A stretch of DNA of 64,000 bases from Malus domestica. Its lineage: Eukaryota > Streptophyta > Magnoliopsida > Rosales > Rosaceae. Position numbers and translations under genes: made by a program. Where the stretch lies: contig NC_091663.1 in NCBI RefSeq assembly GCF_042453785.1, positions 33,840,001-33,904,000 on the forward strand, in the 5' to 3' direction. A model generated the notes under the pieces. The model was not told the DNA's origin. It did no database searches and saw nothing but the letters and a program-made list of their open reading frames with translations. Positions 1-64,000 of this stretch are shown here, in pieces. Position 1 is the first letter of the stretch. Every line of letters starts with the position of its first letter.

Positions 1-344
1 AAATATGGAAAAGTAGAGGATGCAAGGATGTCCTTTTCCTTGACGTGCTTTGGTATATCATGGAAGGACATATGCGAATACAGACGGTAAACTTCTTATT
101 CATTTACGAATCTGTTCTTTTATTTTAATTATTATTTTTGATTTGCTTTCCAAAGCAGCCAAACTTAATTATGTACTACTTAATTTCTTCATTCCTGCAA
201 ATTCATCAAGTCTAAATTTGAAAAAAAAAAAATTAAAAATAATAAGCCAGCATGAATGCCTCACCCCACAACTCTTCCATCCTTCGAAATTACCTCTTAT
301 GTTTCCTTTTTACAACTGTAAAAGAAAGGAATTCGGATATACTT

Positions 345-1720
345 ACCTCCAAAGGATGAGCTGAAAGGTATAGATGTTTAACATTGCAATCCCTGCCAAA
401 AGCACAGTTGCACAACCAGCAAACCGGGGTGATAATGCATTGGCATAGCGGTGATCTAGGTCAATATTTGGAGCAAAAATAAAGTTGTCCCCATCTACCT
501 CCAAATTATTACACTCCAAACTTTCCTTTACCTTTTTAACTCAGGAGCATTGATGTTGAGATCGAAAATTACACCACATCGACGAGTTCCTTCTATAACC
601 AAATCTTCAAGTACAGGGAATTTTGTGAAAACTTCACACATTGACTCATCAGTAACTAGATCTCTAAATCTAACTTGAAGGACCTTGAGACTTGGGAAGC
701 ACCCTGATCTAGGAAAACTGTTTATAAAATCTGACCCCAGCTTCAAAACCATTTTAGTGTTTGGAAGTGAAAAGGCTTTGAGGCAACTTCAAAATTTGGT
801 GTCGACCAGTGGAAAGATCAAGGTCATCAACATTATGCCTAATAGCAGTTGCGAATCCAACCCTTTAAACGAGAGGAACTGATGATTTCGGAGGACAATC
901 ACTGTGAAGACAGAATTTTTGAATGACTGATGAATTGTGAAAGGATAGTACCTGCTCAACAAAGCCACGAGAAATGGAAGATCTGTGTGGCTGAAGTCTA
1001 GAATGGTAAGAGAAGCCCATACGTTCTTCCATCTCCTGGACAAAATGCTGGTGCTTACTGTTGGTATTCAAAGTTTACTAACTCAATACCAAAATATGTG
1101 GGTGATAAGTTTACAAACTCTATCACACCTCTCACTTGCACTCTCAATAAAATTGGACAAAGAAAGAAATAAGTAAATGAAGAAGCAAGCTTCTGTGTTG
1201 CACAAAACTGCACGACAAACAAGCAAACACTTTGATATATCTAAAACAGTTTACAAACTGATGGAATAAGAAAGCTTACAAGCTTATAAAATTGGAAGTG
1301 GGATTCGGATGGTCTATTTATACAAAACAGAAATGAATACAACATGTCAGCTATGAAGCACTAGCTGCTAGACACTTTCACACATGGCTGGATGATCTTT
1401 ACACCCTTTCACACATGCACCAACTTTGGATGCACACACACATGCAGCTTTCCTTCTTGCAATACACAAAAGAAGTTCAGCTATCACATGGCAGCACACT
1501 GCTGTCTTAATCACCTTTCGGCTAACAAATGGAGGGAACAATGATGTTTGTAGTTTTAGGTGAACAACCTGGAAAGAACTAACAGCTAGCTTTAACCATT
1601 GACAACCTGTTTTTATTTGAATTTCCAACACTTACAACATTTCTTTCAAGAAATGGAAGTATGTGATCCTAGCTATCTTCAACACCCGCTCGACCCTTTG
1701 ACTTCAATGACTTCAAACAT
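345..1720 (-). pseudogene. F-box/LRR gene remnant, unit A, split by a solo LTR
   Basis: Reading the minus strand, a degenerate F-box start lies at about 1631-1718 and resumes at 1058 with the F-box tail 'SRRWKNVWASLTILDF'. Leucine-rich pieces follow at 528-752, including 'SGCFPSLKVLQVRFRDL' and 'FPVLEDLVIEG'. These match the order in the intact paralogue at 4036-5617. In plants such proteins are substrate receptors of SCF ubiquitin ligases. The F-box is interrupted by a 572-bp solo LTR with a 5-bp target duplication. The reading frame shifts between pieces, stops fall in the F-box start, and no FBD domain is seen before the window edge. It is a pseudogene; the family call is firm. Confidence 0.85.
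1059..1630. repeat. solo LTR, family 1, in the unit A F-box
   Basis: The segment starts TGTTGG and ends CCAACA and is flanked by the 5-bp direct repeat CTTAC (1054-1058 and 1631-1635). No internal retrotransposon domain is attached, so it is a solo LTR left by recombination between two LTRs. It is clearly homologous along its length to 9134-9683. It interrupts the F-box codons of unit A. Confidence 0.9.
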
Positions 1721-1829
1721 ATTTGTATGCCGTACAGCTATACTAAAAAACACGGCACCAATGTTGTAACTTGGATAGCTTAAGAGATCATAGCACTTAA
1801 TATTTCATAGGAAATATGAGATTTATGTT

Positions 1830-2330
1830 TTTTTAAATTCACAGAGAAATCAAAGCAGAACAGAATGCATGCATTAATTGTATATGTCAATTAAATGGAT
1901 GCGGATCTAAATTAAAGGTTAAAACTTGATTCTTCTATTCCTCTATAATTTTATCAATTCTGGGAAACCAGATGATAAGGAAGTTAAAAAAGTTAGGAAG
2001 TGAAGTACCTGATATGAGCTTTCTGGGATTCTGGGATGGCCCAGAAAAGTACCAGTTTACTGGTTGGTGAACGGTGATGAAACTCTTATTGGCAGCCGAT
2101 AAAACTGTGAGAAAACTAAGAAAGCGAAAACTACAAAGAGCACTCCCATCGGAAAAACCACAGTTGCTTCGAGCCTATAACTATTCTTTATGTGGCAAAT
2201 GAACATACCTTTTTTACTTTGCTGATAAATGGTATTACTCAAACTATTTCTTTGCGTGGCAAATGCACATACCTTTTTTACTTTGGTACGTAATGGTCTT
2301 ATACATAAAAACTTATAAACAAACAAACCG
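1830..2330 (-). other. leader exon and 5' flank of F-box unit A
   Basis: The minus strand has a CAG|GTACTTC splice donor at about 2009, preceded by a leader similar to those at about 2840 and 5866. The block from the 'acagagaaatcaaagcag' stretch (about 1840) through the leader recurs at about 2675-3090. In the intact unit C the same donor begins an intron in the 5' untranslated region. This is therefore the promoter-proximal part of the broken unit A. No coding ORF is supported here. Confidence 0.6.
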
Positions 2331-2439
2331 ATAGTAGTATTACGGTTTAGTGGTAATTTTTTATTTTATTATTATTAAGGGAGGGATGATGATTTGAAAT
2401 TATTACAATAATTTAAGAGTAAAAATAAAAAAATTATTT

Positions 2440-2645
2440 CGCAAAAAAAAAAAAAATTTGTCCCCATCTTTCTCATAGTCGTAACATTCCGAACTTATCC
2501 TTAATCTCTTCAACTCAGGAGCATCAATGTTGAGATTCAAAAATACACCGTGTCGACGAGTTCCTTCTATAGCCAAATCTTCAAGTACTGGGCAGTTTGA
2601 GAAAAGCTTACACATTGAGTAATCATTATCAAGATCTCTAAACTA
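2440..2645 (-). pseudogene. F-box/LRR fragment, unit B (one LRR segment)
   Basis: A short minus-strand reading contains 'CPVLEDLAIEGTRRHG' and 'NIDAPELKRLRIS', nearly the same as the LRR segment of unit A at 528-640. It ends in A-rich sequence and has no F-box or FBD. Together with the following leader copy it is a truncated tandem duplicate. Confidence 0.8.
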
Positions 2646-2659
2646 GATGCGAATGTAAA

Positions 2660-3095
2660 ATTTATGTTTTCTTAAATTCACAGAGAAATCAAAGCAGAAC
2701 AGAATGGATGCATGTATATATCAATTAGATGGATGCGGATCTAAACTAAAGGTTAAGACGTGATTGTTCTATATAATTTTCTCAATTTTCTTGGTAACCA
2801 AACAGATGGTAAGGAAGTTAAAAAAGATGGGAAGTGAAGTACCTGATATGAGCTTTCTGGGATTCTGGGATGGCCCAGAAAAGTACCTGTTTAGATGTTG
2901 GCGAACGGTAACTCTAATTGGCAGCTGAGAAATGGAGAGAAAACCTAAGACAGTGAAAACCACAAAATCTTCGGAAAACCACAATTGCTTCAAGCCAAAA
3001 ACTGTTTCTTTACCTTAACAAAAATTCTATTTCTTTACGTGGCAAATGCACATACCCTTTCTACTTTGGTAATAGGTGGTCATATAAACTTATAA
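2660..3095 (-). other. leader exon and 5' flank of F-box unit B (duplicate)
   Basis: This is a second copy of the block at 1830-2330, with the same CAG|GTACTTC donor (about 2840) and the same upstream leader ('cccagaaaagtacc' shared on the plus strand). Only the LRR fragment at 2440-2645 lies downstream, so the leader no longer serves an F-box reading frame. Confidence 0.6.
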
Positions 3096-4035
3096 ACATA
3101 AAAATAGATAGTACTAAGGTGTAGTATTGGGAGGCCATACATTTGACTCATATAAATTGCAAGTTCTTACACTTAAGATTTTATATTTGACGAGTTTTAC
3201 ACTTAAATTTGAATGGAGGAAAAAATTTCGTTAATTTGTTCAACATGTGATGCGTTGTGGGGGAATTTCTAACATAAACTTACAAAGATGGTCCAACCAC
3301 GTTAAAATTAGAGTTTGGTGGTAAATCGGCAAACAAAAAAATGTACGTAGCGCTATTTGAGCTTACCTCTAATAGTTCGAGTAGTGTTGTATAAATTTTA
3401 GTCTAAACCTATCTTGAAGCAATGAGCCGAAAGGGCACGGTAAATTACGATCAGGAGTGCTTAATGACAGTTTACTTCACACCGAAATTGGAAGTTTGTG
3501 ATTACCTATGAATGGATACTCTCCATAGGTTTTCTTTGGTGTTACTTTCTATTGCATAATTCGGCTTTCGCTGTCGAGTCCAATTTAGCACTGCAAAGTA
3601 TTAGATACTCCGAACTTTTTAACCATAAGATCTTTAGTAAAATGCCCGGAGCCGTAGTATTTTTGTATTCTCCATTGCAAATATACGAGAGTGAACGGAC
3701 TGACCATGGCATGTCACTATAACCAAATCAGTCTTAAGTTCAAGAAGGTAAACGGAGTTGATAATAAAATTCTACAACGGAAAACAACCGATTGCAAACA
3801 GATTCATCTTGTACAGACTTTAAATAAAATCCTTTCAAGTTCAAGATGGTGCTTTTACAAATTTGAAAACCAAATCCTTTCAAAACCACTAACTGAACTT
3901 TAAATAAAATCTTTTAGAAGCCTAAAACTGCATCTCAGATCATGATTTAATTTGCAGCTTTGATAACATAATCCTTCTGGAAACCAAAATATTGGACTTC
4001 AAAAGTAAGATCACTGGAAAGCCTGAGGTTGCATC
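3096..4035. other. intergenic, no gene recognised
   Basis: AT-rich sequence with only short ORFs that have no recognisable motif. It is the downstream flank of the intact F-box gene at 4036-5866. Confidence 0.5.
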
Positions 4036-5866
4036 TCAAATAAATTTAACTTGACAAGTCTTTGATCCCCGTTCAAACATACAAAATTCCTTGTATAGCT
4101 CCTCCTTTGCACACTGAGGATCACTTGTCGCAATAGTCATGTTATTCAATACTTTACCGTTCTTTAACAAAAACTTTGCAACTTCCATATCAGCTTGCCG
4201 TCCCTCGAATTTCCTTATGGAGACTGTCTTGAGGTATGACAACAAACAATTAGGCACAAAGTTTGGCTGAATCCATGGATGCTCCAAGTATTCTTCAATA
4301 CATTCGTTGAACTGCCAATTTATTAAATGTATGAATAAAATGAGAATATCTAAGAGTTGTCTGTTGATAAAGCACACTTGTAAATACACTTACATTTGCA
4401 CCAAGATATTCCAGATTAAGGGATCTCTTGAGCAACTCGTTTATCGATTTGAAGAGGTTGCAATCATAAAGATCCAGTTCCAAGTGTTTCAGACTATCGA
4501 AAGCAGGCAGACAACAACCCTTCATGAAAGAAAAGTGATGATCAAAATTGAAAAGCCAAAAAAAAAAAAAAAAAACGAGCCTTCTGCCCTAGTAAAAGAT
4601 AAATACGAACAACAATAGAGGTAAGAATAAATACGAAAAATCTAGTTACTTAGTCATATCACGGGAGCAAAGCTGCCAAAATACTGAATCAGAAACAATG
4701 GACAAAGAACGGAAGTATTGAGTAACTACCTCAAAAGATGGAGCAGAAAGACGCAGATATTTAACATGGGAAATGCCGGCTAGAAGTGCAGTCACACGGT
4801 TCACATAGCCAGGATCGTAAATTCCAAATTGGTCACTGAGATCTATATCCGCTTTGATTAGTGATTTTACATTCTCAAAAACATAATTTGACAAACGGTT
4901 GTCACAGAGATATAGATTTTCAAGCTTTGGGGCATTAATAAAAAGATTGTGCAAAGCTCCTGCGCCCAAATAAATTGTTAGCATCTTCAGTTCAGGAGCT
5001 GAAATGTTGATGTCCAAGACTACATGACGTATCCCTGAAACTGCTTTTATAGTTAAAACTTCGAGTACAGGGCATTGAGAAAAAAGCCTATTCATCGAAT
5101 CCTTATCAGCCATGCCAAATAACATAACACAGAGGTACTTCAGACTTGGAAAACACCCGGATGTAGGAACTTTGATAGTAAAGTTTAACAGTAGCTCCAA
5201 AAACATCAGACTTTTGCACATGCAAAGGCTTTTAGGCAACTCATAAATCCTGAGACGATCAAAGATCGCAGAAATGGAAAGTTCAACAACATTACGCCTA
5301 ATAGCCGTGCGAATCCAACCATCAACACGTGAAAAATCCTGAATCTGGCGACAACAAAGACTGAACCTCTGAATGTCTGATGAATCACGCATGAAAAGTA
5401 CACGTTCAACAAACATCGAAAATCCAGCATCTCCAGAAAAATATTCATGGTGGAAGTTAAGGATGGGAACAGAAGCCCATATATTCTTCCACTTGGTAGA
5501 CAAACAGCTGGTCCTGACAGCATATTTCGTTGGAAGGAAAGAAAGTATGTGACGAAGAACTTCGACGGGTAATTCACTGATCCTATCACCAGATCGGCTC
5601 TTACTTTTCAAAGCCATTTGAACCCTAAAAATTTTGATTACATTGCAAATTCAAAGACCTTGAATTTCAATTAAATATGAAAATGAAAAACTTTATTTCC
5701 GCCCTTTTTTTTTCTTTCATAATCTAAAGAGGAAAATATTAGCGAATCAAAACTAAAGGGTAAGACTTTAGATTTTCTATTCCCTCTATTATTTTCTCAG
5801 TTTTCTCGGTAACCAGACAGATCAACGGTAAGGAAGTGAGAAAGTTAAGGAGTGAAGTGAAGTACC
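4036..5866 (-). CDS. F-box/LRR/FBD protein, intact, three coding exons (unit C)
   Basis: Predicted substrate receptor of an SCF-type E3 ubiquitin ligase. Coding exons on the minus strand are 5617-4730 (296 codons), 4519-4394 (42 codons) and 4311-4036 (91 codons plus stop), total 429 aa; all junctions are GT-AG and phase 0. The F-box is near residues 10-50 ('RISELPVEVLRHILSFLP', then W-K-N-I-W). An LRR_2-type region runs about 95-335 ('CPVLEVLTI', 'APKLENLYL'). The FBD domain spans about 355-410 ('AKFLLKNGKVLNNMTI'). The length is normal for the family. A leader exon ends at 5866 with CAG|GTACT and joins 5624 across a 5'-UTR intron, placing the ATG at 5617-5615. This is the only unbroken member of the local cluster. 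The target is unknown. Confidence 0.92.
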
Positions 5867-6060
5867 TGATGTGAGTTTCTGGGTGAACAGTAAAATTCCG
5901 ATCGGCAGCTGAGAAATAATGGGATAATCTAAGAAAGTGAGAGCCGCAGGAGGAGGAAGAGAAGCACTCCCATCAGCGTTGTGTAAAGAGGTATTTGTTG
6001 ATTTGCTTGAACTTGTATTGCCGCTGCCAATTTCCCTTTGATCTTCAATTTTAGTCAATT

Positions 6061-6255
6061 ACCTTTTGGGTTCACCGAAGAGGTAGCACTTGGTACGATG
6101 GCAAGTGTCTTCGTCCATGAGTTGTAGGTCTCGGGTTCGAGATTTAGGAGCAGCCTCTCCATAAATGGGGGTAAGGCTAGCCGACATTCACCTCTCCCAG
6201 ACCCTGCGTAAAGCGGGAGCCTTGTGCACTGGGTAAGACCTTTTGGGTTCACCGA
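6061..6255 (+). mobile_element. tRNA-derived SINE with 18-bp target duplication
   Basis: The body (6079-6237) has a tRNA-like head containing the box B motif GGTTCGAGA, then 'cctctccataaatggggg' and a tail ending gggtaagacc. It is flanked by the identical 18-bp repeat accttttgggttcaccga (6061-6078 and 6238-6255). A homologous copy in the opposite orientation lies at 46105-46269. SINEs are moved by LINE enzymes and transcribed by RNA polymerase III from the internal A/B boxes. Confidence 0.88.
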
Positions 6256-6663
6256 GTAATCGGCTAAAATTAAAATTCATATGAGAAATTGGTAGCTTCA
6301 TACAATTTTAGGAGGCAAGTCGACAAATATGTCTTGTGTAAAATCACCACCTAGACCCCTTTCAGCTGCTAACTTTTATTTTATTATTGTAAATAATATT
6401 TCACACTAATCTATAAAAGAGTAAGCTGTCGATTTTTCCGCTTAACTTTCACCAAACTACCCTCACATGTTGTGCACATGTTTTCATTTAACATGGGGAA
6501 ATTGGCCAAAAATTTTAGTTTAAGTCATTGACCTTCCAATTTAAAAGTTTAGGGGATGAATCGAAAGTTAGGTGAAAGTTCAAGGGGGGGATCGGTAGTT
6601 TGTAAAACTATTAGTTGAAAGTTCAAGGGGGAAATTGACAGTTTACTCTCTATAAAACTATTG

Positions 6664-7589
6664 CTATCAGGTAGGGATGGGTTCAAAAAATCGAAAACCG
6701 AACTAAACCGAAACCGAAAAAATTGAACCGAACGAAAAAACAGAACTGAACCAAATTCTTTTGGTTCGGTTCGATTTTAGTGATCTAGAAACCGAACCAA
6801 ACCGAACCAAACCAAATTAATTAAATTAATTTTTTTATTTAATTATTTGTTTTGGATATTATTTTCTAAACCCAATTTGTAAGTTAAAATGTGCTAAACC
6901 CAATGTGTTGCCAAACTTTAAGCTCAAAATATTAAAAAAATGGTCTATAAAAACTCTAAACCCTACCTATTATTTCTCCCCCATATAAGGTTCCGGAACC
7001 AAACCTCCTCCTGAAGTACCTACATTTATCTCCATAGCACTATCTACTTCTGCCCCAGCTTTCTTTTCCAAATCTACTCTCATATAACATGTAACATAAT
7101 CCATAAACATTTATTTTGGGTAGATTACTTGGGTAATTTGTGATGGAAAAAAATCCAACACACGCTAAATAAATCCACCCACGCATTACTTTTACTAATC
7201 AAGTTGTCAACATGCAGTTACAAGCAAACAGCCCTGATCTTTGAATAACATCATACAATTTAACTTTTCTAAGTCATTTGTACGATTTTTGTGTTGTGAA
7301 GTTATTAGTTTGGACTTTGGAAGACTTGATTGATGATTTTAGTTCAACTTTAAACGTTTATTTTCTTTGTCTTTGATTCTAGTTAGAATGCTTATATTAT
7401 GATTGTGTTGGATATATTAAAATTTAGAATTTCAATGTTTTTCATTTTTTGAAAAAAAAAACAAAAAACCGAATCCGGACGGGAAAAAACCAAATTGAAA
7501 AAAATTTGAACAGAATCGAAATTTCGGTTTGGTTTCGGTTTTGGCAAAAAACTGAACCGATTTGAACCGAACCCACCCCTACTATCAGG
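6664..7589. mobile_element. non-autonomous hAT-type element, 910 bp
   Basis: The element (6672-7581) begins TAGGGATGGGTTC and ends GAACCCACCCCTA, forming short terminal inverted repeats. It is flanked by the 8-bp direct repeat CTATCAGG (6664-6671 and 7582-7589), the size expected for hAT transposases. The subterminal 100-150 bp at each end carry many GAACCGAA/TTCGGTTC motifs in inverted arrangement, which could be transposase-binding repeats. The AT-rich interior has no transposase ORF. Confidence 0.88.
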
Positions 7590-8160
7590 AAAGTTTAAAG
7601 AAGAACTAAGGTTTTTCACTGTAATTACTTGCCCTCAACACCGTACGGTGCAATCTATTTATAATGATTTCAGATTACATTAGGGTTTCAAAAACCTATT
7701 TACAAGTTTACAATTCAAAATTCAAACGGTGTAACTAATTCTGATTACAACAAACATTCAAAATTCATATAACCTGAACACAAGTTCCACTGGGTAAGAG
7801 TTATTGACTGAGTAAACAAACTGAAGAGTTTGTGATTCTTATTCTGAATACAAAGATTATTGTTCCAAACTTACAAGTGCATGAATTATTCAGCAGCATT
7901 CCTCCCTGTGAGATTACCAGTCATAACTTCCTGTGTCGAACCAATGACGATAACTAATATAGAAGAACATACAATGAACAAATGATATTACAGATGATAT
8001 TATTCATCGAGGAAGCTTGGAGTTCAACAATCGAAAAACTACGCTGCTCAGTATCAATAATTTATCTACTAACTGATGAATACACTACATGCTAGAATGT
8101 TAAATAAGTAAAATCAAAGTAAAAAAGAAATCCACAAGAAAAAGAGCATCTTCAATCAAC
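7590..8160. other. intergenic, no gene recognised
   Basis: AT-rich flank downstream of F-box unit D. No open frame or RNA gene is supported, and no repeat boundary could be resolved. Confidence 0.4.
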
Positions 8161-9133
8161 AGAGAAAATTGTTTAGCAGTAATAACACGTCCTTTGACCC
8201 CCTCTAGTATCTATCACCCATCTTTACAGATTCAACTTGACAAGTCATTGAACCCTTTTCAAATGTTGAGATTTTCCTGCACATCTCATCTTCCGAACAC
8301 AAAAATTTATGTGTTCTAGGAGAAGTGTATGAATAGTCATCTTATTTAAAACTTTGCCATTCTTCAAAAAGTATTTAGCAACTTCCATCTCATCTCGCTG
8401 ACCCTTGAAACACCTTATGGAGATGGTCTGGAGATGTGACAACAAACAAAGAGGCACGATGTCTGGTGGATTATTGCTCACATTCCATTTATGCTCATGT
8501 TCCTCAAACCATTTGTTGTCCTGCCAATTTTATTTTAAAGAACAGTTAAAATAAGAATTGTTAAGAGTCACATATTAGATCATGCTGCATAAGAGAAAGT
8601 ACATTATGAAACTCAAAATGTTTCAAGACAGGGGAACTCTTCAGAAATCCTGTAAGAAACTCACCAATGGATGATGAGTGGCATAAGCCTCTGAATGACA
8701 GTATCTTTGATCTTCCGACCATTAAAATTCAGCTCGAGTTGAATCAGATTTTCAAAAGTAGGCAAACACGAAGCCTGCAAGAAAGATCATTGATTAATCA
8801 AAAAGTTGATGCAATATATATAACAAATTATTTGAATCGCAACGTTCCAAAATTAAACAGAAAAGCTTCCAGTCACAACCACAATTAAGTTTGGTATAAA
8901 TGAAAGAACAATAAGAGCAACAAAGTTTTAAGAAAAAGAAAAATGGTAAGCAGGGGAAAGAAACCTAGGGTATAGTTACCTCAAAAATTGAAACCGTAAG
9001 AGATAGATTCTAACATTAGAAATTCCTGCTAGAAACTTAGTTGCACAGTCATCAATGGCGGAAGAATATTCAACTATACTCCTGAAATAAACTGTTTCTT
9101 CGACTAGAGATTTTTCACTCTCCAAACCAAAAT

Positions 9134-9683
9134 TGTTGGTATTGAGAAGTTTACTAACTCAATACCAAAATATATGGGTAATAAGTTTACAAACTCTATC
9201 ACACCTCTCACTTTGCACTCTCAATAAAATTGGACAAAGAAATAGAGAAAGGAGGGAAGCTACAAGCTTCGGCAAACAATGCACTTTGATATATTTAAAA
9301 CAATTTGCAAACACACTTCTGAAATGGAATGACAAATCAGAGACTCATCCTAAAGCCTTACGGGAGGCTTATTTATACAAGCAGAAAATGAAGGACCACT
9401 CAAGTGCTTTTAATAAAATAAACACAATAGCGCACACAAACAGATCATATGAACTTTGGACAGTCTGGCACACATGTGCAGCTATCTTTCCAGCTTGCAA
9501 TCAACATAGTTTCGGCTAGCACATCACATGGCAGCACACAGCTGCTGTCTTTGAACACACTTTCAGCTGGCACATGGAGGAAACTTTAGTCTTTGTAGTT
9601 GCAGCAAGTGTGAATACAACCTGTAAAGAAACTAACAGCTAGCAGCTGCCATTTACAACCTGATTTGATTTGAATTTCCAACA
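9134..9683. repeat. solo LTR, family 1, in F-box unit D
   Basis: Starts TGTTGG, ends CCAACA, 550 bp, flanked by AAAAT direct repeats (9129-9133 and 9684-9688). It is homologous to the solo LTR at 1059-1630. It interrupts the LRR-coding part of unit D. Confidence 0.9.
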
Positions 9684-9812
9684 AAAATAAGAGAGAATTG
9701 GCAGCCGCAATGGATAACTTTTCCAGATTTGGAGCATCAATATAAAAACGGACAAAATCGCCGTCCTTTTCATTATAGTTAGTGTTCAACGATTTTGTTA
9801 AGGCCTTCAATC

Positions 9813-10335
9813 TGTTGGGACTTAAAAAGGCTTCACTACTTTGGAGATGTTTATCTCACAAAGAAGAATGAAATGCAGCGGAATTGATAGGCAAGAGAAA
9901 GAACACTCAAAGTGTTATACAAAAATTTTTATTCTCACACAAACTTAGTACAAGAGGAAACACTTAAACATTCTCACACTCTCACACTTTTTGCTCTCTT
10001 ACTTGCTCTCACTTCTTCTTGCTTCTTACTTCACAACACACACACATACCTATATTTATAGGCATGTTTGCCGACATTGGACATTGCTAGATCATTCTAG
10101 CTACTTATTATGCATGCAACCGACATAGGCTTTGCAATATCCATACACTACCTTCTAGTATATTCTTTAGCTTAGATATTTAGGTGGATAACTGACTTAG
10201 ATTGCTGGAATTTTCCAGCTACTTTTGCCGACAAAGAATGCTAGAATTGTCTAGCATATTCAAGCATGCACCATCAATTGTGTTGCCTTTTCAGCATGGG
10301 CTGGACTTGGCCCAAGACTGGATTAGAATTCAACA
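9813..10335 (-). repeat. 3' LTR of the copia element
   Basis: 523 bp, TGTTGGGA to TTCAACA in plus orientation, adjacent to the polypurine tract. It contains 'ctatatttatagg', a TATA-like motif. It is identical to the other LTR except for two C/T differences in the CT-rich part (about 9967 and 9990). Confidence 0.93.
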
Positions 10336-10342
10336 TCCCCCC

Positions 10343-11848
10343 TTAATCTTGTCTTGTGACGCCGATTGAGTTCCTCAGTCTGAGAAAGTCTTCTTGTTTG
10401 AGTGGCTTGGTGAATATGTCGGCGACTTGGTCTTGAGATTTCACGTATTCCACTTGCACATCCTTTCTTGCAGTGCACTCTCTTATGTAGTGATAACGAG
10501 TATCTATGTGCTTGCTCCTGTCATGGAATACTGGATTCTTTGCTAGGGCTATTGCAGACTTGTTGTCGACATAGATCTCTGTTGGTTCTTCTTGTGGCAT
10601 GCTTAATTCTTTTAGCAAGTTTCTCAGCCAAATTGCATGACAGACACAAGAGGTAGCAGCTACGTATTCAGCTTCGCAGGTAAAGAGAGTGACAATCGGT
10701 TGCTTCTTTGACATCCATGTGAATGCAGTGTCTCCCATGAAGAATACAAATCCAGTAGTGCTTTTTCTATCGTCGGAATCTCCTGCCCAATCACTGTCGC
10801 TATATCCAGCAAGTTTGTAGTTATCAGAACTTGAATAGAACAAGCCAAAATTAATAGTACCTTTAAGGTATCGAAGAATTCTTTTGGCTGTCTTCAAATG
10901 TGTAGTTGTGGGATTCTCCATGTAGTGACTGACTAATCCGACGGCATAGAGAATATCTGGTCTTGTGCAAGTCAAGTAACGCAAGCTTCCAACTAGACTT
11001 TTGAAAAATGTTAGATCTACACTCTCTCCTTCGTCATGCTTAGTTAGTTTGACTCCGCACTCCACGGGCGTGCTTATGGGCTTGCAGTCGTCCATTTTGA
11101 ACTTTTTCAGTATCTCTTTTGTGTAGCTTTCTTGAGAGATGAAAATACCTTCTTCGTTCTGCTTGACTTCAATGCCTAGGTAGTATGCCATCAACCCGAT
11201 GTCGGTCATCTCGAATTCTTTGGTCATCACTCTCTTGAACTCTTCATACATGCTTGGATCACTTCCAGTGAAGACTAGATCATCCACATATAAGCACACA
11301 ATCAGAATATCTTCATCTTTGACTTTGACGTAGAGAGCATGTTCATGAGGGCACTTGATGAAGTTGTTTTCTTGGAAATACTTGTCGATGCGACTATTCC
11401 ATGCTCGTGGCGCTTGTTTTAACCCATAGAGGGCTTTTTTCAGCTTCAGAACTTTGTCTTCATGCCCTTTGATTTCATAGCCTGACGGTTGCTGAATGTA
11501 GACTTCTTCTTCAAGGACTCCATTTAGGAAAGCAGACTTCACATCCATTTGTTGAATCTTCCATTTGTTTTGAGCTGCCAAAGAAATTAGTAATCGTATA
11601 GTTTCCAAACGAGCAACTGGTGCAAATACCTCATCATAGTCGATTCCGGCTCTTTGACTATAGTCTTTCGCCACTAGTCTCGCCTTGTATCTTTCGACCT
11701 CTCCGTTGGCATTTTTCTTTGTCTTGTACACCCACTTGACTCCGATGGCTTTGTGTCCTTTCGGAAGAATAACGAGTTCCCATGTATCATTCTTCTGGAT
11801 TGCTTCAATTTCTTCATCTATTGCTTTCCTCCACTTAGTATCTTGCAC
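10343..11848 (-). pseudogene. copia pol, reverse transcriptase and RNase H part
   Basis: A 501-aa frame. The RT domain opens 'NDTWELVILPKGHKAIGVKW' and carries the active-site motif 'LYVDDL' near residue 190. RNase H of the copia type follows ('SDSDWAGDSDDRKSTTGF', 'CEAEYVAATS', 'DNKSAIALAKNPVFHDRSKH'). The frame ends next to the 3' LTR. Upstream it is cut from the rest of the polyprotein by an in-frame TAA at 11852-11854, where relatives usually have a glutamine codon. RT and RNase H would not be translated as part of one polyprotein without readthrough. Confidence 0.9.
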
Positions 11849-11854
11849 TGCTTC

Positions 11855-12121
11855 TTAGAAGTCAACTGGTTCACAATCAGCAAAGAGACAGAAAAGTGTA
11901 GGATTATCAAGTCTTTCAGCTACCTCATAAAGATCTCGTAGACTTCTTGTGCGTGGTACTTCTCTTTCATTTAGACTCTCACTTGATGATGCTGATGCTG
12001 ATGTTGGTGAATTACCATGATTGGTTGATGTTGGTGAAGCAGGTGGAGTAGTGGATTCTTGTTGAACCTCTCTTACTTTCCCCATCGTCCCTTGTTCATT
12101 CTCTTCTTCAAATTGAGGAAA
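11855..12121 (-). pseudogene. copia pol, linker between integrase and RT, out of frame
   Basis: The Ser/Pro/Glu-rich linker ('FEEENEQGTMGKVREVQQ' through 'LFCLFADCEPVDF') lies in a different frame from the integrase part. The frames meet at a run of seven A residues (12117-12124 region), a likely slippage indel. The segment ends at the TAA before the RT frame. Confidence 0.8.
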
Positions 12122-14429
12122 AAAAGCTGAGATCACTTGTATGAGAGCCAAAATCCCATTCTCCTTCTTCGTCGAACGTCACGTCTCGACTGATCACCGT
12201 CTTCCCATTGTTTGGATTATACAACTTGTAGCCTTTTGAATTTGAGTCATAGCCGATGAAGATGAACTTCTCACTTTTGTCGTCGAGTTTGGTTCTCTTC
12301 TCGTCTGGTACATGTACATGGGCTATGCTTCCAAAAACTCTTAGATGGGAGATACCTGGCTTTCTTCCACTCCATGCTTCTTGTGGAGTCTTTCCCCACA
12401 CACTTTTTGTTGGAGACCGATTGGATAGGTAGACAGCACATGCTACCGTTTCTGCCCACAACTCCTTAGGCAATCTCTTACTTTTGAGCATACTTCGAGC
12501 CATGTCGAGGATAGTTCGATTTTTTCTTTCCGCCACACCATTTTGTTGAGGGGATCTTGGAACTGTCAAAGGTCGACGAATTCCATTTGCTTCCCAAAAC
12601 TCTTGAAATTCATTCGAAGTGAATTCTCCTCCTCGATCAGTTCTCATGGCTTTGATCTTGCAACCACTTTCTTTTTCTACAGTGGCTTTAAACTTCTTGA
12701 ATGCTCCAAAGACTTCTGATTTCTGCTTCAAGAAATACACCCAGGTTTTCCTTGAAAAATCATCAATAAAGAGAAGGAAATAATTATTTTTACCCAAAGA
12801 GCTTGGTTTTATTGGGCCGCACACATCGGTGTGAATGAGCTCAAGTGGCTTCTGGGTTCTTGTGGTCGACTCCTTTGGAAAGCTTTTCCTAAACTGTTTC
12901 CCAAGTAAACATCCTTCACAAACTTGATCAGGGTGGCTGATGCACGGTAAGCCTCTCACCATCTCCTTCTTAGATAATAACTCCAATCCCCCAAAGTTAA
13001 GATGCCCAAAACGAAGATGCCAAAGCCAAGATATGTCTTTGTAACATATCTTGAGACACTTTGCAACATCGTTTTGAATGTTCATGGGAAACATCCTATT
13101 CTTTGACATTTTCGCCTTGGCAATTAATCTTCCTTTGTCATCTCTAAGAAAAAGGATATAATTTTTCGTATGAAAATCATAACCTTTTTCTAAGAGTTGA
13201 CCCAAACTCAAAATGTTGCTTTTCATATTGGGCACGTAGTAGACATTTGAAATTAATTGGTGACCGCCATTTTTCAAGGGAATAAGGATGTTACCTTTTC
13301 CTTTTATAGGTACTTTGGATTCGTCTCCAAAAGAAACATTGCCACTCACTGATTCTTTGAGCTCTACGAACATGCTTCTTCTTCCGCACATGTGGTTGCT
13401 AGCGCCAGTGTCAAGGTACCATGTATAGTCTTGGTCTCCATCATTGTTCTGGCATGCTAGTAGCACAACGCCATTATCTTCTTTCTCTTCTTTCACATAA
13501 TTGACCTTCTCATCAAGCCTGTTGCTTGGAGCTCTACATTCCCAAGCAAAATGCCCAAAGTTTTGACAATTGTAGCATTGAACTTGAGATTTTTCATACC
13601 TCAAGTTTGAGCGCCCTCTTCCACGACCTTTTGTTGAGCTTCCTCCTCTTTCGTAGTTGTTATGGTTGTTGAAGTTCCAACCACGTCCACGTCCATGTCC
13701 ACGTCCACGACCTTGACCACGACTTCTTTCGTACTGGCTTCTCTCGTTGTCCAAGCTTTCTTCTTTCTTCTTTGGTTGGACATGCGTCTTGAGGAGCTGC
13801 TCATCATTCCCTTGCCTCTTCTTATGTTTCTCTTCATATGCTTGTAGCGAACCCATTAATTGCTCTATACTAATTTCTTCCAAGTTCTTTGTTTCTTCAA
13901 TCGTTACGACAATGTGCTCGAACTTGGGGTCCAACGAGCGTAGTATCTTCTCCATAATTCTAACATCTTCTAACTTTTCTCCGTTTCTTTTTAATTGATT
14001 GGAAACGGCTAAGACTCTTGAAAAATAATCAGAGATTGATTCAAACCCTTTCATTTGTAGAGATTCGAACTCACCTCTTAGTACTTGAAGACGAACCTTT
14101 TTCACTTGTTCGGCTCCTTTGTAAGAGGTTTGAAGCTTCTCCCATGCTTGCTTGGCAGAGGTTGCACTTGAGACTTTCTCAAAGCCATTGTCATCTAATG
14201 CTTGGTAGATGAGGTAGAGAGCCTTCTTGTCTCTCTTTCTTGAATCTTTCAAATTCTCCTTCTGGGGTTGGGACAGAGTAGCTTCATCTTCTGGCTCAGT
14301 GTAGCCTTTCTCCACGACTTCCCAGACATCATGTGCTCCCAAAAGGGCCTTCATTTTGATACTCCAATTATCGAAGTTGTTGTTGTCGAGCACTGGAACT
14401 TGGAAGGCTGCCATAGCGTTGCTAGCCAT
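12108..14429 (-). pseudogene. copia gag-protease-integrase frame
   Basis: A 773-aa frame starting 17 bp inside the 5' LTR junction. Gag (UBN2-type) covers about residues 1-230, followed by an RG-rich stretch and a CCHC zinc knuckle ('CYNCQNFGHFAWEC', about 285-300). The aspartic protease motif is 'WYLDTGASNHMCG' (about 340). The integrase has an H-H-C-C zinc domain ('LWHLRFGHLNFGGLELL', 'CEGCLLGK') and D-D-E core ('LIHTDVCGP', 'MRTDRGGEF', 'PQQNGVAERKN'). It ends early by frameshift near 12115, so RT is not joined. All catalytic residues visible here are intact. Confidence 0.92.
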
Positions 14430-14430
14430 A

Positions 14431-14442
14431 GCTCTGGTACCA
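14431..14442 (-). other. primer-binding site of the copia element
   Basis: On the minus strand TGGTACCAGAGC lies 3 bp from the 5' LTR end. Copia elements use the 3' end of initiator tRNA-Met, usually TGGTATCAGAGC, so there is one change from the usual motif. Confidence 0.85.
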
Positions 14443-14445
14443 CTT

Positions 14446-14968
14446 TGTTGGGACTTAAAAAGGCTTCACTACTTTGGAGATGTTTATCTCACAAAGAAGA
14501 ATGAAATGCAGCGGAATTGATAGGCAAGAGAAAGAACACTCAAAGTGTTATACAAAAATTTTTATTCTCACACAAACTTAGTACAAGAGGAAACACTCAA
14601 ACATTCTCACACTCTCACACTTCTTGCTCTCTTACTTGCTCTCACTTCTTCTTGCTTCTTACTTCACAACACACACACATACCTATATTTATAGGCATGT
14701 TTGCCGACATTGGACATTGCTAGATCATTCTAGCTACTTATTATGCATGCAACCGACATAGGCTTTGCAATATCCATACACTACCTTCTAGTATATTCTT
14801 TAGCTTAGATATTTAGGTGGATAACTGACTTAGATTGCTGGAATTTTCCAGCTACTTTTGCCGACAAAGAATGCTAGAATTGTCTAGCATATTCAAGCAT
14901 GCACCATCAATTGTGTTGCCTTTTCAGCATGGGCTGGACTTGGCCCAAGACTGGATTAGAATTCAACA
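14446..14968 (-). repeat. 5' LTR of the copia element
   Basis: 523 bp, next to the primer-binding site. It differs from the 3' LTR at two positions. The following CAATC repeat matches the one before 9813. Confidence 0.93.
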
Positions 14969-15439
14969 CAATCTAGGTGCAGATATGTTGACATTTGAAG
15001 CATAAGCATTTGGAATTACATCTATATTCAAATCTTCAAGTACAGGGCAATGAGAAAATAGCTTTGCAGTTGCCACTGAATCATCAAGATCCTCTACCTG
15101 GACAATTAGGACCTTGAGACTCGGGAAACAGCCTGATGTAGGAGGAGAACAAGTAATAAAATTTGATGACAACCTTCAAAACCTCTAGTGTTTTGCACAA
15201 GAAGGAGCTTTGAGTCAACTCAATACTCATTTCACAGCAATCCCAAAGACCAAGATAAAGATCAAGATAAACAACATTGTGCCTAATAGCAGTGCAGATC
15301 CAATTATAAATAAGAGTTAAATGATCCGGTGTTGGTTCACTAGAGCTTTTTCAACACCTATAAAGTTCAATACTGAATTTTTGAATGTCTGATAAGTCAT
15401 GAAGGGAAAGTACACGATCAACAAATGTTAAAAAACGAT

Positions 15440-15505
15440 TGGATTCAATCCATGAATAAGGAAAACAATCATGTTGGATTCAATCCATGAATAAGGAAAA
15501 CAATC
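15440..15505. repeat. short tandem duplication in the unit D F-box
   Basis: A unit of about 32 bp beginning ttggattcaatccatgaa occurs twice in a row, separated by a single step. It lies in the codons just after the F-box and adds a frame change to unit D. Confidence 0.85.
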
Positions 15506-15839
15506 ATCATCAAATTCAAGTTTGGGAAGAGGAGTCCATAAGTTCTCCCATCGTCTTGACAGAATTGTAGTCTGCACAGCATCTAATATCGGAAAGAATG
15601 AAAGTATGTGGCAAAGAAGTGAATTTGGCAATTCACTGATCCTATCAACTCACTCTTGACACTTCGATGTCGAACCCATTGGTATGTACCCTGATGGCTA
15701 ATAAAAAACATTAATGAGATCACTTTTCTGTTGTACCTTTGATAACATAAAAGCTTTTAAAGACAAACTTAAGCAACGAAAAATGCATGCAAAACATTTA
15801 GACCTATATATATGTAAGTTCACGATACAATAAAGTTAT

Positions 15840-16060
15840 TCCAAGGAAGCGAAGAGATTAAAGAAGCAAACAGGTTAAGAAGAGTAGTACCTGATAAGAG
15901 CTTCTAAGATGACCGAGCAAACGAAACATTTTTGAATTGATTGCAGAGAAAATCAAGAGTCTGGAATCTCTGGACTCGGATAGTCAGATTTTACAGAGAG
16001 AGAAACTTTCCACACACTCATTGAGAATTTACAGAGTCCAAAAGTTAATAACTTAATAGA
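15840..16060 (-). other. leader exon and 5' flank of F-box unit D
   Basis: The plus strand has agtacctgat at 15886-15895, which on the minus strand is the CAG|GTACT donor shared by all five units. The upstream part resembles 22995-23120 of unit E ('acagagagagaaactttcc' against 'tagagagaagcttccc'). Confidence 0.6.
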
Positions 16061-16092
16061 TCGTAATGATTAATTACCACAAAGAGCAGTAA

Positions 16093-16382
16093 ATATGTTG
16101 CCTCGTTTTTTTGAAACAGTACAATATTCATTGATCAAGGGAAAACGTACAAAACTTGAGGATAGTGTGCATAAGGGGCCTCGATAAAAGCCCTGTCGGA
16201 AATTTCAACCCGGTTCAAGGGAAAAGAGCGCCCCGCACAATCAACATAAGGCAACCTAGCTATCCTCAAGGAAATAAAATTATAAAACCAGCCACATTAA
16301 CTAGAAATATCCTCTAGTAAAATGTCCATGATGATGTCCGGTGGTTCCTCGAACCATGACACTTCATATGTTGACTCGTTTT
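16093..16382 (-). mobile_element. LINE 3' tail with target duplication
   Basis: The body (16110-16365) has a run of T at its left edge, which is a poly(A) tail on the minus strand. Near-identical 17-bp repeats flank it (16093-16109 and 16366-16382, one C/A mismatch). This is the footprint of LINE retrotransposition. The body is 256 bp, so it is strongly 5' truncated. The family is not certain; an RNA copied in trans by LINE enzymes is an alternative. Confidence 0.65.
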
Positions 16383-16860
16383 GAATTCTCTTTTTGGGAA
16401 TGGTGGTGTCCATATACTCTTTTTTACTTTCCACGCATGCTTCTTAATTTTCGACCGTTGAATTGAAAGAGTTGAAAAAGATTAAAAGACAATAATTAAA
16501 ACGGCATATGTAGATAGCAATTCTCATTCGTCACTTGTTGTATTAATAATCTGATACTTTCAGACAAACAAAATATATACAAATCAACAAGGTTTTAGAT
16601 TTGAAAGTGAGTGAAGAAACAAAATATAGCCACTCTTCATCACCATAACTGGCTCAAATTTTTATTTTTAATTTTTTTCGTTAATGGGAAAAGGGAGGAT
16701 TTGTATTGAAGTGAGCCGACAGATTTTTGTTTCTTGGTTGACAGTATGTTAATTTGTGAGTTAATGAGTGAAATTTTGTTCAGTCTTCGTTTTATTCTGA
16801 CTAGAACGATCATCGTTGATCAAACAAAATAAGCGTGAGCACGAAGAACCCTGTTAGAAA
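16383..16860. other. intergenic between F-box units D and E
   Basis: AT-rich. Apart from 'ctcgttttgaattc', which recurs upstream of unit E near 23218, I see no gene or bounded repeat. Confidence 0.4.
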
Positions 16861-17513
16861 CTCCCAATAATTGCGAGCACTAAGAACAAGCTCCAATTGG
16901 ATCAGATTTTGAAAAGTGGGCATATACAAAGCCTGCAAGAAAGAATATTGATCAAACAAAAGTTTATGCTGAAATGAAATATTACCTTATGGGAAACCAG
17001 AAAAAAGCTTTGCTACTGAATCATCAAAAAATTGTACCTTGACACTCGTAAGCCCTTGAGACTCAAGAAAGCATAGGAAGTAAACCTTGACGCCACCTTC
17101 AAAACCTCCAGTGTTCTGGACAATGAGAGGCTTTCAGGCAATTCAAAACTCATGTCACTGTAATCCTAAAGATTAAGATCAAGTTCAACACCATTATACC
17201 CAACAGTAGTGCAAATCAAATCACGAATACGAGAGGTCCTCCACAGTTACTGATCCATAGATGTCTCCATGCCGAAAAAGTCGAAGACTATATTTTTTAT
17301 GTCTGTTGAGTCATGAAGGGTGAGTAAACGATCAATGAACGTCATCATGGAATTCCACTTTGGGAAGAGAAGTCCATAATTAAGTTCTCCCATCAACTTG
17401 ACAGAATGGTATGTATCCTGATGGCTAATCAAAAACATTATTAAGATCACTGTTCTGTTGCACTTTTGATAACTTAGCAACTTTTTCAATGTAAAATTTC
17501 ATACAAACTTAAG
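16860..17513 (-). pseudogene. F-box/LRR remnant, unit E, split by an older copia element
   Basis: Minus-strand pieces match the F-box paralogues. 'NYGLLFPKWNSM' and a 'DRLLTLHDSTDIKN' stretch lie at 17247-17400. LRR-like sequence lies at 17030-17180, and another piece at 16880-16945 resembles 8730-8790 of unit D. No continuous frame remains. The copia element 17514-22843 separates it from its own leader at about 22995. Confidence 0.75.
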
Positions 17514-17804
17514 TGTTGATTTTCAAAGTATGTATTGTATTTTCATCATAAGATCATTACAATTGTACAACAATATATAAGGAGATTGACTCCTTGATTT
17601 ATGCCACAAAAGGTGGCTTAGGGAAGACAACCGTGACAGCACAAAGATAAACTAGACCTAAGGAATTGACAACCGACAAAAGGTGATAGCACAAAGACAA
17701 AAGGTGATAGCACAAAGATAAAAGGTGACAAGGTTATAGCACAAAGACAAAAGGTGATAGCACAAAGATAAAAGGTGACAGCATAAAGATAACCATTTCC
17801 AATA
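17514..17804 (-). repeat. 3' LTR of the older copia element, with one extra internal repeat unit
   Basis: Homologous to 22603-22843, with roughly nine substitutions seen by eye. It has one extra 50-bp unit in the tract of 'aaaggtgatagcacaaagac' repeats (about 17676-17785). That accounts for the whole 50-bp length difference between the LTRs. Confidence 0.88.
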
Positions 17805-19282
17805 CGCCCCCTCAAGCTGGATCCAGGAGGTTTATGGATCCAAGCTTGGACAGAAGTCGCTGAAACTGATGAGAAGCCAAAAGCTTTGTGAAGATGTCGG
17901 CCAGTTGGTCGAAGCTTCTTGTATAATGTGTCTAAATCACCTGCGACTGCACCTGTTCTCGAACGTAATGGCAATCAACTTCAATATGTTTTGTCTGCTC
18001 GTGAACACTGGGTTTGATGCTATATGCATGGCTACCTAATTGTCACAAAATAAGGACATAGGAAGAGTTGTAGGAACACCTAAATCGCACAGAAGACCCT
18101 TGACAGATCAACTCACACGCAGTTGAAGCCATGACACGATACTCAGCTTCGGCACTTAACCTGGCAATAACAGTTTGCTTCTTACTTTTCCATGTGACCA
18201 AGTTTCCACCAACAAAAGTACAGTAGCCAGTTGTGGACTTGCGATCGATGGCGTTCCCCGCCCAATCAGCATCACAATATCCCATGATTTGTGTGTTGTC
18301 ATTCTCTGCATGAGGATTCCATGACCCACTGATCCTTTTAAGTAGCGTAAGATCCTTTTAACAAGGGTCAAATGCTCAAGAGTCAGGGAGTGCATGAATT
18401 GGCTCATAAGACTTACAGAATATGTGATGTCGGGTCTAATGATTGTTAGGTAGATTAACTTACCCACCAATTGATGATAATGGCTGATATCCGTGAGTGG
18501 CATGCCCTTCAAGCTAGGTTTATGCTTTATGTCGATAGGAGTAATTGCCGGTTTAGCATCGCTCATGTTGGCTTCTTTGAGCAAATCCAAGACATACTTT
18601 CTTTGGTTAAGAAACAGACCCTTGTGCGAGGTTACCATTTCTATACCAAGGAAGTACTTCAATATCCCAAGGTCTTTAATTGCAAACCTTTGTCTGAGGG
18701 ACTGTTTGAGGTTAAGGATCTCGTCAGCATTATCACTTGTAATTATCAGATCATCAACATAGATCAGCACAACCAATTTGCCCATAGCTCTTGTGTGAAC
18801 AAATAGTGATGAATCGGCATTGTTGCTTATGAAACCAACACTAGTGAGAACTGAGCTTAGTTTGGCATACCAAGCTCGTGGAGACTGTTTCAGGCCATAA
18901 ATGAATTTGTGCAATTTGCACACCAAATTCGGTTCATTACTTTGAGGATGCCTTGGTGGAAATTTCATATAGACCTCTTCTTTGAGATCTCCATGCAAGA
19001 ATGCATTCTTCACGTCCATTTGGTACATGGACCACCCCTTGTTTACTGCCACGGACAATAACACTCTCACGATGTTCGTTTTGGCAACAGGTGCAAATGT
19101 TTCTTTGTAATCCACCTCGTATGTTTGAGTGAATCCTTGAGCTACCAATCTTGCATTATGTCTCTCAATTGATTCGTCTGACTTGAATTTAAGTTTATAA
19201 ATCCATTTGCAACCCACAGTTTTCTTGCCTATGGGAAGTTTGGTGATACTCCAGGTGTTGTGTTGATCTAGGGCTTTAAGTT
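17805..19282 (-). pseudogene. older copia pol, RT and RNase H part
   Basis: The RT domain is nearly intact ('NTWSITKLPIGKKTVGCKW', active site 'LIYVDDLIIT'). The RNase H start ('GYCDADWAGNAIDRKSTTGY', 'LSAEAEYRVMAST') follows after a frameshift near 18290. Its end is scrambled before the polypurine tract at about 17805. The open frame that reaches 19355 takes its first residues from the nested solo LTR, so those are not copia sequence. Confidence 0.88.
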
Positions 19283-19671
19283 TGTTTATACCATATTTAG
19301 GGCCTCGTATATTTGGGCCTTGGGCCTTGTATTTGGGCCTCACACTAAAGCCCATACTTTGTAAAAGAGGAGGAGCCCCTTATTCTATAAAAGGGGACTC
19401 CTCCCCTCATTCTAGGAGAGGCTCATTCTCACCCTCGGAGACCTCACTCTCATCCTCAGAGGCCAATTCCTAAGTTTCTCCTCACCCCTCTCAAAGCTCT
19501 CACTTATAGAGCTCTTTCTCTCCCTCACTTCTCAGAGAAATATAATACAATCAGTGTGGACGTAGCCCAAACCTTGGGGTGAACCACGATAACTCTTGTG
19601 TCATTTACATTTTATGCAGATTCACGGTCGGATTTACGTTGTACCAAGACATCCGGTTTTGTGCATCAACA
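19283..19671. repeat. solo LTR nested in the older copia pol
   Basis: 389 bp, TGTTTATACC to CATCAACA, flanked by AAGTT (19278-19282 and 19672-19676). It has a TATA-like 'tctataaaagg' near 19395 and ends in the 'cggttttgtgcatcaaca' type common in plant LTRs. It interrupts codons between integrase and RT, so it went in after the copia element. Confidence 0.9.
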
Positions 19672-21222
19672 AAGTTCTTCTTGCATTGCTTCCTTCCAAA
19701 CCTCTTGGTTGTTGGCCTCATGGAAATTCTGAGGCTCCTTGTAACTTGATATGGTGCTTAGGAATGCAGCATGGGCTGGTGTCACTCTCTTGTATGACAC
19801 ACAATGGGATATGAGATGTGTGGGTTTGTAGATGACAAAGTCTTGAAGTCTTGTGGGAGTTTTCCTAACACGCATTGGATTGCGTCGAGGAGCAAGAAAA
19901 GTTGTCTCACACTCGTTCGCATTTTGGACCGTATTATGAGGGTCATCTTGATTATCACCATCTTCATGCCGTGTACCATCAGAGTGAGACCCTTCATTGC
20001 TACTTTCATTGAGAGATGCATCAATGTTAACATGACTGGGATCTTGTTGTTGAGGAGCCTCAAGTTCGATTCTTGGTAGTGGGAACATATCCAAGTTGTC
20101 ATCCCCTTGACTTGTGATTTCATGTGACTTGCTGAAAAAATGATTAGTTTCATGGAATCGAACATCTTTGGCCACAATCAATCTCCTTAGTTGAGGATTA
20201 TAACACTTATACCCCTTTTGTGTAGATGAATAACCAAGAAAAATACATTTAACAGCTCTAGGATCCAATTTATCTCGATGATGAGATTGAATATGCACAA
20301 AACAGATGCAGCAAAAAACTCGAAGGTGTGAGAAATCAATTTTACTTCCTTTCATGACCTCTAAGGGAGACTTGAAATCCAAGACTCAGCTGGGTAATCT
20401 ATTGATGATATAAACAACTGCCATAACCCCTTAGGACCAAAATCTCTTTGGTACATTCATTTGTAGCATTAGTGCTCTTGTTTTTTCAAGTAGATCACAG
20501 TTTTTGCGTTAGACTACACCATTTTATTGAGGTGTGCCAACACAACTTGTTTGATGTATGATGCCATGAGTGCTTAAATATTGTTTCATGATATGGGACA
20601 TATATTCGGTGCCATTGTCAGACCTTAAGGTTTGAATTTGAGAGGAGAAATGGTTTTTAACAAGGTTATGAAAGTCCTTAAATACTTCCATAACTTCATT
20701 CTTAGACTTTAGAAGATACAACCATGTGATTCGAGAGAAATCATCAACAAAGATCACAAAATACTTATAAGCATCAAAAGATTCACTAGTTGGTCCCCAT
20801 ACATCTAAATGAACTAGTTCAAAACACTTACTAGCTCTGGACAAGGAAGAGTTAAAAGATAATCTAGTGGCCTTAGACAAGTGGCATGTTTCACATGAAA
20901 TAGCATCATTCCCTAAGTTTGGAAATAGAGTTGACAAAATGGGTGGAGAAGGGTGAGCTAAACGTTGATGCCACAATTGATTATCTTGAATGGGATTGAA
21001 CTTGGCTTGGAACCCTCTGGGATTGCTTTTTGATATGTAATAGAGACCTTCTAAATAAAACCCTTCACCAAGCGTCTTCTGGGTGGCACAATCCTGAAAG
21101 ATGACATTGTGAGGAGAAAATATAACTAAGCAATTCAAGGTATTAGTGATATTTCCCACAGATAGAAGTTGAAATGGGAAGGAAGGTACATACAAAGCCA
21201 TTGATTCAATTTCATCTAACAT
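19672..21222 (-). pseudogene. older copia pol, integrase part
   Basis: The integrase core and zinc domain lie at 20524-21222 ('LWHQRLAHPS', 'CETCHLSKA', 'VHLDVWGP', 'LRSDNGTEYMS', 'HGIIHQTSC'). The C-terminal integrase part and linker lie at 19672-20382 ('FLGYSSTQKGYKCYNP'). Two stops interrupt the region of the catalytic E ('PQ*NG', about 20500-20526). The frame is broken between the two parts. Confidence 0.88.
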
Positions 21223-22535
21223 TATTTTTATTTTTTTCCTTTCCTAAAACCTTTACACTCTCACCATTTGCAATTGAAACTTGGGAAGGATTAGTGAATT
21301 TTTCAAACTTTTGAGACTTAGACACATGGTTAGTCATATGATCTGTGGCACCCGAATCTACAACCCAAAAATCATGCAACATATTTATTTTAAGAGCAGT
21401 TTTAAAGGATTTCATGATACCTTGCATGTTTTCTTGGGGTACGGGTTTCGTGTCTGCCAAGAAACCCGCAAACTTGCCGAGCAATGCCGTCGAGTTCCCT
21501 TCTCCTATACTGTCTGCACGGTCAATTCCAGCCCCTCCTTTCTTGCCTTGAAGGTACGACATAAACTCATTCATGAGTTCAACTGGATTCGCTATGAAGT
21601 TCTTGAATGGATCAAACCCATTAGAGGTGGAGGCAAACGCATGATTTGCTCGGTGTGTAGTACGATTCACCCTTTGTAAACCCTTGTTGTCCTTCATGAA
21701 GTCAGGCTTTAATTCTGGGTGTAAAATCCAGCATGTCTTTAACATGACCTATATTGTTGCAGTGTTGACACTTCAAGTTCAGATGCTTTCCTTTGTACTT
21801 CCTCTCGTTGGTTATAGAGGCCCTAGCCTCAGGTACACTGGCCATTATACCCATGTTCCTGACTTTCCTCCTAACTTCTTCACGTTGGATTGTTGCACAT
21901 ACACTGGTGAAGGAAGGAAGTTTTGTGTTCATGAGTATATGACACCGTAGATCTTCATACGTTGAATCGAGACTGGACAAGAGTTGAAATATCTTGTCTT
22001 CTTCTGCTCTCTTTCGTAGCAGTGCTGCTTCAGTTGTATGAGGGAGATAAATTTCCAACTCATTCCACATGCTTTTCATGCTTCCTAGGAGTTGCACAAA
22101 CGGCTTGTCGTTTTGTTGCAGATCGAAGATGTCCTTCTTTAATTGGAAAACCCTTGTAGCATTGTTCTGGCTGCCATACATTTCCTTAACCGCCTCCCAT
22201 AGCTGGTATGAAGATTCAGAGTAACTGAATATTTCAGCTAATTTCCGATCCATGGAATTCATGAGCCATGACATAACTAACTGATCCTTGCTAAGCCAGG
22301 ATTCATAGGTTGGTGAGGAAGCATCATGTACTTTGATGCTTCCATTTATGAACCCTAACTTGGACCTTCCACCTAGAGCCAGAGACACTACTCTCGACCA
22401 AGGCAAGTAATTAAACTCATTTAACACGACTGAGCTTAATCTTTGATTAGGGTTGACATCCACCTCATGCACATTCATGGAGGAAATCACCTGTGAACTT
22501 TCAGCTTCTGATCCTAACGAATTGTCTTCAGCCAT
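21212..22535 (-). pseudogene. older copia gag and protease part
   Basis: The Gag frame (21702-22535, 277 aa) starts 'MAEDNSLGSEAESSQ' 68 bp from the 5' LTR and carries 'YLPWSRVVSLALGGRSKLGF' and a zinc-knuckle remnant ('CQHCNNIGHV'). After a frameshift, protease at 21212-21745 has 'FWVVDSGATDHMTNH'. Gag is a UBN2/gag_3 type different from that of the element at 9813-14968, so the two copia elements belong to different lineages. Confidence 0.88.
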
Positions 22536-22602
22536 TTTGAAGATTGAACACGCTCAGATAGTAGTACAGCAGAGGCAGGTTAGATTTCCTGCTCTGATAT
22601 CA

Positions 22603-22843
22603 TGTTGATTTTCAAAGTATGTATTGTATTTTCATCATAAGATCATTACAATTGTACAGCAATATATAAGGAGATTGACTCCTTCATTTATGCCACAAAA
22701 GGTAACTTAGGGAAGATAACCGTGACAGCACAAAGATAAACTAGACCTAAGGAATTGACAACTGACAAAAGGTGATAGCACAAAGACAAAAGGTGATAGC
22801 ACAAAGATAAAAGGTGACAGCATAAAGATAACCCCTTCTAATA
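22603..22843 (-). repeat. 5' LTR of the older copia element
   Basis: 241 bp beside the primer-binding site. It is followed by TTAAG, which matches the repeat before 17514. Confidence 0.9.
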
Positions 22844-22848
22844 TTAAG

Positions 22849-23240
22849 TAAATAAAAAGAGATGAAATATTTAGACCTGACAAATATATACCAAAATACT
22901 CACATGTATGTGCGCGTGCGTACACACAGATAGTCACAGAATATTATTTTCTCAAGAAAAGTTTGTCTAAGGAAGCAAGCAAATTAAAGAAGAAGAGTAC
23001 CTGACAAGGGCTTCTGAAATAGTAAAAGCTCCGATTGATTCCTGAGAAAAATCAGTAAAGGCAGCAACTCCTGGAGTTTGGACTCAGAATTTATGATAAT
23101 CAATAATTTATAGAGAGAAGCTTCCCACACTCCAAAAGTTAATATGTATATACATGCGATTATGAAAAGAAACATAGTCAATAGGCTTGTGCTGGGAATC
23201 CTCATTGCTCATTCATCATCTCGTTTTGAATTCGGACCAA
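22849..23240 (-). other. leader exon and 5' flank of F-box unit E
   Basis: Plus-strand agtacctgac at 22995-23004 gives the shared CAG|GTACT donor on the minus strand. The region up to about 23230 resembles 15886-16090 and 16366-16400 of unit D. The intron downstream of the donor took the copia insertion. Confidence 0.55.
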
Positions 23241-23471
23241 GAAATTGAATAAAGAAAAATACTTTCAAAATTGTTCAATTATTTTCCTTTCGCAACTCGG
23301 GTTTACTAGGATTAGATAATCTCTAATGATGCTCTTTATTTTATAGCCAAATTTTAGCTAAAATTATTCGGCTCAAGTACGAATAGAGTTTAGGGTTAAA
23401 ACTCACTTAAATATTAGCCCACGTCATCACCTTATGCTACCCACCTAATAAATGTCCAACATTTGTTGGTA

Positions 23472-23740
23472 AACATAATTGCCCAAGTGGTTGACAGACC
23501 CCCATCTTCGTTGGTGCACGTTCTGAATAAGGATGGTCATCCTTGTCCGCCTTGAGTTGTTGTTGCGGTAGTTGGGGTGACACTCAACCTGGTTGTAGTG
23601 TCTGCTTGTATGTATCCCCTTCCATCGTCTTTTCTCTTTGTGCCTGTTTGGTGTTCGCCATTCGTTGGCTCTCCTGCTGTTTCGGCTTCGGCCTTGGTTC
23701 TATTTCAAAAAAAAAAAAAAAAAAACATAATTGCCCAAGT
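23472..23740 (+). mobile_element. L1-type LINE 3' tail, truncated
   Basis: The body (about 23489-23723) ends in a run of A and is flanked by the 17-bp direct repeat aacataattgcccaagt (23472-23488 and 23724-23740). The poly(A) tail with a long target duplication fits target-primed reverse transcription. The 235-bp body has no RT domain, so it is a heavily truncated tail, probably of an L1-type element. An RNA copied in trans is possible. Confidence 0.75.
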
Positions 23741-24562
23741 TTTAATACGTTAGTTATCTGAAAGATTTTATGAGATTTGGAGTCACTTAGTACTACGGTT
23801 TAATGATATTCTTTTTTTTTTGCACTTGTAAGTAAGAAATGTTAGGTTTGATTCTTGCTAAAGGAGAATTTGAACCATATTATTGTTAGCTCATTATGAG
23901 ATTTAAATCCATCATCTTCCCCTTAGTGTCGATATATCGTTTATTCAAAAAGAAACAAAAGATTTGGAATAGGGCTTGTGTCCCTTGGCCTATGTTTCCT
24001 CCACCCCTGACTCCCCGAGTCGCACAAATGGGTGAACAATACAGTCATTCTTCATCACCAATTGGCCAAACACTAATGGCTTAAACCTTTTTTTTTTTCA
24101 TCAACGGAAATGGGGAATGCGATGATCTGGTTAAAAGATTGAAATATTGGAGCAAACAAATAATTTTTTTTCTAGCTATTTACTCCGATGAGACGATAAG
24201 TTTTTAGATCGCACATATGTTAAGCTAGCAACAACACCTGTAAATTTCCAACAAATAATAATTTTTAGAGTGCTATCACTAAAATCTTATGTTTGCACAA
24301 GGACTCGAAATCTCTCGTGGTTATAAACATTCGAGAACCGAATCAACCCATTGACATGCGCATACTTTAACATTTTGATCGGACCAATAACTAATAGATA
24401 GCATCATCAAATAGTAAGAGTCAAGATATCATTTTGGCTAACACAAGTTCAAACAGTACATGATAACTTATAAGCAGATTGACATCCATGCATAGTCTTC
24501 CGAGAATCCGGACTCGTGGCTGTATCAACCATACAAAAGCTATATAACTCCTCCCTATGAGA
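23741..24562. other. intergenic and 3' flank, no gene recognised
   Basis: AT-rich sequence with no supported gene. The part nearest 24562 is the 3' UTR region of the L18ae-like gene. Nothing in the rest could be bounded as a repeat. Confidence 0.4.
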
Positions 24563-26634
24563 TTACCAGCCATGACCTCCCTTTGTTGCACCAAGTACAA
24601 TAGCAATTGTTGCAAGAAGAGCCTGCAGATAAAGTGGTATAATAAAAAAGGAATAGAGGATAAAAAAAAAAGACGACTAGACTGGCAACGAGGTAAGTAT
24701 TTGACAAACAAAAGAAATTTGGAGGTAGATAAAACATAAAAAGTGGAGTACATTGTTCCAAAAATCTAAATGAAAGGAAATAAGAGTTACTCACGCCAAC
24801 TGTGCAAGCGTAATATCCTGGTTTCTCTCGGGGGTCCATCCTATTCCTAGCGCAAAGTAGGATAATTGCACCAACATACCAGGGGACGGTAGCAAGGAAG
24901 AAACCGATAATAAACCTGCAAAAGAAAGAGCAGAAAATTAACAAATCTTTATTGATGTTATAGATAACTTGATAGTTGCAAGAAAACCGCGAATACAATG
25001 AACATATCCTATTATTTTGCTTTTAAGGAAGCCTGGGAGCTAGTTTCAGTTTCTTTCTAAGCAGTGAACAGAAAACACGATCATAGTCAATACTATCAAA
25101 ATGAGGGCAGAGTCCCTATTGAAACACTATCTTTTTTCAATTCATGCCGCAAATGCCATTTCTCGTGCTTATTGAATTTCTACAAATCTCAAATCTTTCC
25201 TTCAAATTCAGTCTATTCTATTTTTGACAATTTCCACAATAGAAAACAACTCTGCACAATAAATTCAAGAGTTTTTCTGTTGATGTTGTAGATTTCTTGT
25301 CAGTATTCATGTTTCTATAACTATTAGAATACTACGAAGCTCGATCAGTGATGCAATTTCTTGATTAAAGATCCAATACTTAAATATCATCCTACCATGC
25401 TAGACTACAACAAACAACAACCAAGCCTTATCTTACTAAGTGGAGTCAGCCGTGTGAATCCTAGAACGCCACTGCGTTCGGTTTTGTGTCAACTCTTCTG
25501 TTGGCTCCAAGTACTCTATGTCTTTTCTTAAAGTCTTCCGTTAGCTCCAAGTACTCCGTCTCTTTCAAAATCTCCCTAGGTCTTCCTCTATCCCCTTTAA
25601 TCTGACCCTCCCTCTCATAGTCACATCTTCTAACCGGAGCATCTGTAGGTCTTTGATTCGCGTGTCCAAACCACCTTAACCGATTTCTCTTATCTTATCT
25701 TCAGACAGTCCTACTTACCTCGATATAAATCCTACCATGCTAGACTAGTTGAAATTATCAGTTGAGGGAAAATAATATTAAGCCCTTTACCTATACATCA
25801 GGATTGAAACCTTCAGTTTTCTTATAACTACAGAACATTGTCACAACCCTCATATCAATCAACTTCCACAAAGCCATTTAAATTTTAAAGCAGCAAACTT
25901 ACAAGCACCAGCCAAGTCCACAACCACAGCAACGAAGGCGATGCTCTCTTACAGGTTGCCCTTCAGCAACCGCATAACCTAGAACAATAAACAGAGCAAT
26001 CCAATTACACGGCTAAGAAACCGACATCTACGACAACAGAAAATGAAGATCCAGATAAAACACAAAGCACAAAATGGAATAAGCAACAAAAATACATATC
26101 AAGTCATTCAACGACAAAATTCCCACTAAAAAATAGAACAAAAAAAATAAAAAAAACCCTAATGACATCATTACAAAACTGATCTAACCACTATCAGCAT
26201 AACTGAGATTGTTTAAAACTTAAATCCATAGCTGTTCTGTTGATAAAAATCAAAAGGGTTGTTGCAGTGACTAAATAAGTCAAATAATTCCAACCCAGAA
26301 AAACAAATTGAATTCACAAACTTATCATTTTAAACTCTCGTATATACCAATCGAGAAAACAAAGTTATCATCAATCAAATTAAGAACAGAACAAGAGATA
26401 GAGGCTCTAAAGCATACCAGGAACGGTTTGATATCCATAAGCGTAGTTTTCAGGATGAGGAGGAGCCGAAGGGTTAGCGGCTCCCGGCGGCGGCGCCGGC
26501 TGAGGGAATCCTGTCGGCGGAGGCGGTGGTGGGTAGTTGGCTACTCCTTGGAAAGTTCCGTACTCGGGTGGCGGAGGGGGATAGTGATGCTGATGATCAC
26601 TTGACACTCCTCTGTTCTTTTCGTCTTCGCCCAT
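24563..26634 (-). CDS. ribosomal protein L18ae-like (L18a-like) membrane protein
   Basis: A four-exon gene. Coding exons on the minus strand are 26634-26418, 25978-25903, 24915-24795 and 24622-24563, total 157 aa with all GT-AG junctions in frame. The N-terminus is Pro/Tyr/Gly-rich ('YPPPPPPTGFPQPAPPPG'). Then come 'YAVAEGQPVREHRLRCCGCG', with a Cys cluster, and two hydrophobic segments ('FIIGFFLATVPWYVGAIILL' and 'ALLATIAIVLGAT'). This is the plant-wide family misleadingly named 60S L18a-like. It is not the ribosomal protein itself and its function is little known. I chose the ATG at 26634, giving 'MGEDEKNRGVSS', over the one 15 bp upstream because family members start there. An RTE LINE tail lies in the intron between exons 2 and 3. 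Confidence 0.93.
25389..25747 (-). mobile_element. RTE-type LINE 3' end in an intron, with 19-bp target duplication
   Basis: The body (25408-25728) lies between identical 19-bp repeats atcctaccatgctagacta. On the minus strand it still encodes the end of an RTE reverse-transcriptase protein ('LRWFGHANQRPTDAPVRR', then 'GDRGRPRE') and ends with TTG-type simple repeats in place of poly(A). It is 5' truncated to 321 bp and in the same orientation as the host gene. Confidence 0.9.
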
Positions 26635-26847
26635 ATTTTCAAGTAACAATTATTGGTTTTCGAGCTTTCTGTTTGTGTGATTTTGGTTTGGAGTTTGGAG
26701 TTTTGGTCGCTGGTAGTTGGAACTTGCGAGGTGGGAGGAGCTGTCGGAGCAAGTCGACAAGTTAATAATTTTCTTTCGTTTTCATATTGTGTGAATGCTA
26801 AGAAAAGGGAGCAAATGTAAATTTGAGCATCTGATGATGGAGATTCG

Positions 26848-27076
26848 TTTGGATATACTTTTAAAATGATTAAAAGCGTTTTTAGAAAAAATATTTTTGC
26901 ATTTCAAAATCACTTAAAGTGCTTTATGTAAGAAGTATCAATTATGTGCTTCTTTCACGAAGCACTTTAAGTGTTTTTCCAATATTTATTTGTTTTTTTT
27001 TACTAAGAATTAATTCTAAAAACAAGTTCACCAAAAACATTTTTAGTTATTTTAAAAACACATCTAAACGAGTTAT
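26848..27076. repeat. MITE with imperfect terminal inverted repeats
   Basis: The left end 'cgtttggatatacttttaaa' pairs imperfectly with the right end ('ttttaaaaacacatctaaac' on the plus strand). The centre has 'tcacttaaagtgct' and 'cacgaagcactttaagtg' as inverted motifs. This pattern is common near genes in apple and pear, by memory. I could not define the target duplication. It sits just upstream of the L18ae-like gene. Confidence 0.55.
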
Positions 27077-28130
27077 ATATTTGATTGTGAATCAGGGATT
27101 GTTTTAAGTACATGCATTTTGTGGTGAAGTTCTGTAATTAAATTCAAATTCAAATGCAATTAGAATAACTGTTTTTTTCAATCCAATACTCAACGATAGA
27201 GTTACGTCTCCATAATGAGCTAGTCGCTACTAAAATCAAACTTACTACAAATATATATTGGTTTAATATTTTATTAGAGTTGAACAATGTAACTTGAACT
27301 TAAGAGCTTTTCCGACTGAATTGAGGCATTTACCACCAAATAATGGGTATAAACTTTATAGGGTCGAAACTTATCTATATATTTTTGTCTCCCAAGTCTA
27401 TAACCTAATAATGAGTCCCATTTGTTGGTGTTTACTTGTTCTTGTACTTGAAAAGAGACTAAAATTAGGAAGTGATAAACACACCATTTTTTTTTTCTTC
27501 TTTCTCTACACACTTATGTGTAACATTATGTTTTGTTTTTGTTCGATTTTATTTAGTCTTACAGTAAAAAAAATTTAAAAAGTGTGTGAAAATCAATTTT
27601 TTAAAATTTCTCAACAAAAATGGGCAAAAAGATGATTAAATTAAGTGAATTCACTGGCCAATAAATTAAAAATTATTACTATTAACAAACCGTTATTGAC
27701 ACTCGAAAAATCCAATTATACACTCGTCATATGAGTACTTTTCATTTTAAAACTAAAAAACTTAAAGAGTATACAATTAAATTTTGTAATGTCAACCACC
27801 ATTCTTTTTCTGTTTTTTTTTCTAGGAAATAAACTTAATTATGAGGAGGCTTGAATGTTACTGTGGGCCCTTTGGCTGGAGTTTCAATGAGATGGGTAGT
27901 TGGGCAGCCAAAATATCCAAAACAAAAAGAAACTAAAACTTTGTAGATCGAGGAGCAGATTGAAGAGGATGCCAAAGGGAATACTATTTTATAGCTTAAA
28001 AACGAGCGGATGTGATGAGCTTAGTCGGCTCATGCGCAAACTTTTAACGAAATATGGAATACTATTTTGTAAAACACTTTCAGCAGTTCAACTCTTTCGA
28101 GCTAAATTAACTACAAGGAAAGGATGCCAA
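27077..28130. other. intergenic, AT-rich, no gene recognised
   Basis: Simple AT-rich sequence with small ORFs lacking motifs. No bounded repeat found. Confidence 0.4.
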
Positions 28131-28137
28131 ATGGAAA

Positions 28138-28335
28138 TAGATTCTCTTCAGATGTTTTCCACCAAAACTTACGGATTAAGTGATCCGATCTTTTGAAATT
28201 TAATCCAACAGTTAAAAACATAGATCCATTTTAAAAGTTATAATAATTTTAATTGTTGGGTCAAATTTCAAAAATCCGGATCATTTGATCTGTGGAATTT
28301 GATTGAAGAGATCCAAAACGGATCTCTTTCCATGC
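28138..28335. repeat. palindromic MITE-like element
   Basis: The left part 'tgatccgatcttttgaaatt' and the right part (reverse complement 'tgatccggatttttgaaatt') form long imperfect inverted arms around 'aagttataataattttaatt'. It resembles a fold-back MITE. No target duplication could be fixed. Confidence 0.5.
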
Positions 28336-28784
28336 CAAAGAACCAGAATAATGGAAGAAGCTTTACATGACTTAGCTGAGATACCAATCAAAATTAAAAC
28401 TTGTTTGTCTACGACATTTATATACGTGACTAAGAGGACTGGCCCTTGCCAAGTCAAAGTTAACAATAAAGGGGCGGAAAAGACGGGATCTTATTATTAA
28501 ACTTCACTTTATTACGTAATTTTTAGAAATCTGTCGGCATAAAAATTTGGCAGCTAATCATACATTATGAAGCTTATTAGGAAGCTGTGGCAAAAACCGC
28601 TTTGAACAATATATAGGGGTTGAGATGACTGTGAAAGGAATTAACAAACAATTAGAAATGCGCATGGAGTAACTAAAACGTATATAAAAATTATAATATA
28701 TTCAGTACAACATACGATTATTATATATTCAATGTAGGCCTTAATTTGATTTAGAGAGAGAAACAAAAATTAGAAAAAAAAAAC

Positions 28785-28925
28785 TAATTAAAAATGTTTG
28801 AATACTTTGAGTTTTAACGAAAATAACAAAAAGATATAAAAAAATAGTACCAAAATTGACTTTTTAAAATAAAAATATGATTTTTCGTTAAAAATAAATA
28901 GTACTGAATTTTTTTTTTTAAATTC
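28785..28925. repeat. small MITE copy, family 'tactttgagttttaacga'
   Basis: The order 'ctttgagttttaacga', 'tagtaccaaaattgactttt', 'atttttcgttaaaaataaat' recurs in inverse orientation at 29518-29668. The pattern is familiar from Maleae genomes, by recall. Confidence 0.55.
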
Positions 28926-29150
28926 AATTAAAATATCTAATGCGGGTGGAAACATATCACACGTATGCGCCACGTGTTGAGACATGATTGGCCCTACGTA
29001 CTTGATTTTTTCAATGGTAATATGACGTGAAAGGTAACAAACTTTTGCGTTGCAGGTGTCCCACTCCACTTAATCCACTCTCCAATATCCATCTGCCGAC
29101 AAATCTGGACCTCTGTCCACCACAACCTGACAGAATCACATCACATGTAA

Positions 29151-29388
29151 TGTTTACCTGGACTTGGATTCTCTGGCCTCCTATTTCGGTACTCTTTCTG
29201 TGCCCTCCTGTTTTATGTGGTCACGGTTAATCTATGCTAACATTTTATATTGTTTTTTATAAAAATAATAAGACAAAAAAAAAATAGTAATATAAAATAT
29301 TAACGTGGCTTAACCGTGACCACACAAACAGGAGGGCACAGAGAGGGCACCGAATTGGGAGGGCAGAGAATCCAAGTCCTGTTTACCT
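29151..29388. mobile_element. Mutator-type MITE, 220 bp, 9-bp target duplication
   Basis: The element (29160-29379) starts ggacttggattctctg and ends with its inverse (cagagaatccaagtcc). The inverted arms are about 90 bp each around an AT-rich centre. TGTTTACCT (29151-29159 and 29380-29388) is a perfect 9-bp duplication, the size made by Mutator-like transposases. There is no coding capacity. Confidence 0.9.
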
Positions 29389-29517
29389 TGGTAAAACAAG
29401 GAGTGAGTGAATTGATCCAGTCACGTGTAGTGTTTGACTTAGTGAAACAAGGATTATAATTCTCTCCGGTCTTAATCTCTAAGCTTTCCTCCTTTCCTCC
29501 TTTTCTCTTACACTTTA

Positions 29518-29668
29518 TTAAGAACTTTAACGAAAAACTCCCGATCTTATTTATTTTAACAAAAAATTATATTTTTACACTAAAAAATCAATTTTGGTAC
29601 TATTCACTTTACCCTTTATTTTATTCTTATCATTAAAACTCAAAGTTTTCAAGCTTTTTTCATTAGTT
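29518..29668. repeat. small MITE copy, inverse orientation to 28785-28925
   Basis: On the minus strand it reads 'aaaactttgagttttaatga' and 'tagtaccaaaattgattttt', matching the other copy. The boundaries are approximate. Confidence 0.55.
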
Positions 29669-30540
29669 TTCCATTTATTTTTTGTCTCTCTTTATATAAA
29701 GCAGTTAATATAAAATGTTGACATAGCTTAATCATAATTGTTAATGAGAAAGAGAGGGGAGGAGAGGGAGAGTAAGAGGGGAGAGTGTCTTACTCCGTAG
29801 AATAATTATCAACTGTTAGAATGTGAATGTTCAACACAGCTTAGTAAAACATCTATCAGTTATTATTTCGGAAACTTAATGAATCAATCGTATGAATATG
29901 TAAAATACAAGATTTTCAATCCTAACAGGAAAATGAGAGAAATGAATACTCAATTTAAAGTGAGTAAACACAATTCCATACTATCAAATTTTTTAAATCA
30001 TATGACATGATTGTTGATCGAATTATCTTAAGTGTCAATTAACGTGCTTATTTCTTATTGCATATTATATGATTTACAATTTTGATTTAAAAAATTAGTT
30101 TACCTAAAATTACTCATAATGTATTATTGAACTGAAACGACACGACGAAGTTAATCTATTTCATGTAAATTATTCTCAAACAAGAGACATTGCCAATTTT
30201 TGTATTTTACAATATATGCACATGATCGCAAAAGCTCCTGGAAATCATGTGAAATTCATCTTTACCTTATACACACTCTTATTAATTTTTTATCATTAAT
30301 CTTTTTCAATTAATTTAACCTGATAACTTCAAAAAAATGTTTAAGAAATAAAAAAGAATGTGTAAATAGTTCTATCGAACAATTGTTATCTCTACCATAC
30401 GATCAACCCAACTAGTTGCATGTGATGTGACGATGATACTCCAAGCACAAGGGCCGAATTTGGCCAAAAAAATTGGCTATAAAATGTACCGCGAGACAGG
30501 GGAAAACACCCTCTGTTGTTTAAGTTTTCCAACCAACACT
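29669..30540. other. intergenic, no gene recognised
   Basis: AT-rich, with a purine-rich tract near 29750-29790 (gagagggagagtaagaggg). No ORF with recognisable motifs. Confidence 0.4.
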
Positions 30541-30611
30541 CCTCTCCGGATCCTTTTTATAAGGTAATTCGTATATGTTCATCATATATTATGTAATAAG
30601 TTTTTGTCAAG

Positions 30612-30905
30612 TATTATTTACATTTAATTTTAAATAAAAAAATTTAAAATGATTTTTTACTGTATGATGTACGATGAAAGGACACGATTCACAAATCCTT
30701 GGATCCTCACAAAGAGGATTTGGCGAGGATCCGAATTTATTTTCCAAATATGGCGCAATTTACAGTCTATCCAGTTAGGATTTGAATCTCATTCGGATCT
30801 AAGTTGTGGGGATCCTCACATTCTAACAGTTTATCGTACATCATACAATTAGAAATTATTTGAAATTTATTTATTTAAAATTAAACATAAATAATACTTA
30901 ACGAA
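30612..30905. repeat. imperfect inverted repeat (fold-back element)
   Basis: The left arm 'aagtattatttacatttaat' to 'tgtatgatgtacgat' pairs with the right arm (reverse complement 'aagtattatttatgtttaat', 'tgtatgatgtacgat'). The arms are about 70 bp around a spacer with several 'ggatcc'-containing stretches. It is probably a MITE; the ends are not resolved. Confidence 0.6.
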
Positions 30906-31152
30906 AAATGACAACACGATGTACTATGAACAGGATACAAAGATTCCTACAAGGGAAATTTTATTTAAACTCATCTAACCTCTTTTTATACCCAACTTAC
31001 TCTCTTCACCCATTTTGTTTTTTATTAAAGAATTAATATTTCTTTAAACCCAAATTTATTACCTAAACTACTTCTCAAACCCAATTCAAAATGTAAATTA
31101 TCTTTACACCCATATGCTAATTAGCTTATAACAATGCATGATTAGATTGGGA

Positions 31153-31280
31153 TCAAGATTGGGGTTGAGAATGAGATTGAGACTGAGAGGTGTTGGCTCG
31201 CTGTAAGCGTTTTTTCCTGTATCTCCATGCTACTTGAATGCATCTTTTTGCAATGCCTCTCCAGTAAGCTGACTCATACC
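31153..31280 (-). pseudogene. cyclic-nucleotide-gated channel C-terminal exon fragment
   Basis: A short frame after a possible acceptor reads 'YESAYWRGIAKRCIQVAWRY' then 'RKKRLQRANTS' and a Ser/Gln-rich tail to a stop. In plant CNGCs the IQ calmodulin-binding motif ends the protein in this way, closest in memory to the CNGC19/20 group. No upstream channel or cyclic-nucleotide-binding exon is nearby, so this is an isolated last-exon fragment. Confidence 0.65.
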
Positions 31281-31552
31281 TGCCATAAAAACCAAACTTC
31301 AACATCAATGTTCTGTCATAAACCATTCCCACATGCATCCTAGACGATTTCTTGAAGACCACGTATGCATGTCACCAATCTTCAATCATGTATGCATACA
31401 TGAGATATGAATAGCTTTAATAAAATAAACCTTATGGCTCATTGAACAAGGGGTTTGCGCAAGAATATGGAGAAAACACTGGTGACTTCTTCAATGTCAG
31501 CTGCGGCAATCAATGGAAGAGACCCACATGGGTAGATTGCTCTCCATAGAGT

Positions 31553-31978
31553 TTGTTTCAAAAGGAGATGGAAGTCATTCGAATGCTGCTTGAAAATGGT
31601 GTGGATATGGATGCTAAAGATGAGGATGGATACACCGCGTTGCACTGTGCAGCGGAGTCGATACATGATGATGTGATTGAGATGTTGGTAAAGAAAGGAG
31701 CTGATGCTGAAGCTCGAACTAACAAAGATGTAACTGCACTGCAGATTGCTGAGTCTTTGCACTACGTTGGGATTACTAGGATACTTATTCATAAAGGTGC
31801 AACAAAAGACAATAGTAGTATGGTACATATCTTGACCCATGCCTCAATTTCATTTGGGAAAAAATCTATGGGACTAGAGGAGGAGATGACCAAAGGAGGA
31901 ATGAAGAAGAAGAAATCGAGTCAAGCTAGAGCTCTTTGTGGGAGCTTCGATCGTTTGATGCCATTGGATGTTGTTTAG
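31553..31978 (+). pseudogene. ankyrin-repeat protein C-terminal fragment
   Basis: The frame contains at least two ankyrin repeats ('DEDGYTALHCAAESIHDDVI', 'NKDVTALQIAESLHYVGITR', 'ILIHKGATK') and a basic tail ending at TAG 31978. It starts abruptly with no signal of a first exon. The upstream sequence belongs to the opposing CNGC fragment, so it appears to be a detached 3' end. It could be a small expressed gene; the parent family is not certain. Confidence 0.65.
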
Positions 31979-32959
31979 CTAGCAAAGCTAAACTAATATT
32001 GGTGCATTGCTGTTTTGATAAACGTAGGATAAATTGGAGGATTCAAAACTTTAAAATCACAATTCATCAATGAAAAAACTTATTTTTCTCTATGAGAACT
32101 ATTAGGGTTTTAAACCGGAATAAATGTAGGATAAACAAAGAGTGATCCTAAGGTTTAATTATAGTGTTTGAGTTTATTGATAATTTTAAGTTTTATTATT
32201 AATTTCATTTTGCACTTAATAAAAATTATACAATAAAGTAAAATAAGTAATTAACATTTAAAATTTAAGTTAAGTGTAAAAATAGATTACATGAATTTAA
32301 ATAAAATTTCCTTACCTATGATCATCACAAAAAAATCAGAAAGAATACTCGTCCATCCAGTTAAAACCGACTTATCGACACGCGTAGGTGACGTGTACGT
32401 AGACGTGGTGACCAACTGCGAGTCAATAGCAACCTTCCTCAAATATAACCCTCCACCCTCCGCACTTTGTCGTAATTCGTATTGCTTCTCTGTCTACCTT
32501 CCCGCCGGTAACTTCAGCTCTAAGGTTCCGTTTCAACTTCTCTGGCCACCAAAAACATTCCTCTTTGCTTTAACATTTTCGCTTGGGTATTTTGAAGTGA
32601 AGTTTCTGATTTCATCAGTTGTTTTTACTTTAATTTCTGCTTTGAAAAGAATCTGGGGTTCTTAATGTTTTAGTGGGTAGCTCTCAGATTTCAATAAATT
32701 ACTGGTTTGTTGTTGGTTTTGAGTTTGCCCCTCTGGGGTTTTATTCCTTTTTAATGCTTTTAAGACTATTTCTTGAGCTTTTAGTTTTAGTGTTGGATTT
32801 GTCCTTTGATATGTTGACTCTAAATTGGTGATTGTTTTTAAAGGTTTTTTGGGGAGGGGTTTAGTTGGGGTGAGAGAGAGTAAAGTTTGAATTTTGCAAA
32901 AAGAAGAGAGAGAAAAGTTGCTTTTGGCTTTTGGGTTTGAACACGAAGAAGAAGAAGAG
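31979..32959. promoter_or_regulatory. intergenic and promoter/5' UTR of the SMP/C2 gene
   Basis: The last 500 bp before the ATG at 32960 include CT-rich stretches and gagagagagtaaagtttg, typical of a plant 5' leader. No TATA box can be assigned with certainty. The distal part is AT-rich with no gene. Confidence 0.4.
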
Positions 32960-35900
32960 ATGGATGTAACAGAAGTTACAGTGATACACCACGTGGGGAT
33001 TGTGTTAATGGTGATCTGGTTTCTCTCTCACTTCAATTGCTGCCACCCAGTTGCCTACTTCATCTCTCTCATTTATCTCTACCTGGTATGGAATCACTGC
33101 TCTTCCTTATTACTGCTTTCTTCTCTTGAATTTATTAATCTTTTTTTGTTAAAGGGGTTAAATTTGTTTTAGGAAACTAATTAAATCAAGAAAAGTAAAT
33201 TATGAGCTCTTTCTCTTTATGCAAGGGATTAGAATCAAGCACAAAGTTGGCTTTTTTCATTGGTTCTTTCTGTCAATTATATGTAATGTTATTTGATAAC
33301 TGGTATTGATTTGGATGTGCAATTTCAATACTAAGCACTTTTGCTTCTGTTTTCGACAGGTTCATGAGCGGTATGTTATGAGATTGCGGAAGAAATTACA
33401 ATTTGAGGAAAGAAAACAGGCTAATCAGAGAAGGGTAATTTTTAGTTTTCCCTTTTGTACGGTTGATTACTTTATCAGTAATTAGTACATTGAGTAAAAG
33501 AGTCTTTGTTGATCTTTATTATTGTTCAAGTGAGAAGCAATTAAAAGAAAGACGACCCGCCATAAGAAAGGTTCTTATATATAAAGTCAAACTGAAGTCT
33601 TTTGAATATCTATGCTTTGCACTTTTGTTGGGAAATTATCTTAGTTATTCAAAAATTAAATTTGGGTTTTTGAATTATGGTTGAATTAGTTTGGCAGTGC
33701 AATATCTCATGTCATTTTTTCCTTGCCTTGTCCGATACTTCAGGTACTTTCTGATTCTGAGACCGTGCGGTGGTTGAACCATGCAGTTGAAAAGATATGG
33801 CCTATATGTATGGAACAGATTGCTTCACAGAAAGTTCTCCTCCCTATCATACCTTGGTTTTTGGAGAAGTACAAACCGTGGACTGTTGTATGACTTTATC
33901 TTCTGATGTATTCATGTTCGATATTCTAGTTTTGATTGCTCCTATTAGTTTGGGTTGGTCACTTTAGTCTAAAGTGATCTCTCTTTTTAGGACTCGGATT
34001 TTTTATAGTATTTTGATTGCCCCATAGTGTATTGTGATCACTTCAGCTGTTTGTATGTACAGTAAACTAGTTCTAACTATCTATATGGTTATACATATGC
34101 AGGGTAAAGCTATAGTACAGCATCTTTACTTGGGAAGAAACCCACCTATGTTCACAGAGATGAGAGTTCTTCGCCAATCTACTGATGATGACCACTTGGT
34201 ATGAGTTAGTATTCTTCCGCATGTTGGACCAGTATTTTCTTGTGCTCTTCTTGGCTTTCGTTCTAGAATTCAGCCAACATGAAGTAATACATTGTAATAA
34301 TGCAGGTTCTGGAGTTGGGGATGAATTTTCTGACAGCTGATGATATGCTTGGAATTCTAGCTGTGAAACTGAGGAAAAGACTAGGTTTTGGAATCTGGGC
34401 AAAGTTGCATATTACAGGCATGCATGTTGAAGGGAAGGTATGGATTTGCCTAACTTGTAATTCAGGAATCAGGATGGATCTTAAGTTGGTTTAAAGTTAA
34501 GGAAGCTTGTAATTCAGGATGTAGATAGTATGTTAAACAAGATAGACATAGAAGCCTATGCAGTACAGTTTCACGTGGTGCTTCCATGAGAATTAACTTT
34601 GCGATTGATCTTTGCAACTTATGAGTTCTGATTTGCACCACTTTATGTATAATCTCTGCATTTAAACACTGATATGATTGGAATGTTTCTTTTTAGCGTT
34701 GTTGTTTGTGTTTCAATTCTGACATGTATGCCTTATTTTTTTTCTTCTTTTAAGAAATGGCATTTGAGTTTTAGGTCTAATGGATTATCTCAGGCTAAAA
34801 AAGCTTATGACTTATGTTAGATGTTCCATGTTACCTTATTGAGTTGGTTTGGTTAGTGTCGTTAACTAAGAATGGTTAAGAGGATTGGCCTCTGCCCTTT
34901 GGTGGCATAATGAAAAACCTTTTTTTTTAGGGGAAATGGCATGTGACAAAGCTTTGAGTTTCTTTTTCTTTTGTAGGTCCTGATTGGGGTGAGGTTCCTT
35001 TGCAAGTGGCCTTTCCTAGGCCGTGTGCGGTTATGCTTCGTTGAGCCTCCATATTTTCAAATGACCGTCAAGCCCATTTTCACTCATGGGCTTAACGTTA
35101 CAGAAGTCCCTGGGATTGATGGCTGGCTGGTAAGCTTTTATCATATTTTATGCAGATATATTCTTAAGTCTCCCCTTACATCAGTCACTCACTCTGTCTT
35201 TGTGTTTACCGATCTCTGACTCTCTCCTTTGTTGATTCCATTTCCCAGGATAAGCTTCTCTCTGTTGCCTTCGAGCAGACACTTGTTCAGGTAAACTATT
35301 TGGATTTTGACACTCCATATATAATTCTTGGCCATCCAATGGTTGTGTTGAATGCAAAGATATCAGTTCAGAGTCTAGACACCTCCTTGCACGTTGCAAT
35401 GGAGTCCTTTTTCATTAGGCCGAAAACCCACTGGCCTAGATTTCTATTTGTTTCTGTTGCAAATTTCAGATTTCAGAGAACTATTCGCAATAGTTCTCTC
35501 CTACCGTACATGTTTCATTCCTTTCAAATAGTATATCAAGTTGATTAAATTCCACATGATCTGGTAGACAAAAAAATAAGCTTGTTCGAATGACAAATAA
35601 TGGGACTGTTGGATAATATGCCTCATAGTCAGCAAGATGATATGGAAATGTTATTAATGTATTATCCATATCTTTTTGCAGCCTAATATGCTGGTCGTTG
35701 ACATGGAGAAATTTACTTCACCGGAACAGGGTAAGGGCCGCATAATGTATCTTTAGTATTTCACACGATTAACGTATCTTCCTTTGGGAAGTATAAAACT
35801 TATGTTAATCAAATTTTATGTGGTGTGGAGGCATTTATTGTTAGATTCGCATGTATTCAGTCCCCTTGTGATATAAGTTCCTCTCACTCATTCACTCTCT

Positions 35901-38006
35901 AAAATATTTCAATTACTGTGTTCATGTGAATGACAGAAAGCTGGTTCTCTGTGGATGAGAAGGATCCTGTTGCTTATGTGAGAGTAGAAGTTATCAAAGC
36001 ATCTGACATCAAAGCCTCCGATCTAAATGGTTAGTTATTTGTTTTCCAGTACAAGAAGGTTTTTTAACTAACACAAGAAAGGTGTTACTTTTTTTGTATT
36101 TGATACAGATCTTTATTTTCAGGATTCGCTGACCCTTATGTGAAGGGTCATTTGGGTGTTTACCAATTCAAAACTAAGATACAAAAGAAAACGCTGACTC
36201 CAAAATGGCACGAGGAATTTAAGATCCCCATAATCACCTGGGATTCACCAAATGTACTAGCTATTGAAGTTCATGACAAGGACATATTTGTTGATGATGC
36301 CCTTGGGTTTGTTTCTGAACTTCCTTAATATATTATGTTCCGTAGCATGCCTAAGTCTTCAAATATTTTCAAATAATATTGCTATAGTAACTATTAGATT
36401 TAAGGATTACCGACTTAGAGATTAAATGAACACAATCACAAATTAAATGAGTTTGGAAGCCATTTACCTTGTTGTGCTTTGATTTTCTATTAAATTATCC
36501 TGTAGGTGCTGTTGTATCTGCATGATTAACTGACACTTCTTCTATATCCAGAGAGTGTTCCATTAACATCAGCGATTTTAGGAATGGCGTGAGGCATGAC
36601 ATGTGGTTGCCTCTTCAGAAGGCTGGGAGGCTGCATCTTGCAGTAACCGTACTTGACGAAAATGGGAAGGTAACTTTTTCTTTCTTCTTAACTAGTTCTA
36701 TTGATAATGTCCATTAGGAAATCAAAGTCAAGAGATCGATTGTTCTAGTTGCTGCATAAATTAGAATGCAATGCTTCCACAGGATGCTCAAGTGTGCATG
36801 GTGCTCCACTCCTTCGAAAAAGTATCTTCACAATTTGAGAATCTCAATGAATCATCTAATTGTTTTAGTTTCTGTTTTCCCTCCGTCTCTCATGTCTATT
36901 TTCATAATCAAAACAAATTAGAATTCTCAATTCTCTACGACATCTACGTGATAAATTTTTTTCAGGAACAGAAAAATCTTCAGGGGCTTGACTTGAACCG
37001 CTTTCATACACAGGGAGATGACTCTCCAGATGTTCAGGAAAAGCCAGATGTGAAAGAACGAAGAAATTCCTTTGCCAGTGACACTGGTAATAAAGGTTCC
37101 TTCTCATCTATATCCTCAGGGAAATCTGCTAAAGTAGCAGATCATTTTGAGCCGATTGATATTGATGGCCAGAAAGAGACTGGTATATGGGTCCATCACC
37201 CAGGAAGTGAAGTTTCACAAACTTGGGAGGCCAGAAAAGGAAAGGGTCGACGACTTAATACCCAAATTCAAGGGGAGCCTAATGGTAGTGGCATTGGATC
37301 CCAAGTTAATGATACCAGCAGCACTGATGAAAATCCTGAAGATAAACGGCGAATGGCATCAGTTCGCAGGGGTCTGCATAAGATTGGTTCGGTGTTCCAT
37401 AGGAATTCCAAGGAGGATAATTCATGCACCTTTAAAGAGCCACTCGAAACCCCACGTGTGAATCTAAGGGCAGTTAATGAAAATAATATTGGTGTGAGAT
37501 ATGTTGTGGAAGACGGCCTTTGTAGCTCTCCTTCTGGCAAGACAAATTCAAAAGGAGGGGCTTTAAGTTCTGGAGAGAGTGGTTCGGATAGCCCAGGAAA
37601 GGGCAATGTTAAAGACATGGCAAAGAGTCTCTACAAAAGTGCTGAAAGGTCGGTAAAGCATGCACTTTCACGGAAAGGTTCTAGAAAGTCTCAAGCTGAT
37701 CCCCGCGCAGTGAGCGAAAAAGAAATTTTAGCAGATTCGACCTCTTCTGATGACGATGATTCTCTTCCGCCCCCATTTGTTGAAATGATACCAGTTCCCT
37801 CCAAGGCTATACCTTGCAGCTCCGATATTGATTCAGGTGTACCAGAGGAGCCCGTGGTTCAGCTGGTAACTAACACCGCAGTGGATGCTGAAGTCCCAGC
37901 GAAGAAGGTTGAACTTGGAGAACTCGAAAAAGTGGATGAGGAGCTGGACAGCCCTGGAAGAAGTGGCGATGCATTGTGCGAGCCGTCAAGAGTTGAAGCT
38001 AGCTGA
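32960..38006 (+). CDS. NTMC2T6: SMP/C2-domain synaptotagmin-like protein (NTMC2T6 type)
   Basis: Thirteen coding exons give 763 aa: 32960-33085, 33360-33434, 33744-33887, 34103-34198, 34306-34437, 34977-35129, 35249-35290, 35682-35730, 35937-36029, 36123-36306, 36552-36669, 36783-36821, 36966-38006. All junctions are GT-AG and keep frame. An N-terminal hydrophobic anchor (about residues 8-40, 'GIVLMVIWFLSHF') precedes an SMP lipid-transfer domain (about 68-255, 'TVRWLNHAVEKIWPICMEQI', 'PPMFTEMRVL'). One C2 domain (about 283-400, 'SDLNGFADPYVKG', 'LAIEVHDKDIFVDDALG') and a long Ser/Lys-rich disordered tail follow. The architecture is that of ER-anchored tethers at membrane contact sites, as in Arabidopsis At1g53590/At3g14590. 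Length is normal. The 144-nt intron 36822-36965 is stop-free in frame, so its retention would add 48 residues. Confidence 0.94.
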
Positions 38007-40020
38007 TTCAGATTTGAAGGTGAAAGCATGTGAAATTAGTGCATGGACTGCTATAAAAGAGAGCTCATATTGTTCCTCTTGTGGCTGGATTAGCAGATTT
38101 ATTTGAAGGTTCGAGGTCCGGTGTGCATGTCCAGGCCGCATAATTGATGTTCTTGTGAAACACTCGGCCGAACAAACGCGTTGATACGTGTTTTCACCTT
38201 GAAAAAAACACAGTTCTATACTGAACTTGAGGAATTCTGATGCAGCTATGGGTTTGTCTTATATGTTAAATTTATGTAGCGCTTTGGAAGGCGAATGAAG
38301 AATCTGTTTTTAAGATTTCTTCTTTTTGTAGTTATGTTGCAAATATGTGAGTTGTTTTGAGAAAAGTTATGTAATTTGACCTTTAGTTTAATACATTTGT
38401 ACAAATTTTTAGTTATAGAAAGACCATGGGCTGCTTGGGAGCTCAAGTCCAAGCTCGCTAATTTGTTTGGCCGAAACAATGATAACACGACACGTAGATA
38501 ATATGACATGGACATAAATGGGTAAATCCGAAAATGAACCATTGCAGCCCTATGTATTAGAAATGAAATCTTTCTAAGGTTGTCAATTTGGAAAGTAAAT
38601 CCGAAAATGACGTTAAATGACCTAGATGTTGTAAAAGTTGTGGAATGAATGCCCACATGCTTTTAGCCAAATATGAAAAGTGAGGAAGACTTAAGAATAG
38701 TAGAATTGTTGTTGTATTATGTTTTTCAAAAACCACTTATTTCACTTTTTTGGTTCTTCACGGATATGGCTCTATATAAGGAGTATTTCGTGTATGATCA
38801 CAACACACAACATAAAAGAAAAGAAGTGAAAGCAATAAGATCAATATCCCTTCCTTCCCTTCTTTACCTACAATCATTTTGTGTTATAGTGACGAAAACA
38901 GTGTGATACATTACACCCACTTCCCTCCTGTCTCTAGCAAAGGTTTATCTCTCCAACTTTTACCTATTTATAACACTAGACATTTAATTACCGAAATTTG
39001 AAATCGTATTTTTATGTCACTTTCTCAATTCCGAAAATGATGTTCATTTGGAAAGTATATTTAGATTTGACCTTATGACATTTAATTTTTGAAATTTGGA
39101 ATCGTATTTATGCAGACTAGTCATAATTATGCAGACTCACCAGCTCGGAGCATCGAACCCGAGACCTCCCATGTCTACGCCTTTAGCATTAGGTCACTTG
39201 CTCTAGTTCTCAATTTTCTTTTGGTTGGAAACAAAAAACCCACTATGTCATTGTCTGTTCTTCCTTTGGGGTACATGGACGTGTACGAAAAAAGGACCGC
39301 CAAAGGATTGAAATGAAGAGAGCGCAAGATGATGATCGGTTCAGTGGAAAATGTAAATGTGGGATTTACAAAAATTCCAGTGGACAACACTCATCATCTT
39401 GCACTACAACGAGCCTTGCACATGAACCTCACACGGTGGCAAGGCTGTCATCCGTCAAACAAACATATCTTTAGACCCGAAGCACTGACAGATAATAATC
39501 GCTGAACTCAGCCAACAACTCAACGAGCTAGCTGTTGAGGCGAATCACTTCAAAACAAGCAATGGAAGGGGCCGGGAACATGTTTAACTCTATGGCAGGT
39601 TTCTTTTTTTTTTTGGTGTGTGTGTACAGTGTACTAGGATCAAAACCAGTGCGGTTCGGCGGGTAAAAATTTAATGTGTGTTGTTTTACTCCTGGGGTGA
39701 ATGATGTGGGTTTGTGGAAGAAAGTTGGAATACTGACTATAATTTATGTTGGAATTGGAATTGGTCCACCAAAGATGGTGATTGAACTGTTTTCCTTAGT
39801 TATATGGTATTGAAAAATTCCAAGTGTGTAATGTACCAGATATGTTGATTGAATTATTCATCTCTACTCCAGCAAAATAAGAAAAAAAAAAGGTAATTAA
39901 AACGAAGAAACTCCATCAATCTTGAAGGCAACATATTTTTTGTAATGTATGATTGAACACATATCAATTTTGATGAAAACACAGCACAATACCAGTAAGA
40001 AGAGTAATCAAATGACAGTC
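38007..40020. other. 3' UTR and intergenic, no gene recognised
   Basis: The first few hundred bases are the likely 3' UTR of the SMP/C2 gene. The stretch 'ggaatcgtatttatg' near 39100 echoes 'gaaatcgtatttttatg' near 39000. No supported gene. Confidence 0.4.
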
Positions 40021-40614
40021 AATGACACGCCCCTATCCTGATATCCCTCAATTACTAGGATGGGCACATGCTGGCCAACACCCGAGGGTGACGAAGCCAT
40101 TTTAACATGCATGCAAGTGATAACGGTAAACGAAAGTAAATAAAATATGTGAATATAAAGAGATACGCAAATGCGGAAATGTGTTCAGAGCATACAACTA
40201 ATCAAGAATAATGTGAAAGAATTACTATAAAAAGGTACGAACCAAGGAATAGGTCCTACACTGAGAAGATTCGAAGATACCTATGCGGAAGTGCCTTGAC
40301 GCTGAGATTGTACGCCTTGATTTTAAATCCCGAAGGGGGCGCAAAAACAAAAGGTGAGTGGACCAAAATTTATAATAATAGTAATAATAAGAAAACCGAT
40401 TTCTTTCTTAACATACTAACCCCCTGTTTTGAAAACATATACAATACTACATAGTAGGTTTTTTTTTTTAAAAAAAAAAACTCTAATATGCCATGAAAAA
40501 GATTATTCGTAGCAATAAACCCATCTCTAAAAGTAATATTGAAATGCCCGAAGGAAAATCCAAAGAATCTTGTGAATAAAATCAGTGAAGTGCTCAACTA
40601 GGGGTATCATAGTA

Positions 40615-40830
40615 GCCCAAAGGCATAACCATCACCTGAAGGTGAAGTTGTACGACACTGGGTTACGCCAGTGAACAAATATGGTAGGTCACATCACCCG
40701 AAGGTGAAACTGTACGACTCTAGGTTATGCCAGAGAAGTAAATATGACCATAAACATAACACAGTGACAGTAGCCGTGGTTAGTGAAGCTGTCCGACACT
40801 GGTTTCGCCAGTGAAGCTGGGAGTATGTCA
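40615..40830. repeat. short repeats with gtgaa..tgtacgac units
   Basis: Units beginning 'cccgaaggtgaa', then 'tgtacgac', then a 'ggttaygccag' stem-like motif occur three times (about 40630, 40695, 40785) with divergence. They lie inside the LTR-like block. Confidence 0.65.
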
Positions 40831-41319
40831 TAGATATCCTCAACTGTGTCCTATGGCCAGAGACGTATACATACTCAGGTTGTGTGTATGTGTTGTATGA
40901 TAACCCACCAGATAAGCATAGAAAACGTAAGTCATAATCTTTCCAAATCCTCAGAGCTCAAAAGCCTAAAGCATCAATTCTTAAATCCATAGGAACATTT
41001 TATCTCAAGCATCATAAATCATCATAAATCATATTCGTAAATCCATAGAATTTGTTCTACGAAAATCCAATAATTCATAACCTTTTGTAAAATGTAAATT
41101 CGATAAATCGTAAATAATGAGTAAAACGTAATATCAGTGAAATCATGCTTTTTGTGAATGCAAGCTTAGCATTTAATAAACATCATGCAATTTAAAAAAT
41201 GGTCCACTTACAAATACTTGCGAGGTCATAGCCGTCAGAACTAGAAAAACCAGAGTCTCCAATAGAATTCGTACCTAAGTATAATAAAGGGACCAATTAG
41301 TTAAACCCTACTATAACGA

Positions 41320-41970
41320 TTGAATTTGGGAAACGGAGCGCGGATTCGGTATTAGCGCATCGAACTACCCTAAGAGGGGTCTCGGGTAAATTTTGTAAAA
41401 AGTTAATGAAAGGTCAATGGTCAACCCTAAAAAATCAACCTAGACGTCGAGCCGGTCAACTACGTTAAAGCTTCGGAATTTCACTAAATGGATGTCAAAA
41501 ATGGACTCAGGGCATCAAAATTAGCCTATGAGGGTTATCGAGAAAATTTCGTAAAAGTCAACCCAAGGAATATTCTAAAGAATATTCCCTGACGAAATAT
41601 TCCATAGAATATTCCATCAGGTCTAGGTCGGGTCACTAGGTTGTTGGGTCGAGTTGGTTGAATCTAGTCGGATCAAGTTTTGGGTTGGGCTGAGTTAGGC
41701 TGGGTTGGGATGAGTCATGGGTTGGGCCGAGTTAGGCTGGGTTTGGAATTAGGGCGTTGAAATACCCTAAGAGGGTCCCGGGAAAATTTCGTAGAAAGTC
41801 AACAAAAGTCAACGGTTGACCCTAAAAAGTCAACCGAGACGCCGGGTCGATCAACTACGTTAAAGTTTTAGAATTTCACTAAATGGATGTCAAAAATGGA
41901 CTCAATGCGTCGAAATTAGTCTAAGAGGGTTTCCAAGAAAATTTCGTAATAGTCAACAATTAACTTTAAC
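41320..41970. repeat. duplicated segment of about 210 bp in the LTR-like block
   Basis: 41365-41575 and 41750-41970 share 'taccctaagaggg', 'gtcaaccctaaaaa'-type sequence and the exact 'atttcactaaatggatgtca' followed by 'aaaatggactca'. Each copy is followed by 'aatattcc' clusters, some of which form small palindromes (41570-41615, 41965-42040). Confidence 0.75.
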
Positions 41971-42877
41971 AAAATATTCCTTCTGAGGAAGGAATATTCT
42001 GTTAAAGTTAATTGGGAATTAACGGAATATTCCAAGAGAATATTTCCTCCAATATCAGAAATGGACTTGGGCCGGTTTTGTGGATCCGGGTCGGATCTGG
42101 CCCACGGATCTGAGCTTAGCTTTGGCCAGTTCCCCGTTTAGGCTGGGTTGCTGGGTTTAGTTTGGATCTGGGTTTTGGGTTGCGGGTCGGGTTGACCTCG
42201 TTGGGCTCGAGGGTCACTGGACCCAACGAAGGAGAAGGTTGAATTTTTAGCCGAAAAATTCTCGAACTCCGATTTGCTTCAAAACTTAACCATTTTTCAC
42301 ACTCTACCTACCAAAATGAAGCTTAAGAGATGGGGAAGAGAAATATACCAACATTTGGTCCCGTAGTTGCCGGAAAAAGGCTTGCAAGTCTAGGGCTTCT
42401 CCCCAAAAAACTGGGAAAAGCTTCCCCGAGTGGATTTCTACATTATCTTACCCAAGGCTCACATGAAATCGAAACTAAAACAAAAAAGAGTGATGTGAGT
42501 CCTTACCGAGATTAGGAAATCAAAGGAACTGTCGGGATCTCATCGACGATCTTGTGTAGCGAGCACAAAGAGAGAGGATGTCGACAATTTGGGGCGAGGA
42601 GGAAAAGGAAGGTCATAACAAGGTGGTCATCATGGGTGGGGGAGGAGCTCAGGGGAGTTGCGAGGAGAGGTGGTGCCTCAGGTCTTGGCGCCGGTGCTGC
42701 AAAGGGAAGAAAGAGTTAGAGAAAGAAGGGTTTGAGTCTGAGAGAGAGGTGAGAGCCGAAATAGATTCCAGAGAGCTCGGGAAAGAGACACGTGGGGCAG
42801 AGAGAGGTGAAAACTAAATAAATTGATAAAATAATTAAAAATATCACACCAAATATAAATAAAATAATAACCTAACA

Positions 42878-43919
42878 ATTAAATAAGGGTAAAAGACTGT
42901 TTACTACCCTCATGTTTCGTGGTTTTCAACATTTAGTACATCAAGAGTCATACCTAAAGTGTAAATTTTGGGACAGTCTCATACATTCGTTAGTCAAACT
43001 GTTAAGTCTCCCGTTAACTATGACGTGGCGCCCATGTGGACAATGACTGGGCACCACATGTCATCCACGTGGAAATTAAAATAAATTATTTATAAAATAA
43101 ATAAATAAATAAAATTAAAAAAAAAAAATATATATATATATATATATTAAAAAAAAAACCTTCATCTTCCCTAAATCCCATCTGTGCCCACCCTTCCATC
43201 ACCCACCTCTTCGTCTTCCCCGCACCCTCACCCTCACCCTCCTTTCCCTTTTCTGCAACCTTCTCCTTCCCTCCCTTCTCTCTTCTGCACCTGCACCCCC
43301 ACCCTCCATTCTCTACTCTGCAACTCGTATTCACCCTCTTCGCACACCCAACCCTTCTCCTTCTTCTTCTTCCTCTTCTGGGTTGCAAATTCGGGGGTTT
43401 TTTTTTTTTTCTTTTTCTTCTTCCTTATTCTTCTTCTTCTTCTTCTTCTGGGTTGCAGATTTGGTTTTTTTTTTTCCTTCTTCTTCTTCTTCTTCCTCCG
43501 TCTTCCTCATTCTTCTTCTTCCTCCTCCTCATTCTTCTTCTTCTGGATTGCAGATTCGATTTTTTTTTTCCTTCTTCTTCTTCTTCTTCTTCCTCCTTCT
43601 TCTTCTGGGTTAGGGGCGGGCGGGCGGGCGGGGGGGCGGGGGGGGGGGGGGGAAGGGGAAGAGAATGGATGGTTTTTTTTTTAAAAATATTTAATTAATT
43701 ATTTCAATATTTTTAATGACACGTGGAACCTAGTCATTGTCCATATGGGCGCCACGTCATCACTTAGCGGGAGAATTAACAGTTTGACTAACAGATGTAT
43801 GAGACTATTCCAAAATTAACACTTTAGGTATGACTCTAGGCCGAAAAAAAACTTGATGTACTAAATGTTGAAAACCATGAAACATGAGGGTAGTAAATAG
43901 TCTTTTACCCATTAAATAA
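42878..43919. mobile_element. Mutator-type non-autonomous element, 1,024 bp, long TIRs
   Basis: The element (42887-43910) has terminal inverted repeats of about 195 bp, starting gggtaaaagact and ending agtcttttaccc. A perfect 9-bp target duplication ATTAAATAA flanks it (42878-42886 and 43911-43919). Long TIRs plus a 9-bp duplication indicate Mutator-like transposition. The roughly 630-bp interior has no transposase. It holds CT-rich repeats with 'tctgggttgcagattcg' units and a G run, possibly captured or expanded sequence. Confidence 0.93.
43360..43655. repeat. CTT-rich minisatellite and G-rich run inside the Mutator-type element
   Basis: Units made of (ttc)n followed by 'tctgggttgcagattcg' or a close variant occur about four times (near 43375, 43440, 43540, 43600). 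A tract of G interrupted by single C and A follows (43613-43652) and could form G-quadruplex DNA. Long hydrophobic ORFs here are by-products of the repeats. Confidence 0.8.
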
Positions 43920-45399
43920 TAATATAAAATAGTGATTTCAAAAATTAAACAAATCGTTCGGGTTTGTAAACCCGTAATATTCGGGGACGGGTCGTTACAT
44001 TAACCCTTTTCCAGGAGCCCCTTTCAAGTAATTGAGAATCCACATTATTGTCGCCATGCGATCCTCACTAGGTGCATGCATGAATTGACTTACCACACTT
44101 ACCGCCTAAACAATATTAGGTCGTGTAAGTGACAAGTAAACAAATCTTCCAACTAACATTTGATATCTTTCTTTATTTGTCAGGACTTGATGCTGATAGA
44201 TCATAAGATGATGATTCTGCATAATCGGGGTATTCGGCGGTTTACATGCCAACTTCTGATAACAAGCCTAACACATACTTACGTTGTGATAATTATATGC
44301 ATCCTCGAGACCTAGCAACTTCAATTCCTAGGAAGTATTTGAGTCCTCCTAGATCTTTCATCTTGAACTCGGAGGGCAAGTACCCCTATAGCCAGTCAAT
44401 CTCCTTTATATCATCCTCTGTGACAATCATATCATCCACATATATAATGAGTAAGGTCACTTTATCATCCTTACGCTTGATGAACAAAGTATGATCTGAG
44501 TTTCCTTAACGGTATTCATACTTCTTCATAGCTTGAGTGAATCGCCCAAACCAAGCTCTCGGTAACTGTTTCAAACTATACAATGCCTTATGAAGTCTAC
44601 ATACTTTTCCACTGGAGTTCTTAATGCCATATCCTAGTGGAAAATCCATATAAACTTCTTCCTCTAATTCCCCGTGCAAAAATGCATTTTTCACATCAAA
44701 CTGTCTTAGAAGCCAATCAAGGTTAGTAGTAAGAGATAACATAACTCTGATAGTATTCATTTTTGCAATGGGAGCAAATTTTTCATGATAGTCAACACCA
44801 AAGGTTTGTGTATAACCTTTGGTTACCAACCTCGATTTGTATCTATCAATCGTGTCATCCGCCTTATGTTTGATAGTTACACCCATTTGCATCCCACCGA
44901 TTTCTTTCCTTAGGGAAGTGTAACCACACTCCACGTTTTGTTCTTCTGTATCGCCCCCATCTCAATTTGCATTGCCTCCATCCACTTTGGATTCCTCAAG
45001 GCTTCCTCCACCTTGGTAGGTATTTTAATCGTTTCCATCTGTTGGAGGACTGCACAGTATTTTGGCGAGAGTCGATGAGTGGAGACATAGTTAGTGATTG
45101 AATACCGCACCTTCCCTTCTGGAGAGTACTTGTCTGGTGGCTTTCCTTGATTTTGTCTAGGAGGTAACTCATAAAGTGGTTTAACAATTTCAGAGTGAGT
45201 ACTTACCTCGGGAATATATGTTGGACCATGAATGAGTATTTGAGGAGTTTAATGGGGGCTGATGTTGTCGAGTTAACTGGAGTTAATACCCTTGGCTTGA
45301 ACAGGGAAATCCCTCTCGGCCTCGGCATGCCCACTCGAGCTCACACATTCATTCTGCTATATGGCAGTCACAGACCCATGTGAACTATTAGCTTCTTTA

Positions 45400-45510
45400 T
45401 ACGCAGCTGGCCCACTCGGGCACTCGGTGGTGCAATGATCATCTGGCCCATTTGGGCATTTGTTGGTGCAATGCTCAGCTGGCCCATTTGGGCAGTCGGT
45501 GCATGTGGAG
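45400..45510. repeat. tandem short repeats in the copia linker
   Basis: The motif 'ctggcccatttgggca' and close forms occur several times with about 45-bp spacing (45408-45505, weaker at 45525). They encode repeated 'AQMGQL' in the integrase-RT linker of the remnant. A separate pair 'cactgaagttg' plus 'tggatcttctagga' lies at 45580-45668. Confidence 0.75.
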
Positions 45511-46086
45511 AAAGCTTGCCCATTTGGGCTTCTTCTTGTTTTCTGGACCTCGGCAGATAACCTAGATTCACCAGGCTACCCACTGAAGTTGTTGGATCTT
45601 CTAGGATAATAGGTATTGGCCTGGATTCGCCCAACCTGCCCACTGAAGTTGCTGGATCTTCTAGGACAGCAGGTATGTCAGCCCAACTATAGTCTTCACT
45701 TACGGTTCTCTCTTCCTAAAGAGTATGGTTGAAAGGAAAAAATAATTCATCTTCAAAGAAGGTAACATCCATGGTGACGTACACATGTCGGGTAGGGGAT
45801 GATAACATATGTACCAATTTTGTTGAGGACTAAATCCAATGAAAACACACCGCATGACACAAAGATCAAGTTTACTCCGTTGGTTGTTAAGGTTAACATA
45901 AGCAACGCACCCAAAGACTCGCGGTTCTAGATGAAGGGTGGAGGAGAGCAAAACATGTTCAGCAAGCACGACCAAATGAGTTCTAAAAGAGAGAACAAGC
46001 GATGGCATCCGGTTCATAAGATAAACAGCATAGGTCACTGCATCAACCCAATATGTCTTAGGTGCACACTCACTGATTAGAAGGGC

Positions 46087-46287
46087 ACAAGTAATCTCAA
46101 GTATAAAGGTCGTACCCAGTGCACAAGGCTCCTGCTTTACGCAGGGTCTGGGAAAGGTGAATGTCGGCTAGCCTTACCCCCATTTATGGAGAGGCTGCTC
46201 CCAAGTCTCGAACCCGAGACCTACCGCTCATGGGCGAAGGCACTTGCCATCGCACCAAGTGCGACCTCTACAAGTAATCTCAAGTAT
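46087..46287 (-). mobile_element. tRNA-derived SINE, second copy, 18-bp target duplication
   Basis: The body (46105-46269) is the reverse complement of the 6079-6237 family, with box B GGTTCGAGA and 'ctccataaatgggggtaagg' on the minus strand. Identical repeats acaagtaatctcaagtat lie at 46087-46104 and 46270-46287. It splits the integrase of the copia remnant, so it is the younger of the two. Confidence 0.92.
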
Positions 46288-46555
46288 GTGTCGATTTTTT
46301 CGTTCGGGTGATCCATTTTGTTGTGGGGTTTGAGGACATGTAGTCTCATGAAGGATACCCTTGACCTTGAAGAACTGGGACATATCTTGGTTAAGATACT
46401 CGCCACAATTGTCAGACCGAAGAACTTTAATGGGAAGTGAATATTGTGTGTAAACCTTGTGATAAAAGATTTTGAAAATTCTACACACATCATTTTTACA
46501 TTTCATACACAACCAAGTCATTCTGGTGCAATCATCAACGAATGCTACAAACCAA

Positions 46556-47195
46556 CAAATCCCATGTTGAGTAGTAACTGAAGGTAAATTTGTGAAAAAC
46601 CAAGTTCATTTGAGCAACATCTATGCATGCAATTAACAATTAAAGATGGAATCATGCTTGTATGCACTCAAAAACAAAATATTACCCATGAAATTCAAAG
46701 CCTAGTAGTTATGGTGAACCAAGACTCAACTCAAGATCTAAGAGAAAGAGTTGAGATTTCTTTATACCTTTGAAGCACCGCTTTGCTTAGCAAAAGTTAA
46801 TCACCCATGTGAGAGCCTTCTTTCTTTTTTCACCTTACTCCTTGGCTCCATGGATGTGGATGGAGGAACTTTGTTTTTTTTTGCTCCATGTCTTCTTGGA
46901 TATGGATAGAATAATTGGTTTCTCTAAAAGTTTCCAAAGTTGGAGACCTTTAAGTTTCGACACCAAGGATGTTTGAGGAAGAAGAGGAATGACCATGGAA
47001 GAATGAGATGCTAGTAAATTCCCCCATGGTGGCTGGCCTCTCTAGAGAGAAAGAGAGAGCCAAAGTTCTCTCATCTTTCCTCAAAGAAAACCCTAATGAA
47101 GAAAAGGTTATAAAGTCACATTTATACCTACCTTCATTGGAGTGGAAAATTTGTAATAAATCCAAAACCCACTCTCTCTCTAAGCATGCCCGACC
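46556..47195. other. unassigned sequence between the copia remnant and the Argonaute copy
   Basis: No gene recognised. The stretch around 46800-47190 reads like an untranslated or LTR-type region rich in gaga and ctct, but no boundary or duplication was found. Confidence 0.4.
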
Positions 47196-48257
47196 TCCCT
47201 ATTGTTAGAGACATCCCCACAATCATCTTTGATGCGGATGTTACCCATCCTCAACCTAGGAAGGATAGCAGTCTGTCAATTGCAGCTGTAAGTTTAGTCG
47301 TCTATTTTGATTTCTTTTTAATTAAAATTCACAACGTGTTAACATGTTAATTTATTCCAACAGGTGGTGGCGTCAATAGATTGGCCACATATAATCCAAG
47401 ATTTTTATAGTGTAAACCAAGACCCTAACAATGGTCTTGTTGGAGGAGGAATGATCAGGTAATTGGGCCAACAATTGTTTCTATTTTTTTTTCCTTCAAG
47501 ATAGTTGTGAGTACAGTTTCTTATCATGATTATGGTAGGGAGCATTTCGACAAGAAACTGGCCGTAAACCAAAGAGAATTATCTTTTACATGTAAGAATT
47601 GTTTTTTCTGTGGTCAAGCAAAATGGACAACACTTTGCCAACATTTGTTTTGATGTTTGCTTGACAGAGACGGAGTTAGTGAAGACCAATTTTGTCAAGT
47701 TCTGCTGTATGAAATGGATGCTATAAGAAATGTACACTAACTATTAGAATGCTAGAATTATTTTTTTAGGATAAGCAAATTTTTTAATACATTCGTTACT
47801 ACTTTACAGGCTTGTCAATCGTTGTAGGAGGGATATCTGCCACCTCTTACTTTTGTTGTGGCATAGACTGGTAAGAGTGACAATTTTCAACCAGTTACAA
47901 ATTTTAGATGCATTGAGATAATAGTAAATTTGATGCTTTTTCATTTTGCGCATTGAGTTATTGTAAATTTGATCTTTAACTATCTTTACCTTGTATAGGC
48001 ACTATTGCTGACACCTAGTTTTGTCATCCGAGTGAGTTCAACTTTTATCTCAACAACCCCTATTATTATTTGTGTTGTTGATTTATACATGCCAATTTCA
48101 TTTTTGCTGTAGTTTGTGTTGATTTAGGGCTTTCAATTCTTTATTTTTTTTTCTCATAAGGGAGGCAAATATATATACTACATACTTGATTTACAAGGTA
48201 AGAATATGCAATAATATTTACCCTATTTCTACAGACTCAAATCCCCCTAATTACATA
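47196..48257 (+). pseudogene. Argonaute PIWI fragment, left arm of the palindrome (outer part)
   Basis: Plus-strand exon-like pieces carry PIWI motifs: '[18 protein letters not shown]' (about 47197-47290), 'VVASIDWPH' (47365), 'REHFDKKL' (47540), 'DGVSEDQFCQVLLYEMDAIR' (47670-47735) and 'GYLPPLTFVV' (about 47835). Two of the catalytic Asp positions can be seen, but frames break and the C-terminal His region is absent. The sequence is the inverse copy of 59095-60156. It is interrupted at 48257 by the large LTR element and resumes at 57027. Confidence 0.88.
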
Positions 48258-48769
48258 TGTTGATGCACAAAATCAGCGAAGACTTTGGTACAACAGAAAG
48301 TGTCAGGTTTTGTGACCTTCGCTTGGTTGCTTCGGTCACTAGTGAGGATAAGTACGTAAATGAATAGAGACAGAGAAGCAAACACAGGATGTACGTGGTT
48401 CACCCAGATTGGCTACGTCCACGGAGTAGAGGAGTTCTTATTAGTAGTGAAGGGCTTACACAAGTACAAAGGATCAAGCTCTCAATTTAGTGAGTTCTTG
48501 TGAATGATTTAACACAAATGGCATTAGGCAATATTGTGGGGGAATGACCCCTATTTATAGAAAAACTTGTAGCTTTGTCACATTGACATGTGTCATGTTA
48601 TGATTGGTTCTTGATGTCGACACGTGCTGCGCTCTGATTGGCTTCTAATCTTGACACGTGTCGAGTAGTGATTGGCGTCCTGGTCGGAGGGGAACTCTTC
48701 TGGGTCCTTGACAGTATAGCGTTGGCCGGTGCTCGGTAGTTTCGGGATTGGTCAAGTATGGTACAAACA
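48258..48769 (-). repeat. 3' LTR of the large element
   Basis: Starts TGTTGATGCACAAAATCAGC, ends GGTACAAACA, 512 bp. 'cctatttatagaa' is a TATA-like motif near 48550. It carries 8 bp (in 'cacattgacatgtgtc') that the other LTR lacks. Confidence 0.93.
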
Positions 48770-51004
48770 GTGCTCCCCTAAGTTCCCGAGTGAGGGAAAC
48801 TCCTCGATTGGGGACTTGCAAGATCCAATCCCTTGAGTAATCACGAAACTTCTAAGTACCGAAGTGTGGTCTGATCTTCATCTGCCCTTTTCTGGAAGTA
48901 CCTTTCCTCCATCCGGGAATGGTGTACTTAGCTGATGTTGACGCACAAGGTAATGTATCAATTTCACTTAAAGCTTAGTTGTAGTTTCGGGCTTAGTCAA
49001 GTGTGATACAAACCCTATAGTAGGAGTCCCCCAAGTCGCCGAGCTAGGAGATCTGCCGAAAGAGGTGACAGACAAGGTAAGCAGTCAAACTTCCAAGTAA
49101 GCAACCCAGGATCAGAGGTTTGACTTCGGCTTCCGGTTGATTGTTCTCCTTCTCCTTGTCTCTCATTCAACTGCCAGGATAAGGAGAAGCAAATGGATAA
49201 GAGATGATATGAGATACTTTTGCTTTTGAAGAAGTAACTTTCCACAAGCTTATTCTTGAACTGTGCTGGAGGGTTTTCTGGTGCCCTTCAGAGTATAAGG
49301 CCGACTCAAAAATTTGAGGGTCAAAACAAGTCCATCAAATCTAGAGTACGTTCGACCTTGATGATATGAGATACTTTTGCTATTGACGGAATAATGAATG
49401 TGGTATGGAAAGGTGTCGTGCTGTAGTGATCTGTTTCAGCTCACCGTTGAACCTTCTGCTTCAATCTTTTGCATGGCAGAAGTGGTGTGCAACCTTTGCA
49501 TTTTAATGGTCCTTCAGAACATTCCTTCATAGTGACTCATCCACGCTTGGCAGCTTCAGTGTAAAGAGCCAATATCTGATCAACTGTCATGAGGTATTTG
49601 CCGGTGGAATTCGTGACCTTGACAGCAGTTGAGGATGAGTACTCGAGAGCAATGCTAAGTAAGCAACCAGGCAAAGGCTCCAGGCGGTCAGTTCCAAATT
49701 GGAGGTTTGATTTCAGGTTCCGACTGACTGCTCTCTTTCTCCTTGTCCTGCAGGTGTGGACAAGGACAAAGACAAAGATAGGGAGAAAGCATGATATGGG
49801 ATACTCTTGCTTTCGACCCTGATGATATGAGATACTCTTGTTCTTGGTGTGGCTTATTTGGTGAGGTATTATCGGGGGGAAATAAAGCTGAGTATTTCGA
49901 GAGGTTATGTTGAGGGTGCCTTTTCGAATGCGAGAAAGGGTTGAGCATTTTTGCAGGTTTGCCTGTCCATTGAGGAGGGAGGTCAATGTATATAGGGATT
50001 TCCCAATAACAAGTAGTAATGCTATTCCTTTACCCTTCTTGGTCACAGCAATGTAGTGGGAGCTGCCAGCTTCACGTGTTTTAATTTTGTCAGAGCACTT
50101 TGAAAAAGTGGTATGTGGTATCTGGAAAGCTGATGTTACGTGTGAAGATTACAGACAAGCTTTATCTAAGGAAATCTGGCTCTCGAAGTTCTGAGAGTTG
50201 TGCCTCTTCAGTTTTCGAACAAGCAATCCCGTCGAGGATCTGACTCTCGAGATTCGGAAAGCAGTGCTACTCCGGTTTTTGAGAAAGTAATTATGTTAGG
50301 AGTCTTTTCTCGAATGTGAGTAAAGGTTGGACGTTCTTGCCAACCTGTCTTGCCGCAAAACACGGAGGTCGACACACATAGGGACTTTCCAGTTGTCAAG
50401 CAGTGGTGCTGTTCCTTTACCCTTATGGGTAATAGTAGGGTAGCTGGAACTTCGAAATTCTCGTGCCTAAACTTTGTCAGAGATCTTTGACAAAGTTATA
50501 TGTGGTACCCGAGGAGTTGATGGTGCATATGAAGAGCGGTGATTGAACAGTAAGATTCACGTGCTTTCTACTTCACCAGAAATCTTCGACAGAGTGCCCG
50601 TAATTTCCGCAAAGCTGATTGCGCATGTGACAGGTGCTGACGAGGCTGAAAAAGCAGGTGCTTCTTTGATTTCTGAGATCGGCCCTCGTGGTCTCTGAGC
50701 AGCCCAGCTTTTGAGAAAGCAAACGCCTCTTCGATTTCTGAGATCGGCCCTCGTGGTCTCTGAGCAGCCCATCTTTTGAGAAAGCAAACGCCTCTTCGAT
50801 TTCTGAGATCGGCCCTCGTGGTCTCTGAGCAGCCCAGCTTTTGAGAAAGCAAACGCCTCTTCGATTTCTGAAGCTCCGTCGAGTGCATATTTTTATAGAG
50901 GCTGGCATTAAGTTCCACAGCACACTTGAATCTCTACCAGTAGAAGCTCATTTCTTGCACTTCTAAGATCTTGATTTGTCTGACCTCTTCCCTCTTCAAC
51001 ACAT
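48770..51004. other. non-coding internal region of the large element
   Basis: Purine tract at 48770-48782, then long non-coding sequence with scattered repeats such as 'atatgagatacttttgct' (49208-49225, again near 49365 and similar at 49800-49845) and 'tgcagg' motifs. No retroviral-type domain is seen. It includes the 65-bp tandem array at 50668-50872. Confidence 0.6.
50668..50872. repeat. 65-bp tandem repeat, about three units
   Basis: The start 'gatttctgagatcggccc' recurs at 50668, 50733 and 50798 and begins again at 50863, an exact 65-bp period. The units are nearly identical, so the array expanded recently. Overlapping ORFs here are products of the repeat. Confidence 0.92.
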
Positions 51005-51010
51005 TTGAAA

Positions 51011-51687
51011 ATGTCTGGACCCTCCGACCGTCGTTTTGACTTGAACCTTGGAGAAGAGACAGCCACGCCTTCTCCAGACAACATATGGCGCCCATCCTTC
51101 ATATCCCCTACTGGTCCTCTTACCGTTGGGGATTCTGTGATGAAGAATGATATGACCGCTGCAGTGGTGGCCAGGAACCTTCTCACTCCCAAAGATAACA
51201 GACTACTTTCCAAACGGTCTGATGAGTTGGCTGTTAAGGACTCTCTGGCTCTTAGTGTTCAGTGTGCAGGTTCTGTGTCTAATATGGCCCAACGCCTATT
51301 TGCTAGAACCCGCCAAGTTGAATCATTGGCTGCTGAAGTGATGAGTCTCAAACAGGAGATTAGAGGGCTCAAGCATGAGAATAAGCAGTTGCACCGGCTC
51401 GCCCATGACTATGCTACAAACATGAAGAGGAAGCTTGACCAGATGAAGGAATCTGATGGTAAGGTTTTACTTGATCATTAGCGGTTTGTGGGTTTGTTCC
51501 AAAGGCATTTATTGCCTTCGTCCTCTGGGGCTGTACCTGGTAATGAAGCTTCAAATGATGAACCTCCAATGCCTCCTCCTTCTGGGGTTTTGTCAAGTAC
51601 TGAGGCTCCGGATAACCACCCTCCGGTGCTTTCTCTTTCTGGGGCTCTATCGACTGCTGAGACTTCCCCTAAGCAACCTTTGTGAAG
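51011..51687 (+). pseudogene. accessory ORF of the large element, coiled-coil protein, antisense to gag
   Basis: The reading frame opens 'MSGPSDRRFDLNLGEE' at 51011 and runs to a TAG at 51479-51481. The same frame continues after it to TGA at 51685-51687, about 225 codons in all. The central part has a leucine/lysine heptad pattern ('VESLAAEVMSLKQEIRGLKH'), a likely coiled coil; the tail is Ser/Pro-rich. The direction is opposite to that of the element's own gag. Similar ORFs are, by memory, frequent in apple-family repeats and often annotated as uncharacterised proteins. Function unknown. In this copy the TAG, where a single base change would give CAG, makes it a truncated form of 156 residues. 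Confidence 0.75.
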
Positions 51688-52129
51688 GCTCCCTTTTGTT
51701 TGTTTATTTTGACTCATGTATATGTACATATTTGTGGCTTATCGAAAATATTAATAAATAAGCTTTGCTTCATTTCAATATATTGTGTTAAATACACCAA
51801 AGCCTTCTTCATAAAGTTCTTTGAATTTTTGCTTTTGTTGAAACCTGTATTGTTGAAGCTTTGTGAGTGAAGCATGTAGTTTGAGGTAGTGTTCCCTTAA
51901 TTTCCCGAGTGAGGAAAACTTCTCGGTTGGAGACTTGAAAAATCCAAGTCACTGAGTGGTTGTGAGACTGCCGAGTATTAAGGTGCAGTAGCATATGGTG
52001 GGAGTCCCCCAAGTCTTCAGGCGAAGAGAGTTGCCGAATGAGGTGTCTCGCTTGTTACTAATTTGTCAAAGTAACGAATCCTTGTTTTGATGTCACACAT
52101 TCGCATATGCCTTATCTAAAAATATTTCC

Positions 52130-53220
52130 AACTTTTGTGTGTTTGATGCTGCATGCTTTTGACTAGACAAGATTAAGTGCAATTAGTAGCTTTTCTCTCT
52201 TTTTCATCTTTTCTTTGGTGGAATTGCTTTTCGTTTCCACTAATCAGCCTGAGTGGATGCAAGATAACACCATTCTCTATAGCTCAGATCGCAAAGTCGT
52301 CTTCATGAAAGTTGTTCCTTATCTTGTGAACTACAACATCTCCAAATTTGAGATCCATCGGAGTAGTACAACTCCAGAAATTCAGGTATGATGAGTAACT
52401 GTTCATCAATTTTCTGTTAACCCGTCAGACTTGTTGTGAGCTTCTAAACTCCATTTTTTCTTGTTCATCTCAACATACTTTCTTCATCGAAGTTGTTCCT
52501 CACCTTGTCAGCTACAACATATCCAAATTTGAGATCCATCGGAGCAGTACAAATCCAGAAATTCAGGTATGATGAGTGACTGTTCATCATTTTTCTGTCA
52601 ACCTGTCAGACTTGTTGTGAGCTTCGAAACTCCATTTTCTCTTGCTCAGATCAACATACTTTCTTCATCGAAGTTGTTCCTTAACTTGTGAACTACAACA
52701 TATCCAAAATTGAGATCCCTCGGAGCTGTATAACTCAAGAAATGCAGGTATGATGAATGACTGGTTATTATTTTTCTGTCAACCCGTCAGATTTGTTGTG
52801 AGCTTTGAAACTCTATTTTCTCTTGCTCAGATCAGCATGCTTTCTTCATTGAAGTTGTTCCTCAGCTTGTGAACTACAACATATCCAAATTTGAGATCCC
52901 TCGGAGCTGTATAACTCAAGAAATTCAGGTATGATGAATGACTGGTTATTATTTTTCTGTCAACCCGTCAGATTTGTTGTGAGCTTCGAAACTCCATTTT
53001 CTATTGTTCAGATCAGCATGCTTTCTTCATTGAAGTTGTGCCTCATCGTCTCTTTCATAACATATCAAAAATTCAGAATGAACTAATGGTTAAATATTTC
53101 CAGATCTTCGAAACATCATAGCAGCTTCGAAATCTGCAAGAATCCGACTGTCATGTTTGGAGCTTCAACACTTTAATTTCTGTCGCTCAAACAGAAATGG
53201 TTCCTTCTTGAAAGTTGTTC
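52130..53220. repeat. 181-bp tandem array, about 4.5 to 5 units
   Basis: The landmark 'gttgttcct' (last copy 'gttgtgcct') occurs at 52311, 52492, 52673, 52854 and 53035, exactly 181 bp apart. Each unit holds 'ctacaacatatccaaa', 'attcaggtatgatga' and 'ttgttgtgagctt'. Units differ by scattered substitutions; the edges fade by about 52240 and 53210. The period is in the size range of plant centromeric satellites, but here the array sits inside an LTR element. Confidence 0.9.
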
Positions 53221-53609
53221 ATATGCTCAAAAACTATAGGGTGTCCAAAATTCAGCTCCATTGGAGAAGAGCAGAGGTTGCAGAAATTTGATAGATGAAA
53301 GGAGGCGGAAGAGGGAGAGAGAGAAAAAGTCTTTTGGGTTGGATTTCTATTTTGGGGCAGATTCCAAGTTTTGTAGCACCTTCATTATTGATGAATTGCT
53401 TGTACTTTTGTCCATTATGAAACTTGGAACTTTGGCTTGTTGTTGGATCTATTATAATATGTTTGGAAACATATACATAATTGCTTGTTTGGTTATGACA
53501 GGGATGTTGTGGGTGTAGAACAAAACAAATGTTTGTGTTGACCTGTGTTTTTGTACAAGTTCAAGGGCATCTTGGGTTTTGTGAACAAAATTTGTTTATT
53601 TGGAGCAAG

Positions 53610-54520
53610 GTTTTGTGTTGAAGCTTTGTAGGTGAAGCTTTGGTGTTGAAGCTTTCTAGGTGAAGCTTTCTGGGTGAAGCTATGTAGGTGAAGCTTTCTA
53701 GGTGAAGCTTTTTTAGGTGAAGCTTTGTAGGTGAAGCTTTTTTAAGTGAAGCTTTTCGGGTGAAGTTTTTTGGGTGAAGCTTTGTGGGTGAAGCTTTTTA
53801 GGTGAAGCTTTGTGGGTGAAGCTTTTTTAGGTGAAGCTGTTTGGGTGAAGCTTTTTGGAGGTGAAGTTTTTTTTGGGTGAAGCTTTTTTAGGTGAAGCTT
53901 TTTGGGTGAAGCTTTGATGGTGAAGCTTTGTAGATGAAGCTTTGTAGATGAAGCTTTCGAGGTGAAGCTTTGATGGTGAAGCTTTGTAGGTGAAAGTATG
54001 TAGAGGGAGCTTTCTAGGTGAAGCTTTTTTAGGTGAAGCTGTGTAGGTGAAGCTTTTTTAAGTGAAGCTTTTCGGGTGAAGTTTTTTGGGTGAAGCTTTG
54101 TGGGTGAAGCTTTTTAGGTGAAGCTTTGTGGGTGAAGCTTTTTTAGGTGAAGCTGTTTGGGTGAAGCTTTTTGGAGGTGAAGTTTTTTTTTTTTTTTTTT
54201 CTTTTTTTTTTTTGGGTGAAGCTTTTTTAGGTGAAGTTTTTTGGGTGAAACTTTTTGGATGAAGCTTTTTGGGTGAAGTTTTGGAGGTGAAGCTTTTTGG
54301 GTGAAGCTTTGTGGGTGAAGCTTTTTAGGTGAAGCTTTGTGGGTGAAGCTTTTTTAGGTGAAGCTGTTTGGGTGAAGCTTTTTGGAGGTGAAGTTTTTTT
54401 TTGGGTGAAGCTTTTTTAGGTGAAGCTTTTTGGGTGAAACTTTTTGGATGAAGCTTTTTGGGTGAAGTTTTGGAGGTGAAGCTTTTCGGGTGAAGCTTTT
54501 TGGATGAAGCTGTTTTTTTT
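53610..54520. repeat. minisatellite of 15-bp type gtgaagctttttngg units
   Basis: About 900 bp of units close to 'ggtgaagctttttag' or 'gggtgaagctttgtg', with variable T runs. Higher-order copies exist: the order of variants at about 53735-53880 recurs at 54060-54200 and 54290-54420. Poly(T) tracts near 54190 and 54510 interrupt it. The Lys/Ser/Pro-rich ORFs on the minus strand are repeat products. Confidence 0.93.
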
Positions 54521-54708
54521 TTTTTTTTTTTTTTGGCGCTTGACACGGTCTTCATTTGCTTGTTTTGTAGTGACTGTGGAAGACGGATTGCTTTCTGATT
54601 GAGAAGGGTTCCGGCATCGCTTTGCACCATCTTCATGTGGGTAATATAGGAACTTCCTTATGTTTTGATCATGCATGTAGTGATAGAATTTGTTTCTTCT
54701 TATTGTAG

Positions 54709-54981
54709 ATGTCAGAGCCTGGAAGTTCTAGTGATGAGGGCTCTTCTAGCTTTAGCTCTAAGTCTGAGTCTGCAATGTCGGAGTCTTCAGGGTCTTTGTT
54801 AGAGTCCTGTACTAGAGAAACATTGGATGATCTTCCCAACCGTCAAACTTTAGCTATTGCTAGTTCTTCCTCCATGGCGTTGGGTGAGGGGGTTTCTCCT
54901 GATATGTCTTTGCCTCGGCGGAGGCATGGTTATAAGCCTGCGCCATCACCTCAGAGCAAGTCTTCCAAGTATTGGCATTGA
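54709..54981 (+). CDS. second accessory ORF of the large element, Ser-rich
   Basis: 90 codons, 'MSEPGSSSDEGSSSFSSKSE' onward, starting just after 'ttattgtag', which looks like a splice acceptor. It is Ser-rich then basic ('MSLPRRRHGYKPAPSP'). Its last 122 bp lie antisense to the gag 3' end, so only the first part is likely to be genuine. It may be a downstream exon of the same plus-strand unit as 51011-51687. No known domain. Confidence 0.4.
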   Translation: MSEPGSSSDEGSSSFSSKSESAMSESSGSLLESCTRETLDDLPNRQTLAIASSSSMALGEGVSPDMSLPRRRHGYKPAPSPQSKSSKYWH

Positions 54982-56410
54982 TCATGTATTTAAAGAAACA
55001 ATCACGTAGGCCTGCCGTGAAGGCTTTGAGGGCAGTCTTGTCGTCTGCCTCGGCACACCGGGAGTATTCATGGCTGAAGCGGCCAGCATACATACGTAAT
55101 GACTCGTCTGGCCTCTGGCGGATAGTGCGGTCATCTGCAGAGTGCAAGCAATCGGTTTGGAAAATGTGTTGGGAAACAAATAGTTTCCTCAATTCCTCAA
55201 ATGAGTCTACCGTCTCAGGTGTAAGACGACAATACCAATTTAGAGCTCCGCCAGAGAGGGTGGAGGGGAAGAGAAGACATCGCTCTTCGTCGGTGTGCAT
55301 CCGGTATGCCATGGTGGACTCAAAGAGGTTAAGGTGCTCAATCGGGTCCTCTTTTCCAGTATAAAGTTGCAAGCCAAGCTTCTGCTTTGTCTTTGCTTGA
55401 AGGGGGTGTTGAGGATCCTCCTTGTAAGAGGGCCAGGCCTGGGTTGGTTCCAGTCAGGTATTTCAGCATGACGTTCAGCCTTCAACTTGTTTACTTCCTC
55501 AAGAAGTTGTAGGACAAGGGGGTCCTGAGCGGAGTTATGTGCCACTGGAGCTTTCTTTCGTAAATCTTCATCTCCTCTTGGAATTAGGAAGGTTTGATCA
55601 AGGGCATGTGATTTTTCCCTGGACTCGCTGTACTGGCTTCCAGGGTATGTCTGTCGGAACACCTCTGAGTCCCCTGTACCCTCATGTCTCTCTAGGACTT
55701 GTTGCACCTTCTCCAAGTTGGCGGCCGGCTCGGGCCGTGGCAGGGGACCGAGTCTCTCAGAAATCCTTGGGTCATTGATCTTTAAGCTTATATGGATGGA
55801 ATTCTCTCAACGTTGCTTCAGGAAATCCCGACAATCGCGAAAGACGGCTTTCGATCCTTCTGCCCCTTCAGCAAAGAGGTGTCTCCCTCCGCTTCTCATG
55901 GTTCGGGTCGAAGCAACTGGGTTAAGAGAAGCCTCATGTTGATTATCAAATCGAGGGGTAATTTGTTCCCTATCAGGGATATCTATGTCGAATGCTCTGC
56001 CCCTTCAGCAAAGAGGTGTCTCCCTCCGCTTCTCATGGTTCGGGTCGAAGCAACTGGGTTAAGAGAAGCCTCATGTTGATTATCAAATCGAGGGGTAATT
56101 TGTTCCCTATCAGGGATATCTATGTCGAATGCATGTGACCTTCCATGTTGGAGGGCACCCAGTTGATGGTTGACTTCCACGGGGGCAACAAGCTCGCGTG
56201 TCTGAGCTTGCCTAGCTTCGTGAAGTGTCTCGAAGAGCTTCTCATATTGCTCCTGGAGGACCTCATTCCTCATTGCTATCTTGTTGTTCTGAGCTTCCAA
56301 CTCATCGACTTTAGCTTGAAGAAGAACTCGTTTTCCTTCCTTCTTTCGTTGTTTCGCACTATGTGCAAGGGGGTGTCATTCTGTGTGCTGTGGCTTCCTT
56401 CGCTTCCCAT
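54860..56410 (-). pseudogene. gag of the large LTR element, broken
   Basis: Begins 'MGSEGSHSTQNDTPLHIVRN' at 56410, then a coiled-coil stretch ('IAMRNEVLQEQYEKLFETLH'). A linker follows, interrupted by a 137-bp tandem duplication (55861-56134). The retrotransposon gag domain comes last (54860-55372, 'LYTGKEDPIEHLNLFESTMA', 'LSGGALNWYCRL'). Frames shift at about 56330, at the duplication and near 55385. The frame ends soon after 'AQAYNHASAEAKTY', with no zinc knuckle or protease, so it is truncated as well as frameshifted. Confidence 0.85.
55861..56134. repeat. 137-bp tandem duplication in gag
   Basis: 'tgccccttcagcaaagagg' occurs at 55861 and 55998, and the two 137-bp units are virtually identical. 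137 is not a multiple of three, so the duplication itself breaks the gag frame. Confidence 0.93.
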
Positions 56411-56497
56411 GCTGGAGATGGATGCCTGATCAAAAGAAAGTGTACGAATGATAGAAACCAGCTTGACACAGCTGAAGAGAGTAGGAATAAGTGTCGT

Positions 56498-56517
56498 TTC
56501 CCACAGACGGCGCCAAA
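56498..56517 (-). other. primer-binding site of the large LTR element
   Basis: On the minus strand TGGCGCCGTCTGTGGGAA directly follows the 5' LTR. This type is common in plant gypsy and LARD elements. It fixes the element's orientation. Confidence 0.85.
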
Positions 56518-57021
56518 TGTTGATGCACAAAATCAGCGAAGACTTTGGTACAACAGAAAGTGTCAGGTTTTGTGACCTTCGCTTGGTTGCTTCGGTCACT
56601 AGTGAGGATAAGTACGTAAATGAATAGAGACAGAGAAGCAAACACAGGATGTACGTGGTTCACCCAGATTGGCTACGTCCACGGAGTAGAGGAGTTCTTA
56701 TTAGTAGTGAAGGGCTTACACAAGTACAAAGGATCAAGCTCTCAATTTAGTGAGTTCTTGTGAATGATTTAACACAAATGGCATTAGGCAATATTGTGGG
56801 GGAATGACCCCTATTTATAGAAAAACTTGTAGCTTTGTCACGTGTCATGTTATGATTGGTTCTTGATGTCGACACGTGCTGCGCTCTGATTGGCTTCTAA
56901 TCTTGACACGTGTCGAGTAGTGATTGGCGTCCTGGTCGAAGGGGAACTCTTCTGGGTCCTTGACAGTATAGCGTTGGCCGGTGCTCGGTAGTTTCGGGAT
57001 TGGTCAAGTATGGTACAAACA
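56518..57021 (-). repeat. 5' LTR of the large element
   Basis: 504 bp, nearly identical to 48258-48769; ACATA follows at 57022-57026. Confidence 0.93.
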
Positions 57022-57026
57022 ACATA

Positions 57027-58007
57027 CAAAAGTCAACTCACTCCAATAGTTTGCCCTCTTCTAAGCATGTATTCGTGCTCTCTTCACTGCTAAATATGAA
57101 ATCTAAGTTGTGCTATAGTTTGAATTGCTATCCTTTGTTCGTGTAGGAAACTAACATGCCTATGCACTACAATGTCATGTATGATGAAAACAAATTCACC
57201 CTTAATTGCTTGCCGACTTTCTAATCGTATGTCATATAATTTTTTAGTTATAAGGGAACCACCCTTATTCTTATCATAAGGCCTTATATCATGATGGGGT
57301 CGGATTCTCGATTCAGCACTAACAGTGGGACCCTCTTAATATCTTCAAAGATGTGTATTTTAAGCGAACAGAGCTTCTATATGTGGAAACAAAGTTAAAG
57401 CTAGAAGGTTAGTTGATCATGTGGGCCCGAATGCATGCATAGGTAGGAAAACAACCCATAAAGGTATAATTAAAGCATGCAATCGATTCAACAAGGAGAA
57501 AATATGTATGGAAGGGTTATCCATGATTGCTTGCATAGGCACAAATGCATCTATGATCAACTATAGGGTGGAGGCAAATCATGTAGACAAGTGTCCGAAA
57601 ACATATGGATGTTGAGAACGAATTGTCAGTCATCGTGGTGTTGCACACTTGGATTTAGCCATAGGAACTGGACAACGCTTTGCAATTCATCAGTTGGCTC
57701 GTAGCTTATCGCATGACAAAGATAATATCTATTATCATAATTATCTTAGTATGTCATAGATAGTAGGGTTGTACAATAAACCAGTTGAAGAAAAGAAAGC
57801 CGAAGAAAGTGTACTCAAGGTGCTGTTCATGGCGGCTTTAAGAGATCCGAGTACAGGTCCCCTTTTAAGGCCCATATGATTACTAAGGAAGGGCTAGTAA
57901 GAAGAGTCATATGCACCTTTACTGAAGCTTGCATCAGAATTGAGCACATTGCTACACAGATGCTTTATGACAAGATCCGTGTGTTCTTTTTCTATCCACG
58001 GATATTC
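57027..58007 (+). pseudogene. left palindrome arm, inner part: Argonaute tail and degenerate copy of the 239-aa ORF
   Basis: Resumes the arm cut at 48257. 'NMPMHYNVMYDENKFTLNC' (57150-57215) matches the Argonaute PIWI stretch around H-Y-x-V-x-x-D-E-N. From about 57340 on, the sequence is the inverse copy of 58066-58740. 'GPNACIGRKTTHKGIIKACN' is readable at 57424-57483, but stops occur at 57613-57615 and later. By eye about 12 differences separate the arms over 200 bp (57430-57630). Confidence 0.85.
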
Positions 58008-58065
58008 ATCAAATTACTAAGTAGAAGATGATGTATTTCCAATGCTGCTCAAATAAAAGACTCTG
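58008..58065. other. spacer at the centre of the large palindrome
   Basis: About 58 bp separate 'ttctatccacgga' of the left arm from 'tctgtggatagaaaaag' of the right arm. It would be the loop of a hairpin. Confidence 0.75.
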
Positions 58066-58728
58066 TGGATAGAAAAAGAACACACGATTCTTGTTATAAA
58101 GCATCTGTGTAGCAATGTGCTCAAATCTGATGCAAGCTTCAATAAAGGTGCATATGACTCTTCTTACTAGCCCTTCCTTAGTAATCATATGGGCCTCAAA
58201 AGGGGGACCTGTACTTAGATCTCTTAAAGCCACCATGAAAAGCGCCTCGAGTACACTTTCTTTGACTGTCTTTTCTTCAATTGGTTTCTTGTACGACCCC
58301 TCTGACATACTGAGATAATTATGATAATAGATATTATCTTTGTCATGCGATAAGCTATGAACCAACTGATGAATTGCAAAGCATTGTCCAATTCCTATGG
58401 CATATATGCCTAAATCCAAGTGTGCAACACCACGATTACTGACAATTCGTTCACAACATCCATATGTTTTTGGACACTTGTCTACATGATTTGACTGCAC
58501 CCTATAGTTGATCATAGATGCGTTTGTGCATGTGCAAGCAATCATGGAGAAGCCTTCCATACATATTTTCTCCTTTTTGAATCGATTGCACGCTTTAATT
58601 ATACCCTTATGGGTTGTTTTCCTACCTATGCATGCATTCGGGCCCGCATGATCAACTAACCTTCTAGCTTCAACTTTGTTCCCACATATAGAAGCTCTGT
58701 CGCCCAAATGTTCGCTCAAAATACACAT
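58009..58728 (-). CDS. unrecognised 239-aa protein in the right palindrome arm
   Basis: An uninterrupted frame, 'MCILSEHLGDRASICGNKVE' to '...FYLVI'. It contains 'ACIGRKTTHKGIIKACNRFK', 'GVAHLDLGIYAIGIGQCFAI' and 'TVKESVLEALFMVALRDLS'. The other arm has the same ORF with several stops, so this copy has stayed open. The spacing of 'IGIGQCFAI' and 'TVKESVLEAL' vaguely recalls proteasome-type Ntn hydrolases, but I cannot support that without a profile search. The last 19 residues or so come from the palindrome spacer. It lies just downstream of the Argonaute PIWI remnant in the same orientation. It may be part of a captured gene, or a chance frame in a decayed one. Confidence 0.5.
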   Translation of the reverse strand: MCILSEHLGDRASICGNKVEARRLVDHAGPNACIGRKTTHKGIIKACNRFKKEKICMEGFSMIACTCTNASMINYRVQSNHVDKCPKTYGCCERIVSNRGVAHLDLGIYAIGIGQCFAIHQLVHSLSHDKDNIYYHNYLSMSEGSYKKPIEEKTVKESVLEALFMVALRDLSTGPPFEAHMITKEGLVRRVICTFIEACIRFEHIATQMLYNKNRVFFFYPQSLLFEQHWKYIIFYLVI

Positions 58729-60156
58729 CTTTGAAGATATTAAGAGGTCCCACTATTAGTGCTGAATTGAGAATCCACCCCCATCATGATATAATTAGGC
58801 ATTATGATAAGAATAAGGGTAGTTCCCTTATAACTGAAAAATTATATGACATACAATTAGAAAGTCGGCAAGCAATCAGGGTAGAATTTGTTTTCATCAT
58901 ACATGACATTGTAGTGCGCAGGCATGTTAGTTTCGTACACGAACAAAGGATAGCAATTCAAACTATAGCACAACTTAGATTTCATATTTAGCAGTGAAGA
59001 AAGCACAAATACATGCTTAGAAGATGGCAAACTATTGAAGTGAGTTGACTTTTGTGTGTAATTAGGGGGGTTTGTTACCCGTTTGAGTCCGTAGAATTAT
59101 GGTAAATATTATTGCATATTCGTACCTTGTAAATCAAGTATATAGTATATATTTGCCTTCCTTATGAGAAAAATAATATCAAGAATTGAAAGCCCTAAAT
59201 CAGCACAAACTACCGCAAAAATGAAATTGGCATGTATAAATGAACAACACAAATAATACCTGAATGCTAGCATGGTTGTTGAGATAAAAGTTGAACTCCC
59301 TCGGATGACAAAACTGGGTGTCAGCAATAGTGCCTATACAAGGTAAACATAGTTAAAGAGCAAAATGGAAAAAGATCAAATTTACAATAACTCGATGCGC
59401 AAAATGGAAAAACATCAAATTTACTATTATCTCAATGCATCTAAAATTTGTAACTGGTTGAAAATTGCCACTCTTACCAGTCTGTGCCACAAAAAAAGTA
59501 AGAGGTGGCAGATATCCCTCCTACAACGATTGACAAGCCTGTAAAGTAGTAACGAATGTATTAAAAAATTTGCTTCTCCTAAAAAAATAATTCTAGCATT
59601 CTAACAGTTAGCGTACCTTTCTTATATCATCCATTTCATACAGCAGAACTTGACAAAATTGGTCTTCACTAACTCCGTCTCTGTCAAGCAAACATCAAAA
59701 CAAATGTTAGCAGAGTGCTGTGTCATTTTGCTTGACCACAGAAAAAACAATTCTTACATGTAGAAGATAATTCTCTCTGGTTTACAGCCAGTTTCTTGTC
59801 GAAATGCTCCCTACCATAATCAAAATAATCATGATAAGAAAATGAACTCACAACTATCTTGAAGGAAAAAAAAATAGAAACAATTGTTGGCCCAATTACC
59901 TGATCATTCATCCTCCAACAAGACCATTGTTAGGGTACTGGCTTACACTATAAAGATCTATGATTATCTGTGACCAATCTATTGATGCCACCAGCTGTTG
60001 GAATAAATTAACATGTTAACACGTTGTGAATTTTAATTAAAAACAATTTAAAATAGACGACTGAACTTACAGCTGCAATTGACAGACTGCTGTCCTTCCC
60101 AGGTTGAGGATGGGTAACATCTGCAGCAAAGATGATTGTGGAGATGTCACTAACTA
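58066..60156. repeat. right arm of the large palindrome (inverse of 47196-48257 plus 57027-58007)
   Basis: Every landmark of the left arm recurs inverted: the 239-aa ORF (58066-58740), 'YDENKFT'-type Argonaute tail (about 58880), 'DGVSEDQF' (59650-59690), 'REHFDKKLAVNQRELS' (59760-59815) and '[20 protein letters not shown]' (60060-60140). The right arm lacks the LTR element: 'cccccctaattacacac' near 59065 (inverse strand) is the empty site. The outer end is near 60156, where the Argonaute gene continues but the left arm stops. Confidence 0.9.
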
Positions 60157-62694
60157 GAGGAATCCTTCTTCGAATGGCAACAGTGTTCCTTCCACCAAAC
60201 TACAACAGTTTCAAATGTTGTGTCAACATTTCAATGCTCATGGAAGATAATAAGTAATGTGAAGGACAAATGGACAATACATAAAAAACGAACCTTCACA
60301 TTTATCTCGAGCGACAAATTTTCTAAATATTGTTTGCTGAGCCTCGATGCTGCTATAGGCTGACAGCACTGAGATACGACTCCTAACTCACCTTCCCGGA
60401 ATCGTTTTATCATCTTTTCTGCAAGGAATCAATATGACAGATTTTAAGCTTGAATATCTTGAAAATTTGCAATACAAGACACTTTTTGTTCATAGATTTA
60501 CTGCTCACCATATGATCCAGTGACATCAGGCAAAATGATAATTAACAACTGAAGATGCCTTCCCTTCTGTCCAACTTCTTCAAGTTGCTTGCTAGACATC
60601 TTATGGATATCTCCGAGCACCCTCTCTATTTTCCCAGGATGAGCTGATTGATGCGGAAGTAAAGGTTGCGGATGGAAATGCTAGGAAGAAAACAATTTGG
60701 TTATGAAATTAACAAAAAACAATTCAAGGCAGAAAGAGGAGGAAGTTTAGGATTACATTCATACCACTCCCTTGCTGTTGCACGGACTGACCAAATCCTC
60801 ACAGAATCGGAAGTTAAAACTTTGGTCCAATAGGGAAAAATCAACATATGCCCAGAAATCCACTCAAACACCGTTAAACGTTTTCTACAGAACCGGCATA
60901 TATTAAAACTAATCAGAAATCAAAGTTCCAATATGAAAAAAATTTCAATTTTCATGCTGCACCACATATCACAAAAGCAGCAAAAGACAGTATCTTATAA
61001 TGTTTACAAATCCATTATTCATATGTACAAGTGAAGGTGCTGTCTGCAAAGCCACTTAAATTGCAAAAACTTTGTTAAACTACCCTCAAACCCCTTCAGT
61101 TGCATAAATCATGGGTAACTGCCCTCAAAACGCATTAAAGATTCCACACGTATGAACTGGAGTTCAACATACACACAGATCCGTCAAAACACATTAAAAA
61201 CCAATACCACACTTTGTTGATCATGTTCCATTGCCCCATTCGTGGTTTTTCAGAGTTCTCACAACCAGCGTGGTATTTCAGCCGTTGTCATCAATTCAAA
61301 CACCAGCAAAGGAAAAAAGATGAGTAAAAAAACACTTGCACTATTCAAACAAAATTGGAAACAAATAATTACCAAAGGCGGCCACAGAACACGAGCATTG
61401 TCATATCTTCTCTTATAGTCATTCCAAATTCCCGTTGGATAAGCTCATCTTTATTGTGACCATTGTGTTTAACCATCTGTACAGGTACCTCCATTGGCAA
61501 ATAAGCAGGTTTTGAATCCCTCCCAGATAGAAGCGCAGGCATTGCCACATCCCTTAGCCCAATATTGTACCTCTCATGAGTGAACCTAAAATGCAGAGAT
61601 GGATAATAAGTTATGAATCAACAAGGGAGAGAATTTTCCATGTTCTGTTACCATGGAATACAATCATAACTCAATTTGATTTTTTTTTCTTTTCCAGCAA
61701 ATCAAGTACCACAACAATCCATATACATACAAACAATACATTAGCATAAACGTAAAGATTACAAGACTCACTTCAACTTGCTCTGTGGTTCAACTGACAC
61801 CCCAGTGATTTCATAACCGGTATGCTCTTCATAAGAAAGTGGTACCTCGACCCCCTTTAAGGGCTTTTTCTCCTGTAAGTAACAGAATTTTAATCAGCTT
61901 TGCTTAAATAAAATATTTTTAAGTAACTATTTGTGGACAAACATAAGTAAATACACAGAACTCTGAATATATTAGTCAATTAAAAAAAAAAGCAAATGAT
62001 TACATGCTAAAACTAAATGCATCTTCAAAACCCAGTGAACATAAATACTAGCAAGCAAATCTGCATAAACATAACCTATAACTTGTATAAATAGCTTGAA
62101 CTTTGTTGTTGAGACAAGTAGAAATTAAGTACAAACTATCAACTCAACAGAATCACATTGTATTTTGATTATATAGCTTTACTTTTAGATAAGTTAACTA
62201 TCAAAACTGCATTCCACAAATTGAAAAGAAAATGGCGAATACCTTCAAACGATCACGATCAGGCAAAAGGCCTTGACAATTGTCTGTCGCTCAAAAGTTT
62301 TTTGACAAACTCAGTTACCATAATAGGCTCATAAATTGCTCTGGCCGATACATCTGCAAATATACGAATAGAAAGAGTTAGGTCACAACACTTTTGTTAC
62401 TTAACTTTGTATGGTTACTAAAACAGGGAAAATTATACTTATATTGAGCGAAAGCCCAAACTGACTCTGGGAAAACCCTCTCCAGTATTCCTGACCTTCA
62501 CCAAGATCACCACCTTTCTGCCCAAGCTCAGTGGCGAAGGACGAGTACCTGTGATAGAAATGACAACGCTCAAACTGTCACTATTAAGGAAACCACACGT
62601 AAAAGGCCAAAGTAAAACCTATGTTTTTCTAACAAACGAAGACTTTACTTTTCTGGAGGTGCGGCCTTCAGAGCAACATCCAGCACTTGAGTTT

Positions 62695-63022
62695 CCTCCC
62701 TTTTGTTCTTTCTGCAGTGTTCATTTCGTTCTTATTTTTCTGTGTTTATATGTTCATCTGCATTCCCTTTCCAAATTTAAATTAAAATTTTGTATTTTAT
62801 TGTCTGAATTTTGCTTTTGCCTTTTCTTTTTAGTTTTTATTCTTCGGTTTTTGGAAACTGTAGTCGCTAATGGCGTTTTGGGACCCAAAAATCATTTGAG
62901 GTTCTCAAAACCCCTTTCTGATTCCCAAAACCCATTTCTCTACCGTTTTTGTAAATCTGAACCAGGAATATGTTCATCTAAAAGGTGTTGAGGTTGGGAA
63001 AAAACTTTTGATGTTTCTCAGA
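62695..63022. repeat. inverted repeat 2, left arm (intron after Argonaute exon 2)
   Basis: 328 bp from 'cctcccttttgttctttctg' to 'ttgatgtttctcagaa'. It is the inverse of 63405-63791, with high identity apart from two insertions in the other arm. Confidence 0.9.
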
Positions 63023-63029
63023 AGCTGGG

Positions 63030-63158
63030 ATTCTTAGAAATAATTTTCATGCCATCATAAGCTGGGATTCTGTTGCCTAGGCGAGACTCCTGGTAAAGTT
63101 TTGGGAGCTGATTAATGACATCCCTGTGCATCTTTTCCGATGCAACTTCAGGGGTAAT
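63030..63158 (-). other. Argonaute exon 2, located between the arms of inverted repeat 2
   Basis: The exon opens after an AG with 'ITPEVASEKMHRDVINQLPK' and continues 'LYQESRLGNRIPAYDG', which is standard Argonaute N-domain sequence. It then runs into 'aagaatcccagctt', a repeat of 'cagaatcccagctt' 30 bp earlier, and a stop. No clear donor is seen. The adjoining arm starts 8 bp further on. Confidence 0.7.
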
Positions 63159-63404
63159 CTACAGCCACCAAGTGAAATTGTAAAACACCACACAACAGAT
63201 AACGAAAAAAACAAGAACAATACCAACGGTTTACCAAGAAAACAGAGATTCAGAAAATGCCGAAAGAAAGACGTTCTTCCCAGGAAACATTTCTGTGTCA
63301 AAAGTACTGAATATATATATGTAGCAAAAGAAAACCAAGACCTATTTCACCGAAACTTTCATCAATAGGTTTCTGCTTGGTACTCAGAAACGTGTTTTAA
63401 CGTG

Positions 63405-63791
63405 TTCTGAGAAACATCAAAAGTTTTTTCCCAACCCCAACACCTTTTAGATGAACATATTCCTGGTTCAGATTTACAAAAACGGTAAAGAAATGGGTTT
63501 TGGGAAACATCAATTAATAGTTGATTGCTCTTCATCATCGTTTGGAATCAGAAAGGGGTTTTGAGAACCTTAAATGATTTTTGGGTCCCAAAACGCCATC
63601 AGCGACTACAGTTTCCAAAAACCGAAGAATAAAAACTAAAAAGAAAAGGCAAAAGCAAAATTCAGAAAATAAAATACAAATTTTTAATTTAAATTTGGAA
63701 ATGGAAACCTGAAGAGTACGAATGCAGATGAACATATAAACACAGAAAAATAACAACGAAAGGGAACACTACAGAAAGAACGAAAGGGAGG
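63405..63791. repeat. inverted repeat 2, right arm (start of Argonaute intron 1)
   Basis: 387 bp, inverse of 62695-63022. It carries about 15 bp extra near 63705 and about 40 bp extra near 63505-63545. It begins within a few bases of the intron 1 donor (GAT|GTAAGC, 63797/63796). Confidence 0.9.
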
Positions 63792-64000
63792 CTTACATCG
63801 TACTGGTAACGGAGACCTCTCGCCGCAACCCCCATCCGGATCCTCGTATCAGGCCGTTCCGAAACCAGCCCTCAGAGCATACCGAATGACCTCCGACGAT
63901 GACGGTGGCGGAGCTGTCCACGTCAGTTTCTGCTCCATCCCAGTGGAGACTCAGCAGGCGGAGGCGCCGAGCTGGAGGCCGCCTGAGCTAGCGCTGGTCC

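Follow-up and report, generated by a model that had tools for sequence, protein, structure and literature searches.

A transposon-split palindrome of AGO5-like pseudogene sequence in apple, probably an ordinary inverted duplication

A 64,000-nucleotide stretch of the apple (Malus domestica) genome, hereafter called the window, carries Argonaute sequence in two inverted arms and raises the question of whether this palindrome silences Argonaute (AGO) genes or is what remains of a dead one. We favor the latter and put a probability of roughly 75% on an ordinary tail-to-tail inverted duplication that arose at the DNA level, took in the 3' third of an already dead AGO5-like gene together with an adjoining orphan ORF, and has no selected function now. 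The order of events (death of the gene, inverted duplication, and transposon insertion) can be read from the locus, and the palindrome is an example of a dead gene turning into a potential source of double-stranded RNA (dsRNA).

Anatomy of the palindrome and its inserted retrotransposon

Comparison of the window with itself revealed an inverted pair at 47,198-48,241 and 59,082-60,160 as well as a self-palindrome at 57,022-59,059, and the subsequent arm alignment agrees with the two inverted arms of the original prediction. Arm A is composed of 47,204-48,257 and 57,027-58,002 and arm B, defined by self-comparison and arm alignment, spans 58,062-60,154 on the minus strand. The outer half of arm A (47,204-48,257, plus strand, with the AGO sense on the plus strand) comprises PIWI pseudo-exons and introns, as seen from its inverted match to 59,082-60,154 and from tblastn exons. 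Its inner half (57,027-58,002, plus strand) carries the 3' end of the AGO pseudogene and a damaged copy of the orphan ORF, based on self-comparison, tblastn, the arm alignment, and ORF stops. Arms of about 2 kb differing by about 6% had been predicted, and the alignment indeed contains 2,020 columns, of which 1,903 are identical (94.2%, insertion left out; 71 transitions, 46 transversions, and 17 gaps; K2P 0.0605), but arm A is not an unbroken unit. The spacer is short as proposed and measures 59 bp (58,003-58,061) instead of about 58 bp; ca. 35 bp of it belong to the B copy, in which ORF homology to the protein P0001 reaches 58,027, leaving a remainder of ca. 24 bp. Around 1 kb of inner stem directly flanks this centre and the outer 1 kb or so pairs across the insertion.

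The sequence that splits arm A is an LTR retrotransposon of 8,764 bp (48,258-57,021, minus strand), delimited by junction letters, LTR comparison, and Pfam, with the defining features of paired TG...CA LTRs, a target site duplication (TSD), and gag. Its LTRs at 48,258-48,769 and 56,518-57,021 are identical at 502 of 503 aligned bases (99.8%) besides one 8-bp gap, which corresponds to a K2P of 0.002 compared with 0.060 for the palindrome arms. The 5-bp TSD ACATA is found at 48,253-48,257 and 57,022-57,026, and a gag-like ORF at 54,860-55,453 (minus strand) matches Pfam Retrotrans_gag at 9.2e-14; no pol domain was detected in the five ORFs scanned of the ten listed for the element. We also considered that the palindrome itself could be a foldback or TIR transposon and rejected this idea, since at 60,160 the same AGO exon and gene continue and arm A ends inside that exon.

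Under the tail-to-tail duplication, a copy of AGO5 would have lost its function first. Subsequently, its last third and the ORF would have been copied in the opposite orientation across a short centre, with snap-back or template-switching repair as the probable mechanism. Both arms would then have drifted to their present difference until the LTR retrotransposon recently entered arm A, and any long dsRNA, if the locus were read through, would mainly affect the palindrome locus itself. The copying did not proceed through an mRNA, since both arms retain introns and the outer breakpoint falls within a PIWI exon.

The Argonaute pseudogene and its decay

The AGO5-like pseudogene that contains arm B extends over 58,857-63,950 on the minus strand and is recognizable by stops, frame changes, and regions without match, lacking any counterpart to residues 198-263 and 905-982 of apple AGO5 (P0006). 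A TAG in arm B (59,521-59,523, minus strand) has its counterpart in arm A at 47,825-47,827, and three of the four aligned relatives (C3:13.73 and the AGO5 genes C3:12.54 and C11:14.17) read CAG at this site, with the fourth having no sequence there. The best named relatives are argonaute 5 of pear and apple, so that the predicted AGO5 affiliation stands, but what had been called a gene is broken in both arms and in the region upstream of arm B, with stops, frame changes, and missing regions keeping the frame from being open through PAZ-MID-PIWI. Arms A and B are 94% identical to each other, and each is ca. 80% identical to three relatives and ca. 70% to the fourth. Intact AGO5 genes with ca. 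80% identity to the arms presumably exist elsewhere in the genome. No near-identical copy of the upstream part of B (60,161-62,690) was found, and relatives reach 68-95% over parts of it. The AGO5 pair C3:12.54 and C11:14.17, located on what we take to be homeologous C3 and C11, shares 87.6% identity across 1,183 aligned bases, and the A-B pair is probably younger than this split, though the comparison is rough since the AGO5 pair is partly constrained. Gene conversion between the arms could make the duplication seem younger and could have spread the common stop.

Between the arms, AGO exons diverge no more slowly than introns (K2P 0.063 and 0.051, respectively, with 0.069 for the ORF part), and the alignment with relatives assigns private changes to both arms (29 in A and 20 in B). 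The 220 codons of the orphan ORF compared between A and B show 31 nonsynonymous and 11 synonymous changes, and their dN/dS of 0.72 is compatible with neutrality yet leaves room for mild constraint on one arm; the B copy, moreover, is still open over 247 codons. Taken as sequence patterns, the exon and intron distances and this ratio fit neutral decay with no visible constraint, though a hairpin acting by stem structure alone may coexist with neutral decay of its sequence. Transitions in these arms affect 25 of 88 sites in CG context compared with 46 of 694 other C/G sites, an approximately fourfold excess that would be expected if the arms were methylated, and siRNAs could cause such methylation.

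A second, smaller inverted repeat was detected by self-comparison and alignment within the same pseudogene at 62,695-63,023, with its partner at 63,405-63,791 across a loop of 381 bp; the two copies agree at 318 of 329 aligned bases, with 3 gaps and a K2P of 0.034. An inverted copy of intron sequence sits where the region of residues 198-263 is missing from the pseudogene, and the second repeat shows that such rearrangement occurred there more than once.

Hairpin potential, candidate targets, and known systems

The capacity for long dsRNA from a read-through transcript that the original prediction had assumed is borne out by modeling, as 347 nt over the centre are predicted to fold at -255.8 kcal/mol compared with a mean of -77.2 kcal/mol for 100 shuffles (z -32.8, far beyond chance). 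The inner stem of ca. 1 kb around the 59 bp consists of pieces that are 87-95% complementary. Exact exonic 21-mer matches to the C11 AGO5 gene amount to 10 of 2,011 in arm A, confined to two places, and to 4 of 2,073 in arm B, confined to one of those places. With up to three mismatches, 167 (A) and 178 (B) 21-mers match the masked exons of this gene, leaving ca. 91-92% of them more than three mismatches away. The C3:12.54 AGO5 gene has no exact exonic match from either arm, and 40 21-mers from A and 14 from B match it with at most one mismatch. None of the 21-mers matches the three AGO1/AGO10-type loci exactly and at most five do so with up to one mismatch; exact matches are likewise absent from the other AGO loci read, in which PIWI is open or unassigned. 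Assignment of the loci L006-L008 to AGO5 was rejected, as one exon of L008 is closest to AGO10 and AGO1 among plant structures, and similar exon matches suggest that L006 and L007 are AGO1/AGO10-type as well. The proposed silencing of AGO genes by this locus finds no support in exons lacking visible constraint, few exact 21-mers, and one arm split by a transposon, and we retain it as a weak alternative.

The inverted-duplication model of MIRNA origin reportedly goes back to Allen et al. in 2004. Adjacent inverted pseudogenes are one route described for it in a later account (PMC3237417), and the apple locus likewise places pieces of a protein gene next to each other in inverted orientation, but its source gene was probably already dead, perfect matches to living relatives are few, and positions 44,000-64,000 of the window have no MIRNA match in Rfam 15 at gathering score. 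Inverted pseudogene pairs of rice have hairpin potential and small RNAs mapped to their stems (PMC2708354). Like them, the apple locus combines neighbouring paralogous pseudogenes on opposite strands within 2 kb, a stem far above 100 bp, and a loop below 2 kb, yet its stem of ca. 2 kb is split by an LTR element. The maize Tpd1 hairpin is similarly large and non-coding and gives rise to 22-nt siRNAs with a described target, and its transposon-interrupted allele in W22 made no small RNA (PMC11390486). IR71 of Arabidopsis, likewise an endogenous inverted repeat with a length of kilobases, is transcribed and diced (PMC12825306). Unlike these rice, maize, and Arabidopsis loci, the apple palindrome is known from sequence alone, and its importance would grow if siRNAs from the stem turned up in small-RNA libraries of apple. 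None of the paper titles listed on AGO5, pseudogenes, apple, and hairpins concerned this palindrome.

The orphan ORF family and alternative readings

The orphan ORF (58,009-58,752, minus strand; 247 codons from stop to stop), defined by its frame and by homology and profile searches, is open in arm B and broken in arm A by stops at 57,613 (TGA) and 57,757 (TAG) in B's open frame. Over 242 residues, it is 61% identical to P0001 (374 aa), for which a protein search at E 0.01 returned only P0001 itself. No supported Pfam or PDB relative of the ORF was found, with its thin six-row profile giving no PDB match up to E 10, and its structure predicted from two sequences reached a mean pLDDT of 28.6. 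A possible identity as a proteasome-type hydrolase was rejected based on an hhalign probability of 1.4 in a comparison with five proteasome sequences or exons from apple and the absence of proteasome matches in Pfam up to E 1, although profiles this thin make for weak evidence.

That the palindrome was created by the assembly, as a fold-back or as misjoined haplotypes, is highly improbable: The 6% divergence and the insertion in only one arm make a fold-back very unlikely, and the 17 gaps between the arms, the TSD around the insertion, the absence of N runs anywhere in the window, and the dissimilar outer flanks of the two arms speak against an artefact as well. Improbable, too, is a transcript that folds and is cut by DCLs into siRNAs lowering intact AGO5. 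The strong fold, the two places of exact matches in C11 AGO5, the near matches in C3:12.54, and the precedents in rice and maize (PMC2708354 and PMC11390486) would suit this scenario, but the great majority of 21-mers are too distant from C11 AGO5, exact matches to C3:12.54 are lacking, the exons are not conserved, and the LTR element splits arm A, albeit with the inner stem left. A doubtful but possible scenario, and one compatible with the tail-to-tail duplication, is that the locus yields 24-nt siRNAs or other dsRNA and thereby methylates itself with no effect elsewhere. The excess of CG transitions and the young LTR element inside the locus would be consistent with such activity in cis, as would the siRNAs made by some plant inverted repeats such as IR71 (PMC12825306), but methylation independent of local siRNAs also results in CG decay.

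A quite improbable alternative would make the orphan ORF the unit that matters and the Argonaute sequence its passenger. Hairpins would have been selected and retained repeatedly for siRNAs directed against an intact and perhaps selfish family member, much as hpRNAs suppress selfish genes in Drosophila simulans (PMC10317233), and the ORF family in apple would for the most part persist as inverted pairs that differ in age. Among the matches listed, inverted copies with arms of at least 250 bp occur at four of the five places found for the family, with different centres and with arm identities of 94%, 93.5%, 73%, and 69% that suggest different ages, and searches with P0001 or the C5 copy revealed no intact member in the genome among the matches listed. 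A one-off accident does not predict this recurrence, which the tail-to-tail duplication leaves unexplained and which would add to the significance of the locus if it exceeded chance. Against such selection, only three of the five places remain at an arm threshold of 300 bp, and four of the five lie on C3, with ca. 6 kb between two of them, and may be related by descent. Inverted copies with arms of at least 250 bp were absent from positions 1-47,000 of the window and from all 39 distinct control stretches (134,251 bases), but these stretches are short and were picked by AGO, proteasome, or arm similarity rather than at random. They were merged from 46 of 51 loci; the other five (L032, L037, L049, L050, and L054) were dropped for overlapping or adjoining the window locus or one of the ORF places. 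With arms of at least 200 bp, two control stretches contain inverted copies, with identities of 67% and 72%.

Anatomy of the palindrome and its parent pseudogene

The original prediction of an inverted Argonaute (AGO) palindrome was borne out: arm A (47,204-48,257 and 57,027-58,002; AGO sense on the plus strand) and arm B (58,062-60,154; AGO sense on the minus strand) align in inverted orientation around a 59-bp centre, with 1,903 of 2,020 aligned bases identical (94.2%) and 46 transversions, 71 transitions and 17 gaps when the insertion in arm A is omitted. Exact copies of 498 of arm A's 2,011 21-mers occur in arm B, and a 347-nt transcript of the centre is predicted to fold at -255.8 kcal/mol (z -32.8). 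The locus is a pseudogene that was duplicated in inverted orientation; the duplication is real and decaying.

This pseudogene is a single AGO gene in 18 reading-frame pieces on the minus strand, from 63,938 to 58,860, and its closest named relatives among the best 120 of 745 matches are argonaute 5 of pear and apple. The copy is broken by frame changes and stops and holds no match to residues 198-263 and 905-982 of the apple AGO5 protein P0006. An inverted copy of intron sequence replaces the first of these regions, forming a second inverted repeat inside the pseudogene (62,695-63,023 and 63,405-63,791; 318 of 329 aligned bases identical). For the upstream part of arm B (60,161-62,690), a genome search found only relatives, 68-95% identical over parts. 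Four public gene models from apple and pear (P0002, P0003, P0004 and P0009) belong to this lineage and look like annotated pseudogenes; P0002 and P0003 join AGO to the adjoining orphan ORF by splicing, and terminal stretches of P0004 and P0009 match the opposite strand of the arms.

AGO5-type clusters lie at C3:12.48-12.54 Mb, on the same chromosome as the window (C3:33,840,001-33,904,000), and at C11:14.17-14.20 Mb, and one copy in each matches a full-length public apple model. The genes at C3:12.54 Mb (exons matched without stops by P0008, 978 aa, 85-100% identical) and C11:14.17 Mb (likewise by P0006, 982 aa, 95.8-100%), of which 3.7-4.0 kb each was read, are presumably intact, judging by these full-length models.

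Order of events and decay

Both arms carry a TAG (47,825-47,827 in A, 59,521-59,523 in B) where the AGO5-type relative at C3:13.73 Mb and the AGO5 genes at C3:12.54 and C11:14.17 Mb have CAG, a fourth aligned relative having no sequence there. In P0002, P0003 (both apple) and P0004 (pear), too, this position is a sense codon. The AGO gene was thus dead before the duplication, unless gene conversion spread the stop between the arms. The AGO-then-ORF order recurs at C3:13.73 Mb and is therefore older than the palindrome.

With C3:13.73 Mb as outgroup, 29 changes are private to arm A and 20 to arm B since the duplication. Divergence between the arms is no lower in AGO exons (0.063) than in introns (0.051), and reaches 0.069 in the ORF part. 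Over 220 codons, the orphan ORF differs between arms by 11 synonymous and 31 nonsynonymous changes, a dN/dS of 0.72 that is compatible with neutrality without proving it. Transitions within the arms are enriched in CG context (25 of 88 sites versus 46 of 694 other C/G sites), the pattern that methylation would give.

Arm A is interrupted by an LTR retrotransposon (48,258-57,021) with the TSD ACATA and a gag-like ORF; a scan of five of its ten listed ORFs showed no pol domain. Its paired LTRs are identical at 502 of 503 aligned bases, with one 8-bp gap. By K2P (0.002 for the LTRs versus 0.060 for the arms), the insertion would be about 30 times younger than the arm divergence, a ratio set by a single LTR substitution. 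The element contains tandem repeats of 181, 65 and ca. 14 bp, and at 55,859-56,132 a 137-bp sequence is perfectly duplicated in tandem. A separate element at 9,813-14,968, copia-like by eye, is a young insertion with 523-bp terminal direct repeats (99.6% identical) and long minus-strand ORFs at 12,108-14,465 and 10,343-11,854.

Potential to silence AGO genes

It had further been proposed that siRNAs from the palindrome could act on AGO5 or related AGO mRNAs, a part of the original prediction that fared less well. Using exon masks derived from tblastn identity runs, we found exact matches to the C11 AGO5 exons for 10 of 2,011 arm A 21-mers, at two places, and 4 of 2,073 from arm B, at one of these; 167 (A) and 178 (B) match with up to three mismatches. 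The C3:12.54 AGO5 exons share no exact 21-mer with either arm, with 40 (A) and 14 (B) within one mismatch and 158 and 159 within three. Exact arm 21-mers are likewise absent from three AGO1/AGO10-type loci (at most 5 within one mismatch, 28-36 within three), six further AGO-like loci (at most 8 within three) and five AGO loci whose PIWI frame is uninterrupted (at most 4 within three). The AGO5-type copies at C3:12.48, C3:12.51, C11:14.20 and C3:13.73 Mb share 1-20 exact 21-mers with the arms, introns included. Judging from these counts, an effect in trans on AGO5 is possible at two places and generally unlikely, and the sequence lends little support to AGO self-silencing.

Published work describes rice inverted pseudogene pairs with small RNAs (PMC2708354), a large maize W22 hairpin that is interrupted by a transposon and gives no small RNA (PMC11390486), dicing of long Arabidopsis inverted repeats such as IR71 (PMC12825306) and suppression of selfish Drosophila genes by hairpin RNAs (PMC10317233); our locus resembles such systems in structure only.

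Recurrent inversion in the orphan ORF family

The one loose end left by the analysis is that inversion recurs in the family of the orphan ORF (58,009-58,752, minus strand; open in arm B, broken in arm A). The single near full-length relative found for this ORF is P0001 (61% identical), on a 1,539-bp contig, and Pfam and PDB searches and a proteasome comparison gave no support. Inverted arms of at least 250 bp occur neither in window positions 1-47,000 nor in any of 39 separate control stretches, 134,251 bases in all, picked for AGO, proteasome or arm similarity. Scoring 23 candidates in the genome gave 18 matches, which put the ORF family at five places; three of these have inverted arms at a 300-bp threshold. 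Besides the window palindrome, with its 94% identical arms, inverted copies lie at C3:13,658,586-13,660,273 (69%, centred at the 5' end), at C5:43,140,530-43,142,934 (93.5%, 167-bp spacer; the pair at 43.1405-43.1426 Mb plus a third partial copy) and at C3:13,730,846-13,731,880 (263 bp, 73%, pieces in +/-/+ order). The fifth place, C3:13.652 Mb, is a C-terminal fragment whose inverted match lies ca. 8 kb off in the C3:13.66 cluster. The inverted arms differ among places in both age and centre.
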